From IMG/VR virus record IMGVR_UViG_3300030943_000062, positions 1 through 40,861 of that record: a DNA stretch of 40,861 bases; one strand, written 5' to 3'. Below, one piece after another: positions 1 through 40,861 of the stretch. Numbering within the stretch: the first letter of the stretch is position 1; every line of letters begins with the position of its first letter. This stretch comes from a virus. The notes beneath the pieces are model-generated. The model ran no database searches. It saw only the letters and a list, made by a program, of their open reading frames with translations, and had not been told where the DNA came from. The translations under genes were made by a program, and so were the position numbers.

Positions 1-138
1 CTGCTGGACGAGGCCGGCATGCTCAAGGTCAACCCGAACTACTGGAACGTGAAGATGCTCAAGCCCCGCGAAGAGGGCGACGAGCCGCGACCGTACCTGC
101 AGATCGCGATCAGGTGGCCCCGTCCCGCGGACAAGTTC
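1..138. repeat. Terminal direct repeat, left copy
   Basis: These 138 bases recur at 40724-40861 in the same orientation. The only difference I find is G at 127 against A at 40850. The repeat lies inside one reading frame that continues across the junction, so the sequence closes as a circle of about 40.72 kb. This fits a circular assembly of a phage genome better than a true short terminal repeat, because the repeat is wholly coding and not near the terminase genes. Confidence 0.9.
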
Positions 139-456
139 CAGGGTCAGCCCCCGCTGGTCGTCATGATCACCGACAAGTACGTCACCAACGATGCCGGCGA
201 ACAGAAGATCGTCAAGGCGCGCACCACGTTGGACGAGTCGATGGTCTCGCTGCTCGACTGGGCACAGGTCACCAACGTCGACGTGATGATCCGTCCCAAC
301 GAGTACGACTTCCAGGGCCGCAAGGGCGTCAAGGCGTACTGCAAGGCGTTGTACGTCACCATCGAGAGCGATGAACTCGCGATGAAGTACGCCGACATCC
401 CCGAGAACACCAACAACGGGATGGTCTTCGAGTACGACGAGGACGAAGAGGCCTGA
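1..456 (+). CDS. Putative single-stranded DNA-binding protein (3' part)
   Basis: This is the 3' part of a gene whose start is at 40595; joined across the repeat it would encode 194 residues. The protein opens with a conserved-looking stretch (FRNFAGNPGPFN, then GARNF) and ends in a strongly acidic tail (EYDEDEEA). Basic or aromatic OB-like bodies with acidic C-termini are typical of phage single-stranded DNA-binding proteins, which recruit replication partners through the tail. The gene lies in the same direction as, and about 0.65 kb after, the large helicase-primase-polymerase gene, which supports a replication role. The assignment rests on overall resemblance, the tail and context; no single diagnostic motif is present. 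The frame is open from base 1. Confidence 0.55.
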   Translation: MLDEAGMLKVNPNYWNVKMLKPREEGDEPRPYLQIAIRWPRPADKFQGQPPLVVMITDKYVTNDAGEQKIVKARTTLDESMVSLLDWAQVTNVDVMIRPNEYDFQGRKGVKAYCKALYVTIESDELAMKYADIPENTNNGMVFEYDEDEEA

Positions 457-466
457 TTCGCCTTAG

Positions 467-494
467 CCTGTACCGGCCGACTCCCCGGTGCAGG
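467..494 (+). other. GC-rich hairpin after the SSB-like gene
   Basis: CCTGTACCGG (467-476) pairs with CCGGTGCAGG (485-494) through ten pairs including one G-T, around an 8-base loop. No run of T follows, so it is not a standard intrinsic terminator. It may protect the 3' end of the upstream message or reduce read-through. Confidence 0.4.
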
Positions 495-528
495 TCATGG
501 CCACTCAGACCAACTTCAAAGGAGAACC

Positions 529-732
529 ATGAGGACCATGGATGACTTGGTGAACGCAAAGAAGAGAGCGTCGCACCATGCCGTTCCCTGTCTCGAGTAC
601 AAGTTCGGAGGTGTTTGTAGGGGCATCAGCTTCTGTGACACCTGCGGATTCCCCGGCTTCGAGCACGACAGCAGTACCACCTACACATCACCCACCATCA
701 CCAGCAACGGAGTAGGAAGAGGAAAGAGATGA
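529..732 (+). CDS. Small cysteine-rich protein of unknown function
   Basis: The gene encodes 67 residues. AAAGGAG about six bases upstream supports the ATG at 529; a second in-frame ATG at 538 is less well placed. Four cysteines (CLEYKFGGVC, then CDTC) could bind one zinc ion, and the C-terminal third is Ser/Thr-rich and probably disordered. I do not recognise the family. The stop overlaps the next start as ATGA, so translation is probably coupled. Confidence 0.6.
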   Translation: MRTMDDLVNAKKRASHHAVPCLEYKFGGVCRGISFCDTCGFPGFEHDSSTTYTSPTITSNGVGRGKR

Positions 733-860
733 CCATCGTCGAGCAGATCAGAGAAGACTTCCGGCGTCGGGACCACAAGGCAACGTGCCGAGAGATCAAG
801 CTCGCAGCTGAGGAGGCGACGCTCCGTCGTATCCGCAAGGACGTGGCGGTTCGTCCGTGA
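729..860 (+). CDS. Small basic helical protein of unknown function
   Basis: The gene encodes 43 residues starting MTIVEQIREDFRRRD. Its start overlaps the previous stop as ATGA and its stop overlaps the next GTG as GTGA, so it is embedded in a translationally coupled string. The composition is Arg/Lys/Glu-rich and predicted mostly helical, with one cysteine. I see no family signature. Tight overlap on both sides is the main evidence that it is real. Confidence 0.55.
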   Translation: MTIVEQIREDFRRRDHKATCREIKLAAEEATLRRIRKDVAVRP

Positions 861-1132
861 TCCACACTCCTGAGCTCTCAGAGAAGAAGGGACGCGGCTA
901 CCGGCTTGAAGACGGCTGGAACAGCAACGTGCCTTGGGAAGAGAAGGTGGACTTCCACAAGACGCTCGCCGCACAGTTCCAACACGACGCAGCATCGGAT
1001 CTTGAACGGGCCAAGGAGTTCATCGCACGCTCCAAGGCTCGCCACGCCGACTACGTCTTCCACTCCGCTATGGCGGGGACGATCGAACACGAGAACACCG
1101 AAGCACCACAACCAACCAAGGAGGAACGATGA
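857..1132 (+). CDS. Hypothetical protein, charged and helical
   Basis: The gene encodes 91 residues starting at GTG 857, which overlaps the preceding TGA. The ORF ends in an ATGA overlap with the next gene. The protein is rich in charged residues, His and Ala, with no membrane segment or cysteine motif; the middle (ASDLERAKEFIARSKARH) should form one amphipathic helix. Its function is unknown. Being locked between coupled genes makes it a likely real accessory gene. Confidence 0.6.
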   Translation: MIHTPELSEKKGRGYRLEDGWNSNVPWEEKVDFHKTLAAQFQHDAASDLERAKEFIARSKARHADYVFHSAMAGTIEHENTEAPQPTKEER

Positions 1133-1398
1133 GCACCCTGCTCAGCATTGCATCGCCCGTGATCACCACGGCGCACGACCTGCGTCACCATATCCACGAC
1201 ATCCTGGTCTACCTGGCGTACGCCGGCTGGCTGCTCGTCATCGTCGGCGGAATGTCCTGGAAGAAGTGGAAGAAGCTGCTCGCCTGGCTTCGTCACCACC
1301 GTCGGCCCGTCTTCCCGCCCATCAACGGCTGGCCCATCAAGATCCCCGGAAACCCGCGGACCATTCCGATCCCGAAGCCTCCTGTCCACAGGATCTGA
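1129..1398 (+). CDS. Single-pass membrane protein of unknown function
   Basis: The gene encodes 89 residues. A hydrophobic segment (VYLAYAGWLLVIVGGMSW, about residues 27-44) is followed by a Lys/Arg-rich stretch (KKWKKLLAWLRHHRR), so by the positive-inside rule the C-terminal tail should be cytoplasmic. The tail is Pro-rich. A GGAG sits upstream of the ATG, which overlaps the previous stop by four bases. No known holin or spanin family is evident. Two further small membrane proteins follow directly. Confidence 0.6.
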   Translation: MSTLLSIASPVITTAHDLRHHIHDILVYLAYAGWLLVIVGGMSWKKWKKLLAWLRHHRRPVFPPINGWPIKIPGNPRTIPIPKPPVHRI

Positions 1399-1401
1399 GG
1401 T

Positions 1402-1587
1402 ATGGATATCCAAGGCGTCATTGTCCTGCTGCTCATTTGGGCCTGCCTGTTCGACCTGTACATCAGTGTGCAGATTGGACGTGTGCAAGCCGACGTGAAG
1501 CAGATCATCCGCGAACGTGCCAGCGTCGCCATCCAGAAGCATATCCATGACATGCCGACGGTAGAGCTCCACGAGGACGAGAAGTAG
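1402..1587 (+). CDS. Small membrane-anchored protein
   Basis: The gene encodes 61 residues. An N-terminal hydrophobic helix (GVIVLLLIWACLFDLYI, about residues 5-21) leads into a charged helical segment that could form a short coiled coil, ending in an acidic tail. GAGG lies just upstream of the ATG. The layout of one N-terminal anchor plus a cytoplasmic or extracellular helix resembles many small phage proteins, but gives no specific function. Confidence 0.6.
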   Translation: MDIQGVIVLLLIWACLFDLYISVQIGRVQADVKQIIRERASVAIQKHIHDMPTVELHEDEK

Positions 1588-1599
1588 TCAACCTTTAGG

Positions 1600-1623
1600 G
1601 GGTAGGGTCTTCGGGCTCTACCC
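1600..1623 (+). other. UUCG-tetraloop hairpin (transcript end or leader structure)
   Basis: GGGTAGGGTC (1600-1609) pairs with GGCTCTACCC (1614-1623) over ten pairs, two of them G-T, closing a TTCG tetraloop, one of the most stable RNA loops. A TTTACCTTTTT stretch follows about ten bases later but is not directly attached. It lies between two short membrane-protein genes, 32 bases before the next ATG. It may be a weak terminator, a processing site or an mRNA-stabilising element. Confidence 0.6.
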
Positions 1624-1655
1624 TCTACAAGGCTTTACCTTTTTGAGGAGGTGAA

Positions 1656-1793
1656 ATGCAAATTCAGTACATCAAGTTGTGGATCTCAGCGCATCGTGAT
1701 GATGTACTCATCGCGGTGTTCTGGTCGGTGATCACATTCTTCGCGTTCACCATGGTCTACCTCTACGTCACGAACCCAGGCACTGTGAAGTAA
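1656..1793 (+). CDS. Very small single-pass membrane protein
   Basis: The gene encodes 45 residues (start MQIQYIKLWISAHRDD). TTGAGGAGGTGAA directly before the ATG is a near-perfect ribosome site. A hydrophobic helix (VLIAVFWSVITFFAFTMVYLYV) fills about residues 17-38, with a short polar tail. The stop is followed at once by the GGAGGTG of the helicase gene. The function is unknown. Confidence 0.65.
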   Translation: MQIQYIKLWISAHRDDVLIAVFWSVITFFAFTMVYLYVTNPGTVK

Positions 1794-1802
1794 GGAGGTG
1801 TT

Positions 1803-3029
1803 ATGGCTATCGAGTTAGGGCCTCATCAACTAGACGCAGTTGAGAAGTTGGGTAATGGCAAGATCTTGTGTGGTGGGGTCGGGACTGGAAAGTCACGCAC
1901 CGCCCTTGCTTACTACTACTTCAAGGTCTGTGGTGGCGAGCGAAAAGTGAATGGCCACGGAGAGACAAAACCGATGAAAAACCCGGTAAATCTCTACGTC
2001 ATCACTACTGCGAAAAAAAGAGACAGTCTTGACTGGGAGAGGGAAGCAGCCCGCTTCGCACTCACTCGAGACCTCGACGCTACCACTGATGGTGTCACGA
2101 TCACGGTTGATTCGTGGAACAACATCGGGAACTACAAGGACGTTGCTAACTCATTCTTCGTGTTCGACGAGCAGAGACTCGTGGGAACTGGAGCGTGGGT
2201 TAAGGCATTCAAGAAGATCGCTGCTAAGAACGAGTGGATCTTACTCTCAGCTACACCCGGCGATACCTGGTTGGACTATGCTCCGGTCTTCATAGCCAAC
2301 GGGTTCTACAAGAACATCACAGAGTTCAAAGACCGGCACATCGTCTACCGATTCGGTGGTAAGTACCCGAAGATCGATCGCTATCTCGACCAGGGACGGT
2401 TAGTACGTCTCAGGAAACAGCTCCTTGTTGAGATGCCGTACGAACGTCACACAGTCAGACACAACGTCTGGAAGGTGGCTGAGTACGACAAGACCGCGTG
2501 GGATTTGACGGTACGACGTAGGTGGAACGTCTTCGAGAACAGGCCCATCAAGGATGTCTCGGAGTTGTACGTCTGCATGCGCAAGGTAGTCAACAGCGAC
2601 CTGAGCCGGCTGACTACTATCGAGAAGCTCACCGAGGATCATCCAAAGCTAATCGTCTTCTACAACTTCGACTATGAGTTGGAGATCTTGAGGACGCTGG
2701 AAGAGACGTTGCCCCCTTGGTTTGCAGTGGCTGAGTGGAACGGTCACAAGCATGAGCCGATCCCTAAGAACGAGACATGGGTCTACCTCGTTCAGTACAC
2801 ATCAGGAGCAGAGGGATGGAACTGTGTGGAGACTGACACGGTTGTGTTCTACTCCCTCAACTACTCCTGGCGACTGACAGAACAAGCAAAGGGGCGTGTG
2901 GATCGTCTCGACACTCCGTTCGTTGATCTGTACTACTACTTCCTGCGCTCGATGTCACCGATAGACTCAGCGATCATGAAGGCTCTCAGGAACAAGAAGA
3001 ACTTCAACGAAAAGGATTGGAAGCCGTGA
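1803..3029 (+). CDS. SNF2-like superfamily 2 DNA helicase/translocase
   Basis: The 408-residue protein is a compact SF2 ATPase of the SNF2-like type. Visible motifs are Walker A GGVGTGKS (Lys30), Walker B DEQR (Asp122-Arg125, in place of DEAD/DEAH), motif III SATP (149-152), a second RecA-like domain with KLIVFYNF, QYTSGAEGWNCVETD (motif V) and QAKGRVDR (arginines 365 and 368, motif VI). Such proteins use ATP to move on double-stranded DNA and in phages are thought to serve replication, recombination or displacement of bound proteins. The start has GGAGGTG five bases upstream. It is followed by the phased TGGCCA array, so a role near an origin is possible. It lacks long accessory domains, about the size seen in phage members. 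Confidence 0.9.
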   Translation: MAIELGPHQLDAVEKLGNGKILCGGVGTGKSRTALAYYYFKVCGGERKVNGHGETKPMKNPVNLYVITTAKKRDSLDWEREAARFALTRDLDATTDGVTITVDSWNNIGNYKDVANSFFVFDEQRLVGTGAWVKAFKKIAAKNEWILLSATPGDTWLDYAPVFIANGFYKNITEFKDRHIVYRFGGKYPKIDRYLDQGRLVRLRKQLLVEMPYERHTVRHNVWKVAEYDKTAWDLTVRRRWNVFENRPIKDVSELYVCMRKVVNSDLSRLTTIEKLTEDHPKLIVFYNFDYELEILRTLEETLPPWFAVAEWNGHKHEPIPKNETWVYLVQYTSGAEGWNCVETDTVVFYSLNYSWRLTEQAKGRVDRLDTPFVDLYYYFLRSMSPIDSAIMKALRNKKNFNEKDWKP

Positions 3030-3041
3030 TCTGTTAGGGGC

Positions 3042-3243
3042 TGGCAGCCACCGTAAGGACGCTGTGGCCAAAAAAGCGGGCAGAGTGGCCAAATCTGAAA
3101 CTGAAATGGCCACCCTATACCGCGTAGTCAACACCACATTGGATGCCCGATTGGCCAAAAACCCATTACTACTACTAAGTTAATACGTGAAAAAGCAGTG
3201 TTTATCGTAATGAGACTTATGCGAAAAATCTGGGATTTGGCCA
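3042..3243. repeat. Phased TGGCCA array (origin or operator candidate)
   Basis: Five copies of the palindrome TGGCCA start at 3065, 3086, 3107, 3152 and 3238. The first three are spaced exactly 21 bases apart, two turns of B-DNA, and a related TGGC-A-GCCA at 3042-3050 is centred about 21 bases before the first. Two copies are followed by five or more A. Between the fourth and fifth copies is an AT-rich stretch rich in TACTAC and TTAATACG. The only clear coding sequence nearby ends at 3029. Same-face spacing suggests cooperative binding of a protein dimer, as in iteron origins or operators. Confidence 0.6.
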
Positions 3244-3264
3244 CCTGGACTCTGATCTGTCACC

Positions 3265-3289
3265 TCGCGCGAAAAACATCGCGTATAGT
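3265..3289 (+). promoter_or_regulatory. Phage promoter P0 (TCGCG-N14-TATAGT)
   Basis: TCGCG (3265-3269), then exactly 14 bases, then TATAGT (3284-3289). The spacing is identical to eight other copies between 28.1 and 31.4 kb. This copy lacks the GAGA that usually follows. It lies 69 bases before the 3358 gene and would drive the operon for endolysin, nucleases and RNA-polymerase-like protein. No good -35 box is seen 17 bases before TATAGT. Confidence 0.7.
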
Positions 3290-3357
3290 AGATAATAGGA
3301 TACAATGTGCACTAACTGTACAACGCATCCTAATTTTCGCTCTTGAAAGGAGCAATC

Positions 3358-3516
3358 ATGGAACCCGAACCGTCAGAGATCGAAGAGGACGACGATCCCA
3401 TCATCGCAGTCTTCCCCATCGAACACGAAGATCTCGTCACTGATGAGGAGCTGGAAGGGGTGGCACTCAACACGCCCCTCGACCCGAACCTCGAAGGCGA
3501 GAGTGGTCTCGAGTGA
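3358..3516 (+). CDS. Small acidic protein of unknown function
   Basis: The gene encodes 52 residues, extremely acidic (starts MEPEPSEIEEDDDP, with further Glu/Asp clusters). CTTGAAAGGAG just upstream of the ATG is the ribosome site also used by several cassette genes. Its end overlaps the endolysin GTG as GTGA, so it may couple lysin translation. Small acidic phage proteins are often inhibitors or DNA mimics, but nothing specific can be claimed. Confidence 0.65.
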   Translation: MEPEPSEIEEDDDPIIAVFPIEHEDLVTDEELEGVALNTPLDPNLEGESGLE

Positions 3517-4715
3517 ACATCGTCCAGAAGAAGTTCGTCTACTTCGGACGACTCATGGATCGGATCAAGACCGGATACAACCAAGGCGCAATTCGCCGTT
3601 GGTCCGTTCTCGACCGCGTCCACCACACTCTCATCAAGATGAAGGAAGTCGACTGCTCCGCAGCCTTCGCCATCCTCGCCTGGCTCGCCGGCATCCCTTG
3701 GGATCTGAAGACCGGCACCTCCACCCGCAACATCGCCCAGAAGGCTCGCGCCACCGGCATGTACAACGTGGACCATTTCGACGGTGATCTATCCAAGCTT
3801 CGGCCTGGCGGTGCACTGCTCGAACCTGGTCACCACATCGCGTCCATGCTCGATCACGGCGAGATGCTCTCACCTGAGCAGACCGAACTGCACACCACAA
3901 CCGGCGGCAAGCCCGGCGAACAGGCCTCCTACGAGGTTCGAATCCGCAAGGCGTACAAGCGCCGCTCTGGTGTTCGGAATGGTGGGTGGACCTACATCAT
4001 CAACCTGAAGACCGTTGCACAGCACGCAAGGGCCGCGATCCTCGCCTTCGTCAAGAACCAGAACTGGTCTGTCCACATCAAGCGCATGAGCATCGTCGCG
4101 CCGCATGACGGACCGCTCCTCGGCATCTTCCTCGATGCCTGGCGGCACATCAACATGGGCATGTCCCTGTCGTTCGTACCGCTGCTGGTTGCTCGGGCAG
4201 ATCTCGCGATCGTCGTCCTCGGCACGAAGCTGAACCCCGATGGCACGGTGTCCAAGAAGTTCGTCCAGCGTCTACAGCTGGCTCTGGCACAGGCCAACGC
4301 AAACCCCGGCTCGATTGTCATCGTGTCCGGAAGCAAGCCCTACAACGGTGTGACTGAAGCTGCGGCTGGTCGGAACTGGCTCGTGGACAACGGCCTCTCC
4401 GCTGACCGCGTGTTCAAGACAGCTGGCAACTCCACTGTCGGGAATGCGACCAGCACCGTTCCTGAGATGATCAAGATGGGTGTGCACAACTACGTGCTCG
4501 TCTCACACGCGTCGCACCTGCGTCGTGCATCCATCGACTTTCTCGCCGCGATCCTCAAGTGGGAGAGCGACACCAACAAGGTGTCCGGCCTGTTCTCCAT
4601 CACGCCCCTGGCGATCGATGACTACAAGCCGAACCCGGTGAAGACTTCTGGTCCTGTCTCCGATTCCGATCGGGCTGCCATGGCTGCTGAGGTCCTCACC
4701 ATTCTCGGTCTGTGA
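3513..4715 (+). CDS. Endolysin-like protein: cysteine peptidase-like domain plus DUF218
   Basis: The 400-residue protein starts at GTG 3513, overlapping the previous stop. The N-terminal domain has the VDCSAAFAI motif (Cys48), a later EPGHHIASML segment with candidate catalytic histidines, and a layout like NlpC/P60 or CHAP-type peptidoglycan peptidases. Residues about 228-350 match the DUF218 (SanA/YdcF/ElyC) pattern: ADLAIVVLG, VIVSG, a central AAAGRNWLVDNGL, and VLVSHASHLRR. DUF218 proteins are linked to cell-envelope maintenance in bacteria. The combination suggests cell-wall degradation with an envelope-acting second domain. There is no signal peptide, so export would need the holin at 27781, more than 20 kb away. 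The lysin call is moderately sure, DUF218 more so. Confidence 0.7.
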   Translation: MNIVQKKFVYFGRLMDRIKTGYNQGAIRRWSVLDRVHHTLIKMKEVDCSAAFAILAWLAGIPWDLKTGTSTRNIAQKARATGMYNVDHFDGDLSKLRPGGALLEPGHHIASMLDHGEMLSPEQTELHTTTGGKPGEQASYEVRIRKAYKRRSGVRNGGWTYIINLKTVAQHARAAILAFVKNQNWSVHIKRMSIVAPHDGPLLGIFLDAWRHINMGMSLSFVPLLVARADLAIVVLGTKLNPDGTVSKKFVQRLQLALAQANANPGSIVIVSGSKPYNGVTEAAAGRNWLVDNGLSADRVFKTAGNSTVGNATSTVPEMIKMGVHNYVLVSHASHLRRASIDFLAAILKWESDTNKVSGLFSITPLAIDDYKPNPVKTSGPVSDSDRAAMAAEVLTILGL

Positions 4716-4748
4716 CACATGGAGGCTTGACTTTGAGGAGGTGTACAA

Positions 4749-5072
4749 ATGGCTCGAACAACACCTGAGGGTAAGTTCAAAGACCTCCTGCATAAGGAGA
4801 TCGAAGCGCTCTTCCCAGGTTGCATCATCCTTATCGGTAACTCTGCCTGCATTCAGGGCATTCCCGACTGGGTGATCTTCTATGAGAACAAGTATGCCTT
4901 CCTCGAGGTCAAGCCTTCTGCCACGGCAGATAAGCGACCGAACCAGGACTGGTGGGTCGACAAGATCGACTCCATGTCCTTCTCAAGTTTCATCTACCCC
5001 GAGAACAAAGAGGAAGTCCTGCATGATCTTCAACTCGCATTCGGAACTCATCGGGCTTCACGCGTTTCTTAG
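4749..5072 (+). CDS. VRR-NUC-type nuclease
   Basis: The 107-residue protein has the compact PD-(D/E)XK fold signature of phage VRR-NUC proteins: Glu17 in the first helix, GIPDW with Asp40, and FLEVK with Glu53 and Lys55. Stand-alone VRR-NUC domains in phages are thought to cut branched DNA and often sit beside SNF2-like helicases, as here. TTGAGGAGGTG precedes the ATG. The last 50 bases overlap the start of the next nuclease gene in another frame, indicating coupled expression. Confidence 0.85.
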   Translation: MARTTPEGKFKDLLHKEIEALFPGCIILIGNSACIQGIPDWVIFYENKYAFLEVKPSATADKRPNQDWWVDKIDSMSFSSFIYPENKEEVLHDLQLAFGTHRASRVS

Positions 5073-5604
5073 TCCCAGCAAGTACCACTGGATCAACTAC
5101 GACGATGACAAACTCGTCCAAACGTTTCTCCGTCACAAGGAAGCAGAGCGTGGCACCCGTCTTCATGACATCGCTGCGCAACTGATCCGAGAGAGAATCA
5201 AGCTCCAGGCCTCGCGCAAGACTCTGAACATGTACGTGAACGACGCCATCGGTTACAGGATGACGCCGGAACAACCCCTGGTTTACTCAGCCAACTGCTT
5301 CGGCACGACTGATGCAATCTCTTTCAGACGAAACCCCAAGTCTGGAAACAACCTGTTGCGCATCCATGATCTGAAGAACGGACTGGCGCCGACCTCGATG
5401 CATCAACTTGAGGCCTACGCGGCAATGTTCTGTCTCGAATACCACATCCCACCGGGTGAGATCGAGATTGAACTCCGGATCTACCAGAATGATGAAATCG
5501 AGGAGCTCGTACCAGAACTCGAGGACATCGTTCACATCATGGACCGCATCGTCGCGTTCGACAGGAAGATCGATCAAGTGAGGATGGAGGCGATTCGTGA
5601 CTGA
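5023..5604 (+). CDS. RecB/Cas4-like PD-(D/E)XK exonuclease
   Basis: I place the start at ATG 5023 (193 residues) because AAAGAGGAAG lies just upstream; the longer open frame from 4882 is antagonised by the overlapping VRR-NUC gene. Visible motifs are RGTRLHDIA (motif I histidine), IHDLKNG with Asp116 and Lys118, and HQLEAY with the Gln128-x3-Tyr132 pair typical of RecB-family nucleases. Expected activity is metal-dependent cleavage or resection of DNA ends during replication or recombination. No four-cysteine iron-sulfur cluster of Cas4 is evident. The 3' end overlaps the polymerase-like gene by eight bases. Confidence 0.75.
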   Translation: MIFNSHSELIGLHAFLSPSKYHWINYDDDKLVQTFLRHKEAERGTRLHDIAAQLIRERIKLQASRKTLNMYVNDAIGYRMTPEQPLVYSANCFGTTDAISFRRNPKSGNNLLRIHDLKNGLAPTSMHQLEAYAAMFCLEYHIPPGEIEIELRIYQNDEIEELVPELEDIVHIMDRIVAFDRKIDQVRMEAIRD

Positions 5605-8257
5605 TGAAGTAATCAAGCACTACGGGACGCCTCGTCATTCTGGGCGCTACCCGTTCGGCTCAGGTCAAGACCCCAATCAGCGTGGAGGCGATTTCATGTC
5701 TCGCGTTGATGAGCTCAAGTCAAAAGGACATACTGATTCTCAGATTGCCGAGAAGTTGGGTGTAACAACCACAGCTCTTCGTGCAAAGCGTGCTATCGCC
5801 AAAAGCGAGAAGCGCAAGGAACAGGAGTCTGTTGCGGCAAGGCTCAGAGACAAGGGCATGGGCGCAAGCGCCATTGGAAAGCAGATGGGCCTTAACGAGT
5901 CATCTGTTCGTGCTCTCTTGAACCCCTCGGCAAAAGCGCGAAACGACGTTCTCGAGAACACAGCGTCTGCTCTTCGAAATCGAGTTAAGGAAGCAAAGTA
6001 CATCGACGTTGGTAGTGGTCAGGAACTCCACCTGGGCATCAGCAAAGAGAAGATGAACACTGCGCTTTCGATTCTCGAAGAAGAGGGCTATGTCGTACAC
6101 AAGTTCAGCGCCCAGCAACAGGGAACTGGCAAGATGACGACAAACAAGGTGTTGTGTCCTCCTGGCACGCCCTACCCTGAGATCCTGAAGAACCAGGCAC
6201 AGATTCAGGGTGTCCACGCTTACTCAGAAGACAAGGGTCATACCTTCAAGGTCATTGAAGATCCGCAGAGTGTCAGCTCACATCGAGTTGGCGTTCGATA
6301 CGGTTCTGAGGGCGGCGCAGGGAAAGACGGTCTGATCGAGTTGCGTAAGGGTGTGGCAGATGTCTCTCTCATGGGCAAACGCTACGCTCAAGTTCGAATT
6401 GCCGTGGATGACACTCATTACTTGAAGGGTATGGCTGTTTACTCAGACAAACTCCCTCTCGGTGTGGATGTCATGTTCAACACGAACAAGGAGAACACCG
6501 GCAACAAGCTCGATGCCATGAAGCCCTTGCAGAATGTTCCGGGTCATAAGAAGTACGACCCAGACAACCCGTTTGGTGCTGTTGTTCGTCAGCGGCACTA
6601 TCAGGATGAAAAGGGCAAAGACCATCTGTCGGCGATCAACATCGTCAACGAAGAAGGTGATTGGAATGAGTGGTCGAGAACGCTCTCATCACAGTTCCTG
6701 TCTAAGCAGAAGCCAGAACTCGCACAACGACAACTGGATCTCGCCTTCATCAAGAAGAAGACAGCCTTCGATGAAATCAACAGGTTGACCAACCCTGCTG
6801 TGAAGAAACGTCTTCTCGAATCCTTCGGCGACGACTGCGATTCGGCTGCTGTGCATCTCAAGGCTGCAGCCATGCCTCGACAGAGGGCTCAGGTGATCAT
6901 CCCGATCCCTGGCTTGAAAGACAACGAGATCTACGCCCCCAACTTCCGTCCTGGCGAGTTGGTGGTTCTTGTTCGGCATCCACATGGTGGAACTTTCGAG
7001 ATTCCTGAATTGGTGGTCAATAACAGCCACCCTGAAGCAAAACGAGTTCTGGGTCAAGCTCGAGACGCTGTTGGGATCAATGCGAATGTTGCTGCTCGCC
7101 TTTCTGGGGCAGATTTCGATGGTGACACGGTTTTGGTCATCCCGAACAACAATCGTGCCGCGACAAGTTCTATGCCCCTTCGGGATCTCAAGGACTTCGA
7201 CCCCATTCGTGCCTACCCTGGCTACCCTGGGATGAAGGTTCTTGATGGTAAGTCAAAGCAACGGAAGATGGGTGAGGTTTCGAATCTCATCACAGACATG
7301 ACGATTAAGGGCGCTAACACGACCGAACTCGCTCGTGCTGTAAAACATTCGATGGTTGTGATTGACGCTGAAAAGCACAAGTTGAATCACAAGCTGTCTT
7401 ACCAGCAGAACGGCATTGCTGGACTCAAAGCCAAGTACCAAGATGGTGGTGCGTCTACGCTCATCTCTAGGGCTAAGGCTGATGTGCGCCCACTAGATCG
7501 TAAGGGTCGTCCGTCCAAGGAAGGCGGTCCTGTCGATCGAGTTACGGGTGAGAAGAAGTACGTTCTTACGAATGAGTCTTACGTCGACAAGCATGGCAAC
7601 ACTGTGATGAAGAGAATCAAGTCAACACAGATGGCAGAGACTACGGATGCAAACACCCTCGTTTCTCGAAACGGCGGCACTCCTATGGAGAAGATCTATG
7701 CATCCCATGCGAACAAGTTGAAAGCTCTGGCCAACCAAACAAGGTTGGAACATCTTGCTACCCCCAACATGGTCGCTTCGCCTTCTGCCAAAAAGATGTA
7801 CGATTCTGAGGCCCGTGCCTTGAATGACAAGCTCCAGATCGCTCTCATGAATGCACCTTTTGAAAGGCGTGCACAAAGGCTCGCTGCAGAGATCGTTGCT
7901 GCAAAGAGAGCGGCTAACAAGAACATGGAAGCTGATGAGTTAAAGAAGATCAGAGGTCTTGCTCTTCTACATGCTCGAAACAAGGTCGGTGCTAAGAAGG
8001 AACGCATTGACATCACACCCCGTGAATGGGAAGCCATTCAGGCAGGTGCAATCTCCCATACCAAGCTAACTGAGATCTTGAAACATGCTGATCTAGAACA
8101 GGTCAAGCAGTATGCAACGCCTAAGACACAGCCTGCTGTCAGTGCATCCACACTGTCTAGGGCTAAGGCTATGGCTGCTAATGGGCATACACAGTCTGAG
8201 ATCAGTGATGCATTGGGCATCCCAATAGGCACACTAGATGCCGCTCTGTACAGATAG
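5597..8257 (+). CDS. Single-polypeptide RNA-polymerase-like protein (DFDGD) with HTH segments
   Basis: The 886-residue protein starts at GTG 5597. Residues 8-23 (HYGTPRHSGRYPFGSG) form a motif resembling N-terminal peptides of phage virion proteins. Two HTH-like repeats follow (about 35-65 and 75-110: KGHTDSQIAEKLGV, KGMGASAIGKQMGL). The core has FRPGELVVLVRHPH and then ARLSGADFDGDTVLVIP, with Asp506, Asp508 and Asp510 matching the metal-binding DxDGD of double-psi beta-barrel RNA polymerases, including cellular beta-prime, eukaryotic RdRp and YonO-like phage enzymes. A third HTH-like segment lies at the extreme C-terminus (GHTQSEISDALGI). It would make RNA from phage DNA. It lies just before the packaging genes, so packaging into the virion is plausible. 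The barrel motif is clear; activity and template are inferred. Confidence 0.75.
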   Translation: MTDEVIKHYGTPRHSGRYPFGSGQDPNQRGGDFMSRVDELKSKGHTDSQIAEKLGVTTTALRAKRAIAKSEKRKEQESVAARLRDKGMGASAIGKQMGLNESSVRALLNPSAKARNDVLENTASALRNRVKEAKYIDVGSGQELHLGISKEKMNTALSILEEEGYVVHKFSAQQQGTGKMTTNKVLCPPGTPYPEILKNQAQIQGVHAYSEDKGHTFKVIEDPQSVSSHRVGVRYGSEGGAGKDGLIELRKGVADVSLMGKRYAQVRIAVDDTHYLKGMAVYSDKLPLGVDVMFNTNKENTGNKLDAMKPLQNVPGHKKYDPDNPFGAVVRQRHYQDEKGKDHLSAINIVNEEGDWNEWSRTLSSQFLSKQKPELAQRQLDLAFIKKKTAFDEINRLTNPAVKKRLLESFGDDCDSAAVHLKAAAMPRQRAQVIIPIPGLKDNEIYAPNFRPGELVVLVRHPHGGTFEIPELVVNNSHPEAKRVLGQARDAVGINANVAARLSGADFDGDTVLVIPNNNRAATSSMPLRDLKDFDPIRAYPGYPGMKVLDGKSKQRKMGEVSNLITDMTIKGANTTELARAVKHSMVVIDAEKHKLNHKLSYQQNGIAGLKAKYQDGGASTLISRAKADVRPLDRKGRPSKEGGPVDRVTGEKKYVLTNESYVDKHGNTVMKRIKSTQMAETTDANTLVSRNGGTPMEKIYASHANKLKALANQTRLEHLATPNMVASPSAKKMYDSEARALNDKLQIALMNAPFERRAQRLAAEIVAAKRAANKNMEADELKKIRGLALLHARNKVGAKKERIDITPREWEAIQAGAISHTKLTEILKHADLEQVKQYATPKTQPAVSASTLSRAKAMAANGHTQSEISDALGIPIGTLDAALYR

Positions 8258-8264
8258 GAGAAGG

Positions 8265-8498
8265 ATGGATAGCATGCTCACCACGACTGACAATCCATTC
8301 GATCCGTTCACACAATGGGATGACTGGGTTGCATTCGATGAAGGACAAGGGTACTACACATGTGCCTTCCTTGATCGAGTCACTGTCACGTCAGAAGAAT
8401 TGAGTGATGAAGACCAGGACCAGGCTATTGAAGACGCAATCGATGAGATCGTGAGAGAGAATGTTCTCGGTCTCTATCGAAAGGTGACTCGAGTCTGA
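8265..8498 (+). CDS. Small acidic protein downstream of the RNAP-like gene
   Basis: The gene encodes 77 residues from ATG 8265 (AGGAGAAGG just before); ATG 8274 is an alternative with better spacing. The sequence FDPFTQWDDWVAFDEGQGYYT is followed by an acidic helix (ELSDEDQDQAIEDAIDEI). Similar short proteins accompany polymerase-like genes in related phages as far as I recall. Its position seven bases after the polymerase-like gene suggests a partner or accessory role, but no function is known. Confidence 0.65.
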   Translation: MDSMLTTTDNPFDPFTQWDDWVAFDEGQGYYTCAFLDRVTVTSEELSDEDQDQAIEDAIDEIVRENVLGLYRKVTRV

Positions 8499-8508
8499 TC
8501 GAGGTGTG

Positions 8509-8540
8509 GGGGGAGGGTGTCGCAAAATGCACCCCCCCTC
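8509..8540 (+). terminator. GC-rich hairpin after the RNAP operon
   Basis: GGGGG-A-GGGTG (8509-8519) pairs with CACCC-C-CCCTC (8530-8540), with one A-C mismatch and one G-T pair, around a 10-base loop. A run of six A, not T, follows at about 8559. It probably limits read-through from the polymerase operon but is not a textbook intrinsic terminator; part of a packaging site is the alternative. Confidence 0.4.
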
Positions 8541-8582
8541 TGCATCGCCGCTGTCCCTAAAAAATCCCCGGAGGGAAATTTC

Positions 8583-8709
8583 CACAGATGTTATCAGTAG
8601 TACCCCCAGGGCTTACCCCCCAAAGAGGGTCTCGTCCGCCCTTCTCCTTTCAAGAGGCATGCTGAAAAGTGTGTCGTAAGTCCTGGGGGCTCTAGTGAAA
8701 ACATCTGTA
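8583..8709. repeat. 33-base inverted repeat with 61-base spacer
   Basis: The left arm (8583-8615) and the reverse complement of the right arm (8677-8709) agree at about 27 of 33 positions, including ACAGATGTT/AACATCTGT and CCCCCAGG/CCTGGGGG. The right arm ends 29 bases before the small terminase ATG. The symmetry suggests binding of a dimeric or ring-forming protein such as small terminase, or a large cruciform or RNA hairpin. Confidence 0.65.
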
Positions 8710-8738
8710 ACTACTACATATCTAGCGAGGTGAACACC

Positions 8739-9068
8739 ATGGCTCTCAGGAACCAGCCAACAACGCCTCCCAAAAGGCGGCAGCCCCCTGCGAAGACCCC
8801 TGAGGGCCGAGAGATGCAGTTGATGGCGTACGCCATGGACTTGGCCGAGCAGCAACTCATCGATGGCACGGCCACCTCTCAGGTGATCACGCATTTCCTC
8901 AAAGCCGCTTCCTCACGAGACCAACTCGAAAAGACTCGCATTGAGGCGGAGATTCGTCTGCAAGAAGCTCGTAGGCAGAATCTCATGGGCCAGGAAGACA
9001 TGAAACAACTGATGGAAGACGCTCTCAAGGCGATGACCATCTACCAAGGTCGTGACGATGAGTACTAG
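8739..9068 (+). CDS. Putative terminase small subunit
   Basis: The gene encodes 109 residues from ATG 8739; an in-frame GTG at 8730 is less likely because GAGGTG is positioned for the ATG. The protein has a Pro/Arg-rich basic start, then TPEGREMQLMAYAMDLAEQQL and GTATSQVITHFLK, and a long charged helix suited to coiled-coil oligomerisation. It closely resembles small proteins placed before HNH and large-terminase genes in many Gram-positive siphoviruses. Its role would be recognition of the packaging site and presentation of DNA to TerL. The assignment rests on pattern and gene order; overlap with the HNH gene is 11 bases. Confidence 0.65.
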   Translation: MALRNQPTTPPKRRQPPAKTPEGREMQLMAYAMDLAEQQLIDGTATSQVITHFLKAASSRDQLEKTRIEAEIRLQEARRQNLMGQEDMKQLMEDALKAMTIYQGRDDEY

Positions 9069-9468
9069 GAGCTACACGGAACTCCGTGATATTCCCACCT
9101 TCAAAGCGCGATACGAGTACCTCCGCATCGGTGGAGTGCTAGGCGAAGTGACTTTCGGCTTTGAGAGAAGCTTGAATCAGGATTTCTACAGGTCTGCTGC
9201 TTGGAAGCGCATGCGCGAGTTTGTTATTTCAAGAGATCTTGGCCTGGATCTTGGTGCTCCGGATCATCAGGTTGCTGGTAGGTTCATCATCCATCACATG
9301 AACCCGCTCTCGATCGAGGATGTTGAAGAGGGTAACGAGGACAACCTCAACCCTGAGTACCTCATCACAACTACCCATCTGACCCACAACGCGATCCACT
9401 ATGGCGATGCTTCCCTCTTGAGACAAGAGTTGCCAGAACGTCGCCCTGGTGATACACGACTTTGGTGA
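9058..9468 (+). CDS. HNH endonuclease
   Basis: The gene encodes 136 residues from ATG 9058 (a GTG at 9052 is also possible). The region FYRSAAWKRMREFVISRD, then FIIHHMNPLS, then NPEYLITTTHLTHNAIHYG is the beta-beta-alpha metal fold of phage HNH proteins: paired histidines in HHMNP, Asn in the loop and TTHLTHNAIH supplying the final histidine. HNH proteins beside terminase genes are often required for TerL cutting and packaging in long-tailed phages. The gene lies between small terminase and head genes as expected. Confidence 0.85.
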   Translation: MSTRSYTELRDIPTFKARYEYLRIGGVLGEVTFGFERSLNQDFYRSAAWKRMREFVISRDLGLDLGAPDHQVAGRFIIHHMNPLSIEDVEEGNEDNLNPEYLITTTHLTHNAIHYGDASLLRQELPERRPGDTRLW

Positions 9469-9477
9469 AGGAGAACC

Positions 9478-9837
9478 ATGTCAGAAGACAACATCTTGCA
9501 AGACATCAAGCAGGTTCTCGGTATCGAAGCGTCTGACGCGTCGTACGACACAGACCTGCTCATGCACATCAGCACCGCCATATCCGTACTGACCCAACTC
9601 GGGATCGGCCCCGCGGATCTGTTGGTGGACAAGGACACGACCTGGGAGAACTTCATCGGTTCCACGAGCCGCTACATTTCTGCCAAGTCGTACATCTACC
9701 TCAAGGTGCGCATCCTGTTCGACCCCCCGACATCCGGCTTCGTCCTCGACGCCTGGAAGTCCCACGCCTCCGAACTCGAGTGGCGTCTCAACATCCTTGC
9801 TGAATCCGCTCCGAAGGAGGTGCCACTACCGTGGTAG
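9478..9837 (+). CDS. Head-tail connector (gp6-like adaptor)
   Basis: The 119-residue protein fits the gp6/YqbG family of adaptors that form a ring under the portal: helical N-terminus (ILQDIKQVLGI), YDTDLLMHISTAISVLTQLGIG, a Trp in TWENFIG, AKSYIYLKVRILFDPP, and a C-terminal helix. GAAGGAGAACC precedes the ATG. It lies before the terminase gene, earlier than in HK97, but this order occurs in related phages. It overlaps the next gene by seven bases. Confidence 0.75.
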   Translation: MSEDNILQDIKQVLGIEASDASYDTDLLMHISTAISVLTQLGIGPADLLVDKDTTWENFIGSTSRYISAKSYIYLKVRILFDPPTSGFVLDAWKSHASELEWRLNILAESAPKEVPLPW

Positions 9838-10298
9838 ACATGACACAAGCTGCAATGGACCAGATCAACTCCCTCGCGCACTTCGGTGTGATGGGGATGC
9901 ACTGGGGTCATCGAAAGAACGAGTCCAGCGGTTCCGCGCACATGCTCCTGGACCCTGCGACTGGTGAGATCTCCAAGGGGGTCTACCAGATCGGTAGCAC
10001 CAAGGATCACGTGAACGCGCGCGAGGCTGCTCTCAACCCGATGCACGGGATGACGAACAAGGATCTCGAGACGGTCATCAAGCGGATGAACCTGGAGAAG
10101 CAGTACCGGGAACTCACCGCCGAGAAGTCGAACTTCGACAAGGGCAACGCCCAGGTGAAGAAGATCCTGACCTACACGAAGACCGCACAAGAGGTCCACG
10201 CGCTCTACAACAGCCCCATGGGTAAGTCGGCCGCTGCGATCCTTGTCGGTGCGATGAGCAAGGGCAAGTACAAGCCGAGGCGCGCAGTAACGCCATAA
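9831..10298 (+). CDS. Virion-associated protein with HxGxxGxxWGxRK motif
   Basis: The gene encodes 155 residues from GTG 9831, which is ten bases after GGAGG; ATG 9840 is the alternative. Residues 17-29 (HFGVMGMHWGHRK) are a clear copy of the motif found at or near the N-termini of many Gram-positive phage head proteins. The rest is Lys/Glu-rich and helical (DLETVIKRMNLEKQYREL) with a coiled-coil look. It is probably a minor capsid or internal head protein; the exact role is unknown. Confidence 0.65.
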   Translation: MVDMTQAAMDQINSLAHFGVMGMHWGHRKNESSGSAHMLLDPATGEISKGVYQIGSTKDHVNAREAALNPMHGMTNKDLETVIKRMNLEKQYRELTAEKSNFDKGNAQVKKILTYTKTAQEVHALYNSPMGKSAAAILVGAMSKGKYKPRRAVTP

Positions 10299-10316
10299 TG
10301 GAAGGGGGTGAGCACG

Positions 10317-12071
10317 GTGCTTTCCAACACAGCAACACCGACGTACTACGGAAAGTTCCGTGCCGCCGTCATGCGCTCCGAGATCCCCGTCAGCATTGAA
10401 GTCGGCTTGGAGATGAACCGCATTGACCGGCTGATAGCTGATCCTCACTACTACTACGATGACAAAGCCATTGACGGGTTCATCGCTTATTGTGAGAACG
10501 AGCTAACACTCACTGATGGAGGTGATCTGCATCTACTCGACTCATTCAAGTTGTGGGCCGAGTCCCTGCTTTCCTGGTTCTACTTCGTCGAACGGAGCGT
10601 TTACGTTCCCGCGACCGAGGATCGGCAAGGCCACTTCGTAACGAAGAAAGTCAAGAAGCGACTCAAGAACAAGCAGTACTTGATTGTCGCTCGTGGTGGC
10701 GCAAAGTCGATGTATGCCTCGTGCATCCAGAACTACTTCTTGAACGTCAACACCGCGACGACCCACCAGATCACTACTGCTCCAACCATGAAGCAGGCAG
10801 ACGAGGTGATGTCGCCGATCAGGACGTCAGTCACGCGCGCACGAGGACCCCTCTTCAAGTTCCTAACTGAAGGCTCTCTCCAGAGCACATCGGGGTCCAG
10901 AGTCAACCGCGCTAAGTTGGCTTCCACCAAGAAGGGCGTAGAGAACTTCCTGACGGGTTCGCTCGTCGAGGTCCGCCCGATGTCGATCAACAAACTGCAG
11001 GGTCTTCGACCTTTCTGTTCCACAGTCGACGAATGGCTATCTGGCGATGTCCGTGAGGATGTCATCGGCGCTATCGAGCAAGGCGCTTCCAAGTTGGACG
11101 ACTACGTGATTGTGGCGATCAGCTCTGAGGGTACGGTCCGTAACGGCAGTGGCGACACTGTCAAAATGGAGCTAAGTATGATCCTCCGAGATGACCCCGA
11201 CGCTTTCGACAACGTCTCCATCTGGTGGTACAAACTCGACAGCGTTGCAGAAGTCAACAATCCTGAGATGTGGCCGAAGGCACAACCGAACATCGGGCAC
11301 ACCGTCTCATACGAGGTTTACCAGCGTGATGTAGAGCGTGCAGAAGCGGCCCCCGCGGCCGCCAATGACATCCTCGCAAAGCGCTTCGGTATCCCCATGG
11401 AAGGGTTCACGTTCTTCTTCACGTATGAGGAAACCGAGCCGTTCAAACCGCAAAGATCTCGGCGCTTTGATGGATTGCGTTGCGCTATGGGCGCTGACCT
11501 TTCACAGGGCGATGACTTCTGTGCGTTCACCTTCCTCTTCCCGCTCAACAACGGAACTTTCGGGATCAAGACCCGGAGTTATATCTCGTCACGTACGTGG
11601 GAGGTCCTCCCCGCGGCTATGCGAATGAAGTACGACGAGTTCATCAAGGAAGGAAGCCTCATCGTTCTGCAAGGTACCATCCTTGACATGGACGAGGTCT
11701 ACGAAGATCTTGATCGTCACATCCAAGAACGAGAGTACGATGTCTGTGCTTTCGGGTATGACCCCTACAACGCCAAGGAGTTCGTAGCCCGATGGGCGGA
11801 AGAGAACACGCCTTACGGCATCGAGAAGGTCATCCAGGGCGCTCGCACTGAGTCGGTTCCTCTCGGGGAACTGAAGCATCTCAGTGAACAACACGCTCTG
11901 ATCTTCGACGAGCAACTCATGAAGTTTGCGATGGGCAACTCCATCGTGATCGAGGACACAAACGGCAACCGGAAGCTTCTGAAGCGCCGGCAAGACGCCA
12001 AGATCGACAACGTCGCAGCCATGATGGACGCGTTCGTTGCTTACAAGCTCAACAAGGATGCATTCGAATGA
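10317..12071 (+). CDS. terL: Terminase large subunit
   Basis: The gene encodes 584 residues from GTG 10317. AAGGGGGTG lies at the right distance for this start, while the frame also allows GTG 10308. The ATPase domain has YLIVARGGAKSMYA (a Walker A variant), a TTAPTMKQADEV segment and FCSTVDEWLSGD (Walker B region). The RNase H-like nuclease domain begins near ADLSQGDDFCAFT, with acidic residues later at FGYDPYN and DNVAAMMDAFVAYK. It pumps DNA into the prohead through the portal and cuts the concatemer. Confidence 0.93.
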   Translation: MLSNTATPTYYGKFRAAVMRSEIPVSIEVGLEMNRIDRLIADPHYYYDDKAIDGFIAYCENELTLTDGGDLHLLDSFKLWAESLLSWFYFVERSVYVPATEDRQGHFVTKKVKKRLKNKQYLIVARGGAKSMYASCIQNYFLNVNTATTHQITTAPTMKQADEVMSPIRTSVTRARGPLFKFLTEGSLQSTSGSRVNRAKLASTKKGVENFLTGSLVEVRPMSINKLQGLRPFCSTVDEWLSGDVREDVIGAIEQGASKLDDYVIVAISSEGTVRNGSGDTVKMELSMILRDDPDAFDNVSIWWYKLDSVAEVNNPEMWPKAQPNIGHTVSYEVYQRDVERAEAAPAAANDILAKRFGIPMEGFTFFFTYEETEPFKPQRSRRFDGLRCAMGADLSQGDDFCAFTFLFPLNNGTFGIKTRSYISSRTWEVLPAAMRMKYDEFIKEGSLIVLQGTILDMDEVYEDLDRHIQEREYDVCAFGYDPYNAKEFVARWAEENTPYGIEKVIQGARTESVPLGELKHLSEQHALIFDEQLMKFAMGNSIVIEDTNGNRKLLKRRQDAKIDNVAAMMDAFVAYKLNKDAFE

Positions 12072-12089
12072 CAAGGAAAGGAGGTGAGT

Positions 12090-13463
12090 ATGGCTAATAC
12101 CACAATAGGCGGCAAACTTCGGCATGCATGGAACGCGTTCCGAAGCGATGAAGCAAACCCCCGTTCACGGCAAGGTCTGGGTCCGGGCTACGGACTTCGG
12201 AACGACCGCATTCGGATGCGAGTGACGAACGAACGCTCGATCATCGCAGCGATCTACAACCGTATTGGGATTGACGTGGCATCGGTATCGATGTACCATA
12301 TCCGTCTCGACGACAACGATCGCTACATCGAGACGATCAAGAGCTACCTCAACAACTGTCTGACCATCGAAGCAAACATCGACCAGGCAGCGAGTGCGTT
12401 CCGACAGGATATTGCGATGACGCTCTTTGATAAGGGTGTCTTGGCGATTGTGCCTGTCGATACGACGTTGAACCCGAACATCACAAGCGGATACGATATT
12501 CTCTCGATGCGAATCGGAGAGATCGTCGAGTGGTTCCCCCGAAAGGTCAGGGTCCGTCTGTACGACGAGAACGATGGTCAGTTCAAGGACATCATCGTTG
12601 ACAAGTCGACAGTCGCGATCATCGAGAACCCGCTATATTCCGTCATGAACGAGCGCAACTCGACCCTCCAGAGGCTCATCGCCAAACTCAACATGCTCGA
12701 CTCGGTTGACGAGCAGACCAGTTCCGGGAAGTTGGATCTCATCATCCAGCTGCCATACGTGATCAGGTCTGACACTCGTCGACAGCAGGCGAACGATCGG
12801 CGACAGGCTCTCGAGGACCAGCTGAAGGATTCCAAGTACGGCATCGGCTATGCCGACGGCACCGAAAAGATCACCCAGCTGAATCGCCCTGTAGAGAACA
12901 ACCTCCTCAAGCAGGTCGAGTACCTGACTGAGATGCTCTACGGACAGCTCGGCATCACGAAGGAAGTACTCGACGGAACCGCTGACGAAGCGACGATGTT
13001 GAACTACTACGGCCGCACGGTCGAACCCATCCTTCGTGCAATCTCGGAAGAGATGAAGCGGAAGTTCTTGACGAAGACCTCGCGCACGCAAGGCCAGTCG
13101 ATCATGTACCTTCGCGATCCGTTCAAGTTGCTGTCGGTCGCTGCTCTGTCTGAGGCTGCTGATTCGTTGTCCCGCAACGAGATCACTGCTCCTGACGAGA
13201 TTCGTCCGTACCTCGGCTTGAAGCCGCTGAACAGCGCAACGTCTGGTGTCCCTGGCAACAGGAACATGAGTGCCGGAGCGCCTGGTTCGCCGTCAACAGT
13301 TGATCCGTCAGCTGCTGATCCGAACGTCGACCCGACTGCCGATCCCACAGCGACTGATACTGCTGGGGCTTCAGACGAGGAGTCGCTGATGGCTAGCGTC
13401 TTTGCTGGTCTGAACGCAGACATCGACAACATTCTCAAGGGTGGTGGTGATGGGACAGGCTGA
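12090..13463 (+). CDS. Portal protein
   Basis: The gene encodes 457 residues; ATG 12090 follows AAAGGAGGTGAG, and the GTG at 12084 lies within that site. The protein has the portal pattern: an RNDRIRMRVTNERSIIAAIYNRI start, a clip/stem region with VEYLTEMLYGQLGITKEVLDG and EPILRAISEEMKRKFL, and a low-complexity Pro/Ala/Asp C-terminus. Twelve copies would form the DNA entry channel. It is directly after TerL, as usual, and overlaps the next gene by 14 bases. Confidence 0.88.
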   Translation: MANTTIGGKLRHAWNAFRSDEANPRSRQGLGPGYGLRNDRIRMRVTNERSIIAAIYNRIGIDVASVSMYHIRLDDNDRYIETIKSYLNNCLTIEANIDQAASAFRQDIAMTLFDKGVLAIVPVDTTLNPNITSGYDILSMRIGEIVEWFPRKVRVRLYDENDGQFKDIIVDKSTVAIIENPLYSVMNERNSTLQRLIAKLNMLDSVDEQTSSGKLDLIIQLPYVIRSDTRRQQANDRRQALEDQLKDSKYGIGYADGTEKITQLNRPVENNLLKQVEYLTEMLYGQLGITKEVLDGTADEATMLNYYGRTVEPILRAISEEMKRKFLTKTSRTQGQSIMYLRDPFKLLSVAALSEAADSLSRNEITAPDEIRPYLGLKPLNSATSGVPGNRNMSAGAPGSPSTVDPSAADPNVDPTADPTATDTAGASDEESLMASVFAGLNADIDNILKGGGDGTG

Positions 13464-13869
13464 AGAATTCCTGGCGCATTACGCCGATGAGAAGTACAAC
13501 CCGCAGAAGGCGCATGACTACTACATGCGGGTTCGAAAGCTCAAAGGCCGCAAGCCCGCACATGCGCAAGCACACACCTCTGGGGCATCACGCCTGAAGA
13601 AAGTCGAAACCTCCAAGATTGCGTCGGCCCGAAAGAAGGCGGCTCACGAGCGGAAGCAGATCCAAGACAAGCTCAAGGCTTGGCTGAACACCAAGGATCT
13701 GGCAAACCCGGCAACCGTCAACCTGAAGGTACAGGCGTTCGAAACCAAGAACCAAAAGCAGGCCGCTTCTATGGACCTCGGTAAGGTTGCGAACGATCTG
13801 AAGAACGCCGTCGCAAAAGCTGAAGCTACCTACAAGCGTGAGTTGAAGAAGCTTCGCGCCAAACGCTGA
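13450..13869 (+). CDS. Lys-rich head protein with HY...KLKGRK motif
   Basis: The gene encodes 139 residues from ATG 13450 (AAGG about eight bases upstream). Residues 10-36 (HYADEKYNPQ through KLKGRK) resemble a degenerate form of the virion N-terminal motif. The remainder is very Lys/Ala-rich and helical (KIASARKKAAHERKQIQDK), suggesting coiled coil and possible DNA contact. Sitting between portal and protease-capsid it may be a MuF-position or scaffold-like minor head protein. No ADP-ribosyltransferase or MuF core is visible. Confidence 0.6.
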   Translation: MGQAEEFLAHYADEKYNPQKAHDYYMRVRKLKGRKPAHAQAHTSGASRLKKVETSKIASARKKAAHERKQIQDKLKAWLNTKDLANPATVNLKVQAFETKNQKQAASMDLGKVANDLKNAVAKAEATYKRELKKLRAKR

Positions 13870-13884
13870 TACGAAAGGATCAAA

Positions 13885-15768
13885 ATGGCAGTAACAAAGC
13901 CTGACTTCAGCGGATGGGCCACCAAGAATGACCTCGAATGCTCTGACGGCCGCACGATCCGTGCAAACGCCTTCAAGGTGAACGATGGTTTCACGGTCCC
14001 TCTGCTGTGGCAACACGGCCACAACGACCCCGAGAACGTTCTCGGACACGCCCTTCTCCAGAACCGGCCCGAAGGCGTCTACGCCTACGCATGGTTCAAC
14101 GAGACCGAACGCGGCCAGGTCGCAAAGCAGCTCGTCGCACACGGAGACATCAACATGCTCTCCATCTTCGCGAACAAGCTCATCCAGAAGGGCAAGGACG
14201 TTCTCCACGGTGCAATCCGTGAGCTCAGCCTCGTCATCTCTGGCGCGAACCCCGGCGCCTACATCGACAACATCCTCTTGCAGCACGGTGATGACTTCAC
14301 CCCTGTCGAGTCGGAGGCTGTCATCTACACCGGCTTGTTCATCGAGCACGCCGACTTCTCAGGGGAAGTCAACGTCTGGCAGCAGCCCGACTTCTCCGAC
14401 GACCCCGAAGGAGCCTCCATGGCACACGCAGAAGGGGACAAGTCGATCCAGGACATCCTGGATACCTTCAATCCCGAACAGAAGGACGTCCTTCTGTACA
14501 TGATCGAGGAGACCCTCAAGGGCGCCCCGACTGTGCAGCACTCGGACGATGACAGCGACGACGAAGACCTCGACGAGGACGACGCCGACGAGACCGACGA
14601 CACCGACGACTCCACCGACGGTGACAACATCCAGCACGCCAACCAGGAAGGAAATCCCGTGCGCAACGTCTTCATGAACCACAACCAGGACACCGCTCAG
14701 CAGAGCCAGGGTGTCACGCTCTCCCACGCCCAGATGCTCACCATCGTCGAGGACTTCAAGAAGTCCGGCTCCTTCAAGGGCGCCTTCCTCGCGCACGCCG
14801 GCGAGTTCGGCATCACCAACATGGAGGACGTCCTCTTCCCCGACGCTCGCGTCACCTCCAACGAGCCGGAGCTCATCACCCGCCGGATGGCCTGGGTCTC
14901 CAAGGTCATCGATGGCTGCGTCCACTCCCCGTTCTCGCGGGTCAAGTGCGTCGTCGCCGACATCACCGCCGAGCAGGCCCGTGCCCGTGGGTACGTCAAG
15001 GGCAAGTTCAAGAAGGAGATGCTCCTGAAGGTCCTCAAGCGGGTCACTGGCCCGAAGACCTTCTACATCAAGGCCAAGCTGGACCGCGATGACATCACCG
15101 ACATCACGGACATGGACGTCGTGGCCTGGATGAAGAAGCAGATGCGTCTGCTCTTCCTCGAGGAGACCGCACGCGCGATCCTGCTGTCCGACGGCCGGGC
15201 CATCGACGACGAGGACAAGATCGACGAGGAGCACATCCGCCCGATCATCAAGGAGAACTCGCTGTTCGCCCACCAGGTCGTCTACGACAAGGTCGCTTCT
15301 GCGGCTGCCGGCGACACCTTCGTGGACGCCATGCTGCGCGCTCGGAACGACTACAAGGGCTCCGGCGCTCCGACCTTCTTCACGACCAACGAGCAGCACG
15401 TCGCGATGCTGCTGCTCAAGGACGACAACAAGCGTCGGCTCTACAACTCGGATGCCGAGCTGTGCGCCGCGCTGAACGTCTCCGAGATCGTCGAGGTCGA
15501 GCCGATGGAGCAGATTCCGCACCTGCTCGGCGTCATCGTCAACCTGACCGACTACACCATCGGTGCCGACAAGGGCGGAGAGGTCAACTTCTTCGACGAC
15601 TTCGACATCGACTACAACCAGCTCAAGTACCTGTACGAGAGCCGGCTGTCCGGTGCCCTGACCAAGCCCAAGTCGGCCCTGGTCATCTGGGAGGTCGGCC
15701 ACGTTCCGACCGTCGAGTCCGTCGAGGACATGCTCCCGACCCCGGTTGTGCCCCCGGTCGGCGGCTGA
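13885..15768 (+). CDS. Prohead protease - acidic linker - major capsid protein fusion
   Basis: The 627-residue product joins three parts. Residues 1-150 resemble the herpesvirus-type prohead protease (WQHGHN with His44, RELSLVISGANPGAY with Ser115). Residues about 178-255 are an acidic scaffold-like linker with Asp/Glu runs. From about 259 the HK97-type capsid protein follows (MEDVLFPDAR, GPKTFYIKAK, TTNEQHVAMLLL, KSALVIWEVG). Two in-frame internal starts have good ribosome sites: ATG 14419 (GAAGGAG) and GTG 14659 (AGGAAGGAA). Shorter products of 449 and 369 residues may therefore be made, giving much more capsid than protease. Codons become strikingly C/G-ending after about 14400, as expected for an abundant protein. 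Confidence 0.85.
   Translation: MAVTKPDFSGWATKNDLECSDGRTIRANAFKVNDGFTVPLLWQHGHNDPENVLGHALLQNRPEGVYAYAWFNETERGQVAKQLVAHGDINMLSIFANKLIQKGKDVLHGAIRELSLVISGANPGAYIDNILLQHGDDFTPVESEAVIYTGLFIEHADFSGEVNVWQQPDFSDDPEGASMAHAEGDKSIQDILDTFNPEQKDVLLYMIEETLKGAPTVQHSDDDSDDEDLDEDDADETDDTDDSTDGDNIQHANQEGNPVRNVFMNHNQDTAQQSQGVTLSHAQMLTIVEDFKKSGSFKGAFLAHAGEFGITNMEDVLFPDARVTSNEPELITRRMAWVSKVIDGCVHSPFSRVKCVVADITAEQARARGYVKGKFKKEMLLKVLKRVTGPKTFYIKAKLDRDDITDITDMDVVAWMKKQMRLLFLEETARAILLSDGRAIDDEDKIDEEHIRPIIKENSLFAHQVVYDKVASAAAGDTFVDAMLRARNDYKGSGAPTFFTTNEQHVAMLLLKDDNKRRLYNSDAELCAALNVSEIVEVEPMEQIPHLLGVIVNLTDYTIGADKGGEVNFFDDFDIDYNQLKYLYESRLSGALTKPKSALVIWEVGHVPTVESVEDMLPTPVVPPVGG
14407..14421 (+). promoter_or_regulatory. 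Internal ribosome site for scaffold-capsid product
   Basis: GAAGGAG (14407-14413), five bases, then ATG 14419 in frame with the fusion ORF (codon 179). Initiation here would give a 449-residue scaffold-plus-capsid protein without the protease. Confidence 0.55.
14647..14661 (+). promoter_or_regulatory. Internal ribosome site for mature-length capsid product
   Basis: AGGAAGGAA lies just before GTG 14659, in frame (codon 259), precisely where the acidic linker ends and the capsid-like sequence begins (MRNVFMNHNQ if initiated here). Cleavage by the protease near the same point is an alternative route to the same 369-residue protein. Confidence 0.5.
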
Positions 15769-15777
15769 TCACGGCCC

Positions 15778-16131
15778 ATGGCAAGGTACCGTGGTCTGAT
15801 CGGCTTCGGTGAATCCACGGAAACTGCACCTGGAGTGTGGCGCGACACCATCACAGAACTTCCATATTCTGGCGATGTGCTAAGCGCCGCACTCCAGACG
15901 GAGTCCAGTGACAAAGTCAACACCGACCGAGTCATTGACAACTCCATCAGTGTCATAGGAAACGCCTACGCTTTTGAGCACCTCCTTGCCATTCGCTACA
16001 TCATGTGGGCGGGGGAACGCTGGACGATTTCTCATATCGATCTGAAGCGCCCCCGCCTCATCTTGCGGATGGGAGGTGTGTACGATGGCCCGACGCCTCC
16101 AGCTCCAGAGCCTCCTGCAGGCACTGACTGA
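15778..16131 (+). CDS. Head-tail joining (neck) protein
   Basis: The gene encodes 117 residues, starting MARYRGLIGFGESTETAPGVW. The mostly beta pattern (RYIMWAGERWTISHIDLKRPRLIL) and its position directly after the capsid match head-closure or stopper proteins that bridge connector and tail. It overlaps the next gene by 47 bases. Assignment is by gene order and general resemblance. Confidence 0.65.
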   Translation: MARYRGLIGFGESTETAPGVWRDTITELPYSGDVLSAALQTESSDKVNTDRVIDNSISVIGNAYAFEHLLAIRYIMWAGERWTISHIDLKRPRLILRMGGVYDGPTPPAPEPPAGTD

Positions 16132-16393
16132 TCCCGCGTTGCCCGTCTACTTCGAGCCCCCTACCAGCGACAAGATGTCATATCCTTGCATCACGTACGA
16201 ACGTGACTTCGAGAAGACGTCTCATGCTGACAACCAGCCCTACGCGCGCAGGAAGCGATATTTGGTGACCGTGATCGACCGAGACCCTGACAGTCTCATC
16301 CCGGACATGGTGGCAGATCTCCCTTCAAGCTCGTTCAACAGGGGTTTCAAGACCGAAGGCCTCAACCACAGCATTTACACCCTGTTCTACTGA
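16085..16393 (+). CDS. Tail terminator-like protein
   Basis: The gene encodes 102 residues from ATG 16085, which has GGGAGGTG upstream; the frame also allows GTG 16076. The sequence PVYFEPPTSDKMSYPCITYERD, then RKRYLVTVIDRDPDSLIPD and GLNHSIYTLFY matches the alpha-beta tail-terminator/completion group. It is immediately before the tail tube gene. It probably caps the growing tail tube and binds the head. Confidence 0.7.
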   Translation: MARRLQLQSLLQALTDPALPVYFEPPTSDKMSYPCITYERDFEKTSHADNQPYARRKRYLVTVIDRDPDSLIPDMVADLPSSSFNRGFKTEGLNHSIYTLFY

Positions 16394-16403
16394 AAGGAAC
16401 ACA

Positions 16404-17267
16404 ATGAGCAAGCTCGTCTGGGATGCCACTGGCACCCGCAAGTTCGAGAACGGCGTCGAGAAGGGCGTCCTCTACCCGCAGAACGCGTTGGGCCTCTACC
16501 CGCTGGGCGTTGCTTGGAGCGGTCTGACGACCGTCACCGAGAAGCCCTCCGGCGCCGAGTCCAACAAGCAGTACGCGGACAACCGCGTCTACGCCAACCT
16601 GATCTCCGCAGAGGAGTTCGCCGCCACCATCGAGGCGTTCTACTCGCCGGTCGAGTTCGATGCCTGCGACGGCACCGCAACCCCGTACCCCGGTGTCAGC
16701 GTCGGTCAGCAGCCCCGGAAGCCCTTCGGGTTCTGCTACAAGACCAAGATCGGCAACGACATCGACCCCGACCTCGGCTACAACCTGCACGTCGTCTACG
16801 GCGCCATGGCTGCTCCCTCGGAGCGTGCCTACACGACCATCAACGACTCGCCGGAACTGACGGCCCTCAGCTGGGACCTCTCGACCGACAAGGTCGACAT
16901 CCCCGGCCTCAAGCCGTCCGCCATCATCACCATCGATTCCACGGCGACCGATCCGGTCAAGCTCGCGGCCCTCGAACTGGTGCTGTACGGCGATGTCGCA
17001 GTCGACCCGCGCCTGCCCCTCCCGGCGGAACTGTTCGGCCTGATCGGAACCGTCCTCACCGACGCCACTCCGGTTGCTCCGACCTACGTCCAGGGCACGC
17101 ACACCGTCACGATCCCGGTCACCGCCGGCATCGACTACCAGGTCGACGGCGTCACCAAGGTCGCCGGTGCTCTCGTCATCACGAAGACCACCACGGTCAT
17201 CGCGGTCCCGAAGGCCACCTACAAGCTGGCCGCCGGCGTCGACGACGACTGGACGTTCATCTACTGA
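16404..17267 (+). CDS. Major tail tube protein with C-terminal add-on domain
   Basis: The gene encodes 287 residues (MSKLVWDATGTRKFENGVEKGVLY). Its core of about 215 residues is shared with the genes at 17848 and 18492: KPFGFCYKTKIGNDI, YNLHVVYGA and AIITIDST. The last 60 residues (VTIPVTAGIDYQVDG and on) look like a small beta-rich decoration domain lacking in the 17848 protein. Codon choice is very C/G-ending, indicating high expression; this is the best candidate for the principal tube subunit. Confidence 0.82.
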   Translation: MSKLVWDATGTRKFENGVEKGVLYPQNALGLYPLGVAWSGLTTVTEKPSGAESNKQYADNRVYANLISAEEFAATIEAFYSPVEFDACDGTATPYPGVSVGQQPRKPFGFCYKTKIGNDIDPDLGYNLHVVYGAMAAPSERAYTTINDSPELTALSWDLSTDKVDIPGLKPSAIITIDSTATDPVKLAALELVLYGDVAVDPRLPLPAELFGLIGTVLTDATPVAPTYVQGTHTVTIPVTAGIDYQVDGVTKVAGALVITKTTTVIAVPKATYKLAAGVDDDWTFIY

Positions 17268-17292
17268 TCCGTCCCTGAAAGGAGACCAGAGA

Positions 17293-17835
17293 ATGCTAAC
17301 CATCACAGTCCCCGCAATCGAAGGCTACAACGATGCAACAGAAGTGTTCGTCGAACTCGAGCCCGCGGTTGTCCTGACCCTGGAGCATTCTCTGGTCTCC
17401 TTGTCAAAATGGGAGGAGCTTCACGAGAAGCCCTTCCTTAACGATGACGAACGGACTGACGAGGAAGCGCTTACCTACATCCGGTGCATGCTCTTGACAC
17501 CCGATATTCCTCAGTCAGTTCTCGACAGACTCTCTCAAAAGAACCACGACGACATCGGCGAGTACATCTGCAAGAAGATGACTGCTACGTGGTTCGCAAA
17601 GTCGATTGGTCCGGCAAGTCGAGAAATCATCACTGCCGAGATCATCTACTACTGGATGTTCACCCTGAGCGTCCCGATGGAGTGCCAGTATTGGCATCTC
17701 AACAAACTGTTGACACAGATTCGTGTCTGTAACGAGAAGCAATCTCCGAAGAAGCGGATGTCTCGTCGTGACACACTGGCTCAACAGAAGGCCATCAACG
17801 AGGCACGCCGTGCGAAGTTCGGAAACCAAGGCTAG
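17293..17835 (+). CDS. Putative tail assembly chaperone (gp15-like)
   Basis: The gene encodes 180 residues from ATG 17293 with AAAGGAG upstream. It starts TITVPAIEGYNDATEVFVE; the helical body has SKWEELHEKPFL and CQYWHLNKLLTQIRVCNEK, and a basic C-terminus. Position just after a tail tube gene and the helical character suit a tail chaperone, which guides tape-measure assembly. I see no slippery heptamer and no overlapping second ORF, so the usual programmed frameshift is apparently absent. Confidence 0.55.
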   Translation: MLTITVPAIEGYNDATEVFVELEPAVVLTLEHSLVSLSKWEELHEKPFLNDDERTDEEALTYIRCMLLTPDIPQSVLDRLSQKNHDDIGEYICKKMTATWFAKSIGPASREIITAEIIYYWMFTLSVPMECQYWHLNKLLTQIRVCNEKQSPKKRMSRRDTLAQQKAINEARRAKFGNQG

Positions 17836-17847
17836 AAGGGAGGCATC

Positions 17848-18483
17848 ATGACACAACTTGTTTGGCGTGTAGCGGGCGATCGTCGATTCGAAGCAGGACT
17901 CGATCGTGGGGTTCTGTACCCACCGACCGGCAACTGCGTGGTCTGGAACGGCCTCACCTCTGTCAAGGAGAATTCCCCAGGTGGCGACGTCACGTCCTAC
18001 TACATGGACGGAGTCCGCTACCTCAACATCGTCGGGTTCGAGGAGTTCGATGCGGTGCTCGAGGGTTTCTCTTGCCCCGACGAGTTCTTGGACCTGCAAG
18101 GCATGCCCTCAAACGGCAAGGGGTTGTTCTTCACTGCACAGCCCCACAAACCTTTCGGTCTCTCGTACCGGACCGGTCTCGGCAATGATCTTGTCGGTGT
18201 TGACTACGGCTACAAGCTGCACGTGGTCTACAACGCCATATCTGAGAGCGCCGGAAAGTCGTACGAGACAATGGGCGACTCCCCGAGTCCGATCAAGTCG
18301 ACTTGGAACATTGCGACGGTCCCCGTTGCGATCACTGGGCGTCGACCGACCGCGCATCTCATCATCGATTCCACGAAGGCTTCCCTCGCTGCGATGACCG
18401 CCGTCGAGAACATCCTCTATGGGACTGCCGGAACCAATCCGCGCATCCCCACGGTGGTTGAACTTCTCGCCCTTCTCGTCTAG
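17848..18483 (+). CDS. Second tail tube protein paralogue
   Basis: The gene encodes 211 residues. It shares with 16404 and 18492 the frame LVW...FE.G...GVLYP, WNGL.SVKENSPGG, KPFGLSYRTGLGND, YKLHVVYNA and PTAHLIIDSTK. It lacks a C-terminal add-on. A 24-base stretch around 18350-18373 is identical to one in 18492, suggesting recent duplication or gene conversion. It may form a mixed tube, a tail-end ring or a decoration. Confidence 0.75.
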   Translation: MTQLVWRVAGDRRFEAGLDRGVLYPPTGNCVVWNGLTSVKENSPGGDVTSYYMDGVRYLNIVGFEEFDAVLEGFSCPDEFLDLQGMPSNGKGLFFTAQPHKPFGLSYRTGLGNDLVGVDYGYKLHVVYNAISESAGKSYETMGDSPSPIKSTWNIATVPVAITGRRPTAHLIIDSTKASLAAMTAVENILYGTAGTNPRIPTVVELLALLV

Positions 18484-18491
18484 GAGCTCTC

Positions 18492-19229
18492 ATGACCAAA
18501 CTTGTGTGGGATCAATCGGGTCTACGCGGATTCGAGATCGGCGTGACAAAGGCCGTTCTATATCCTGTGGGAAGTTCTCCATTGGTTTGGAACGGTCTTC
18601 TCTCCGTGAAAGACAACTCTGTTGGTGGAAAGAGCACTTCATATTTCATCGACGGGCAGCGCTTCATGACAGACATCTCGCCAGAGGCTTTCACTGCCGG
18701 AGTAGAGGCTTATATCTACCCGGACGCTCTCACACAAGGTCCATTCGGTATGACGTATGTCACACAGCTCGGTAACGACCTGGATGGCACAGCTCATGGT
18801 TACCAGATTCATCTCTTGTACAATGTGCTTGCGTCATATTCTGAGAAGAACTACCAGAGTTCTGGATCTAAGTCCGAGACGACAACCTTTGGTTGGGATC
18901 TTGCCACGACCCCCGTGAAGATCGACGGAATGTTCCCGACCGCGCATCTCATCATCGATTCTACGAAGACTCGTCCCGGATTGCTCGCTGACTTTGAGGC
19001 GATCCTTTACGGGACGGCTGGTACTGCTCCGCGTCTACCAACGCCAGCAGAAACCATATTCTTCTTCGATGACTGGTGCATCGTCAGGATCACAGACAAC
19101 GGGGATGGCACTTGGACTGCGACTGGACCTGACAGCATCATCACGATGTTGGATGCGAACAACTTCCAGATCGCATACGAGACTGCCATATTTGTCGACG
19201 CAGACAACTACACGATCAGTTCTTACTAA
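18492..19229 (+). CDS. Third tail tube protein paralogue with extra C-terminal domain
   Basis: The gene encodes 245 residues (MTKLVWDQSGLRGFEIGVTKAVLY). The tube core ends near TAPRLPTPAE, followed by about 50 residues of beta-type sequence (CIVRITDNGDGTWTATGPD) different from the 16404 add-on. Codon use is less C/G-ending than in 16404, suggesting lower expression. The domain could decorate the tail surface and bind host cells. Confidence 0.72.
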   Translation: MTKLVWDQSGLRGFEIGVTKAVLYPVGSSPLVWNGLLSVKDNSVGGKSTSYFIDGQRFMTDISPEAFTAGVEAYIYPDALTQGPFGMTYVTQLGNDLDGTAHGYQIHLLYNVLASYSEKNYQSSGSKSETTTFGWDLATTPVKIDGMFPTAHLIIDSTKTRPGLLADFEAILYGTAGTAPRLPTPAETIFFFDDWCIVRITDNGDGTWTATGPDSIITMLDANNFQIAYETAIFVDADNYTISSY

Positions 19230-19243
19230 CCCGAGGAGGGTCA

Positions 19244-20134
19244 ATGGCTACAATCACCGGCATGACTTCCGCGGCAATGGCGCTGATCGCGAACGCTTCG
19301 ATCGTCTCTGCCAGACTTGTTGGCACGAACCTTGTGTTGACAACTCGGGGCGGAACCGACATCAACGTCGGTAATGTGCAGGGTATCCAGGGGATTCAAG
19401 GCCCTGTCTGGGTTCCTAACGCTGGAGGTGTGCAAACAGCTACTGATAGTTGGGATACGATCCTCACACAAGGTCTGCATCCGAATCTAGTTCTTGGATC
19501 GCAGCCTCAAGGACCTGGTACGCCTGTCTACTACTACGTGACGAACTACACATACGGCGGGTCTGGTGGGAACAGGACGCAAGTCGCTATCCCCTACTCA
19601 TCCACCGATGTCTACCCGATAGTCATGCGCAGTCGATATGCTGGTGTCTGGTCGGTCTGGAGTCTTTCGACACCAGTGCAGGCACGCCTGAAGATGACGA
19701 AAACCACAGTCGGCCATAATGCGGCCGGATCTGCCTATACGGCTGATACGTGGAACAGACTCTCTGGTACGACGTTGACATACGCCACCGGGATGTCTGC
19801 CGACACAGCCACTGGGATCGTCACAGTTGGTACCGCTGGTAACTACGACATTTTGTACCAGAATCGTTTCCAGAGTTACGGTTCTGTGTATGACCGGACG
19901 ATAGCCATCGTCAAGGGCTCTGTACAACCAGACGCCACAGGGTCAAACGTGCTTGGTTCGGTCCTAGTCAGTTCTTCTGGCTGGTTGGTTCTACAGGCGA
20001 ATGCCCAAGACATACCGCTGCTAGCAACCGACACGGTCACGTTCTGGATTCGATCGACAACGGGATCGACAATGAACGCCGCCAGTACAGCAGTCGCGGG
20101 TTGGACGTTCGCCACACTAACTCGTAGAAGTTAA
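19244..20134 (+). CDS. Collagen-like putative receptor-binding or tail decoration protein
   Basis: The 296-residue protein has a short collagen-like motif (GIQGIQGP, about residue 48), a middle with GSGGNRTQVAIPYSS, and a C-terminal beta domain (GTAGNYDILYQNRF, ILYQNRFQSYGSV) similar to C1q/TNF-like jelly rolls of phage adhesion proteins. Such trimers usually bind host surface sugars. Unusually it lies between tail tube paralogues and the tape measure, not downstream of the distal tail genes. Decoration of the tail tube is therefore an alternative. Confidence 0.6.
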   Translation: MATITGMTSAAMALIANASIVSARLVGTNLVLTTRGGTDINVGNVQGIQGIQGPVWVPNAGGVQTATDSWDTILTQGLHPNLVLGSQPQGPGTPVYYYVTNYTYGGSGGNRTQVAIPYSSTDVYPIVMRSRYAGVWSVWSLSTPVQARLKMTKTTVGHNAAGSAYTADTWNRLSGTTLTYATGMSADTATGIVTVGTAGNYDILYQNRFQSYGSVYDRTIAIVKGSVQPDATGSNVLGSVLVSSSGWLVLQANAQDIPLLATDTVTFWIRSTTGSTMNAASTAVAGWTFATLTRRS

Positions 20135-20150
20135 CAACGGAAGGGACCTC

Positions 20151-20525
20151 ATGATCACATTCTCGGCCAAAGGTTCCTTCAAGAACTTCGAGACGTACTT
20201 GACGAAGAATCGGAAGAGTTCCATATTCTCGATCCTCGACAAGTTGGGTCGCGCGGGCCAAAACGCGCTGGCGTCAGCCACTCCGGCGGCTACTGGATTG
20301 ACTGCCAACTCATGGACGTATGAGGTGAATGAGTCGGGGGGCGTCTACTCAATTACGTGGAGTAACTCCCACACTGTTGACGGCGTCCCCATCGCCATCC
20401 TCTTGCAGTACGGTCACGGCACGGGCACGGGTGGATACGTGGCTGGTCGAGATTACATCAACCCAGCATTGAAGCCCATATTCGACAAGATCTCTACGGA
20501 TGTATGGAAGGTGGTGACCGCATGA
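20151..20525 (+). CDS. HK97 gp10-like neck/tail completion protein
   Basis: The gene encodes 124 residues with a helical start (FKNFETYLTKNRKSSIFSILDKLGRAGQNALASATPAATGLTANSW by regions), then beta strands (YSITWSNSHTVDG, AILLQYGHGTGTGG) and YINPALKPIFDKI. The pattern of GQ.A...P..TG.....W, then Y.E.GTG.....P, is that of gp10-type proteins that join head to tail. Its place right before the tape measure is displaced from the usual neck cluster. The stop overlaps the tape-measure ATG (ATGA). Confidence 0.75.
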   Translation: MITFSAKGSFKNFETYLTKNRKSSIFSILDKLGRAGQNALASATPAATGLTANSWTYEVNESGGVYSITWSNSHTVDGVPIAILLQYGHGTGTGGYVAGRDYINPALKPIFDKISTDVWKVVTA

Positions 20526-23500
20526 GTGGAAACATCGACGAGAAAGTCGTAGTCGCCAAGTTCGACAATGCCATGTTCGAGAAGAACGTGCAGCAAACCC
20601 TCACATCCCTTGATGGCTTGAAGAAGGGGATGGACCTCAGCAAAGCGACCAAGAGCCTCGGAGATCTGGACTCTGCTGGAAAGCATTTCTCACTCGCGGG
20701 AATCGCAACAGGGGTAGACACAATCGCCCAGAAGTTCAATGCGATGAGCGTCGTCGCAGTCACCGCCCTTGCGACCATCACCAATCAGGCGGTAGTACTT
20801 GGTCAGAAGATGGCGTCCGGCTTCATGCAGCCGATGCAGGCCGGCTTCGCCGAGTACGAGAACAAGATGCAGACCGTTCAGACGATGCAGGCCAACACTG
20901 GCGCGTCGATGAAGCGCATCAACAAGACCCTCCAGCAGATGGCAGACTACGCCAACCTGACGGTCTACAGTTTCGGTGACATGGCCCAGAACATGGGTCT
21001 ATTCACTGCCGCTGGTGTAAAACTCGAGCCCGCGATGAAGGCCATCATGGGTATCGGTAACCTTGCAGCAATGTCTGGCTCGAGTAGTCAGCAGGCGGCA
21101 ACCGCGATGTACCAGCTCTCGCAGGCACTTGCGTCGGGTACGGTCCGCCTCATGGACTGGAACTCCGTGCAGAACGCTGGCATGGGTGGCAAGGTCTTCC
21201 AGAACGCTCTGGTCCGCACTGCCTCTCTGCACGACAAGACGGTCTCCGGGATGATCAAGAAGGAAGGAAGCTTCCGTGAGTCCCTCAAGAGCGGATGGCT
21301 GACCTCCAAGGTCCTGACAGACACTCTGAACCAGATGACCGGCACCATGTCCAAGAAGCAGATCGAGGCCCAGGGTTACACGAAGAAGCAGGCCAAAGCG
21401 ATCTGGGACATGGGTAACAAGGCTCAAGAAGCAGCCACGAAGGTCAAGACCTTCTCTCAGTTGCTTGAGACCATCAGTTCGAACAACGCTACCGGTTGGG
21501 CAAACTCCTGGCAGATCGTGATCGGTGATCTCAAAGAGGCGCGAGCGCTCTTCTCTGAGATGAACGACAAGGTCGGCAAGTTGATGTCTCGCTCTACCGA
21601 CTCTCGGAACGACCAGTTGCAGACGTGGAAAGACCTGGGTGGCCGTAAGGCGATCGTCGATGGTCTGCGAAACGCGTTCAACGCCCTCATGAGGGTCGTC
21701 GATCCAATCGTAAAGGCGTTCGGTGAGGTCTTCCCGCCTTCCCTGGGGAAGAATCTGTACGCCCTGTCGGTTGGGTTCCGAAACTTCACAGCGGGATTGG
21801 TGCTGAGCAAGGACCAGAGCAAGGGCGTTCATGACGCCTTCGTCGGGATCTTCTCAACCATCAAAATAGGAGTAGACATCCTCTCCGGAATTGGTCAAGT
21901 TGTCGGCAACGGCCTTGGCAAATTGTGGGATCTGCTTTCTTCCCTGGGCGGTTTCGTCACGCCCGTTGTGACCTTCTTCTCTTCGGTGACTGCTGGCGGT
22001 AATGCTGCGGCAGACGCATCGGACGGGATCTCGAAGTTCTTCTACTTCATCACTCAGATGCAGAACGGGATCTTCGAACCCATCATTGCGAAGTTGAAGG
22101 AGCTCGCTGCAGGCTTCGATGAGTTCCTGAACAAGGGCGATCTCGCAGCGGACTTCCGAGCGAAGATGGCTCCTGTCATCGCGTTCTTCGACCAGCTCCG
22201 ATCCAACGTAGTAACTGATGTGTCGACCGCTCTGAATGGTCTGCCAGGCGCTGTAAGTGGTGCTTGGAACTGGATCATCGGGGCAGTCAAGAACGTCTGG
22301 GACTTCTGCACCAAGGCCGGTTCTGCGCTGAAGGATGCGTTCTCTGGTATCGGTGGTGCTCTTACAGAGGGCATGAAACACATCGATCTGGCGACCGTCC
22401 TAAACATCATCAACACGGGTCTCTTCGCCGCCATGACGATCGGGATCATCAAGTTCGCCAAGGGCTTCAAGGGCTTCTTCAGCGGGATCTCTGATGCGAT
22501 TGAGGGGCTCACCAAGACCCTCTCCGCCATGCAGAACAACCTGAAGGCTGGCTCGATCATGGCGATCGCCGGTGCAATCCTGCTCCTCGCAGGTGCCGTA
22601 CTGGTTCTGTCTCTCGTAAAGCCTGAGAACCTTCTGGCCTCCATCGCTGCTCTGGGTGCACTCTTCGCGGAGTTGCTCGGATCGATGGCCATATTCCAGA
22701 AGATCGCTGGTGATAAGGGAATCAAGGAGATGCCGATCATCTCGGCGTCGTTGGTCATGCTTGCTGGTGCATTGCGCATCCTCGCTGGCGCGGCGCTTAT
22801 TCTCGGCGGAATGGATCAGGACAAGATGGTCCAAGGTCTGATTGCCGTGACGATCCTCCTAGGTCTGCTCGTTGCTGCCGCTGAGGCGCTCAACGGGCTT
22901 GACGCGGACTTCGTTGCGACAGCTGGATCGATGATCCTCATTGCGGGCGCACTTGCGGCACTTGCTGGTGTCGTTGCCATATTTGCGGTCATGCCTCTTC
23001 CGGCCCTTGCACAGGGTCTTGGAGCTGTGACTGCGATGCTGGCTCTGATGGTCGGCTCCGCTGTGGTCCTGTCGAAGTTCGCCAAAGAGATGGCAATGTC
23101 TGCTGTTGGAATGCTGGCTATGGCGGCTGCTCTCGGGCTGTTGGCCAATGTGGTGATTGTCCTCGGACTGTTGCCGCTTGCTATCTTGCAACAGGGGTTC
23201 ATCTCTGTCGGCATCCTGATGGCGCTACTTGTCGGCGCTGCTGTTCTGCTGTCGAAGTTCGCTCCAGACATGGTGCTCTCGGCGGTTGGTCTGATGGCCA
23301 TGGCTGCTGCTATCGGACTCATGGTCAACGCGGTAGTCATATTGGGCATGCTCCCGATGGACAAGTTGATCCAGGGGTTCATCGCAGTTGCAGCACTGAT
23401 GGCGGTTCTCGTTGGAGCAGCAATGCTCATGACGACAGCTCTCCCCGGTGCTGTAGCAATGCTGGCCGTGGCTGGTTCGCTGCTTATCCTGACGTTCGCC

Positions 23501-25294
23501 GTGATGCTGTTGGCAGCGATTCCGATGGCAAACATCGTGACTGCGTTGTTCGCCCTCATGGGGGCGATCATCATGTTCGCGTTCGCAGCAGCGATGTTGA
23601 CACCCGTTATTCCGTCAATGCTGGCTCTGGCTGGCGGTTTGGCCCTCATGGGTTTGGCTGTCCTGGCTGTCGGCGCCGGAATGATGTTGCTTGCCGTGTC
23701 TACTGCCCTGCTTGGTCCCGCTCTCCAGCTTCTGGCTGTTGGGTTGACTGCGCTTGGGCAGAACCTTGGCACGATGGGTAATGCAATGTTGGTGCTTGCA
23801 GGCCTTGGTGTTGCGCTTGGGATATTTGCCGTCGGTGCTGCATTGGCCGGCGGTGCGTTCATCATCCTGGGCATGGGTCTACTCATGGCTGCCGCAGGGC
23901 TTCTGGCTCTCGGTTTTGCTAGCATCATCGCGGTCACGGGACTTGCGAGTTTCGTGATGGGTGTTCAGCAGGTATTCCCCCTCATGGGAAATATCGCGCT
24001 GCTGGGTGCTGCACTTCTGGCATTCGGCGCTGGCGCTATCGTTGCTGGGATTGGCATGATCCTTGTTGGTACAGGTGCGATGATGATGGCCGCCGGTCTC
24101 ATGATGCTCAACGTAGCCGCCGCAGGCGGTGTCGAAAGCATCGGATTGATCGTTGGTGCATTCACCGCTCTGGGCTGGCAGATCCCCGCAATGCTCGGTG
24201 TAGGTGCGGCTTTGGTCGTGCTAGGCGCAGGCGCTCTGGCTCTCGGAGCTGGAGTTCTGTTGCTCGGCTCGGGTGTCGCTCTACTCGGAAGCGGAATGCT
24301 GTTGTTGGGTGTCGGTGCGAACCTTGCAGCAGGGGCCGTTCAGATGATCGTCGATGCGTTCGGAAAGCTTGCTCCTGTGAAGGACCAGGCAGTTGGCGTC
24401 GCCGGTTCTGTCAACACGATGTCGGGATCGTTCACAACTCTGTCTGGGGCTATTGGTGCGGCTGACATAGCCATCAGTGTCCTCCAGGCGGGCATGAACG
24501 ATATTTCGAGCAAGGTCTCGTCGACGGGGAGAAGCATTGAGAGCGCTACGGGGCTCTTCAAGAGTTTCGCCTCATCGGTGGACAGCTCGATGACGACGGC
24601 AACGACGAAGGCAGGAACGAGCGTCGACAAGTTCGTCAAGACCGTAAGTACGAAGCTCAAGGACTCGTCCAAGGACTTCAAGACGGCCGGCAAGTCTGTC
24701 GGCAAGGCAATCGACGATGGTCTGGTATCTGGGATGAACGACCACACAGGTCCTGTATATTCCAAGGCTCGAGAGATCATCCGCACTGCGATCAACGAGA
24801 TGAAGAAAGAAGCCGATAGCCATTCGCCGTCCAAGGAAACCGCCAAGATCGGTGGATGGATGAGCGACGGGCTTGGTAACGGCATGACCGACAACATCAA
24901 GGTGGTTGAACGAGCTGCAACTGGAGTCGCTGGAGGGGCCATCTCGGCCCTGAAGAAGGCTCTTGAGCAGGCATCGACACTCAGTGTCTCTGAGATGGAC
25001 ATGACTCCGACCATTCGGCCGGTGTTGGATCTGTCTGCTGTGAAGAAGGACGCAAACACGCTGTCTTCTGTTCTTGGCATGCCGTCTATCCCGGTCCGTG
25101 ACGCATATTCTGCGGCTGCGAGCATCTTGGAGAACCGTCAGGCCGCCGAACAGGCTGCTGCTGTTGCTGCTGAACCACAGGTTGTACAGCAGACTGATGT
25201 GTCTGTGACGCAGAACAACTACTCACCGAAGGCGCTCACGCCAATCGAGATCTACCGTCAGACCAACAACGTGGTCGCTAAGCTGAAGGGATAG
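20522..25294 (+). CDS. Tape measure protein
   Basis: The 1590-residue protein is the longest in the genome. It starts with helical, polar sequence, has FVGIFSTIKIGVDIL and similar helices, then a very hydrophobic Ala/Gly/Leu/Met region (about residues 660-1290) of repeated membrane-like helices, and a C-terminal domain with the SHSPSKE motif common near tape-measure ends. It sets tail length, is chaperoned into the tube and is probably ejected into the host membrane. At about 0.15 nm per residue it predicts a tail near 240 nm. I see no transglycosylase or peptidase domain. Confidence 0.92.
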   Translation: MSGNIDEKVVVAKFDNAMFEKNVQQTLTSLDGLKKGMDLSKATKSLGDLDSAGKHFSLAGIATGVDTIAQKFNAMSVVAVTALATITNQAVVLGQKMASGFMQPMQAGFAEYENKMQTVQTMQANTGASMKRINKTLQQMADYANLTVYSFGDMAQNMGLFTAAGVKLEPAMKAIMGIGNLAAMSGSSSQQAATAMYQLSQALASGTVRLMDWNSVQNAGMGGKVFQNALVRTASLHDKTVSGMIKKEGSFRESLKSGWLTSKVLTDTLNQMTGTMSKKQIEAQGYTKKQAKAIWDMGNKAQEAATKVKTFSQLLETISSNNATGWANSWQIVIGDLKEARALFSEMNDKVGKLMSRSTDSRNDQLQTWKDLGGRKAIVDGLRNAFNALMRVVDPIVKAFGEVFPPSLGKNLYALSVGFRNFTAGLVLSKDQSKGVHDAFVGIFSTIKIGVDILSGIGQVVGNGLGKLWDLLSSLGGFVTPVVTFFSSVTAGGNAAADASDGISKFFYFITQMQNGIFEPIIAKLKELAAGFDEFLNKGDLAADFRAKMAPVIAFFDQLRSNVVTDVSTALNGLPGAVSGAWNWIIGAVKNVWDFCTKAGSALKDAFSGIGGALTEGMKHIDLATVLNIINTGLFAAMTIGIIKFAKGFKGFFSGISDAIEGLTKTLSAMQNNLKAGSIMAIAGAILLLAGAVLVLSLVKPENLLASIAALGALFAELLGSMAIFQKIAGDKGIKEMPIISASLVMLAGALRILAGAALILGGMDQDKMVQGLIAVTILLGLLVAAAEALNGLDADFVATAGSMILIAGALAALAGVVAIFAVMPLPALAQGLGAVTAMLALMVGSAVVLSKFAKEMAMSAVGMLAMAAALGLLANVVIVLGLLPLAILQQGFISVGILMALLVGAAVLLSKFAPDMVLSAVGLMAMAAAIGLMVNAVVILGMLPMDKLIQGFIAVAALMAVLVGAAMLMTTALPGAVAMLAVAGSLLILTFAVMLLAAIPMANIVTALFALMGAIIMFAFAAAMLTPVIPSMLALAGGLALMGLAVLAVGAGMMLLAVSTALLGPALQLLAVGLTALGQNLGTMGNAMLVLAGLGVALGIFAVGAALAGGAFIILGMGLLMAAAGLLALGFASIIAVTGLASFVMGVQQVFPLMGNIALLGAALLAFGAGAIVAGIGMILVGTGAMMMAAGLMMLNVAAAGGVESIGLIVGAFTALGWQIPAMLGVGAALVVLGAGALALGAGVLLLGSGVALLGSGMLLLGVGANLAAGAVQMIVDAFGKLAPVKDQAVGVAGSVNTMSGSFTTLSGAIGAADIAISVLQAGMNDISSKVSSTGRSIESATGLFKSFASSVDSSMTTATTKAGTSVDKFVKTVSTKLKDSSKDFKTAGKSVGKAIDDGLVSGMNDHTGPVYSKAREIIRTAINEMKKEADSHSPSKETAKIGGWMSDGLGNGMTDNIKVVERAATGVAGGAISALKKALEQASTLSVSEMDMTPTIRPVLDLSAVKKDANTLSSVLGMPSIPVRDAYSAAASILENRQAAEQAAAVAAEPQVVQQTDVSVTQNNYSPKALTPIEIYRQTNNVVAKLKG

Positions 25295-25297
25295 AGG

Positions 25298-26146
25298 ATG
25301 ATAACACAAGTAAACGTCACCAACGACCGTGGCACTGTGCTGCAACTTCCGCTCTCCGGCGTAGGCCTCACGTACCCGGTCAAGGATATTTCGGGTCTCG
25401 GCCCTGGCAAAGCGACGTTGGACGCAGGCAAGTATGGGACGGCGCTAACAAGCGACGATTTTCGGGGTTACCAGGGTGAGAGGCGGAACATCGTCCTCAC
25501 TCTGGGCCTCGAGCCCAACTACGCAACCCAGACAGTAGCGAGCATCAGGAAGGCTCTATATTCCTGGTTCACCCCACTGTCGTACGTCAAGTTGGAGTTC
25601 GTCTCCGATGACATGGCGACAGTCCAGATCGCAGGCTGGGTTGAGTCCGCAGAGCCATCCATATTTGCACAGGAACCGGACATGCAGATTTCGATCATCT
25701 GTCCGATCGGTTACTTCACCGATCCTGTGCTGAAGACGGCCAGCGGCGCCGGAACAGCGGACACCACGACACGGATCACAGTTCCCTACAATGGAACGAT
25801 CCGCAACGGGTTCCTTCTGGAACTCACGTTGACTTCGCCCATGAAGTACTTCGTCATCAGCAACAACTCGACAACGGACGAGGTTCTCTCGATCGTATAT
25901 TCGTCGACGACGGACATGCCAGGAGCAAGCACAGCAAAGGTGTCGACAATCCCTGGTAGCAAGTACGCAGTCTCATATTCTGCGTCCTGGGCCGGGGGGC
26001 AGTTGTCACTTCTCAGCTACATCGATCCGGCGAACGACACTTGGCCGCTCCTTCGCAAGGGGGATAACCTCTTCTCGGTTCGCGTCGCGTCTGGTGAAGT
26101 CATTTCCTACACGCTCAAGTATTACGAGTTGTATGGAGGTCTGTGA
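25298..26146 (+). CDS. Distal tail protein
   Basis: The gene encodes 282 residues directly after the tape measure. The N-terminus (GVGLTYPVKDISGLGPGKATL) and RRNIVLTLGLEP, SIRKALYSWF, MQISIICPIGYF match Dit/tail-hub proteins of Gram-positive siphoviruses. The C-terminal half is a beta domain. It would form the ring at the tail tip to which the baseplate attaches. It shares one base with the next start. Confidence 0.8.
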   Translation: MITQVNVTNDRGTVLQLPLSGVGLTYPVKDISGLGPGKATLDAGKYGTALTSDDFRGYQGERRNIVLTLGLEPNYATQTVASIRKALYSWFTPLSYVKLEFVSDDMATVQIAGWVESAEPSIFAQEPDMQISIICPIGYFTDPVLKTASGAGTADTTTRITVPYNGTIRNGFLLELTLTSPMKYFVISNNSTTDEVLSIVYSSTTDMPGASTAKVSTIPGSKYAVSYSASWAGGQLSLLSYIDPANDTWPLLRKGDNLFSVRVASGEVISYTLKYYELYGGL

Positions 26147-27384
26147 TGCAAGATCTCTTCATACTAGACCCCACCAACTTCATGCGGATCGCCGTTCTCG
26201 ACGATTACGTGTCGCTTGTCTGGGCAGAACGGTTCGCTGAGATCGGGGATTTCACGCTCACAGTGAACTTCACAAAGACGTACCAAACGCTGTTGAAGAA
26301 TGGCGTCATGCTGTCTCTCGGCCCGAACGACTACGTGGATGATGGTTACGCAGCACTCACGGGCGTCGAAGAAGTGATGATTATCGAGAAGACGGAAGTA
26401 AAAGATGACGATGGTGGCGGAACGCTGCTTATCCTGACTGGCAGGTCTCTCCTGTCTGTTCTTGAGAAGCGGGTCACTGGCCCTGCTTTGACGCCATCTG
26501 GATCTGCCTACGACAACGGCGCAGCAACAACCGCCGATGCTGTGGCTATTCAACTCGTCACCGACTCGTGTGGGGCCACAAGCCCTCTTTCGAGTAATGA
26601 CGTCATCCCGAACTTGAACTTTGGCCAGAAGGGAACCACGACGTACGTCGTTGACCTGACAATCAAGGTTGGACAGCTTTATGAGAAGATCAAAGAACTC
26701 GCTGACGCTTATGACTTTGGGTTTGCTCTCAGGATCAAACGCGTCCCGGATTCCTTCTCCTCTAACGGCATATCCAACTTCAACGTCTGGTTCACAACGC
26801 GATTGGGGACGAATCGGTCGATACAACCGAACCCTTTGACCATCGATCGAGAGCCAGTTCTGTTCTCTGCAGATCTTGGAACTATTGACCAACTCGACGA
26901 GATCAGTTCCATCACGGAGTACTACAACGCGGCCTATGTCTATGGTAAGGACAAGGCTGTGATCGTTGAGGATTCAGAAGGACCATTTACCGGATGGGCT
27001 CGAAAGGTGCTCTACGTCGACGCCAGCGATCTTACTGGTACAACGACGAGTGTCACCGATAAGTTGACCAACCGGGGTCTCATCGCCCTCAAGAAGCAGA
27101 AGGTCACTAACGCAATTGACGGCGTAGTTCCTGATGACAGTGTCTACAAGCTCGGCGTCCATTACTACTTGGGCGATTACGTGCAGGTGCGCAGTCGCAC
27201 GGGAACGAAGTACGTCATGCAGGTCATGGAGTATGTCCGCTCTTTCGATGCGAATGGATCGAGAGGATATCCTACTCTGACCGCGACCGACAAGACGTTT
27301 GGCGGAGGTTTCATTGGCATCCCACTTCCCGGTGGTGGTAGTGGTGGAATCACGCTTCCAATCGTCCCTCCGAAGTACATTTAA
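26146..27384 (+). CDS. Tail hub protein (ReqiPepy6 gp37-like)
   Basis: The gene encodes 412 residues from ATG 26146, preceded by TGGAGG; GTG 26143 is also in frame. The start FILDPTNFMRIAVLDDYVSLVWAERF by sections and GDFTLTV, then TGRSLLSVLEKRV and DLGTIDQLDE, fit the gp37-like tail proteins which resemble the N-terminal hub of Tal/gp27 proteins. It ends with Gly/Pro-rich GGGSGG and has no enzymatic extension. It should close the tail tip. No long fibre gene follows. Confidence 0.78.
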   Translation: MQDLFILDPTNFMRIAVLDDYVSLVWAERFAEIGDFTLTVNFTKTYQTLLKNGVMLSLGPNDYVDDGYAALTGVEEVMIIEKTEVKDDDGGGTLLILTGRSLLSVLEKRVTGPALTPSGSAYDNGAATTADAVAIQLVTDSCGATSPLSSNDVIPNLNFGQKGTTTYVVDLTIKVGQLYEKIKELADAYDFGFALRIKRVPDSFSSNGISNFNVWFTTRLGTNRSIQPNPLTIDREPVLFSADLGTIDQLDEISSITEYYNAAYVYGKDKAVIVEDSEGPFTGWARKVLYVDASDLTGTTTSVTDKLTNRGLIALKKQKVTNAIDGVVPDDSVYKLGVHYYLGDYVQVRSRTGTKYVMQVMEYVRSFDANGSRGYPTLTATDKTFGGGFIGIPLPGGGSGGITLPIVPPKYI

Positions 27385-27443
27385 CATGACTATCGGAACT
27401 TACCAAGGCCATAGCAGCCACCCCCTAGCCGCCACTACCTGAT

Positions 27444-27848
27444 ATGGACACGTCCTTGAACACGATAGAGCTAGTCGTAACCATAATCGCTTCGTTCATA
27501 GCGTCTTCTGGTTTCTGGGCCCTCATCATGAGGGTTCTTGACAAGAAGAGCGCTACCACGCAGTTGATTCTCGGCCTCGCCCACAACCAAATTGTCACGC
27601 TCGGAATGCAGTACATCGAACGCGGTATGATCACTGCTGACGAGTATGAGGACTTCGTGAAGTACCTCTACAAGCCTTACGCCGCTCATGGCGGCAACGG
27701 GCTTGCCGAACGTGTCATGAAGGACATCGAGCAGTTGCCAATCTGTACCGGAACCATTGTCTCCCCGAAAGGAAAACCGTATGTCCCAAGTCCCTTCTGT
27801 ATCGACCCCGTCAACCCCGATCTTTCTGCTGGGCGACGGAGTGTATGA
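27444..27848 (+). CDS. Membrane-anchored lysis-region protein (holin partner)
   Basis: The gene encodes 134 residues. One N-terminal membrane helix (ELVVTIIASFIASSGFWALIM) leads to a soluble helical part: LGLAHNQIVTLGMQYIERG and ADEYEDFVKYLYKPYAAHGG, a pattern conserved next to holins in many gut phages. It overlaps the holin gene by 68 bases in another frame. A second holin or antiholin role is likely but unproved. Confidence 0.65.
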   Translation: MDTSLNTIELVVTIIASFIASSGFWALIMRVLDKKSATTQLILGLAHNQIVTLGMQYIERGMITADEYEDFVKYLYKPYAAHGGNGLAERVMKDIEQLPICTGTIVSPKGKPYVPSPFCIDPVNPDLSAGRRSV

Positions 27849-28155
27849 CGTCCTCAAGTGGATCGTCGCGATCGTCCTTCCGGCGCTCGGAACGGCCTAC
27901 TACGGCCTCGCCATGCTGTGGCACTGGCCCTTTGTGACTGAGGTGAGCGGCACCATCCTGCTGATCACCGCGCTTCTCGGCACAGTCCTGGGCGTCAGTT
28001 CCGCCGGTTACAAGAAGACCGACGGCGACGGCACGATGACGATCAACTCGGCAGACCCCTACAGCGGTGTTGCCACCTTCGCCTTCAACTCCGATCCCAC
28101 TCTCAAGAACGGTCGGCACGTCCAACTGAAGGTTGTGGACGAGAGTTCGCAGTAA
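27781..28155 (+). CDS. Holin
   Basis: The gene encodes 124 residues from ATG 27781 after GAAAGGA. Two membrane helices (VLKWIVAIVLPALGTAYYGLAML and TILLITALLGTVLGVSSAGY) lie on either side of WHWPFV, followed by a hydrophilic tail. This is the small Gram-positive holin plan. It would form lesions releasing the distant endolysin encoded at 3513. Promoter P1 overlaps its 3' end. Confidence 0.78.
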   Translation: MSQVPSVSTPSTPIFLLGDGVYDVLKWIVAIVLPALGTAYYGLAMLWHWPFVTEVSGTILLITALLGTVLGVSSAGYKKTDGDGTMTINSADPYSGVATFAFNSDPTLKNGRHVQLKVVDESSQ

Positions 28156-28175
28156 AAACACGGGCTATAGTGAGA
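28147..28175 (+). promoter_or_regulatory. Phage promoter P1
   Basis: TCGCA (28147-28151), 14 bases, TATAGTGAGA (28166-28175). It overlaps the end of the holin gene and drives the 28201 gene, whose GTG lies 29 bases beyond TATAGT. Confidence 0.7.
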
Positions 28176-28200
28176 AAACCCTCTTGAAAGGAGATACCTC

Positions 28201-28497
28201 GTGTTTCACCGCAAACCGAAGGAACCAACCCCGCTTGAAAAGGCCATCGACGCACTTGTCGAAGAACTGGACACAGTGACGGGTGACTCCAAGGAATACA
28301 CAGCGATGTCCAAGAACATCGTCGAGCTCCACAAAGCCAAGTACGCCATCCCGGCAGAAAAGTCGAAGTTGAGCCCCGACGTCGTCCTGACCGTCGCTGC
28401 CAACCTTGCTGGCATCCTCCTGATCCTGAACTACGAACAAGTTCACGCCGCAACCTCCAAGGCAATGGGATTCATCCTGAAGCCTCGCGTGTCCTGA
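28201..28497 (+). CDS. Small membrane-associated protein (cassette 1)
   Basis: The gene encodes 98 residues from GTG 28201, with CTTGAAAGGAG upstream. The N-terminal two thirds is charged and helical (LEKAIDALVEELDTV, AMSKNIVELHKAKYAI); the C-terminus holds one hydrophobic segment (VVLTVAANLAGILLILNYE). This tail-anchored plan is common in phages but function is unknown. It has its own promoter (P1) and terminator. Confidence 0.7.
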   Translation: MFHRKPKEPTPLEKAIDALVEELDTVTGDSKEYTAMSKNIVELHKAKYAIPAEKSKLSPDVVLTVAANLAGILLILNYEQVHAATSKAMGFILKPRVS

Positions 28498-28527
28498 CCG
28501 ACACATCCACACAGAGAATTCGAACGA

Positions 28528-28561
28528 GGGAGGGCCTGCTAACCACAGGCCTTCTCTTTTT
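28528..28561 (+). terminator. Intrinsic terminator T1
   Basis: GGCCTG (28533-28538) pairs with CAGGCC (28546-28551), loop CTAACCA, lengthened by outer A-T, G-C and G-T pairs, then TCTCTTTTT. It ends the 28201 transcript. Confidence 0.85.
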
Positions 28562-28619
28562 CGACGCGGTTACTACGATTACTCCTAAAATTTGCCCGCG
28601 GGGTATTTTTGGCTCAAAG

Positions 28620-28648
28620 TCGCTCGATTTACATGGGCTATAGTGAGA
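28620..28648 (+). promoter_or_regulatory. Phage promoter P2
   Basis: TCGCT (28620-28624), 14 bases, TATAGTGAGA (28639-28648), then the common leader ending GAAAGGAACCACA before ATG 28669. Confidence 0.72.
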
Positions 28649-28668
28649 ACCCACCGAAAGGAACCACA

Positions 28669-28902
28669 ATGGATGACACCATCCTCACCAGTTTGAAACG
28701 TGCTCGCCGCATGCTCATCATCCGGTATGAAGATGTCATCGCTGGTCGAACCGATATCCCCCTGCCACTTTACGTGCGCCAGAGGTACCTCGACGAGATC
28801 AACGACAACATCATCAAACTTGATATCCGCATCAAGCAGCGAGAGAACGAGATCAAACCTCCCGAGAAGAAGTCGTTCTGGAAGAAACTTTTCCGGATCT
28901 AA
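28669..28902 (+). CDS. Small charged helical protein (cassette 2)
   Basis: The gene encodes 77 residues from ATG 28669; the frame extends upstream over the promoter but GAAAGGA fixes this start. The protein is mostly helix (TILTSLKRARRMLIIRYEDV, EINDNIIKLDIRIKQREN) with a basic aromatic C-terminus (KKSFWKKLFRI) that could attach to membranes. Function is unknown. It is monocistronic between P2 and T2. Confidence 0.7.
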   Translation: MDDTILTSLKRARRMLIIRYEDVIAGRTDIPLPLYVRQRYLDEINDNIIKLDIRIKQRENEIKPPEKKSFWKKLFRI

Positions 28903-28903
28903 G

Positions 28904-28935
28904 GAGATCGGGCCTAACAAGCCCTTTCTTCTTTT
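28904..28935 (+). terminator. Intrinsic terminator T2
   Basis: GGGC (28910-28913), loop CTAACAA, GCCC (28921-28924), then TTTCTTCTTTT. The T-tract runs directly into the TCGCG of P3. Confidence 0.75.
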
Positions 28936-28963
28936 CGCGAGAAAAACGAGCCCTATAATGAGA
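28935..28963 (+). promoter_or_regulatory. Phage promoter P3
   Basis: TCGCG (28935-28939), 14 bases, TATAATGAGA (28954-28963). This copy has TATAAT, equal to the bacterial -10 consensus, instead of TATAGT. Confidence 0.72.
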
Positions 28964-28993
28964 TCCACTCACCCATCGAAAGGAACAAAAATC

Positions 28994-29077
28994 ATGAAGA
29001 TCCTGTTCAACGTCCTGATGACCTTCTTCACCGGAGGCCTCTGGCTTGTCTACCTTCTGATCCGCCACCTGAGCTGA
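28994..29077 (+). CDS. 27-residue membrane micropeptide (cassette 3)
   Basis: The peptide starts MKILFNVLMTFFTGGLWLVY and is a single membrane helix followed by a short basic end (IRHLS). Although tiny, it has its own promoter (P3), a GAAAGGA ribosome site and its own strong terminator (T3), which is good evidence that it is a real gene. Function is unknown; a toxin-like or membrane-modifying role is possible. Confidence 0.65.
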   Translation: MKILFNVLMTFFTGGLWLVYLLIRHLS

Positions 29078-29094
29078 ACCGTACGATCCCTCCC

Positions 29095-29127
29095 GAGAAG
29101 GGCCCCTGACAAGGCCTTTCTCTCTTT
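29095..29127 (+). terminator. Intrinsic terminator T3
   Basis: GAGAAGGGCC (29095-29104) pairs with GGCCTTTCTC (29113-29122) over ten pairs, loop CCTGACAA, then TCTTT, which runs into P4. Confidence 0.88.
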
Positions 29128-29155
29128 CGCGAAAATTACATACCCTATAGTGAGA
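29127..29155 (+). promoter_or_regulatory. Phage promoter P4
   Basis: TCGCG (29127-29131), 14 bases, TATAGTGAGA (29146-29155), ahead of ATG 29182. Confidence 0.75.
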
Positions 29156-29181
29156 TAACACTTCAACCGAAAGGAACCACA

Positions 29182-29412
29182 ATGAACAACGAATCCATCG
29201 AGACCCCCGCCGTCGTCACGCCGGAGGAGCCCACCAAGTTCGCCCGTCTCATCGCCACCGTCAAGCACTACGCCCCCGTCGTTGCCGTCACCGCCGCTGC
29301 CACCGCAGCCGTCGCCCTGATCGTCACCGTCGCCCGCAAGTCCGACACGGCCGATGACGAGCCGACCGTGGAGATCCCCCGCGTCGACTCCGAGGAGCCC
29401 GCTGCTGAGTGA
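29182..29412 (+). CDS. Single-pass membrane protein (cassette 4)
   Basis: The gene encodes 76 residues. A polar start (NNESIETPAVVTPEEP) is followed by an Ala/Val-rich membrane helix (YAPVVAVTAAATAAVALIVTVA), RK, and an acidic tail (DTADDEPTVEIPRVDSEEP). Codons are almost all C/G-ending. Family and function are not recognised. Confidence 0.7.
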   Translation: MNNESIETPAVVTPEEPTKFARLIATVKHYAPVVAVTAAATAAVALIVTVARKSDTADDEPTVEIPRVDSEEPAAE

Positions 29413-29448
29413 TTCATCGGAACCCATCCGAGAACTACCCTCAAAGCT

Positions 29449-29480
29449 GAGAAGCCCTTAAACAAGGCTTCTCTTCTTTC
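29449..29480 (+). terminator. Intrinsic terminator T4
   Basis: GAGAAGCC (29449-29456) pairs perfectly with GGCTTCTC (29466-29473), loop CTTAAACAA, then TTCTTTC. Confidence 0.87.
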
Positions 29481-29483
29481 GAT

Positions 29484-29512
29484 TCGCGCAGAAAACCGTC
29501 CCTATAGTGAGA
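29484..29512 (+). promoter_or_regulatory. Phage promoter P5
   Basis: TCGCG (29484-29488), 14 bases, TATAGTGAGA (29503-29512), before ATG 29537. Confidence 0.75.
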
Positions 29513-29536
29513 ACCCACTATTGAAAGGAACACCAC

Positions 29537-29650
29537 ATGTCCCTCAAATCCGCGATCTACTTCCTCGCCGCCGGCGCCCTTATGGCGCTGGGGACCGAGG
29601 CCGTCAGCCGTTGGCTTGATGGTCGTCCGCTGATCACCTTCAACAAGTAG
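29537..29650 (+). CDS. 37-residue membrane-associated peptide (cassette 5)
   Basis: The peptide starts MSLKSAIYFLAAGALMALGT and ends DGRPLITFNK. One short hydrophobic helix is followed by an amphipathic segment. GAAAGGAACACC precedes the ATG, and the gene is bracketed by P5 and T5. Function is unknown. Confidence 0.65.
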   Translation: MSLKSAIYFLAAGALMALGTEAVSRWLDGRPLITFNK

Positions 29651-29659
29651 TACCAAGTG

Positions 29660-29688
29660 GAGGAGACCTAACCAGTCTTCTCTTCTTT
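29660..29688 (+). terminator. Intrinsic terminator T5
   Basis: GAGGAGAC (29660-29667) pairs with GTCTTCTC (29675-29682) with one G-T, loop CTAACCA, then TTCTTT. The final T is the first base of P6. Confidence 0.8.
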
Positions 29689-29716
29689 CGCGCAATAAAC
29701 AGGGCCTATAGTGAGA
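29688..29716 (+). promoter_or_regulatory. Phage promoter P6
   Basis: TCGCG (29688-29692), 14 bases, TATAGTGAGA (29707-29716), before ATG 29743. Confidence 0.75.
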
Positions 29717-29742
29717 ACCCACTTAACCCGAAAGGACCCACA

Positions 29743-29973
29743 ATGGAACCCACCGAGACCACCGAGGCCGAACAGCCGAACGTGTACTTCATCATGCAGG
29801 AACAACCCACCATCAAGGACTACCTCCTCGGCACCGCAGCTGCAATCGCAGCCGTCGTTGTCGTTGGAGCCGTCGTGACCGGTGTCGAAGCCGCCATCGA
29901 AGCCACGTCCAACTGGAACCACCGCCGGAAGCTCAAGAAGGCATCCAAGCCCGACCTGACCGTCGTCAAGTAG
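29743..29973 (+). CDS. Single-pass membrane protein (cassette 6)
   Basis: The gene encodes 76 residues. The acidic N-terminus (EPTETTEAEQ) precedes YFIMQEQPTIKDY, then an Ala/Val helix (LGTAAAIAAVVVVGAVVTGVEA) and a basic C-terminus (NHRRKLKKASK). The plan mirrors the 29182 protein but sequence similarity is low. Function is unknown. Confidence 0.7.
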   Translation: MEPTETTEAEQPNVYFIMQEQPTIKDYLLGTAAAIAAVVVVGAVVTGVEAAIEATSNWNHRRKLKKASKPDLTVVK

Positions 29974-29980
29974 CTCAACG

Positions 29981-30010
29981 GAGAAAGACCCACAAGGCCT
30001 TTCTCTTATT
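29981..30010 (+). terminator. Intrinsic terminator T6
   Basis: GAGAAAG (29981-29987) pairs with CTTTCTC (29999-30005) around an 11-base loop, then TTATTCTC. The T-tract is interrupted and no phage promoter follows, so some read-through into the next gene is likely. Confidence 0.65.
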
Positions 30011-30028
30011 CTCTTGAAAGGAGAAATC

Positions 30029-30202
30029 ATGCAGTACGTATTGCTCGGGATTGGACTCCTGAACCTCGCAGTATCCGGCGTCACCCTCTACGTCATCTTC
30101 AAGGGCAGTAAGAAGGTGACCATCACGGTCGACAAGGCGAACACGATCGCAGACGAGTACAAGGCGAAGATGCAGCGCGCCTTGACCGAACTCGCGAAGT
30201 AA
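30029..30202 (+). CDS. Small N-terminally anchored membrane protein
   Basis: The gene encodes 57 residues from ATG 30029 after CTTGAAAGGAG. An N-terminal helix (VLLGIGLLNLAVSGVTLYVIF) leads to a charged helical tail (DKANTIADEYKAKMQRALTEL). It is the only gene of the series without its own promoter copy, and probably depends on read-through of T6. Its last bases contain the TCGCG of promoter P8. Confidence 0.68.
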   Translation: MQYVLLGIGLLNLAVSGVTLYVIFKGSKKVTITVDKANTIADEYKAKMQRALTELAK

Positions 30203-30216
30203 ACAAGCCTAATAGT
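30192..30216 (+). promoter_or_regulatory. Phage promoter P8 (variant)
   Basis: TCGCG (30192-30196), 14 bases, AATAGT (30211-30216). The first base of the downstream box differs and GAGA is replaced by AGAA. It overlaps the stop of the 30029 gene and immediately precedes a folded leader. Confidence 0.55.
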
Positions 30217-30285
30217 AGAAGAGTCCGTGCCCCATTATCTGCACGGTCGTGTAGCCTTAACAGCTACCTCTTCTCTCTATTTTCA
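30217..30285 (+). ncRNA. Three-way-junction structured RNA leader
   Basis: AGAAGAG (30217-30223) pairs with CTCTTCT (30268-30274) and encloses two perfect hairpins: CCGTGC/GCACGG (30225-30230 with 30241-30246) and GTAGC/GCTAC (30251-30255 with 30263-30267, loop CTTAACA). TCTCTATTTTC follows. With P8 at its start and a T-rich end it could be a small RNA, an attenuator or a ligand-responsive leader of the 30303 gene. Confidence 0.6.
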
Positions 30286-30302
30286 ACTCTTGAAAGGACG
30301 AA

Positions 30303-31103
30303 ATGCAGACATTCGACAAGGTCGTCAGAGCCACTGCTCGAACGATCGCTGAACACTCACCGACGATTCTGACCGCTATGGGCGTCGCCGGGGTGTTCAC
30401 TACCGCGGTGCTCGCTGTCAAAGCGACACCCGCAGCCATGCGCGATGTCGACAAGGCGAACGCAGAGATCTACAAGAAGCAACTCCATGACGGTTTCGCC
30501 GAGGGCGAACAGCTCCGTCAGCTCACCAAGTGGGAGATCGTCAAGCTGACCTGGAAGCGCTATATTCCAGCAGCGACGATGGGCCTCTCCACGGCCGGGG
30601 CAATCGTCGGAGTGAACTCGATTCACAGTCGTCGCAACGCCGCTCTTGCGAGCATCTACAGCCTCACTGATACCGCCCTGCGCGAGTACCAGGAAAAGGC
30701 CGTTGATATCCTCGGAGAGAAGGGCGAGGCAAAGCTCAGGGACGCCTTGGAAGAGGACCGCCTTGCGAAGAACCCCGTCACCAACTCCGAGGTCGTCATC
30801 ACCGGCAACGGCGAGATGCTCTGCTACGAGACGCTCACAGGACGATATTTCATGTCCGATATCGAGTCGCTCAGGCAGGCCCAGAACGACGTCAACGCGT
30901 CGATCATCAACCACATGTACGCATCCCAGAACGACTTCTACGAAGCCATCAACCTCCACCAGACGGAGTACGGCGACGAGTTGGGCTGGGAGATCGGCAA
31001 CCTCATCGAACTCGAGTTCACCTCGAAGGTTGCTGACGATGGACGGTTGTGCCTGGTGGTGAGCCACCGGAACCGACCCAAGCCGAACTACTACAAGAAC
31101 TGA
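30303..31103 (+). CDS. Two-helix membrane protein, DUF6353-like
   Basis: The gene encodes 266 residues. The N-terminus (AEHSPTILTAMGVAGVFTTAVLAVKATPAAM by sections) is a membrane helix; a second helix lies near YIPAATMGLSTAGAIVGVNSI, followed by RRNAALASIYSL. The soluble C-terminal domain has MLCYETLTGRYFMSDIESL and DELGWEIGN. The plan is shared with 33891, so the two are probably paralogues. I assign a DUF6353-like family with moderate confidence; its function is unknown. Expression may be controlled by the structured leader. Confidence 0.7.
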   Translation: MQTFDKVVRATARTIAEHSPTILTAMGVAGVFTTAVLAVKATPAAMRDVDKANAEIYKKQLHDGFAEGEQLRQLTKWEIVKLTWKRYIPAATMGLSTAGAIVGVNSIHSRRNAALASIYSLTDTALREYQEKAVDILGEKGEAKLRDALEEDRLAKNPVTNSEVVITGNGEMLCYETLTGRYFMSDIESLRQAQNDVNASIINHMYASQNDFYEAINLHQTEYGDELGWEIGNLIELEFTSKVADDGRLCLVVSHRNRPKPNYYKN

Positions 31104-31120
31104 CAACGAAAGGCTTCCCC

Positions 31121-31369
31121 ATGCACTTCGATGCGCCAAGTTGGACAAACGCCGGGGTGGTTATCCTCATTCTGGCCTGCACAGTAGCTATCGCCTGTCT
31201 CGTGATCACGGTCGGACGATGGCTCGCTCTTCCTCGATGCCCGGATTGCTGGGTGAAGATCAAAGACCCGACGTTGTACCGACTCATCCAGGTCGCTTTG
31301 GATGGGAAGACCACTTACACCGTCCAGATCTGCAAGAGTTGTTTCACAAAAAGGGTTGTCCGTCGGTAG
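31121..31369 (+). CDS. Membrane-anchored zinc-ribbon-like protein
   Basis: The gene encodes 82 residues from ATG 31121. One membrane helix (AGVVILILACTVAIACLVITVG) is followed by CPDC and CKSC about 35 residues apart, a four-cysteine zinc-ribbon arrangement, and a basic end (TKRVVRR). Ribosome site GAAAGG is ten bases upstream. Promoter P7 begins three bases after its stop. Function is unknown. Confidence 0.68.
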   Translation: MHFDAPSWTNAGVVILILACTVAIACLVITVGRWLALPRCPDCWVKIKDPTLYRLIQVALDGKTTYTVQICKSCFTKRVVRR

Positions 31370-31371
31370 GG

Positions 31372-31400
31372 TCGCGTAAAAAACGAGCCCTATAGTGAGA
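31372..31400 (+). promoter_or_regulatory. Phage promoter P7
   Basis: TCGCG (31372-31376), 14 bases, TATAGTGAGA (31391-31400), a full match. The next ATG is 119 bases beyond TATAGT, much further than in P1-P6, because a structured leader intervenes. Confidence 0.75.
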
Positions 31401-31490
31401 ACCCCTTCCCCCACAACCACCTCAACGTAACGAGAGCTTGGGGGAGCTCGGTAGAGAGCCTTTGCTTAATTGCAAGGGCTTTCTATTTTC
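31401..31490 (+). ncRNA. Putative short RNA or attenuator leader
   Basis: Starting just after P7, TCCCCC (31407-31412) can pair with GGGGGA (31440-31445). The RNA ends with a strong hairpin, GAGAGCCTTTGC (31454-31465) with GCAAGGGCTTTC (31472-31483), loop TTAATT, then TATTTTC. No convincing ORF lies inside. It is either an approximately 85-base small RNA or an attenuator controlling the 31516 gene. Confidence 0.55.
31454..31490 (+). terminator. Intrinsic terminator or attenuator T7
   Basis: A 12-pair stem with two G-T pairs, a 6-base loop and a TATTTTC tract lies between promoter P7 and the gene it would serve, so it must be passed for the 31516 gene to be expressed from P7. Confidence 0.75.
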
Positions 31491-31515
31491 AACTACCATC
31501 TCCGGAAAGGGAGAA

Positions 31516-31854
31516 ATGAAGAAGCTCGAATTTCTTGTCCAGGACGATCACGACACCATCGTTCCGAACTACCCCTGTGGGTTCAAGGACAAGACGGTCC
31601 AGGTCTCGTACCACGGTGCGAACTGGGCAACTTGGAAGTTGACCGACATGGCTCAGAAGCACGCTGAGTCCTGCGCCAACTGCAAGTTCCACCTCAACGA
31701 CATCACGGGCATCTTCGCGGCTATGGCCGAGTCGATGAAGGGCCTGGGCGAGGCGGCGAAGAAGGCAGGGGATCAGATGGCCGACTACCTGGTTGCTCAT
31801 ATTCTCGGAGGAACCCCCATCGACGAAGAACTCAAGGAAGAGGTACTGGTGTGA
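31516..31854 (+). CDS. Hypothetical protein with CxxC
   Basis: The gene encodes 112 residues from ATG 31516 (GGAAAGGGAG upstream); the open frame continues upstream only through the leader hairpin. The N-terminal half (KKLEFLVQDDHDTIVPN, VSYHGANWATW) looks beta-rich and has CANC plus nearby histidines that could bind metal. The C-terminal half is a long helix (GIFAAMAESMKGLGEAAKKAG). Function is unknown. Confidence 0.65.
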   Translation: MKKLEFLVQDDHDTIVPNYPCGFKDKTVQVSYHGANWATWKLTDMAQKHAESCANCKFHLNDITGIFAAMAESMKGLGEAAKKAGDQMADYLVAHILGGTPIDEELKEEVLV

Positions 31855-32018
31855 ACAACGAAGGAGCGGGTCTCGTCACCCCCAAGCAGATGGCCTCGGT
31901 CATCCAGACGCTCAACAGCTTTCCCGACCCGGCACGTAAGAACCGCGCCCAGCGCCGTAAGAACGTGAAGGGCACCGCCATCCGCAAGTCCGCATCATCG
32001 CGCAAGATCGCGCGCTAA
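31851..32018 (+). CDS. Small very basic protein
   Basis: The gene encodes 55 residues from GTG 31851, overlapping the previous TGA. The C-terminal half is Arg/Lys-rich (RKNRAQRRKNVKGTAIRK), consistent with nucleic-acid binding. No family is recognised. Coupling to the previous gene supports expression. Confidence 0.6.
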   Translation: MNNEGAGLVTPKQMASVIQTLNSFPDPARKNRAQRRKNVKGTAIRKSASSRKIAR

Positions 32019-32037
32019 CCACAAGGAGAACTACAGC

Positions 32038-32619
32038 ATGCTCAAGAAGGACATCACGTTCAAGGACTTCAACGGTCAGACCCGTACGGAGTCCTTCTAC
32101 TTCAACCTCAAGAACTCGGACCTCCTGAAGATGGAGCTCTCCGAGGCCGGCGGTTTCGCGGACCGGGTCAACCGGATCATCTCGGAGCAGAACCAGAAGA
32201 AGCTCTTCAAGGCGTTCGAGGGCTTCGTCCTGGCCTCCTACGGCGAGAAGTCGCCTGACGGTCGCGAACACCTGAAGTCGAAGTCGATCACCCGCAAGTT
32301 CACGTCCACCAACGCCTACTCGACCCTGCTCATGGAGCTCGCATTCGACGCCGAAGCCGGCGCGGAGTTCATCAACGGGATCGTGACCAAGGAGCAGCTC
32401 GCCGAGGTCAAGGAGATGGTCGTGAAGATGCAGGCGCAGGCGGCCGCGAACAACACGAACCCGAACCAGGCACCGCTGGTGGAGGTCGGTCAGATCCGCG
32501 AGCTCAGCCTCAACACCACGCCAAACGTCTTCGCCCAGACGGTGAAGGACGGCTTCATCGAGCCGGCAGAACCCGGCGTCGGCGGAAACCCCGGAGGCTC
32601 GCGCTTCCTCGGCGAGTAG
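32038..32619 (+). CDS. Conserved phage protein, tail-chaperone-like
   Basis: The gene encodes 193 residues with AAGGAGAAC upstream of the ATG. It starts MLKKDITFKDFNGQTRTESF, with FNLKNSDLLKMELSEAGG, FVLASYGEKSPDGR and LLMELAFDAEAGAEFINGI, a pattern I recall from a widespread phage family that resembles tail assembly chaperones. The C-terminus is Asn/Pro/Gly-rich and probably flexible. It lies 12 kb from the tail genes, which is odd for a chaperone. Confidence 0.6.
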   Translation: MLKKDITFKDFNGQTRTESFYFNLKNSDLLKMELSEAGGFADRVNRIISEQNQKKLFKAFEGFVLASYGEKSPDGREHLKSKSITRKFTSTNAYSTLLMELAFDAEAGAEFINGIVTKEQLAEVKEMVVKMQAQAAANNTNPNQAPLVEVGQIRELSLNTTPNVFAQTVKDGFIEPAEPGVGGNPGGSRFLGE

Positions 32620-32737
32620 TACCCACGGGTTCCTGTGCAGGTAGAAGTAGTTACAGGACGCAAGTGAGCGATATAGAGCCTCTCGCTAACAGCCCACCAC
32701 ACGCAGTACAACCATATCCTCTTGAAAGGGAACAGAC

Positions 32738-33091
32738 ATGAACGCATTCCGCATCGCCAAATGGATCGTCAGCGCCGCTGCTGGCTATGGCGCATCCAAG
32801 ATCGTTGACAACATCGTCACCGCCACCACGCCCGAGGTCCTGACCAAGTTCGACAAGGTCGTCATCAAGATCGGCGCATGGACCGTCGGCGCCATCGTCG
32901 CTGGTGCGGCGGACGAGTACGTCTCTGACATCTTCGAGTCGGTCGAGGGCATTTTCACCGGCGCCAAGAAGGTCGTGACGCAGACCATCATCGAGCACGC
33001 CGAACAGGTCGATCCCATCAAGGACGACGGCGGCCCCATCGATCCCGGCATCGAGGACATCGCCCCCAAGGGCAACCCCGATCAGAACTGA
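32738..33091 (+). CDS. Membrane-associated protein of unknown function
   Basis: The gene encodes 117 residues with CTTGAAAGGGAAC upstream. Two moderately hydrophobic stretches (IVSAAAGYGASKIV and IGAWTVGAIVAGAADEYV) suggest membrane association, and the C-terminus is acidic and Pro/Gly-rich. The 118 bases before it hold small palindromes (ACCCACGGGT, CCTGTGCAGG) but no TCGCG-N14-TATAGT copy. Function is unknown. Confidence 0.65.
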   Translation: MNAFRIAKWIVSAAAGYGASKIVDNIVTATTPEVLTKFDKVVIKIGAWTVGAIVAGAADEYVSDIFESVEGIFTGAKKVVTQTIIEHAEQVDPIKDDGGPIDPGIEDIAPKGNPDQN

Positions 33092-33103
33092 GCAGAGGAC
33101 AAC

Positions 33104-33748
33104 ATGGCTGAAGTCAAGGGAGTGCCGAACTATCCCGGCAACTCCAAGGCGGAGACGCGTCAGGCTGCATTGCCTGAAGTCCCCGTTCCGAATGAACGCA
33201 AGGTCGAGAAGGTGATCGAAGGTGAGGTGATCCAGCGCAAGAAGCCGCTGGGTCGTCGCATCGCGGACACCTTCACCGGAGACACGATGCATGACGTTGG
33301 GGACTACATCCTCTTCGAGGTCATCATCCCGGCGGCCAAGGATCTCTTCTTCGAGGCGATCAAGGAGGGCTTGCAGCGTCGGTTGTGGGGAGACTCACGG
33401 CCTTCTCGGAGCACCTCCAACAATCGCTCCACCACGCTCAGGACGAACTACAACAAGATGTCGGCGGTCGTCAAGAACGACATGAGCTACAAGGCTCGAG
33501 CGACGCACAACTTCGATGAGATCGTCCTCGCTTCCCTCGGGGAGGCAGAAGAGGTCATCGACAACATGAGCACTCTCATCCGTGATTTCGACGTGGTGAG
33601 CGTGTCCGATGTCCTCACGATGGTCGGCGTCACGCCGGCCTTCACGGACGTCAAGTGGGGCTGGGACGATATTCGTGGGGCGCGCGTCAAGCGTCTCTCG
33701 AGCGACCAGTACCTTCTCGATCTTCCGAGGCCCATTCCGCTCGACTAG
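33104..33748 (+). CDS. Conserved phage protein of unknown function
   Basis: The gene encodes 214 residues: a polar start (NERKVEKVIEGEVIQRKKPLG by sections), DVGDYILFEVIIPAAKDLFF, EAIKEGLQRRLWGD, a Ser/Thr/Asn-rich linker, and a C-terminal domain with NFDEIVLASLGEAEEVIDNM. I recall the same plan from gut phages, always near replication genes, but no function. The hydrophobic helix before LWGD may dock it to a partner or membrane. Confidence 0.7.
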   Translation: MAEVKGVPNYPGNSKAETRQAALPEVPVPNERKVEKVIEGEVIQRKKPLGRRIADTFTGDTMHDVGDYILFEVIIPAAKDLFFEAIKEGLQRRLWGDSRPSRSTSNNRSTTLRTNYNKMSAVVKNDMSYKARATHNFDEIVLASLGEAEEVIDNMSTLIRDFDVVSVSDVLTMVGVTPAFTDVKWGWDDIRGARVKRLSSDQYLLDLPRPIPLD

Positions 33749-33757
33749 GAGATATTC

Positions 33758-33889
33758 ATGAAGGTCAGTCAGATGCGAGAGTACTTGAAAGGGCGCTTCT
33801 CGCCGCAGTTCAATGCCAAGTTGGACAAGATGCCTGACGACCAAGTCATGGCTATCTACTACCGCACGATCAACAAGAAAGAGAAGTGA
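33758..33889 (+). CDS. Small basic protein of unknown function
   Basis: The gene encodes 43 residues (MKVSQMREYLKGRFSPQFNA, ending YYRTINKKEK). AGGAG lies upstream of the ATG and the stop is one base before the next ATG. It is helical and basic. Small size, correct spacing and position in a tight operon support it; no function is suggested. Confidence 0.6.
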   Translation: MKVSQMREYLKGRFSPQFNAKLDKMPDDQVMAIYYRTINKKEK

Positions 33890-33890
33890 C

Positions 33891-34829
33891 ATGCACAACG
33901 CAATCGCACCAGCCATTGAGCTGGCAAAGCGCCAGGGAAACCGCGCGCTCTTCTTTGCCAAGAAGTACAGCCCGGAGATCCTGACCGGGACCGGGATCGT
34001 CGCAGGTGTCGTGGCCGGCTTCATGGGCGCCAAGGCGACGCTCAAGCTCGAAGCCCTCGTCGCGGACCTCGAGATGGCCCTGGAACAGCACCGTCAGCTC
34101 CGCTTCCACACCACCGAAGAGCAGTACACGCGCATGGCGTATATCCGGGACATCACCGGTGACTACGCGATCGCCACAGCGAAGATCGCCAAGAACTACG
34201 CTCCGACCATCACCATGGCGTCGGCAGCAACGGTCTGCATCCTCGGTGCACACGGCATCATGAAGCGCCGGACGGTCACCGTCATCGCCGCCTACGAGGC
34301 CCTCGAGCGGGTCTACAACGGCTACCGCGAGCGGGTCATCGAGGAGTTCGGTGAGGAGAAGGATCGGGACTACCGCCTGGGCATCCGGGACGGCAAGACC
34401 CATATCCTCACGAACGACGAGACGGGCGTGAAGCACAAGGTCACCGAGGCGACCATCGACCCGACGGTTCCTTCGCAGTATGCACGGTTCTTCGACGAGC
34501 AGTCGGCGGACTTCAACAAGCGCACTGAGGACAACCTGACGTTCCTGAACGCGCAGCAGCGGTTCGCCAACTACCGGTTGAACCGGGATGGCTTCCTGTT
34601 CCTGAACGACGTGTACGACATGCTCGGTCTGCCCAAGACGGCTGCCGGCCAGGTCGTGGGGTGGCTCTCCGACAAGCACGACGAGTTCAACGATCAGCCG
34701 GCCGACCACTTCGTCGACTTCGGGATCTACGACCCGCGGGACACGAAGAGCCGTCAGTTCGTCAACGGGAACGAGAAGTACATCCTTCTCGACTTCAACC
34801 CGGACGGCCTGATCTGGGATCGGATCTGA
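33891..34829 (+). CDS. Two-helix membrane protein, DUF6353-like paralogue
   Basis: The gene encodes 312 residues. It repeats the plan of the 30303 protein: SPEILTGTGIVAGVVAGFMGAKAT by sections, then YAPTITMASAATVCILGAHGIMKRR and a Tyr-rich helix (YEALERVYNGYRERV). The soluble C-terminal domain has NRDGFLFLNDVYDMLGL and FDFG-like FVDFGIYD. The domain is larger than in 30303. The pair may form one membrane complex. Function is unknown. Confidence 0.7.
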   Translation: MHNAIAPAIELAKRQGNRALFFAKKYSPEILTGTGIVAGVVAGFMGAKATLKLEALVADLEMALEQHRQLRFHTTEEQYTRMAYIRDITGDYAIATAKIAKNYAPTITMASAATVCILGAHGIMKRRTVTVIAAYEALERVYNGYRERVIEEFGEEKDRDYRLGIRDGKTHILTNDETGVKHKVTEATIDPTVPSQYARFFDEQSADFNKRTEDNLTFLNAQQRFANYRLNRDGFLFLNDVYDMLGLPKTAAGQVVGWLSDKHDEFNDQPADHFVDFGIYDPRDTKSRQFVNGNEKYILLDFNPDGLIWDRI

Positions 34830-34830
34830 C

Positions 34831-35520
34831 ATGAACAACGCGATCAAGTTCATTTCCGTGGGAGTGGGTGGTCTCGCCGTCGGCGCGGCCGCCTCTTTCT
34901 TCGTCACCAAGAAGGTCCTCTCGGCGCAGTACGAGGCGATCCTCGACGAGGAGGTCAAGAAGGTCAAGGAGTACTACAGCGTCAAGCGCGACGCTCTCCT
35001 GAAGACCGGCGACTTTGAGACCCCTGAGAAGGCTGCAGCGGCTCTCAAGCTTACCGACCTGGTCAACCGATATTCCACCACTTCGGTCGTGGAAGACGAG
35101 GAAGGCCTCACCCTCAAGGTGACGGTCAACGGGCGTGAGCCCAACCCGAACGATGAGGATGAAGACGAGGATGACGGGCCGTTCGACCCCGAGTCCCCCT
35201 ACATCATCACCGAGGAGGACTACGCGGAGACGCACCTGGAGTACGACAAGCAGGTCTTGACGTACTACGAGGGCGATGACGTGCTTACTGAGGAGGGGGA
35301 CGGTACGGTCGATGAGGTCAACTCGTTGGTCGGGATCGACTCCCTCACCAAGTTCGGCAAGAAGTCCGGGGACAAGAACGTCGTCTACGTCCGGAACCGC
35401 CGGCTCGCAGTCGACTTCGAGATCGTCCGCAAGGAAGCTGCATATACGCAGGTTGTCCTCGGCATGAAGCCGACCAAGGCCCAGAAGCGTGCAGCCAAGC
35501 TCCTCGAAGACGGCGAGTGA
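34831..35520 (+). CDS. Membrane-anchored acidic protein
   Basis: The gene encodes 229 residues. An N-terminal Gly/Ala helix (FISVGVGGLAVGAAASFFV) is followed by a coiled-coil-like segment (YEAILDEEVKKVKEYYSVK), an acidic run (DEDEDEDDG), and a conserved-looking domain (PYIITEEDYAETHLEYDKQV, VLTYYEGDDVL, GDKNVVYVRNRRLAVDFEIV by sections). It follows the DUF6353-like gene by one base and is usually found with it in related phages, as I recall. Function is unknown. Confidence 0.7.
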   Translation: MNNAIKFISVGVGGLAVGAAASFFVTKKVLSAQYEAILDEEVKKVKEYYSVKRDALLKTGDFETPEKAAAALKLTDLVNRYSTTSVVEDEEGLTLKVTVNGREPNPNDEDEDEDDGPFDPESPYIITEEDYAETHLEYDKQVLTYYEGDDVLTEEGDGTVDEVNSLVGIDSLTKFGKKSGDKNVVYVRNRRLAVDFEIVRKEAAYTQVVLGMKPTKAQKRAAKLLEDGE

Positions 35521-36092
35521 CTGGAGGAGAACCTCTAGACGAACGATATTTCGCCTGGCTCTATGCGCAGATCGGATCGATTAAGAACCGAAACCCTGCG
35601 AAGAGCCATTGGCTTCTGGCCAAGCAGCTCTACAGCAAGGAGTTCTTGTTCTATATTCCGAACGACGACAATCGTGCGGAAGATGGCAAGTTCCTTCGTG
35701 AGGAGTTCCTGAACGAGAATCCTGAGGATTGCACAGGGACAGTCGAGGCCTGGTTAGACCTTGGCTGTTCCTTCCTCGAGATGCTGATTGCTGTCTCTCG
35801 TCGAGCGTCTTTCGAGGCGCCCGAGGAGGGCAACAACACACCGGGAGACTGGTTCTGGCGAATCATGAGAAACCTCGACCTGGATTGGTACACCGACAAG
35901 GTTCGGATACCAAACCGGGAAGGGGCTATCGACCACGTTCTAGAGGCGGTGATGACCCGCACGTACCATGCTGACGGTTCTGGCGGGATGTTCCCGTTGA
36001 TGGACCCGACGAGCGACCAACGCACAACTGAGATCTGGTACCAGATGGCTGCATATCTGATAGAGAATCAAGACGCAGACCTGCTGTCCTAA
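35517..36092 (+). CDS. Conserved phage protein of unknown function
   Basis: The gene encodes 191 residues from GTG 35517, overlapping the previous TGA. Key stretches are LDERYFAWLYAQIGS, FYIPNDDNRAEDGKFLREEF and GDWFWRIMRNLDLDWY. The aromatic, acidic composition and the NDDNR-x2-DG motif look conserved but match no enzyme I know. It lies immediately before the replication protein gene. Confidence 0.7.
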   Translation: MTGGEPLDERYFAWLYAQIGSIKNRNPAKSHWLLAKQLYSKEFLFYIPNDDNRAEDGKFLREEFLNENPEDCTGTVEAWLDLGCSFLEMLIAVSRRASFEAPEEGNNTPGDWFWRIMRNLDLDWYTDKVRIPNREGAIDHVLEAVMTRTYHADGSGGMFPLMDPTSDQRTTEIWYQMAAYLIENQDADLLS

Positions 36093-36113
36093 CCAAGCGC
36101 CAAAGGAGGTGTA

Positions 36114-39100
36114 ATGGATTTCTACAAAATACGTGAAGAGAGCTTGAAGGACGGCAGCCTTAAGGTTTACCCAGGATTCAAGATCGTTAGGTCCAAGGAT
36201 CTGATGGTCTTGGGAAAATCCTGCTTTGCCATCTGGGATGAAGGGAAGGGTCTTTGGTCCACTGACGAGTACGACGTCGCAAGGCTTGTGGATGCAGAGA
36301 TGACGGCATATGTCGAGAAGCGCAAGGAGACCTTCCAAGGTCACATCAAACCCCACATGATGGGGAACTTCGACAGCAACAGCTGGAAGGACTTCAGGAA
36401 CTTTCTGAAGCACCTGTCAGACTCGTACACGCCGTTGGACGACAAACTCACCTTCGCCAACACGGAGGTGAAGAAGTCAGACCACGTGACTCGTAGGCTT
36501 CCATATTCCCTGGAGGCGGGCGAATGCCCTGCATACGAGGAACTAGCGTCAACGCTGTACTCCCCTGAGGAGCGAGCGAAGTTTGAGTGGGCAATCGGAG
36601 CCGTCATCTCCGGCGATGCGAAGCATATTCAGAAGTTCCTTGTGTTCTACGGCAAGGGCGGTACGGGTAAGTCGACCATCATGAACATCATCCAGGCACT
36701 GTTCGCAGGGTACTACACGCTGTTCGAGGCGAAAGCCTTGACCGGGACGAACAACGCATTTGCCACGGAATCGTTCAAGGGAAACCCACTGGTAGCCATC
36801 CAACACGATGGTGACCTTTCCAAGATCGAAGACAACACCAAGTTGAACAGCATCATTTCCCATGAAGAGATCGTGATCAACGAGAAGTTCAAGCCGCTGT
36901 ACAACCAGCGGGTGAATTCTTTCCTGTTCATGGGAACGAACAAACCTGTTAGGATCACGGACGCCAAATCCGGCATCATTCGCCGGCTCATCGATGTGCA
37001 CCCAACTGGCAACACGATCGCGGAACGTCGCTATCACGTGCTCATGAATCAGACCAACTTCGAACTGGGCGCTATCGCAGCGCACTGCCTCGAGGTCTAC
37101 CGGCTCATGGGTAGTGACTACTACTCGAGTTATCGTCCAATCGAGATGATGCTCACCACGGATGTCTTCTTCAACTACGTCCAGTCATATTTCGACGTGT
37201 TCAAGATGCAAGACGGCACATCGTTGAAGCAGGCATACGAGATGTACAAGACGTACTGTTCGGAGACGCAAGTGGAGTTCCAACTCCCGCAGTACAAGTT
37301 CCGTGAGGAATTGAAGAACTACTTCGGCAACTTCACCGACAGGGCCCTTGTGGAAGGGGAACGAATGAGGAGTTGGTATTCCGGGTTTCTCACGAGCAGA
37401 TTCACATCAGAAGGGCCGTGCGAACAGGAGGTGTACTCATTGTCCATGGAGGATGAGGTCTCCATATTCGACGGTCTTATGGCAGAGCAGCCAGCGCAAC
37501 TCTCAAAGTGGTCCGACAAGACCCAAAGCGAGGTGCCGTTGGATTACTGGTCTAACTGCAAGACCACACTCTCGGAGATCGACACGAAACAAACGCACTA
37601 CGTCAAGGTTCCCGAGAACCACGTCATCATCGACTTCGATCTAAAGGACGAGAATGGAGAGAAGAGCGCAGAAAAGAACATCGCGGCGGCGAGTGCTTGG
37701 CCGCCTACGTACGCCGAATTCAGCCAGGGTGGCAATGGCGTGCACCTTCACTACGACTACACCGGGGACGTCAACGAACTCAGCCGAGTCTACTCGGAAG
37801 GGATCGAGGTCAAGGTCTTCACAGGAAATAGCTCGCTTCGCCGAAGACTGTCTCGGTGTAACACTACTCCCGTGGCAACGATCAATTCTGGACTACCACT
37901 TAGGGAGAAGAAAGTGCTGAACTTCGACGGCTTCAAGAACGAGCTACAGCTCCGTTCCATCATCATGAAGAACCTCCGAAAGGAGATCCACCCCGGAACC
38001 AAACCGAGCATCGACTTCATCGCGAAGTGTTTGGAAGATGCGTACAACACTCCCGGCCTGCAATACGACGTCACGGACATGCGGCAGCGCATCCTGGCGT
38101 TCGCTGGTCAGAGCACGCACTCTCCTGAGTACTGTGTGAAGCTGGTTCTTGGCATGAAGTTCGTCTCTGAGGTTGCACCCGGCACGCCGGTTACGCCAAC
38201 GGGACATCCGGAGTACTTCGACGCACGCTTGGTGTTCTTCGACACCGAAGTGTTCCCCAACCTGTTCCTCATTTCCTGGAAGTACGAAGGCCCCAACAGC
38301 CAGGTTGTACACATGGTGAACCCGAAACCGAAGGACATCGAGCCTCTGCTCAAGCTCCGGCTGGTCGGCTTCAACAACAGGCGCTACGACAACCACATGG
38401 TCTACGCGGCGTATATGGGGTACAACAACGAGCAGCTGTACCAGCTCAGCAAGAAGATGATCAACGGGAACCACACGGCGATGTTCGGAGAGGCCTACAA
38501 CCTTTCGTACACGGACATCTACGACTTCTCATCGAAGAAGGCAAGTCTCAAGCGCTTCCAGATCGACCTGGGTATTCACCACCAGGAACTGGGATTCGAC
38601 TGGGATCAGCCGGTGCCCGAGGAGAAGTGGCCGCTAGTCATTTCCTACTGCGGTAACGACGTTGTGTCAACCGAAGCGGTGTTCAATGACCGCATCGAGG
38701 ACTTCCAGGCTCGACAGATCCTGGCCGCGCTGAGCGGACTCACCCTCAACAGCACAACGCAGCAACACACCGCGAAGATCATTTTCGGAGACGACCGTAA
38801 GCCTCAGGAGCAGTTCGTGTACACGGACCTCTCCGAAGAATTCCCCGGCTACGTGTACGACTTCGGGAAGAGCACCTACAAGGGGTTCGTGACTGGCGAG
38901 GGTGGATTCGTTCACGCCAAGCCGGGCATGTACACCGACGTCGCTCTGCTGGATATTGCATCCATGCACCCGACAACCATCGAGGTCCTCAACATGTTCG
39001 GGATCTACACGCAGAACTTCTCTGATCTGAAGGCTGCGCGTATCGCGATCAAGCGGGGCAACTTCGAGGAGGCCAAGGGAATGCTTGGTGGCGTGCTCGC

Positions 39101-39941
39101 GCCATATCTGAAGGACAAGGAGTCGGCCAAGGCGCTGGCGTACGCGTTGAAGATCGTGATCAACATCGTGTACGGACTGACCTCGGCTAAGTTCGACAAC
39201 CTCTTCAGGGACCCTCGCAATAAGGACAACATCTGTGCCAAGCGCGGCGCACTGTTCATGGTCGACCTCTTGCAGGCCGTCGAGGAGCAGGGCTTCACGG
39301 TTGTCCATATCAAGACCGACTCGATCAAGATCGCCAACGCAACTCCGGAGATCATCGAGTTCGTCATGCAGATGGGCAAGCAGTACGGATACGAGTTCGA
39401 ACACGAGTGCACGTACGAGAAGTTCTGCCTGGTCAACGACGCTGTCTACATCGCCAAGGAAAAGGGTGACCCGTGGGCGGCAGATCAGTCGGGACACTGG
39501 ACGGCAACTGGTGCGCAGTTCCAGCACCCGTTCGTGTTCAAGACGCTCTTCAGCAAGGAGCCGTTGGAGTTCCGCGATCTCTGCGAGACCAAGACGGTAA
39601 CTACTGCTCTATATCTTGACTTCGACTCGGTTGATCCGATGTGGAAGCAGGACAAGGAGCCGGAGCCGAAGTTCGTCGGTAAGGCAGGCTCGTTCTGCCC
39701 GATCAAGGAAGGCTGTGGAGGAGGACTGCTCGTTCGAGAGAAGGAGGGGAAGTTCTACGCAGCGACCGGTACGAAGGGCTACTTCTGGCTGCAAGCCGAG
39801 GAAGTCATGGAGTACAACAAGCAGGACGACATCGACATGGAGTTCTTCAAGGGTCTAGTCGATGACGCAGTCGCCAACATTTCCAAGTGGGGCGATTTCG
39901 AGTGGTTCGTATCCGACGAGAAGGAGGCAGTAGCCGCATGA
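36114..39941 (+). CDS. Fused SF3 helicase - PrimPol primase - family B DNA polymerase
   Basis: The 1275-residue protein carries three enzymes. The SF3 helicase domain (about 110-330) has GKGGTGKST (Lys186), a DGDLSKIEDNTKLN segment, FLFMGTNKP and IIRRLIDV (arginine finger). The primase domain (about 490-620) has IDFDLKD (Asp507, Asp509), GVHLHYDY (His544/His546) and IEVKVFTGNSSLRRRL, like NrS-1-type PrimPols. The polymerase part (about 695-1225) has exonuclease motifs FDTEVF (Asp710, Glu712), NNRRYD (Asp759) and YCGNDV (Tyr845, Asp849), then motif A DIASMHP (Asp947), motif B KIVINIVYG (Lys1013, Tyr1020) and motif C KTDS (Asp1069). It should unwind, prime and copy phage DNA. GGAGGTG precedes the ATG. 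Confidence 0.92.
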   Translation: MDFYKIREESLKDGSLKVYPGFKIVRSKDLMVLGKSCFAIWDEGKGLWSTDEYDVARLVDAEMTAYVEKRKETFQGHIKPHMMGNFDSNSWKDFRNFLKHLSDSYTPLDDKLTFANTEVKKSDHVTRRLPYSLEAGECPAYEELASTLYSPEERAKFEWAIGAVISGDAKHIQKFLVFYGKGGTGKSTIMNIIQALFAGYYTLFEAKALTGTNNAFATESFKGNPLVAIQHDGDLSKIEDNTKLNSIISHEEIVINEKFKPLYNQRVNSFLFMGTNKPVRITDAKSGIIRRLIDVHPTGNTIAERRYHVLMNQTNFELGAIAAHCLEVYRLMGSDYYSSYRPIEMMLTTDVFFNYVQSYFDVFKMQDGTSLKQAYEMYKTYCSETQVEFQLPQYKFREELKNYFGNFTDRALVEGERMRSWYSGFLTSRFTSEGPCEQEVYSLSMEDEVSIFDGLMAEQPAQLSKWSDKTQSEVPLDYWSNCKTTLSEIDTKQTHYVKVPENHVIIDFDLKDENGEKSAEKNIAAASAWPPTYAEFSQGGNGVHLHYDYTGDVNELSRVYSEGIEVKVFTGNSSLRRRLSRCNTTPVATINSGLPLREKKVLNFDGFKNELQLRSIIMKNLRKEIHPGTKPSIDFIAKCLEDAYNTPGLQYDVTDMRQRILAFAGQSTHSPEYCVKLVLGMKFVSEVAPGTPVTPTGHPEYFDARLVFFDTEVFPNLFLISWKYEGPNSQVVHMVNPKPKDIEPLLKLRLVGFNNRRYDNHMVYAAYMGYNNEQLYQLSKKMINGNHTAMFGEAYNLSYTDIYDFSSKKASLKRFQIDLGIHHQELGFDWDQPVPEEKWPLVISYCGNDVVSTEAVFNDRIEDFQARQILAALSGLTLNSTTQQHTAKIIFGDDRKPQEQFVYTDLSEEFPGYVYDFGKSTYKGFVTGEGGFVHAKPGMYTDVALLDIASMHPTTIEVLNMFGIYTQNFSDLKAARIAIKRGNFEEAKGMLGGVLAPYLKDKESAKALAYALKIVINIVYGLTSAKFDNLFRDPRNKDNICAKRGALFMVDLLQAVEEQGFTVVHIKTDSIKIANATPEIIEFVMQMGKQYGYEFEHECTYEKFCLVNDAVYIAKEKGDPWAADQSGHWTATGAQFQHPFVFKTLFSKEPLEFRDLCETKTVTTALYLDFDSVDPMWKQDKEPEPKFVGKAGSFCPIKEGCGGGLLVREKEGKFYAATGTKGYFWLQAEEVMEYNKQDDIDMEFFKGLVDDAVANISKWGDFEWFVSDEKEAVAA

Positions 39942-40090
39942 CCACCGAAGAGTTGATTCTGCACGTGATGGCCCACTGGGACAAGCACGAGCAGGGCTGC
40001 GAGGAGTGCAAGGAGCAGTGGCTCGCACTCCCGTGGTCAACCCGAAAGGGCATTCACCACGACTATGAGTTCGAGAAGGAGCAGGGCTGA
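39938..40090 (+). CDS. Small His/Cys protein of unknown function
   Basis: The gene encodes 50 residues from ATG 39938, overlapping the polymerase stop. The motif HVMAHWDKHEQGCEECKEQW has closely spaced His and Cys that could bind zinc (H-x3-H-x4-C-x2-C). It is coupled to the replication gene and the next gene. Function is unknown. Confidence 0.65.
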   Translation: MTTEELILHVMAHWDKHEQGCEECKEQWLALPWSTRKGIHHDYEFEKEQG

Positions 40091-40389
40091 TGGCCGGCAC
40101 GTTCGAAGTTCTACCCGTCCTGGTGGCGGTGGACCCTGATGAGCATATTCAGGTTCTGATGGCCCTGCTCGAGAGCAACGCGAAGTTGTCGAACGGCTTG
40201 ACCGCCGCGAAGGAGTGCGTCAACACGATGATGAAGTTGGAGACACTCAACCCTGAGTACCTCCACCTGTACTCCCATATCTGCCGTGGGCTCGACGCGA
40301 TGAAGGTTGTCGCTGATGCACAGGAGGCAGTCATCACCGGGATGATCAGCGACTTCATGCCGACTGAAGAGGACGAGGTGCATGGCTGA
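40090..40389 (+). CDS. Helical hypothetical protein
   Basis: The gene encodes 99 residues; the ATG shares one base with the previous stop. The sequence is mostly helical (HIQVLMALLESNAKLSNGL, LYSHICRGLDAMKVVADAQ) with an acidic end. It overlaps the next gene by eight bases. No family is recognised. Confidence 0.62.
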   Translation: MAGTFEVLPVLVAVDPDEHIQVLMALLESNAKLSNGLTAAKECVNTMMKLETLNPEYLHLYSHICRGLDAMKVVADAQEAVITGMISDFMPTEEDEVHG

Positions 40390-40579
40390 CAGCATGACTG
40401 TGTGTGGGGTCGTGTTCCCTAGAGGAATGGGCACGACTCCCATGCACGTCGACATCGTCATCACAGATCCATATCTCATCGAAGCGATCCGAGATAAGGA
40501 ACTGACAAACCTCTCGCTCGACGTTGGGCCCATCACTGAGTGGGATCTCAACGAATACGCACTACCGAACATCAACTGA
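40382..40579 (+). CDS. Small hypothetical protein
   Basis: The gene encodes 65 residues (starts MADSMTVCGVVFPRGMGTTP, contains VDIVITDPYLIEAIRD). It looks alpha-beta and acidic. It overlaps the previous gene by eight bases, indicating coupling. Fifteen bases separate it from the SSB-like start. Function is unknown. Confidence 0.62.
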   Translation: MADSMTVCGVVFPRGMGTTPMHVDIVITDPYLIEAIRDKELTNLSLDVGPITEWDLNEYALPNIN

Positions 40580-40594
40580 AGGAGAAAAAAGGAC

Positions 40595-40861
40595 ATGGCA
40601 GCATTCAAGGAAAAGCCCAACTACAACCTCACGCTCGAAGCCGTCGAGATGCCCCGACCGTTCCGGAACTTCGCCGGCAACCCTGGGCCGTTCAACGCTC
40701 CGGGTGCTCGCAACTTCTGCATCCTGCTGGACGAGGCCGGCATGCTCAAGGTCAACCCGAACTACTGGAACGTGAAGATGCTCAAGCCCCGCGAAGAGGG
40801 CGACGAGCCGCGACCGTACCTGCAGATCGCGATCAGGTGGCCCCGTCCCACGGACAAGTTC
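40595..40861 (+). CDS. Putative single-stranded DNA-binding protein (5' part)
   Basis: ATG 40595 follows GAAGGAGAAAAAAGGAC. The frame runs to the window end and continues in frame at base 139 of the start after the shared 138 bases. N-terminal residues are MAAFKEKPNYNLTLEAVEMP, then FRNFAGNPGPFN. The 129 bases before the repeat add 43 residues absent from the copy at the window start. Confidence 0.6.
   Translation, partial: MAAFKEKPNYNLTLEAVEMPRPFRNFAGNPGPFNAPGARNFCILLDEAGMLKVNPNYWNVKMLKPREEGDEPRPYLQIAIRWPRPTDKF
40724..40861. repeat. Terminal direct repeat, right copy
   Basis: This copy matches 1-138 with one difference (A at 40850, G at 127). The change turns GCG (Ala) into ACG (Thr) in the SSB-like frame, so it is a real coding variant or a sequencing or assembly difference. 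Confidence 0.9.

Follow-up and report, generated by a model that had tools for sequence, protein, structure and literature searches.

A Putative Virion-Associated Two-Barrel RNA Polymerase and a Promoter-Like Element in a Lineage of Tailed Phages

Results

The Polymerase Gene and Its Surroundings

The window analyzed here, i.e., the whole 40,861-nucleotide stretch of the virus record IMGVR_UViG_3300030943_000062, contains an intact open reading frame of 886 amino acids with a GTG start (Table 1). Its product, hereafter RNAP, was matched by phrog_4291 with E = 0 and 1233.6 bits (residues 3–884 on positions 9–905 of the 909 in the profile), a match that chance would not explain. At the right end of the genome, the gene is surrounded by genes for replication and recombination and is thus not part of the head operon. 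The ends of the genome are joined in the window, where the region around 8538–8577 matches both the right and the left ends of relatives; the termini used to recognize this cos-like junction were those of Mudcat, HotFries, Rosa, 1706, and Untouchable, a cos being known from the ReqiPepy6 record. Among the finished genomes examined, the gene for the RNAP comes second to last at the right end, followed by a small gene and placed about 320–540 bases from the terminus. The genome of FP_oengus was deposited in another permutation.

Table 1. Coordinates of the features described in the window.
Feature	Position	Strand	Basis or remark
Exonuclease, phrog_3953 (Cas4-type name in relatives)	4882..5604	+	directly upstream of RNAP; end overlaps RNAP start
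RNAP, single-polypeptide two-barrel (modelled), phrog_4291	5597..8257	+	ORF call, profile match, AF2 and structure comparison
RNAP N-terminal tag HYGTPRHSGRYPFGSG, residues 8–23	5618..5665	+	proposed virion-targeting signal
HTH-like segment 1, residues 40–62	5714..5782	+	HTH_3, below cut-off; helices in AF2 model
HTH-like segment 2, residues 82–107	5840..5917	+	HTH_28 E = 1.5e-4, below cut-off; helices in AF2 model
Putative catalytic core, residues 223–724	6263..7768	+	structural match to QDE-1, RDR2, P23-45 gp64
GELVVLVRHPH, residues 453–463, strand ahead of metal site	6953..6985	+	translation and model
DFDGD catalytic triad, D506/D508/D510	7112..7126	+	sequence and alignment
C-terminal HTH, residues 858–880	8168..8236	+	HTH_23 E = 1.5e-7, above cut-off
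Small conserved gene, phrog_4303	8268..8498	+	directly 3' of RNAP
Cos-like junction CTCTGCATCGCCGCTGT/CCCTAAAAAATCCCCGG	8538..8577	.	joined genome ends, RNAP beside right end
DUF7211-tagged protein	9831..10298	+	immediately ahead of terminase; its tag, LAHFGVMGMHWGHRK, spans 9867–9923
Terminase large subunit	10308..12071	+	
Portal protein	12084..13463	+	
Post-portal protein with FLAHYADEKYNPQKAHDYYMRVRKLKGR N-terminus	13441..13869	+	
Fused head maturation protease/major capsid protein of the lineage	13885..15768	+	
Tape measure	20504..25294		
Promoter-like element 1	28147..28178	+	upstream of ORF 28201–28497
Promoter-like element 2	28620..28651	+	
Promoter-like element 3	28935..28966	+	
Promoter-like element 4	29127..29158	+	upstream of ORF 29182–29412
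Promoter-like element 5	29484..29515	+	upstream of ORF 29537–29650
Promoter-like element 6	29688..29719	+	upstream of ORF 29743–29973
Promoter-like element 7	30192..30223	+	weak, 11.8 bits
Promoter-like element 8	31372..31403	+	

Near full-length homologues of the RNAP were detected in 249 of 50,697 phage records, with 37–55% identity among the matches listed. The hosts of these phages were Arthrobacter, Gordonia, Streptomyces, Curtobacterium, Microbacterium, Rhodococcus, Lactococcus (1706-like phages), and, for one phage, Faecalibacterium, and homologues were also found in gut contigs. In the records they are labelled as HTH DNA-binding protein, hypothetical protein, or RNA-dependent RNA polymerase. 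Bacterial genome assemblies contained 139 relatives, among the matches listed mostly from Lachnospiraceae, Ruminococcus, and other Clostridia, which presumably represent prophages or co-binned phages. According to the original prediction, a form with built-in HTHs and a possible packaging tag would be a distinct and little-described type. This has to be corrected in that the family is not rare: the RNAP belongs to the core genes of an entire phage lineage (some 250 sequenced phages) and already has its own PHROG. Two-barrel phage RNAPs are established, and the phrog_4291 protein, with its HTHs and its tag, is therefore presented here as a variant added to them. No description of the function of the phrog_4291 family, of the tag, or of the promoter-like element was found in the mainly open-access literature searched, a search that did not extend to the 23 families of RNAPs analyzed in PMC10770324.

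Predicted Fold, Catalytic Site, and HTH Segments

An AF2 model of the RNAP with a pLDDT of 81 was obtained from a 62-sequence input, in which the other members were 45–57% identical to the window protein. When the model was searched with Foldseek, QDE-1 (E 1e-9), P32 gp64 (E 3e-8), and P74 gp62 (E 9e-8) were recovered. The alignments produced by VIA-align reached Z-scores of 18.6 with maize RDR2, 18.3 with QDE-1, and 13.8 with the phage proteins gp62/gp64, all over residues 223–724, and 11.9 with Pol II over residues 423–618. A two-barrel fold had been predicted from the sequence, and the model agrees with it over this region (Z about 18 with QDE-1 and RDR2); the outcome that would have refuted the idea, a model lacking the two double-psi barrels, did not arise with AF2. 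The two-barrel assignment rests on AF2 together with Foldseek and VIA-align, and the topology of the barrels was not traced by hand. No above-threshold match to the catalytic core was obtained in the Pfam, NCBIfam, or PDB sequence profiles, and the PDB sequence-profile matches of the RNAP were mostly to HTH-like or designed helical proteins.

The DFDGD motif lay exactly where it had been proposed (Asp506/508/510), and both the motif and many surrounding residues were invariant in the 62-sequence alignment. The GELVVLVRHPH segment expected upstream was located as well, in a strand before the metal site. As possible counterparts of the conserved active-site lysines of DPBB-B, proposed from conservation alone, Lys277 and Lys309 were invariant and Lys298 was nearly so in the same 62 sequences. 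On the strength of the model, the identification of the ORF as a single-polypeptide two-double-psi-barrel RNAP is supported, with catalysis and template type remaining inferences.

The proposed HTH segments were also supported, to different degrees. The C-terminal one was recognized above the Pfam cut-off by HTH_23 (two stretches, the best at residues 858–880), whereas both N-terminal matches were weaker and fell below it. In the AF2 model, helices are predicted in residues 26–133, which contain both N-terminal units, and in residues 850–885, which contain the C-terminal HTH. A winged helix at around residues 140–190 is possible.

The N-Terminal Tag and Its Relation to DUF7211

The RNAP begins with a tag whose consensus, HYGTPRxSGRYPWGSGxNPYQ, was found throughout the family. 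Residues 1–28 had very low confidence in the AF2 model and are probably disordered. When these 28 residues were compared with phages by tblastn, essentially only the RNAP itself was matched, and the tag strings did not occur in the paper texts searched. BLAST was thus insufficient to find the tag on other virion proteins, and a DNA-pattern scan and a profile comparison were needed. Scanning IMG/VR for DNA encoding GRYPWGSG yielded 121 tagged ORFs, 103 of them with DFDGD; most of the others resembled cut-off RNAPs, and four, on two contigs, were other proteins. On one of these contigs (L139), the RNAP-type tag is carried by a 376-aa protein encoded between terminase and portal and adjoining a protease start that resembles that of the window; this protein matched the RNAP profile through the tag alone (E 1.3e-8). 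On the other (L107), three ORFs adjoining the terminase carry the tag, and two of them have acetyltransferase domains.

In cultured phages, the same terminase-adjacent place is taken by proteins with tags of the LAHYGVKGMKWGVRR type, which correspond to DUF7211 in Pfam (PF23847). DUF7211 is a 25-aa unit present on 1–9 head-module proteins in these phages; tags of this type were found on nine proteins in Qui and on seven between terminase and portal in ReqiPepy6. All 25 tested records of the RNAP lineage contained DUF7211 (one to seven copies), and none of 14 control genomes did. The RNAP tag was aligned with the DUF7211 tags by hhalign with an E-value of 1.5e-7 over 11 columns, and the two types have a D-x-L-x-H-Y-G-V core in common. 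At the N-terminus of the window RNAP, no DUF7211 match was given by HMMER/Pfam, and one relative was matched below the cut-off. The suggestion that the RNAP starts like a virion protein gained support: the core shared with head-module tags and the RNAP-type tag on terminase-adjacent proteins speak for it, whereas BLAST alone reveals no such relation. The sharing of the tag is supported; its function is inferred.

Virion Label of the Orthologue in Lactococcus Phage 1706

In the original GenBank record of Lactococcus phage 1706 (EU081845), the RNAP orthologue orf75, a full-length family member with tag and DFDGD, though divergent, is labelled "structural protein." The same label was given to orf7, which has two DUF7211 copies, and to orf6, 11, 12, 17, 20, 21, 62, and 71. 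In this record, genes without a known role are called "unknown" and predicted ones "putative." This usage, in which the label also falls on genes well away from the head module, suggests an analysis of virions, and the label of orf75 very probably derives from one, the experimental basis being inferred from the wording. The protein was later renamed in RefSeq, and the ReqiPepy6 record carries the text "similar to Lactococcus phage 1706_gp75, structural protein." The presence of the RNAP in virions is thus supported through the annotation of an orthologue, without virion data for the window protein. The earlier suggestion of a virion protein gains independent support from this label and from the tag core matching DUF7211, the window protein's own presence being unshown.

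A Promoter-Like Element Upstream of Small Genes

A repeated motif was first seen in intergenic regions of 1706 and HotFries, and a first matrix was built from these two phages and one window site. At a score threshold of 12, ten genomes contained 3–12 plus-strand sites each (4–12 in the nine other than the window) and 0–2 minus-strand sites, compared with 0.05–0.55 per shuffled strand. The element is 29 bp long and strand-oriented, has the form TCGCA-N4-TTACA-N4-CTATAATGAGA, and lies upstream of small genes. The consensus of 82 sites was TCGCA.gAwTTACA.GccCTATAATGAgAccc; nothing was conserved upstream, the 5' boundary at TCGCA being sharp, and no -35 box/TTGACA was found at spacers of 15–19 in these sites. 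The TTACA-N4-CTATA part was kept in both Lactococcus and actinobacterial phages. This candidate cognate promoter had not been noticed in the original prediction.

With a matrix built without the window, eight sites were obtained in it, all on the plus strand (28147–31372); the minus strand and 50 shuffles yielded none. Most of them lie about 20–30 bases ahead of GAAAGGA and a start codon, and the small genes that follow are to the right of the tail module. A pattern scan of IMG/VR found the element in at least 120 stretches. Among these, 35 records were at least 34 kb long, of which 27 had the RNAP and one a weak RNAP match; the latter and the other seven all had the protease-capsid gene of the lineage, and the reversed pattern was absent from these eight. 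All 35 large element-bearing records tested therefore belong to the RNAP lineage, and so does the element. Its existence, orientation, and restriction to the lineage are supported, and its recognition by the RNAP is an inference. No convincing copy was found in the 42.7 kb scanned of Oengus, which nevertheless encodes the RNAP.

Discussion

The explanation that we favor, with reasonable though far from firm confidence, is that the RNAP is packaged in the capsid, injected, and used to read early genes from the promoter-like element. The unstructured N-terminal tag (HYG...SGRYPWGSG) would load the RNAP into the procapsid at assembly, alongside the DUF7211-tagged proteins of the head module, and the enzyme would enter the cell along with the DNA at infection. 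Its HTH modules (two N-terminal, one C-terminal, and the possible winged helix) may then bind the compact promoter, and the cluster of small genes to the right of the tail genes would be transcribed before or beside the action of the host RNAP. Injection and the early timing of the small genes are both inferred. The element, DUF7211, and the RNAP occur in the same phages, which form one lineage, and a functional link cannot be proved from that alone. The co-occurrence of tag, RNAP, and protease-capsid fusion was likewise set aside as functional proof, since one shared lineage explains it.

A broader reading, to which we would not yet commit ourselves, takes the HYG tag (SGRYPWGSG in the RNAP type, GMKWGxRR in the DUF7211 type) as a general capsid-loading signal in this large lineage. 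Each virion would then carry a self-contained takeover kit, made up of an RNAP with its own compact promoter and of tagged cargo injected with the DNA; as part of that reading, the cargo would be a changing set of acetyltransferase, HExxH-like, membrane-anchored, and unknown proteins.

The main doubt concerns the reader of the element. It contains a TATAAT -10 box, and it is possible that it is read by the host sigma-A RNAP, helped or blocked by another DNA-binding protein of the phage, the phage RNAP acting elsewhere. The hexamer is a good -10-like sequence and is plausibly spaced relative to the Shine-Dalgarno sequence, and actinobacterial -35 boxes are often weak, which counts for this alternative. 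It is rated less likely than the favored explanation; against it stand the lack of a -35 box at any usual spacing, the sharp boundary at TCGCA, and the conservation of TTACA-N4-CTATA across phages of Lactococcus and of actinobacteria, for which the phage is the constant partner; moreover, the RNAP is a core protein of the lineage and has HTHs.

Less probable still is an active two-barrel RNAP that stays outside the virion and acts in the middle or late phase, like YonO in SPbeta, with the 1706 label due to an abundant contaminant and the tag serving another role. YonO, a single-chain two-barrel RNAP, does transcribe late genes (PMC5467207), and the RNAP gene is grouped with genes for replication and recombination rather than in the head operon. 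This interpretation has to contend with a tag common to terminase-adjacent proteins and with a tagged protein of 1706 (orf7) that is also labelled structural. In addition, no copy of the element preceded head and tail genes in the scanned genomes, barring isolated weak or doubtful matches.

We find it very unlikely that the protein is a true RNA-dependent RNA polymerase acting on RNA instead of a promoter-dependent transcriptase, as its PHROG/RefSeq name would have it. QDE-1 and RDR2 are indeed its top structural matches and phrog_4291 bears that name, but the match to the Pfam RdRP family PF05183 was weak (E = 0.013), limited to residues 497–599, and reached 14.7 bits against a cut-off of 23.8. 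Structures of QDE-1 with DNA templates also exist; the phage RNAPs gp64 and gp62 have this fold as well and come from DNA phages; HTHs suit double-stranded DNA; and the virus is a dsDNA tailed phage. The annotations "HTH DNA-binding protein" or "structural protein" might suggest a virion protein with a structural or DNA-binding role that has lost catalysis and retained the RNAP fold, but this is hardly credible with DFDGD and its surroundings invariant in 62 diverse sequences and kept in the divergent 1706 protein.

Few phage groups are known to carry two-barrel RNAPs in their virions. If the packaged-polymerase explanation is true, a widely cultured lineage would be added to them, comprising about 250 sequenced phages (of Streptomyces, Arthrobacter, Gordonia, Lactococcus, and others) and many relatives from gut bacteria, and offering a candidate promoter, built-in HTHs, a visible loading tag, and small genomes with laboratory hosts. 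Sigma-free promoter finding by a single-chain two-barrel RNAP would become directly testable, DUF7211 would gain a meaning, and an orthogonal transcription system would be on offer.

The HYG tag recalls the capsid-targeting sequences of T4, short N-terminal signals that place unrelated internal proteins in the head for injection. The proposed role is similar and no sequence relation is claimed, the function and cleavage of the HYG tag being hypothetical.

Two-barrel RNAPs of phages are established from YonO, crAss-like gp66, P23-45 gp64/gp96, and jumbo phages (PMC5467207, PMC10770324, PMC7598289). P23-45 has a non-virion RNAP, gp64, and a virion RNAP fused to the tape measure, gp96, and its biology also includes short phage promoter motifs and an injected RNAP (PMC10770324). 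Its similarity to the present phage is that both are tailed phages encoding a two-barrel RNAP in one polypeptide with DxDxD, as reflected in the Z-score with gp64/gp62 given above. Unlike gp96, the window RNAP has an ORF of its own and is not joined to the tape measure; it further differs from P23-45 in its HTHs and head-type tag and in the promoter-like element, and a single such enzyme was noticed in the window. The promoter sequence for late-gene transcription by YonO was undetermined in PMC5467207. As far as can be said without aligning the two directly, the window RNAP is, like YonO of SPbeta, a single-chain two-barrel phage RNAP of about 100 kDa with an aspartate triad, but it differs in its virion-type tag and in having an orthologue labelled as a virion protein. 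The gp66 protein of crAss-like phi14:2 is reportedly a two-barrel RNAP carried in the virion and delivered to transcribe early genes. The window RNAP, which we take to be smaller than gp66, differs from it in its HTHs and HYG tag. Neither gp66 nor YonO was among the structure matches listed, which is no evidence of a difference. QDE-1 and RDR2, the best fold matches, are eukaryotic silencing enzymes with about 13% identity and without the phage tag. By contrast, orf75 of 1706 belongs to the same family and has the same tag, triad, and gene position as the window RNAP, from which nothing fundamental distinguishes it.

Tagged proteins in related phages

The HYG...SGRYPWGSGK tag of the predicted RNA polymerase (RNAP) type was observed on three ORFs of the gut phage fragment L107, two of which carried a GNAT acetyltransferase domain, and an additional fourth ORF contained the variant HYNKNHDPSTGRFTWGS. 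In the cultured phages Qui, ReqiPepy6 and Ingrid, the bodies behind the DUF7211 tags, the 25-aa units of head-module proteins, differed among the array proteins. The GYxALIDDNDAG...PMILL domain (phrog_7502) was a recurring body type, a HESAHA metallopeptidase-like body was found in Ingrid gp10 and DrGrey gp10, and membrane segments were possible in some of these proteins.

Features of the window and of related phages
Feature	Record	Position	Strand	Remarks
Small gene, phrog_4303	window	8268-8498		directly 3' of RNAP; MLTTTDNPFDPFTQWDDW...
Post-portal gene	window	13441-13869		FLAHYADEKYNPQKAHDYYMRVRKLKGR
1275-aa protein, phrog_4210	window	36114-39941		N-terminal DUF5906/primase-type ATPase region
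Tagged ORF group	L107	157-3801	minus	adjoins terminase
DUF7211-tagged array	Qui	7088-16162		terminase/portal surroundings
DUF7211-tagged array	ReqiPepy6	14185-19935		terminase/portal surroundings
DUF7211-tagged array	Ingrid	3076-8713		terminase/portal surroundings
orf62	1706	1053-1331 of L212		
orf71	1706	5659-6012 of L212		

In Lactococcus phage 1706, orf62 and orf71 are small, untagged and located outside the head module, and both are labelled 'structural protein'.

Other genes of the window and its relatives

The phrog_4303 small gene was also found in 1706, Mudcat, HotFries and Oengus, and its product could be an RNAP partner. The motif YDPVKAxEYYxRTRxLKGR was common to relatives at the position matching the post-portal gene, whose product is perhaps a scaffold, and three adjacent ORFs (window 16404-19229) matched the major tail protein family phrog_2645. 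DNA polymerase matches were located downstream of the ATPase region in the phrog_4210 protein, which had counterparts at the equivalent position in cultured relatives.

Finally, internal stops were reported within otherwise long genes in metagenomic records of related phages, both for the RNAP (G023, where the codon was TAG, and L065) and for the DNA polymerase (TAG in G015 and G034, TGA in G019). Sequencing error, frameshift or recoding could each account for them.
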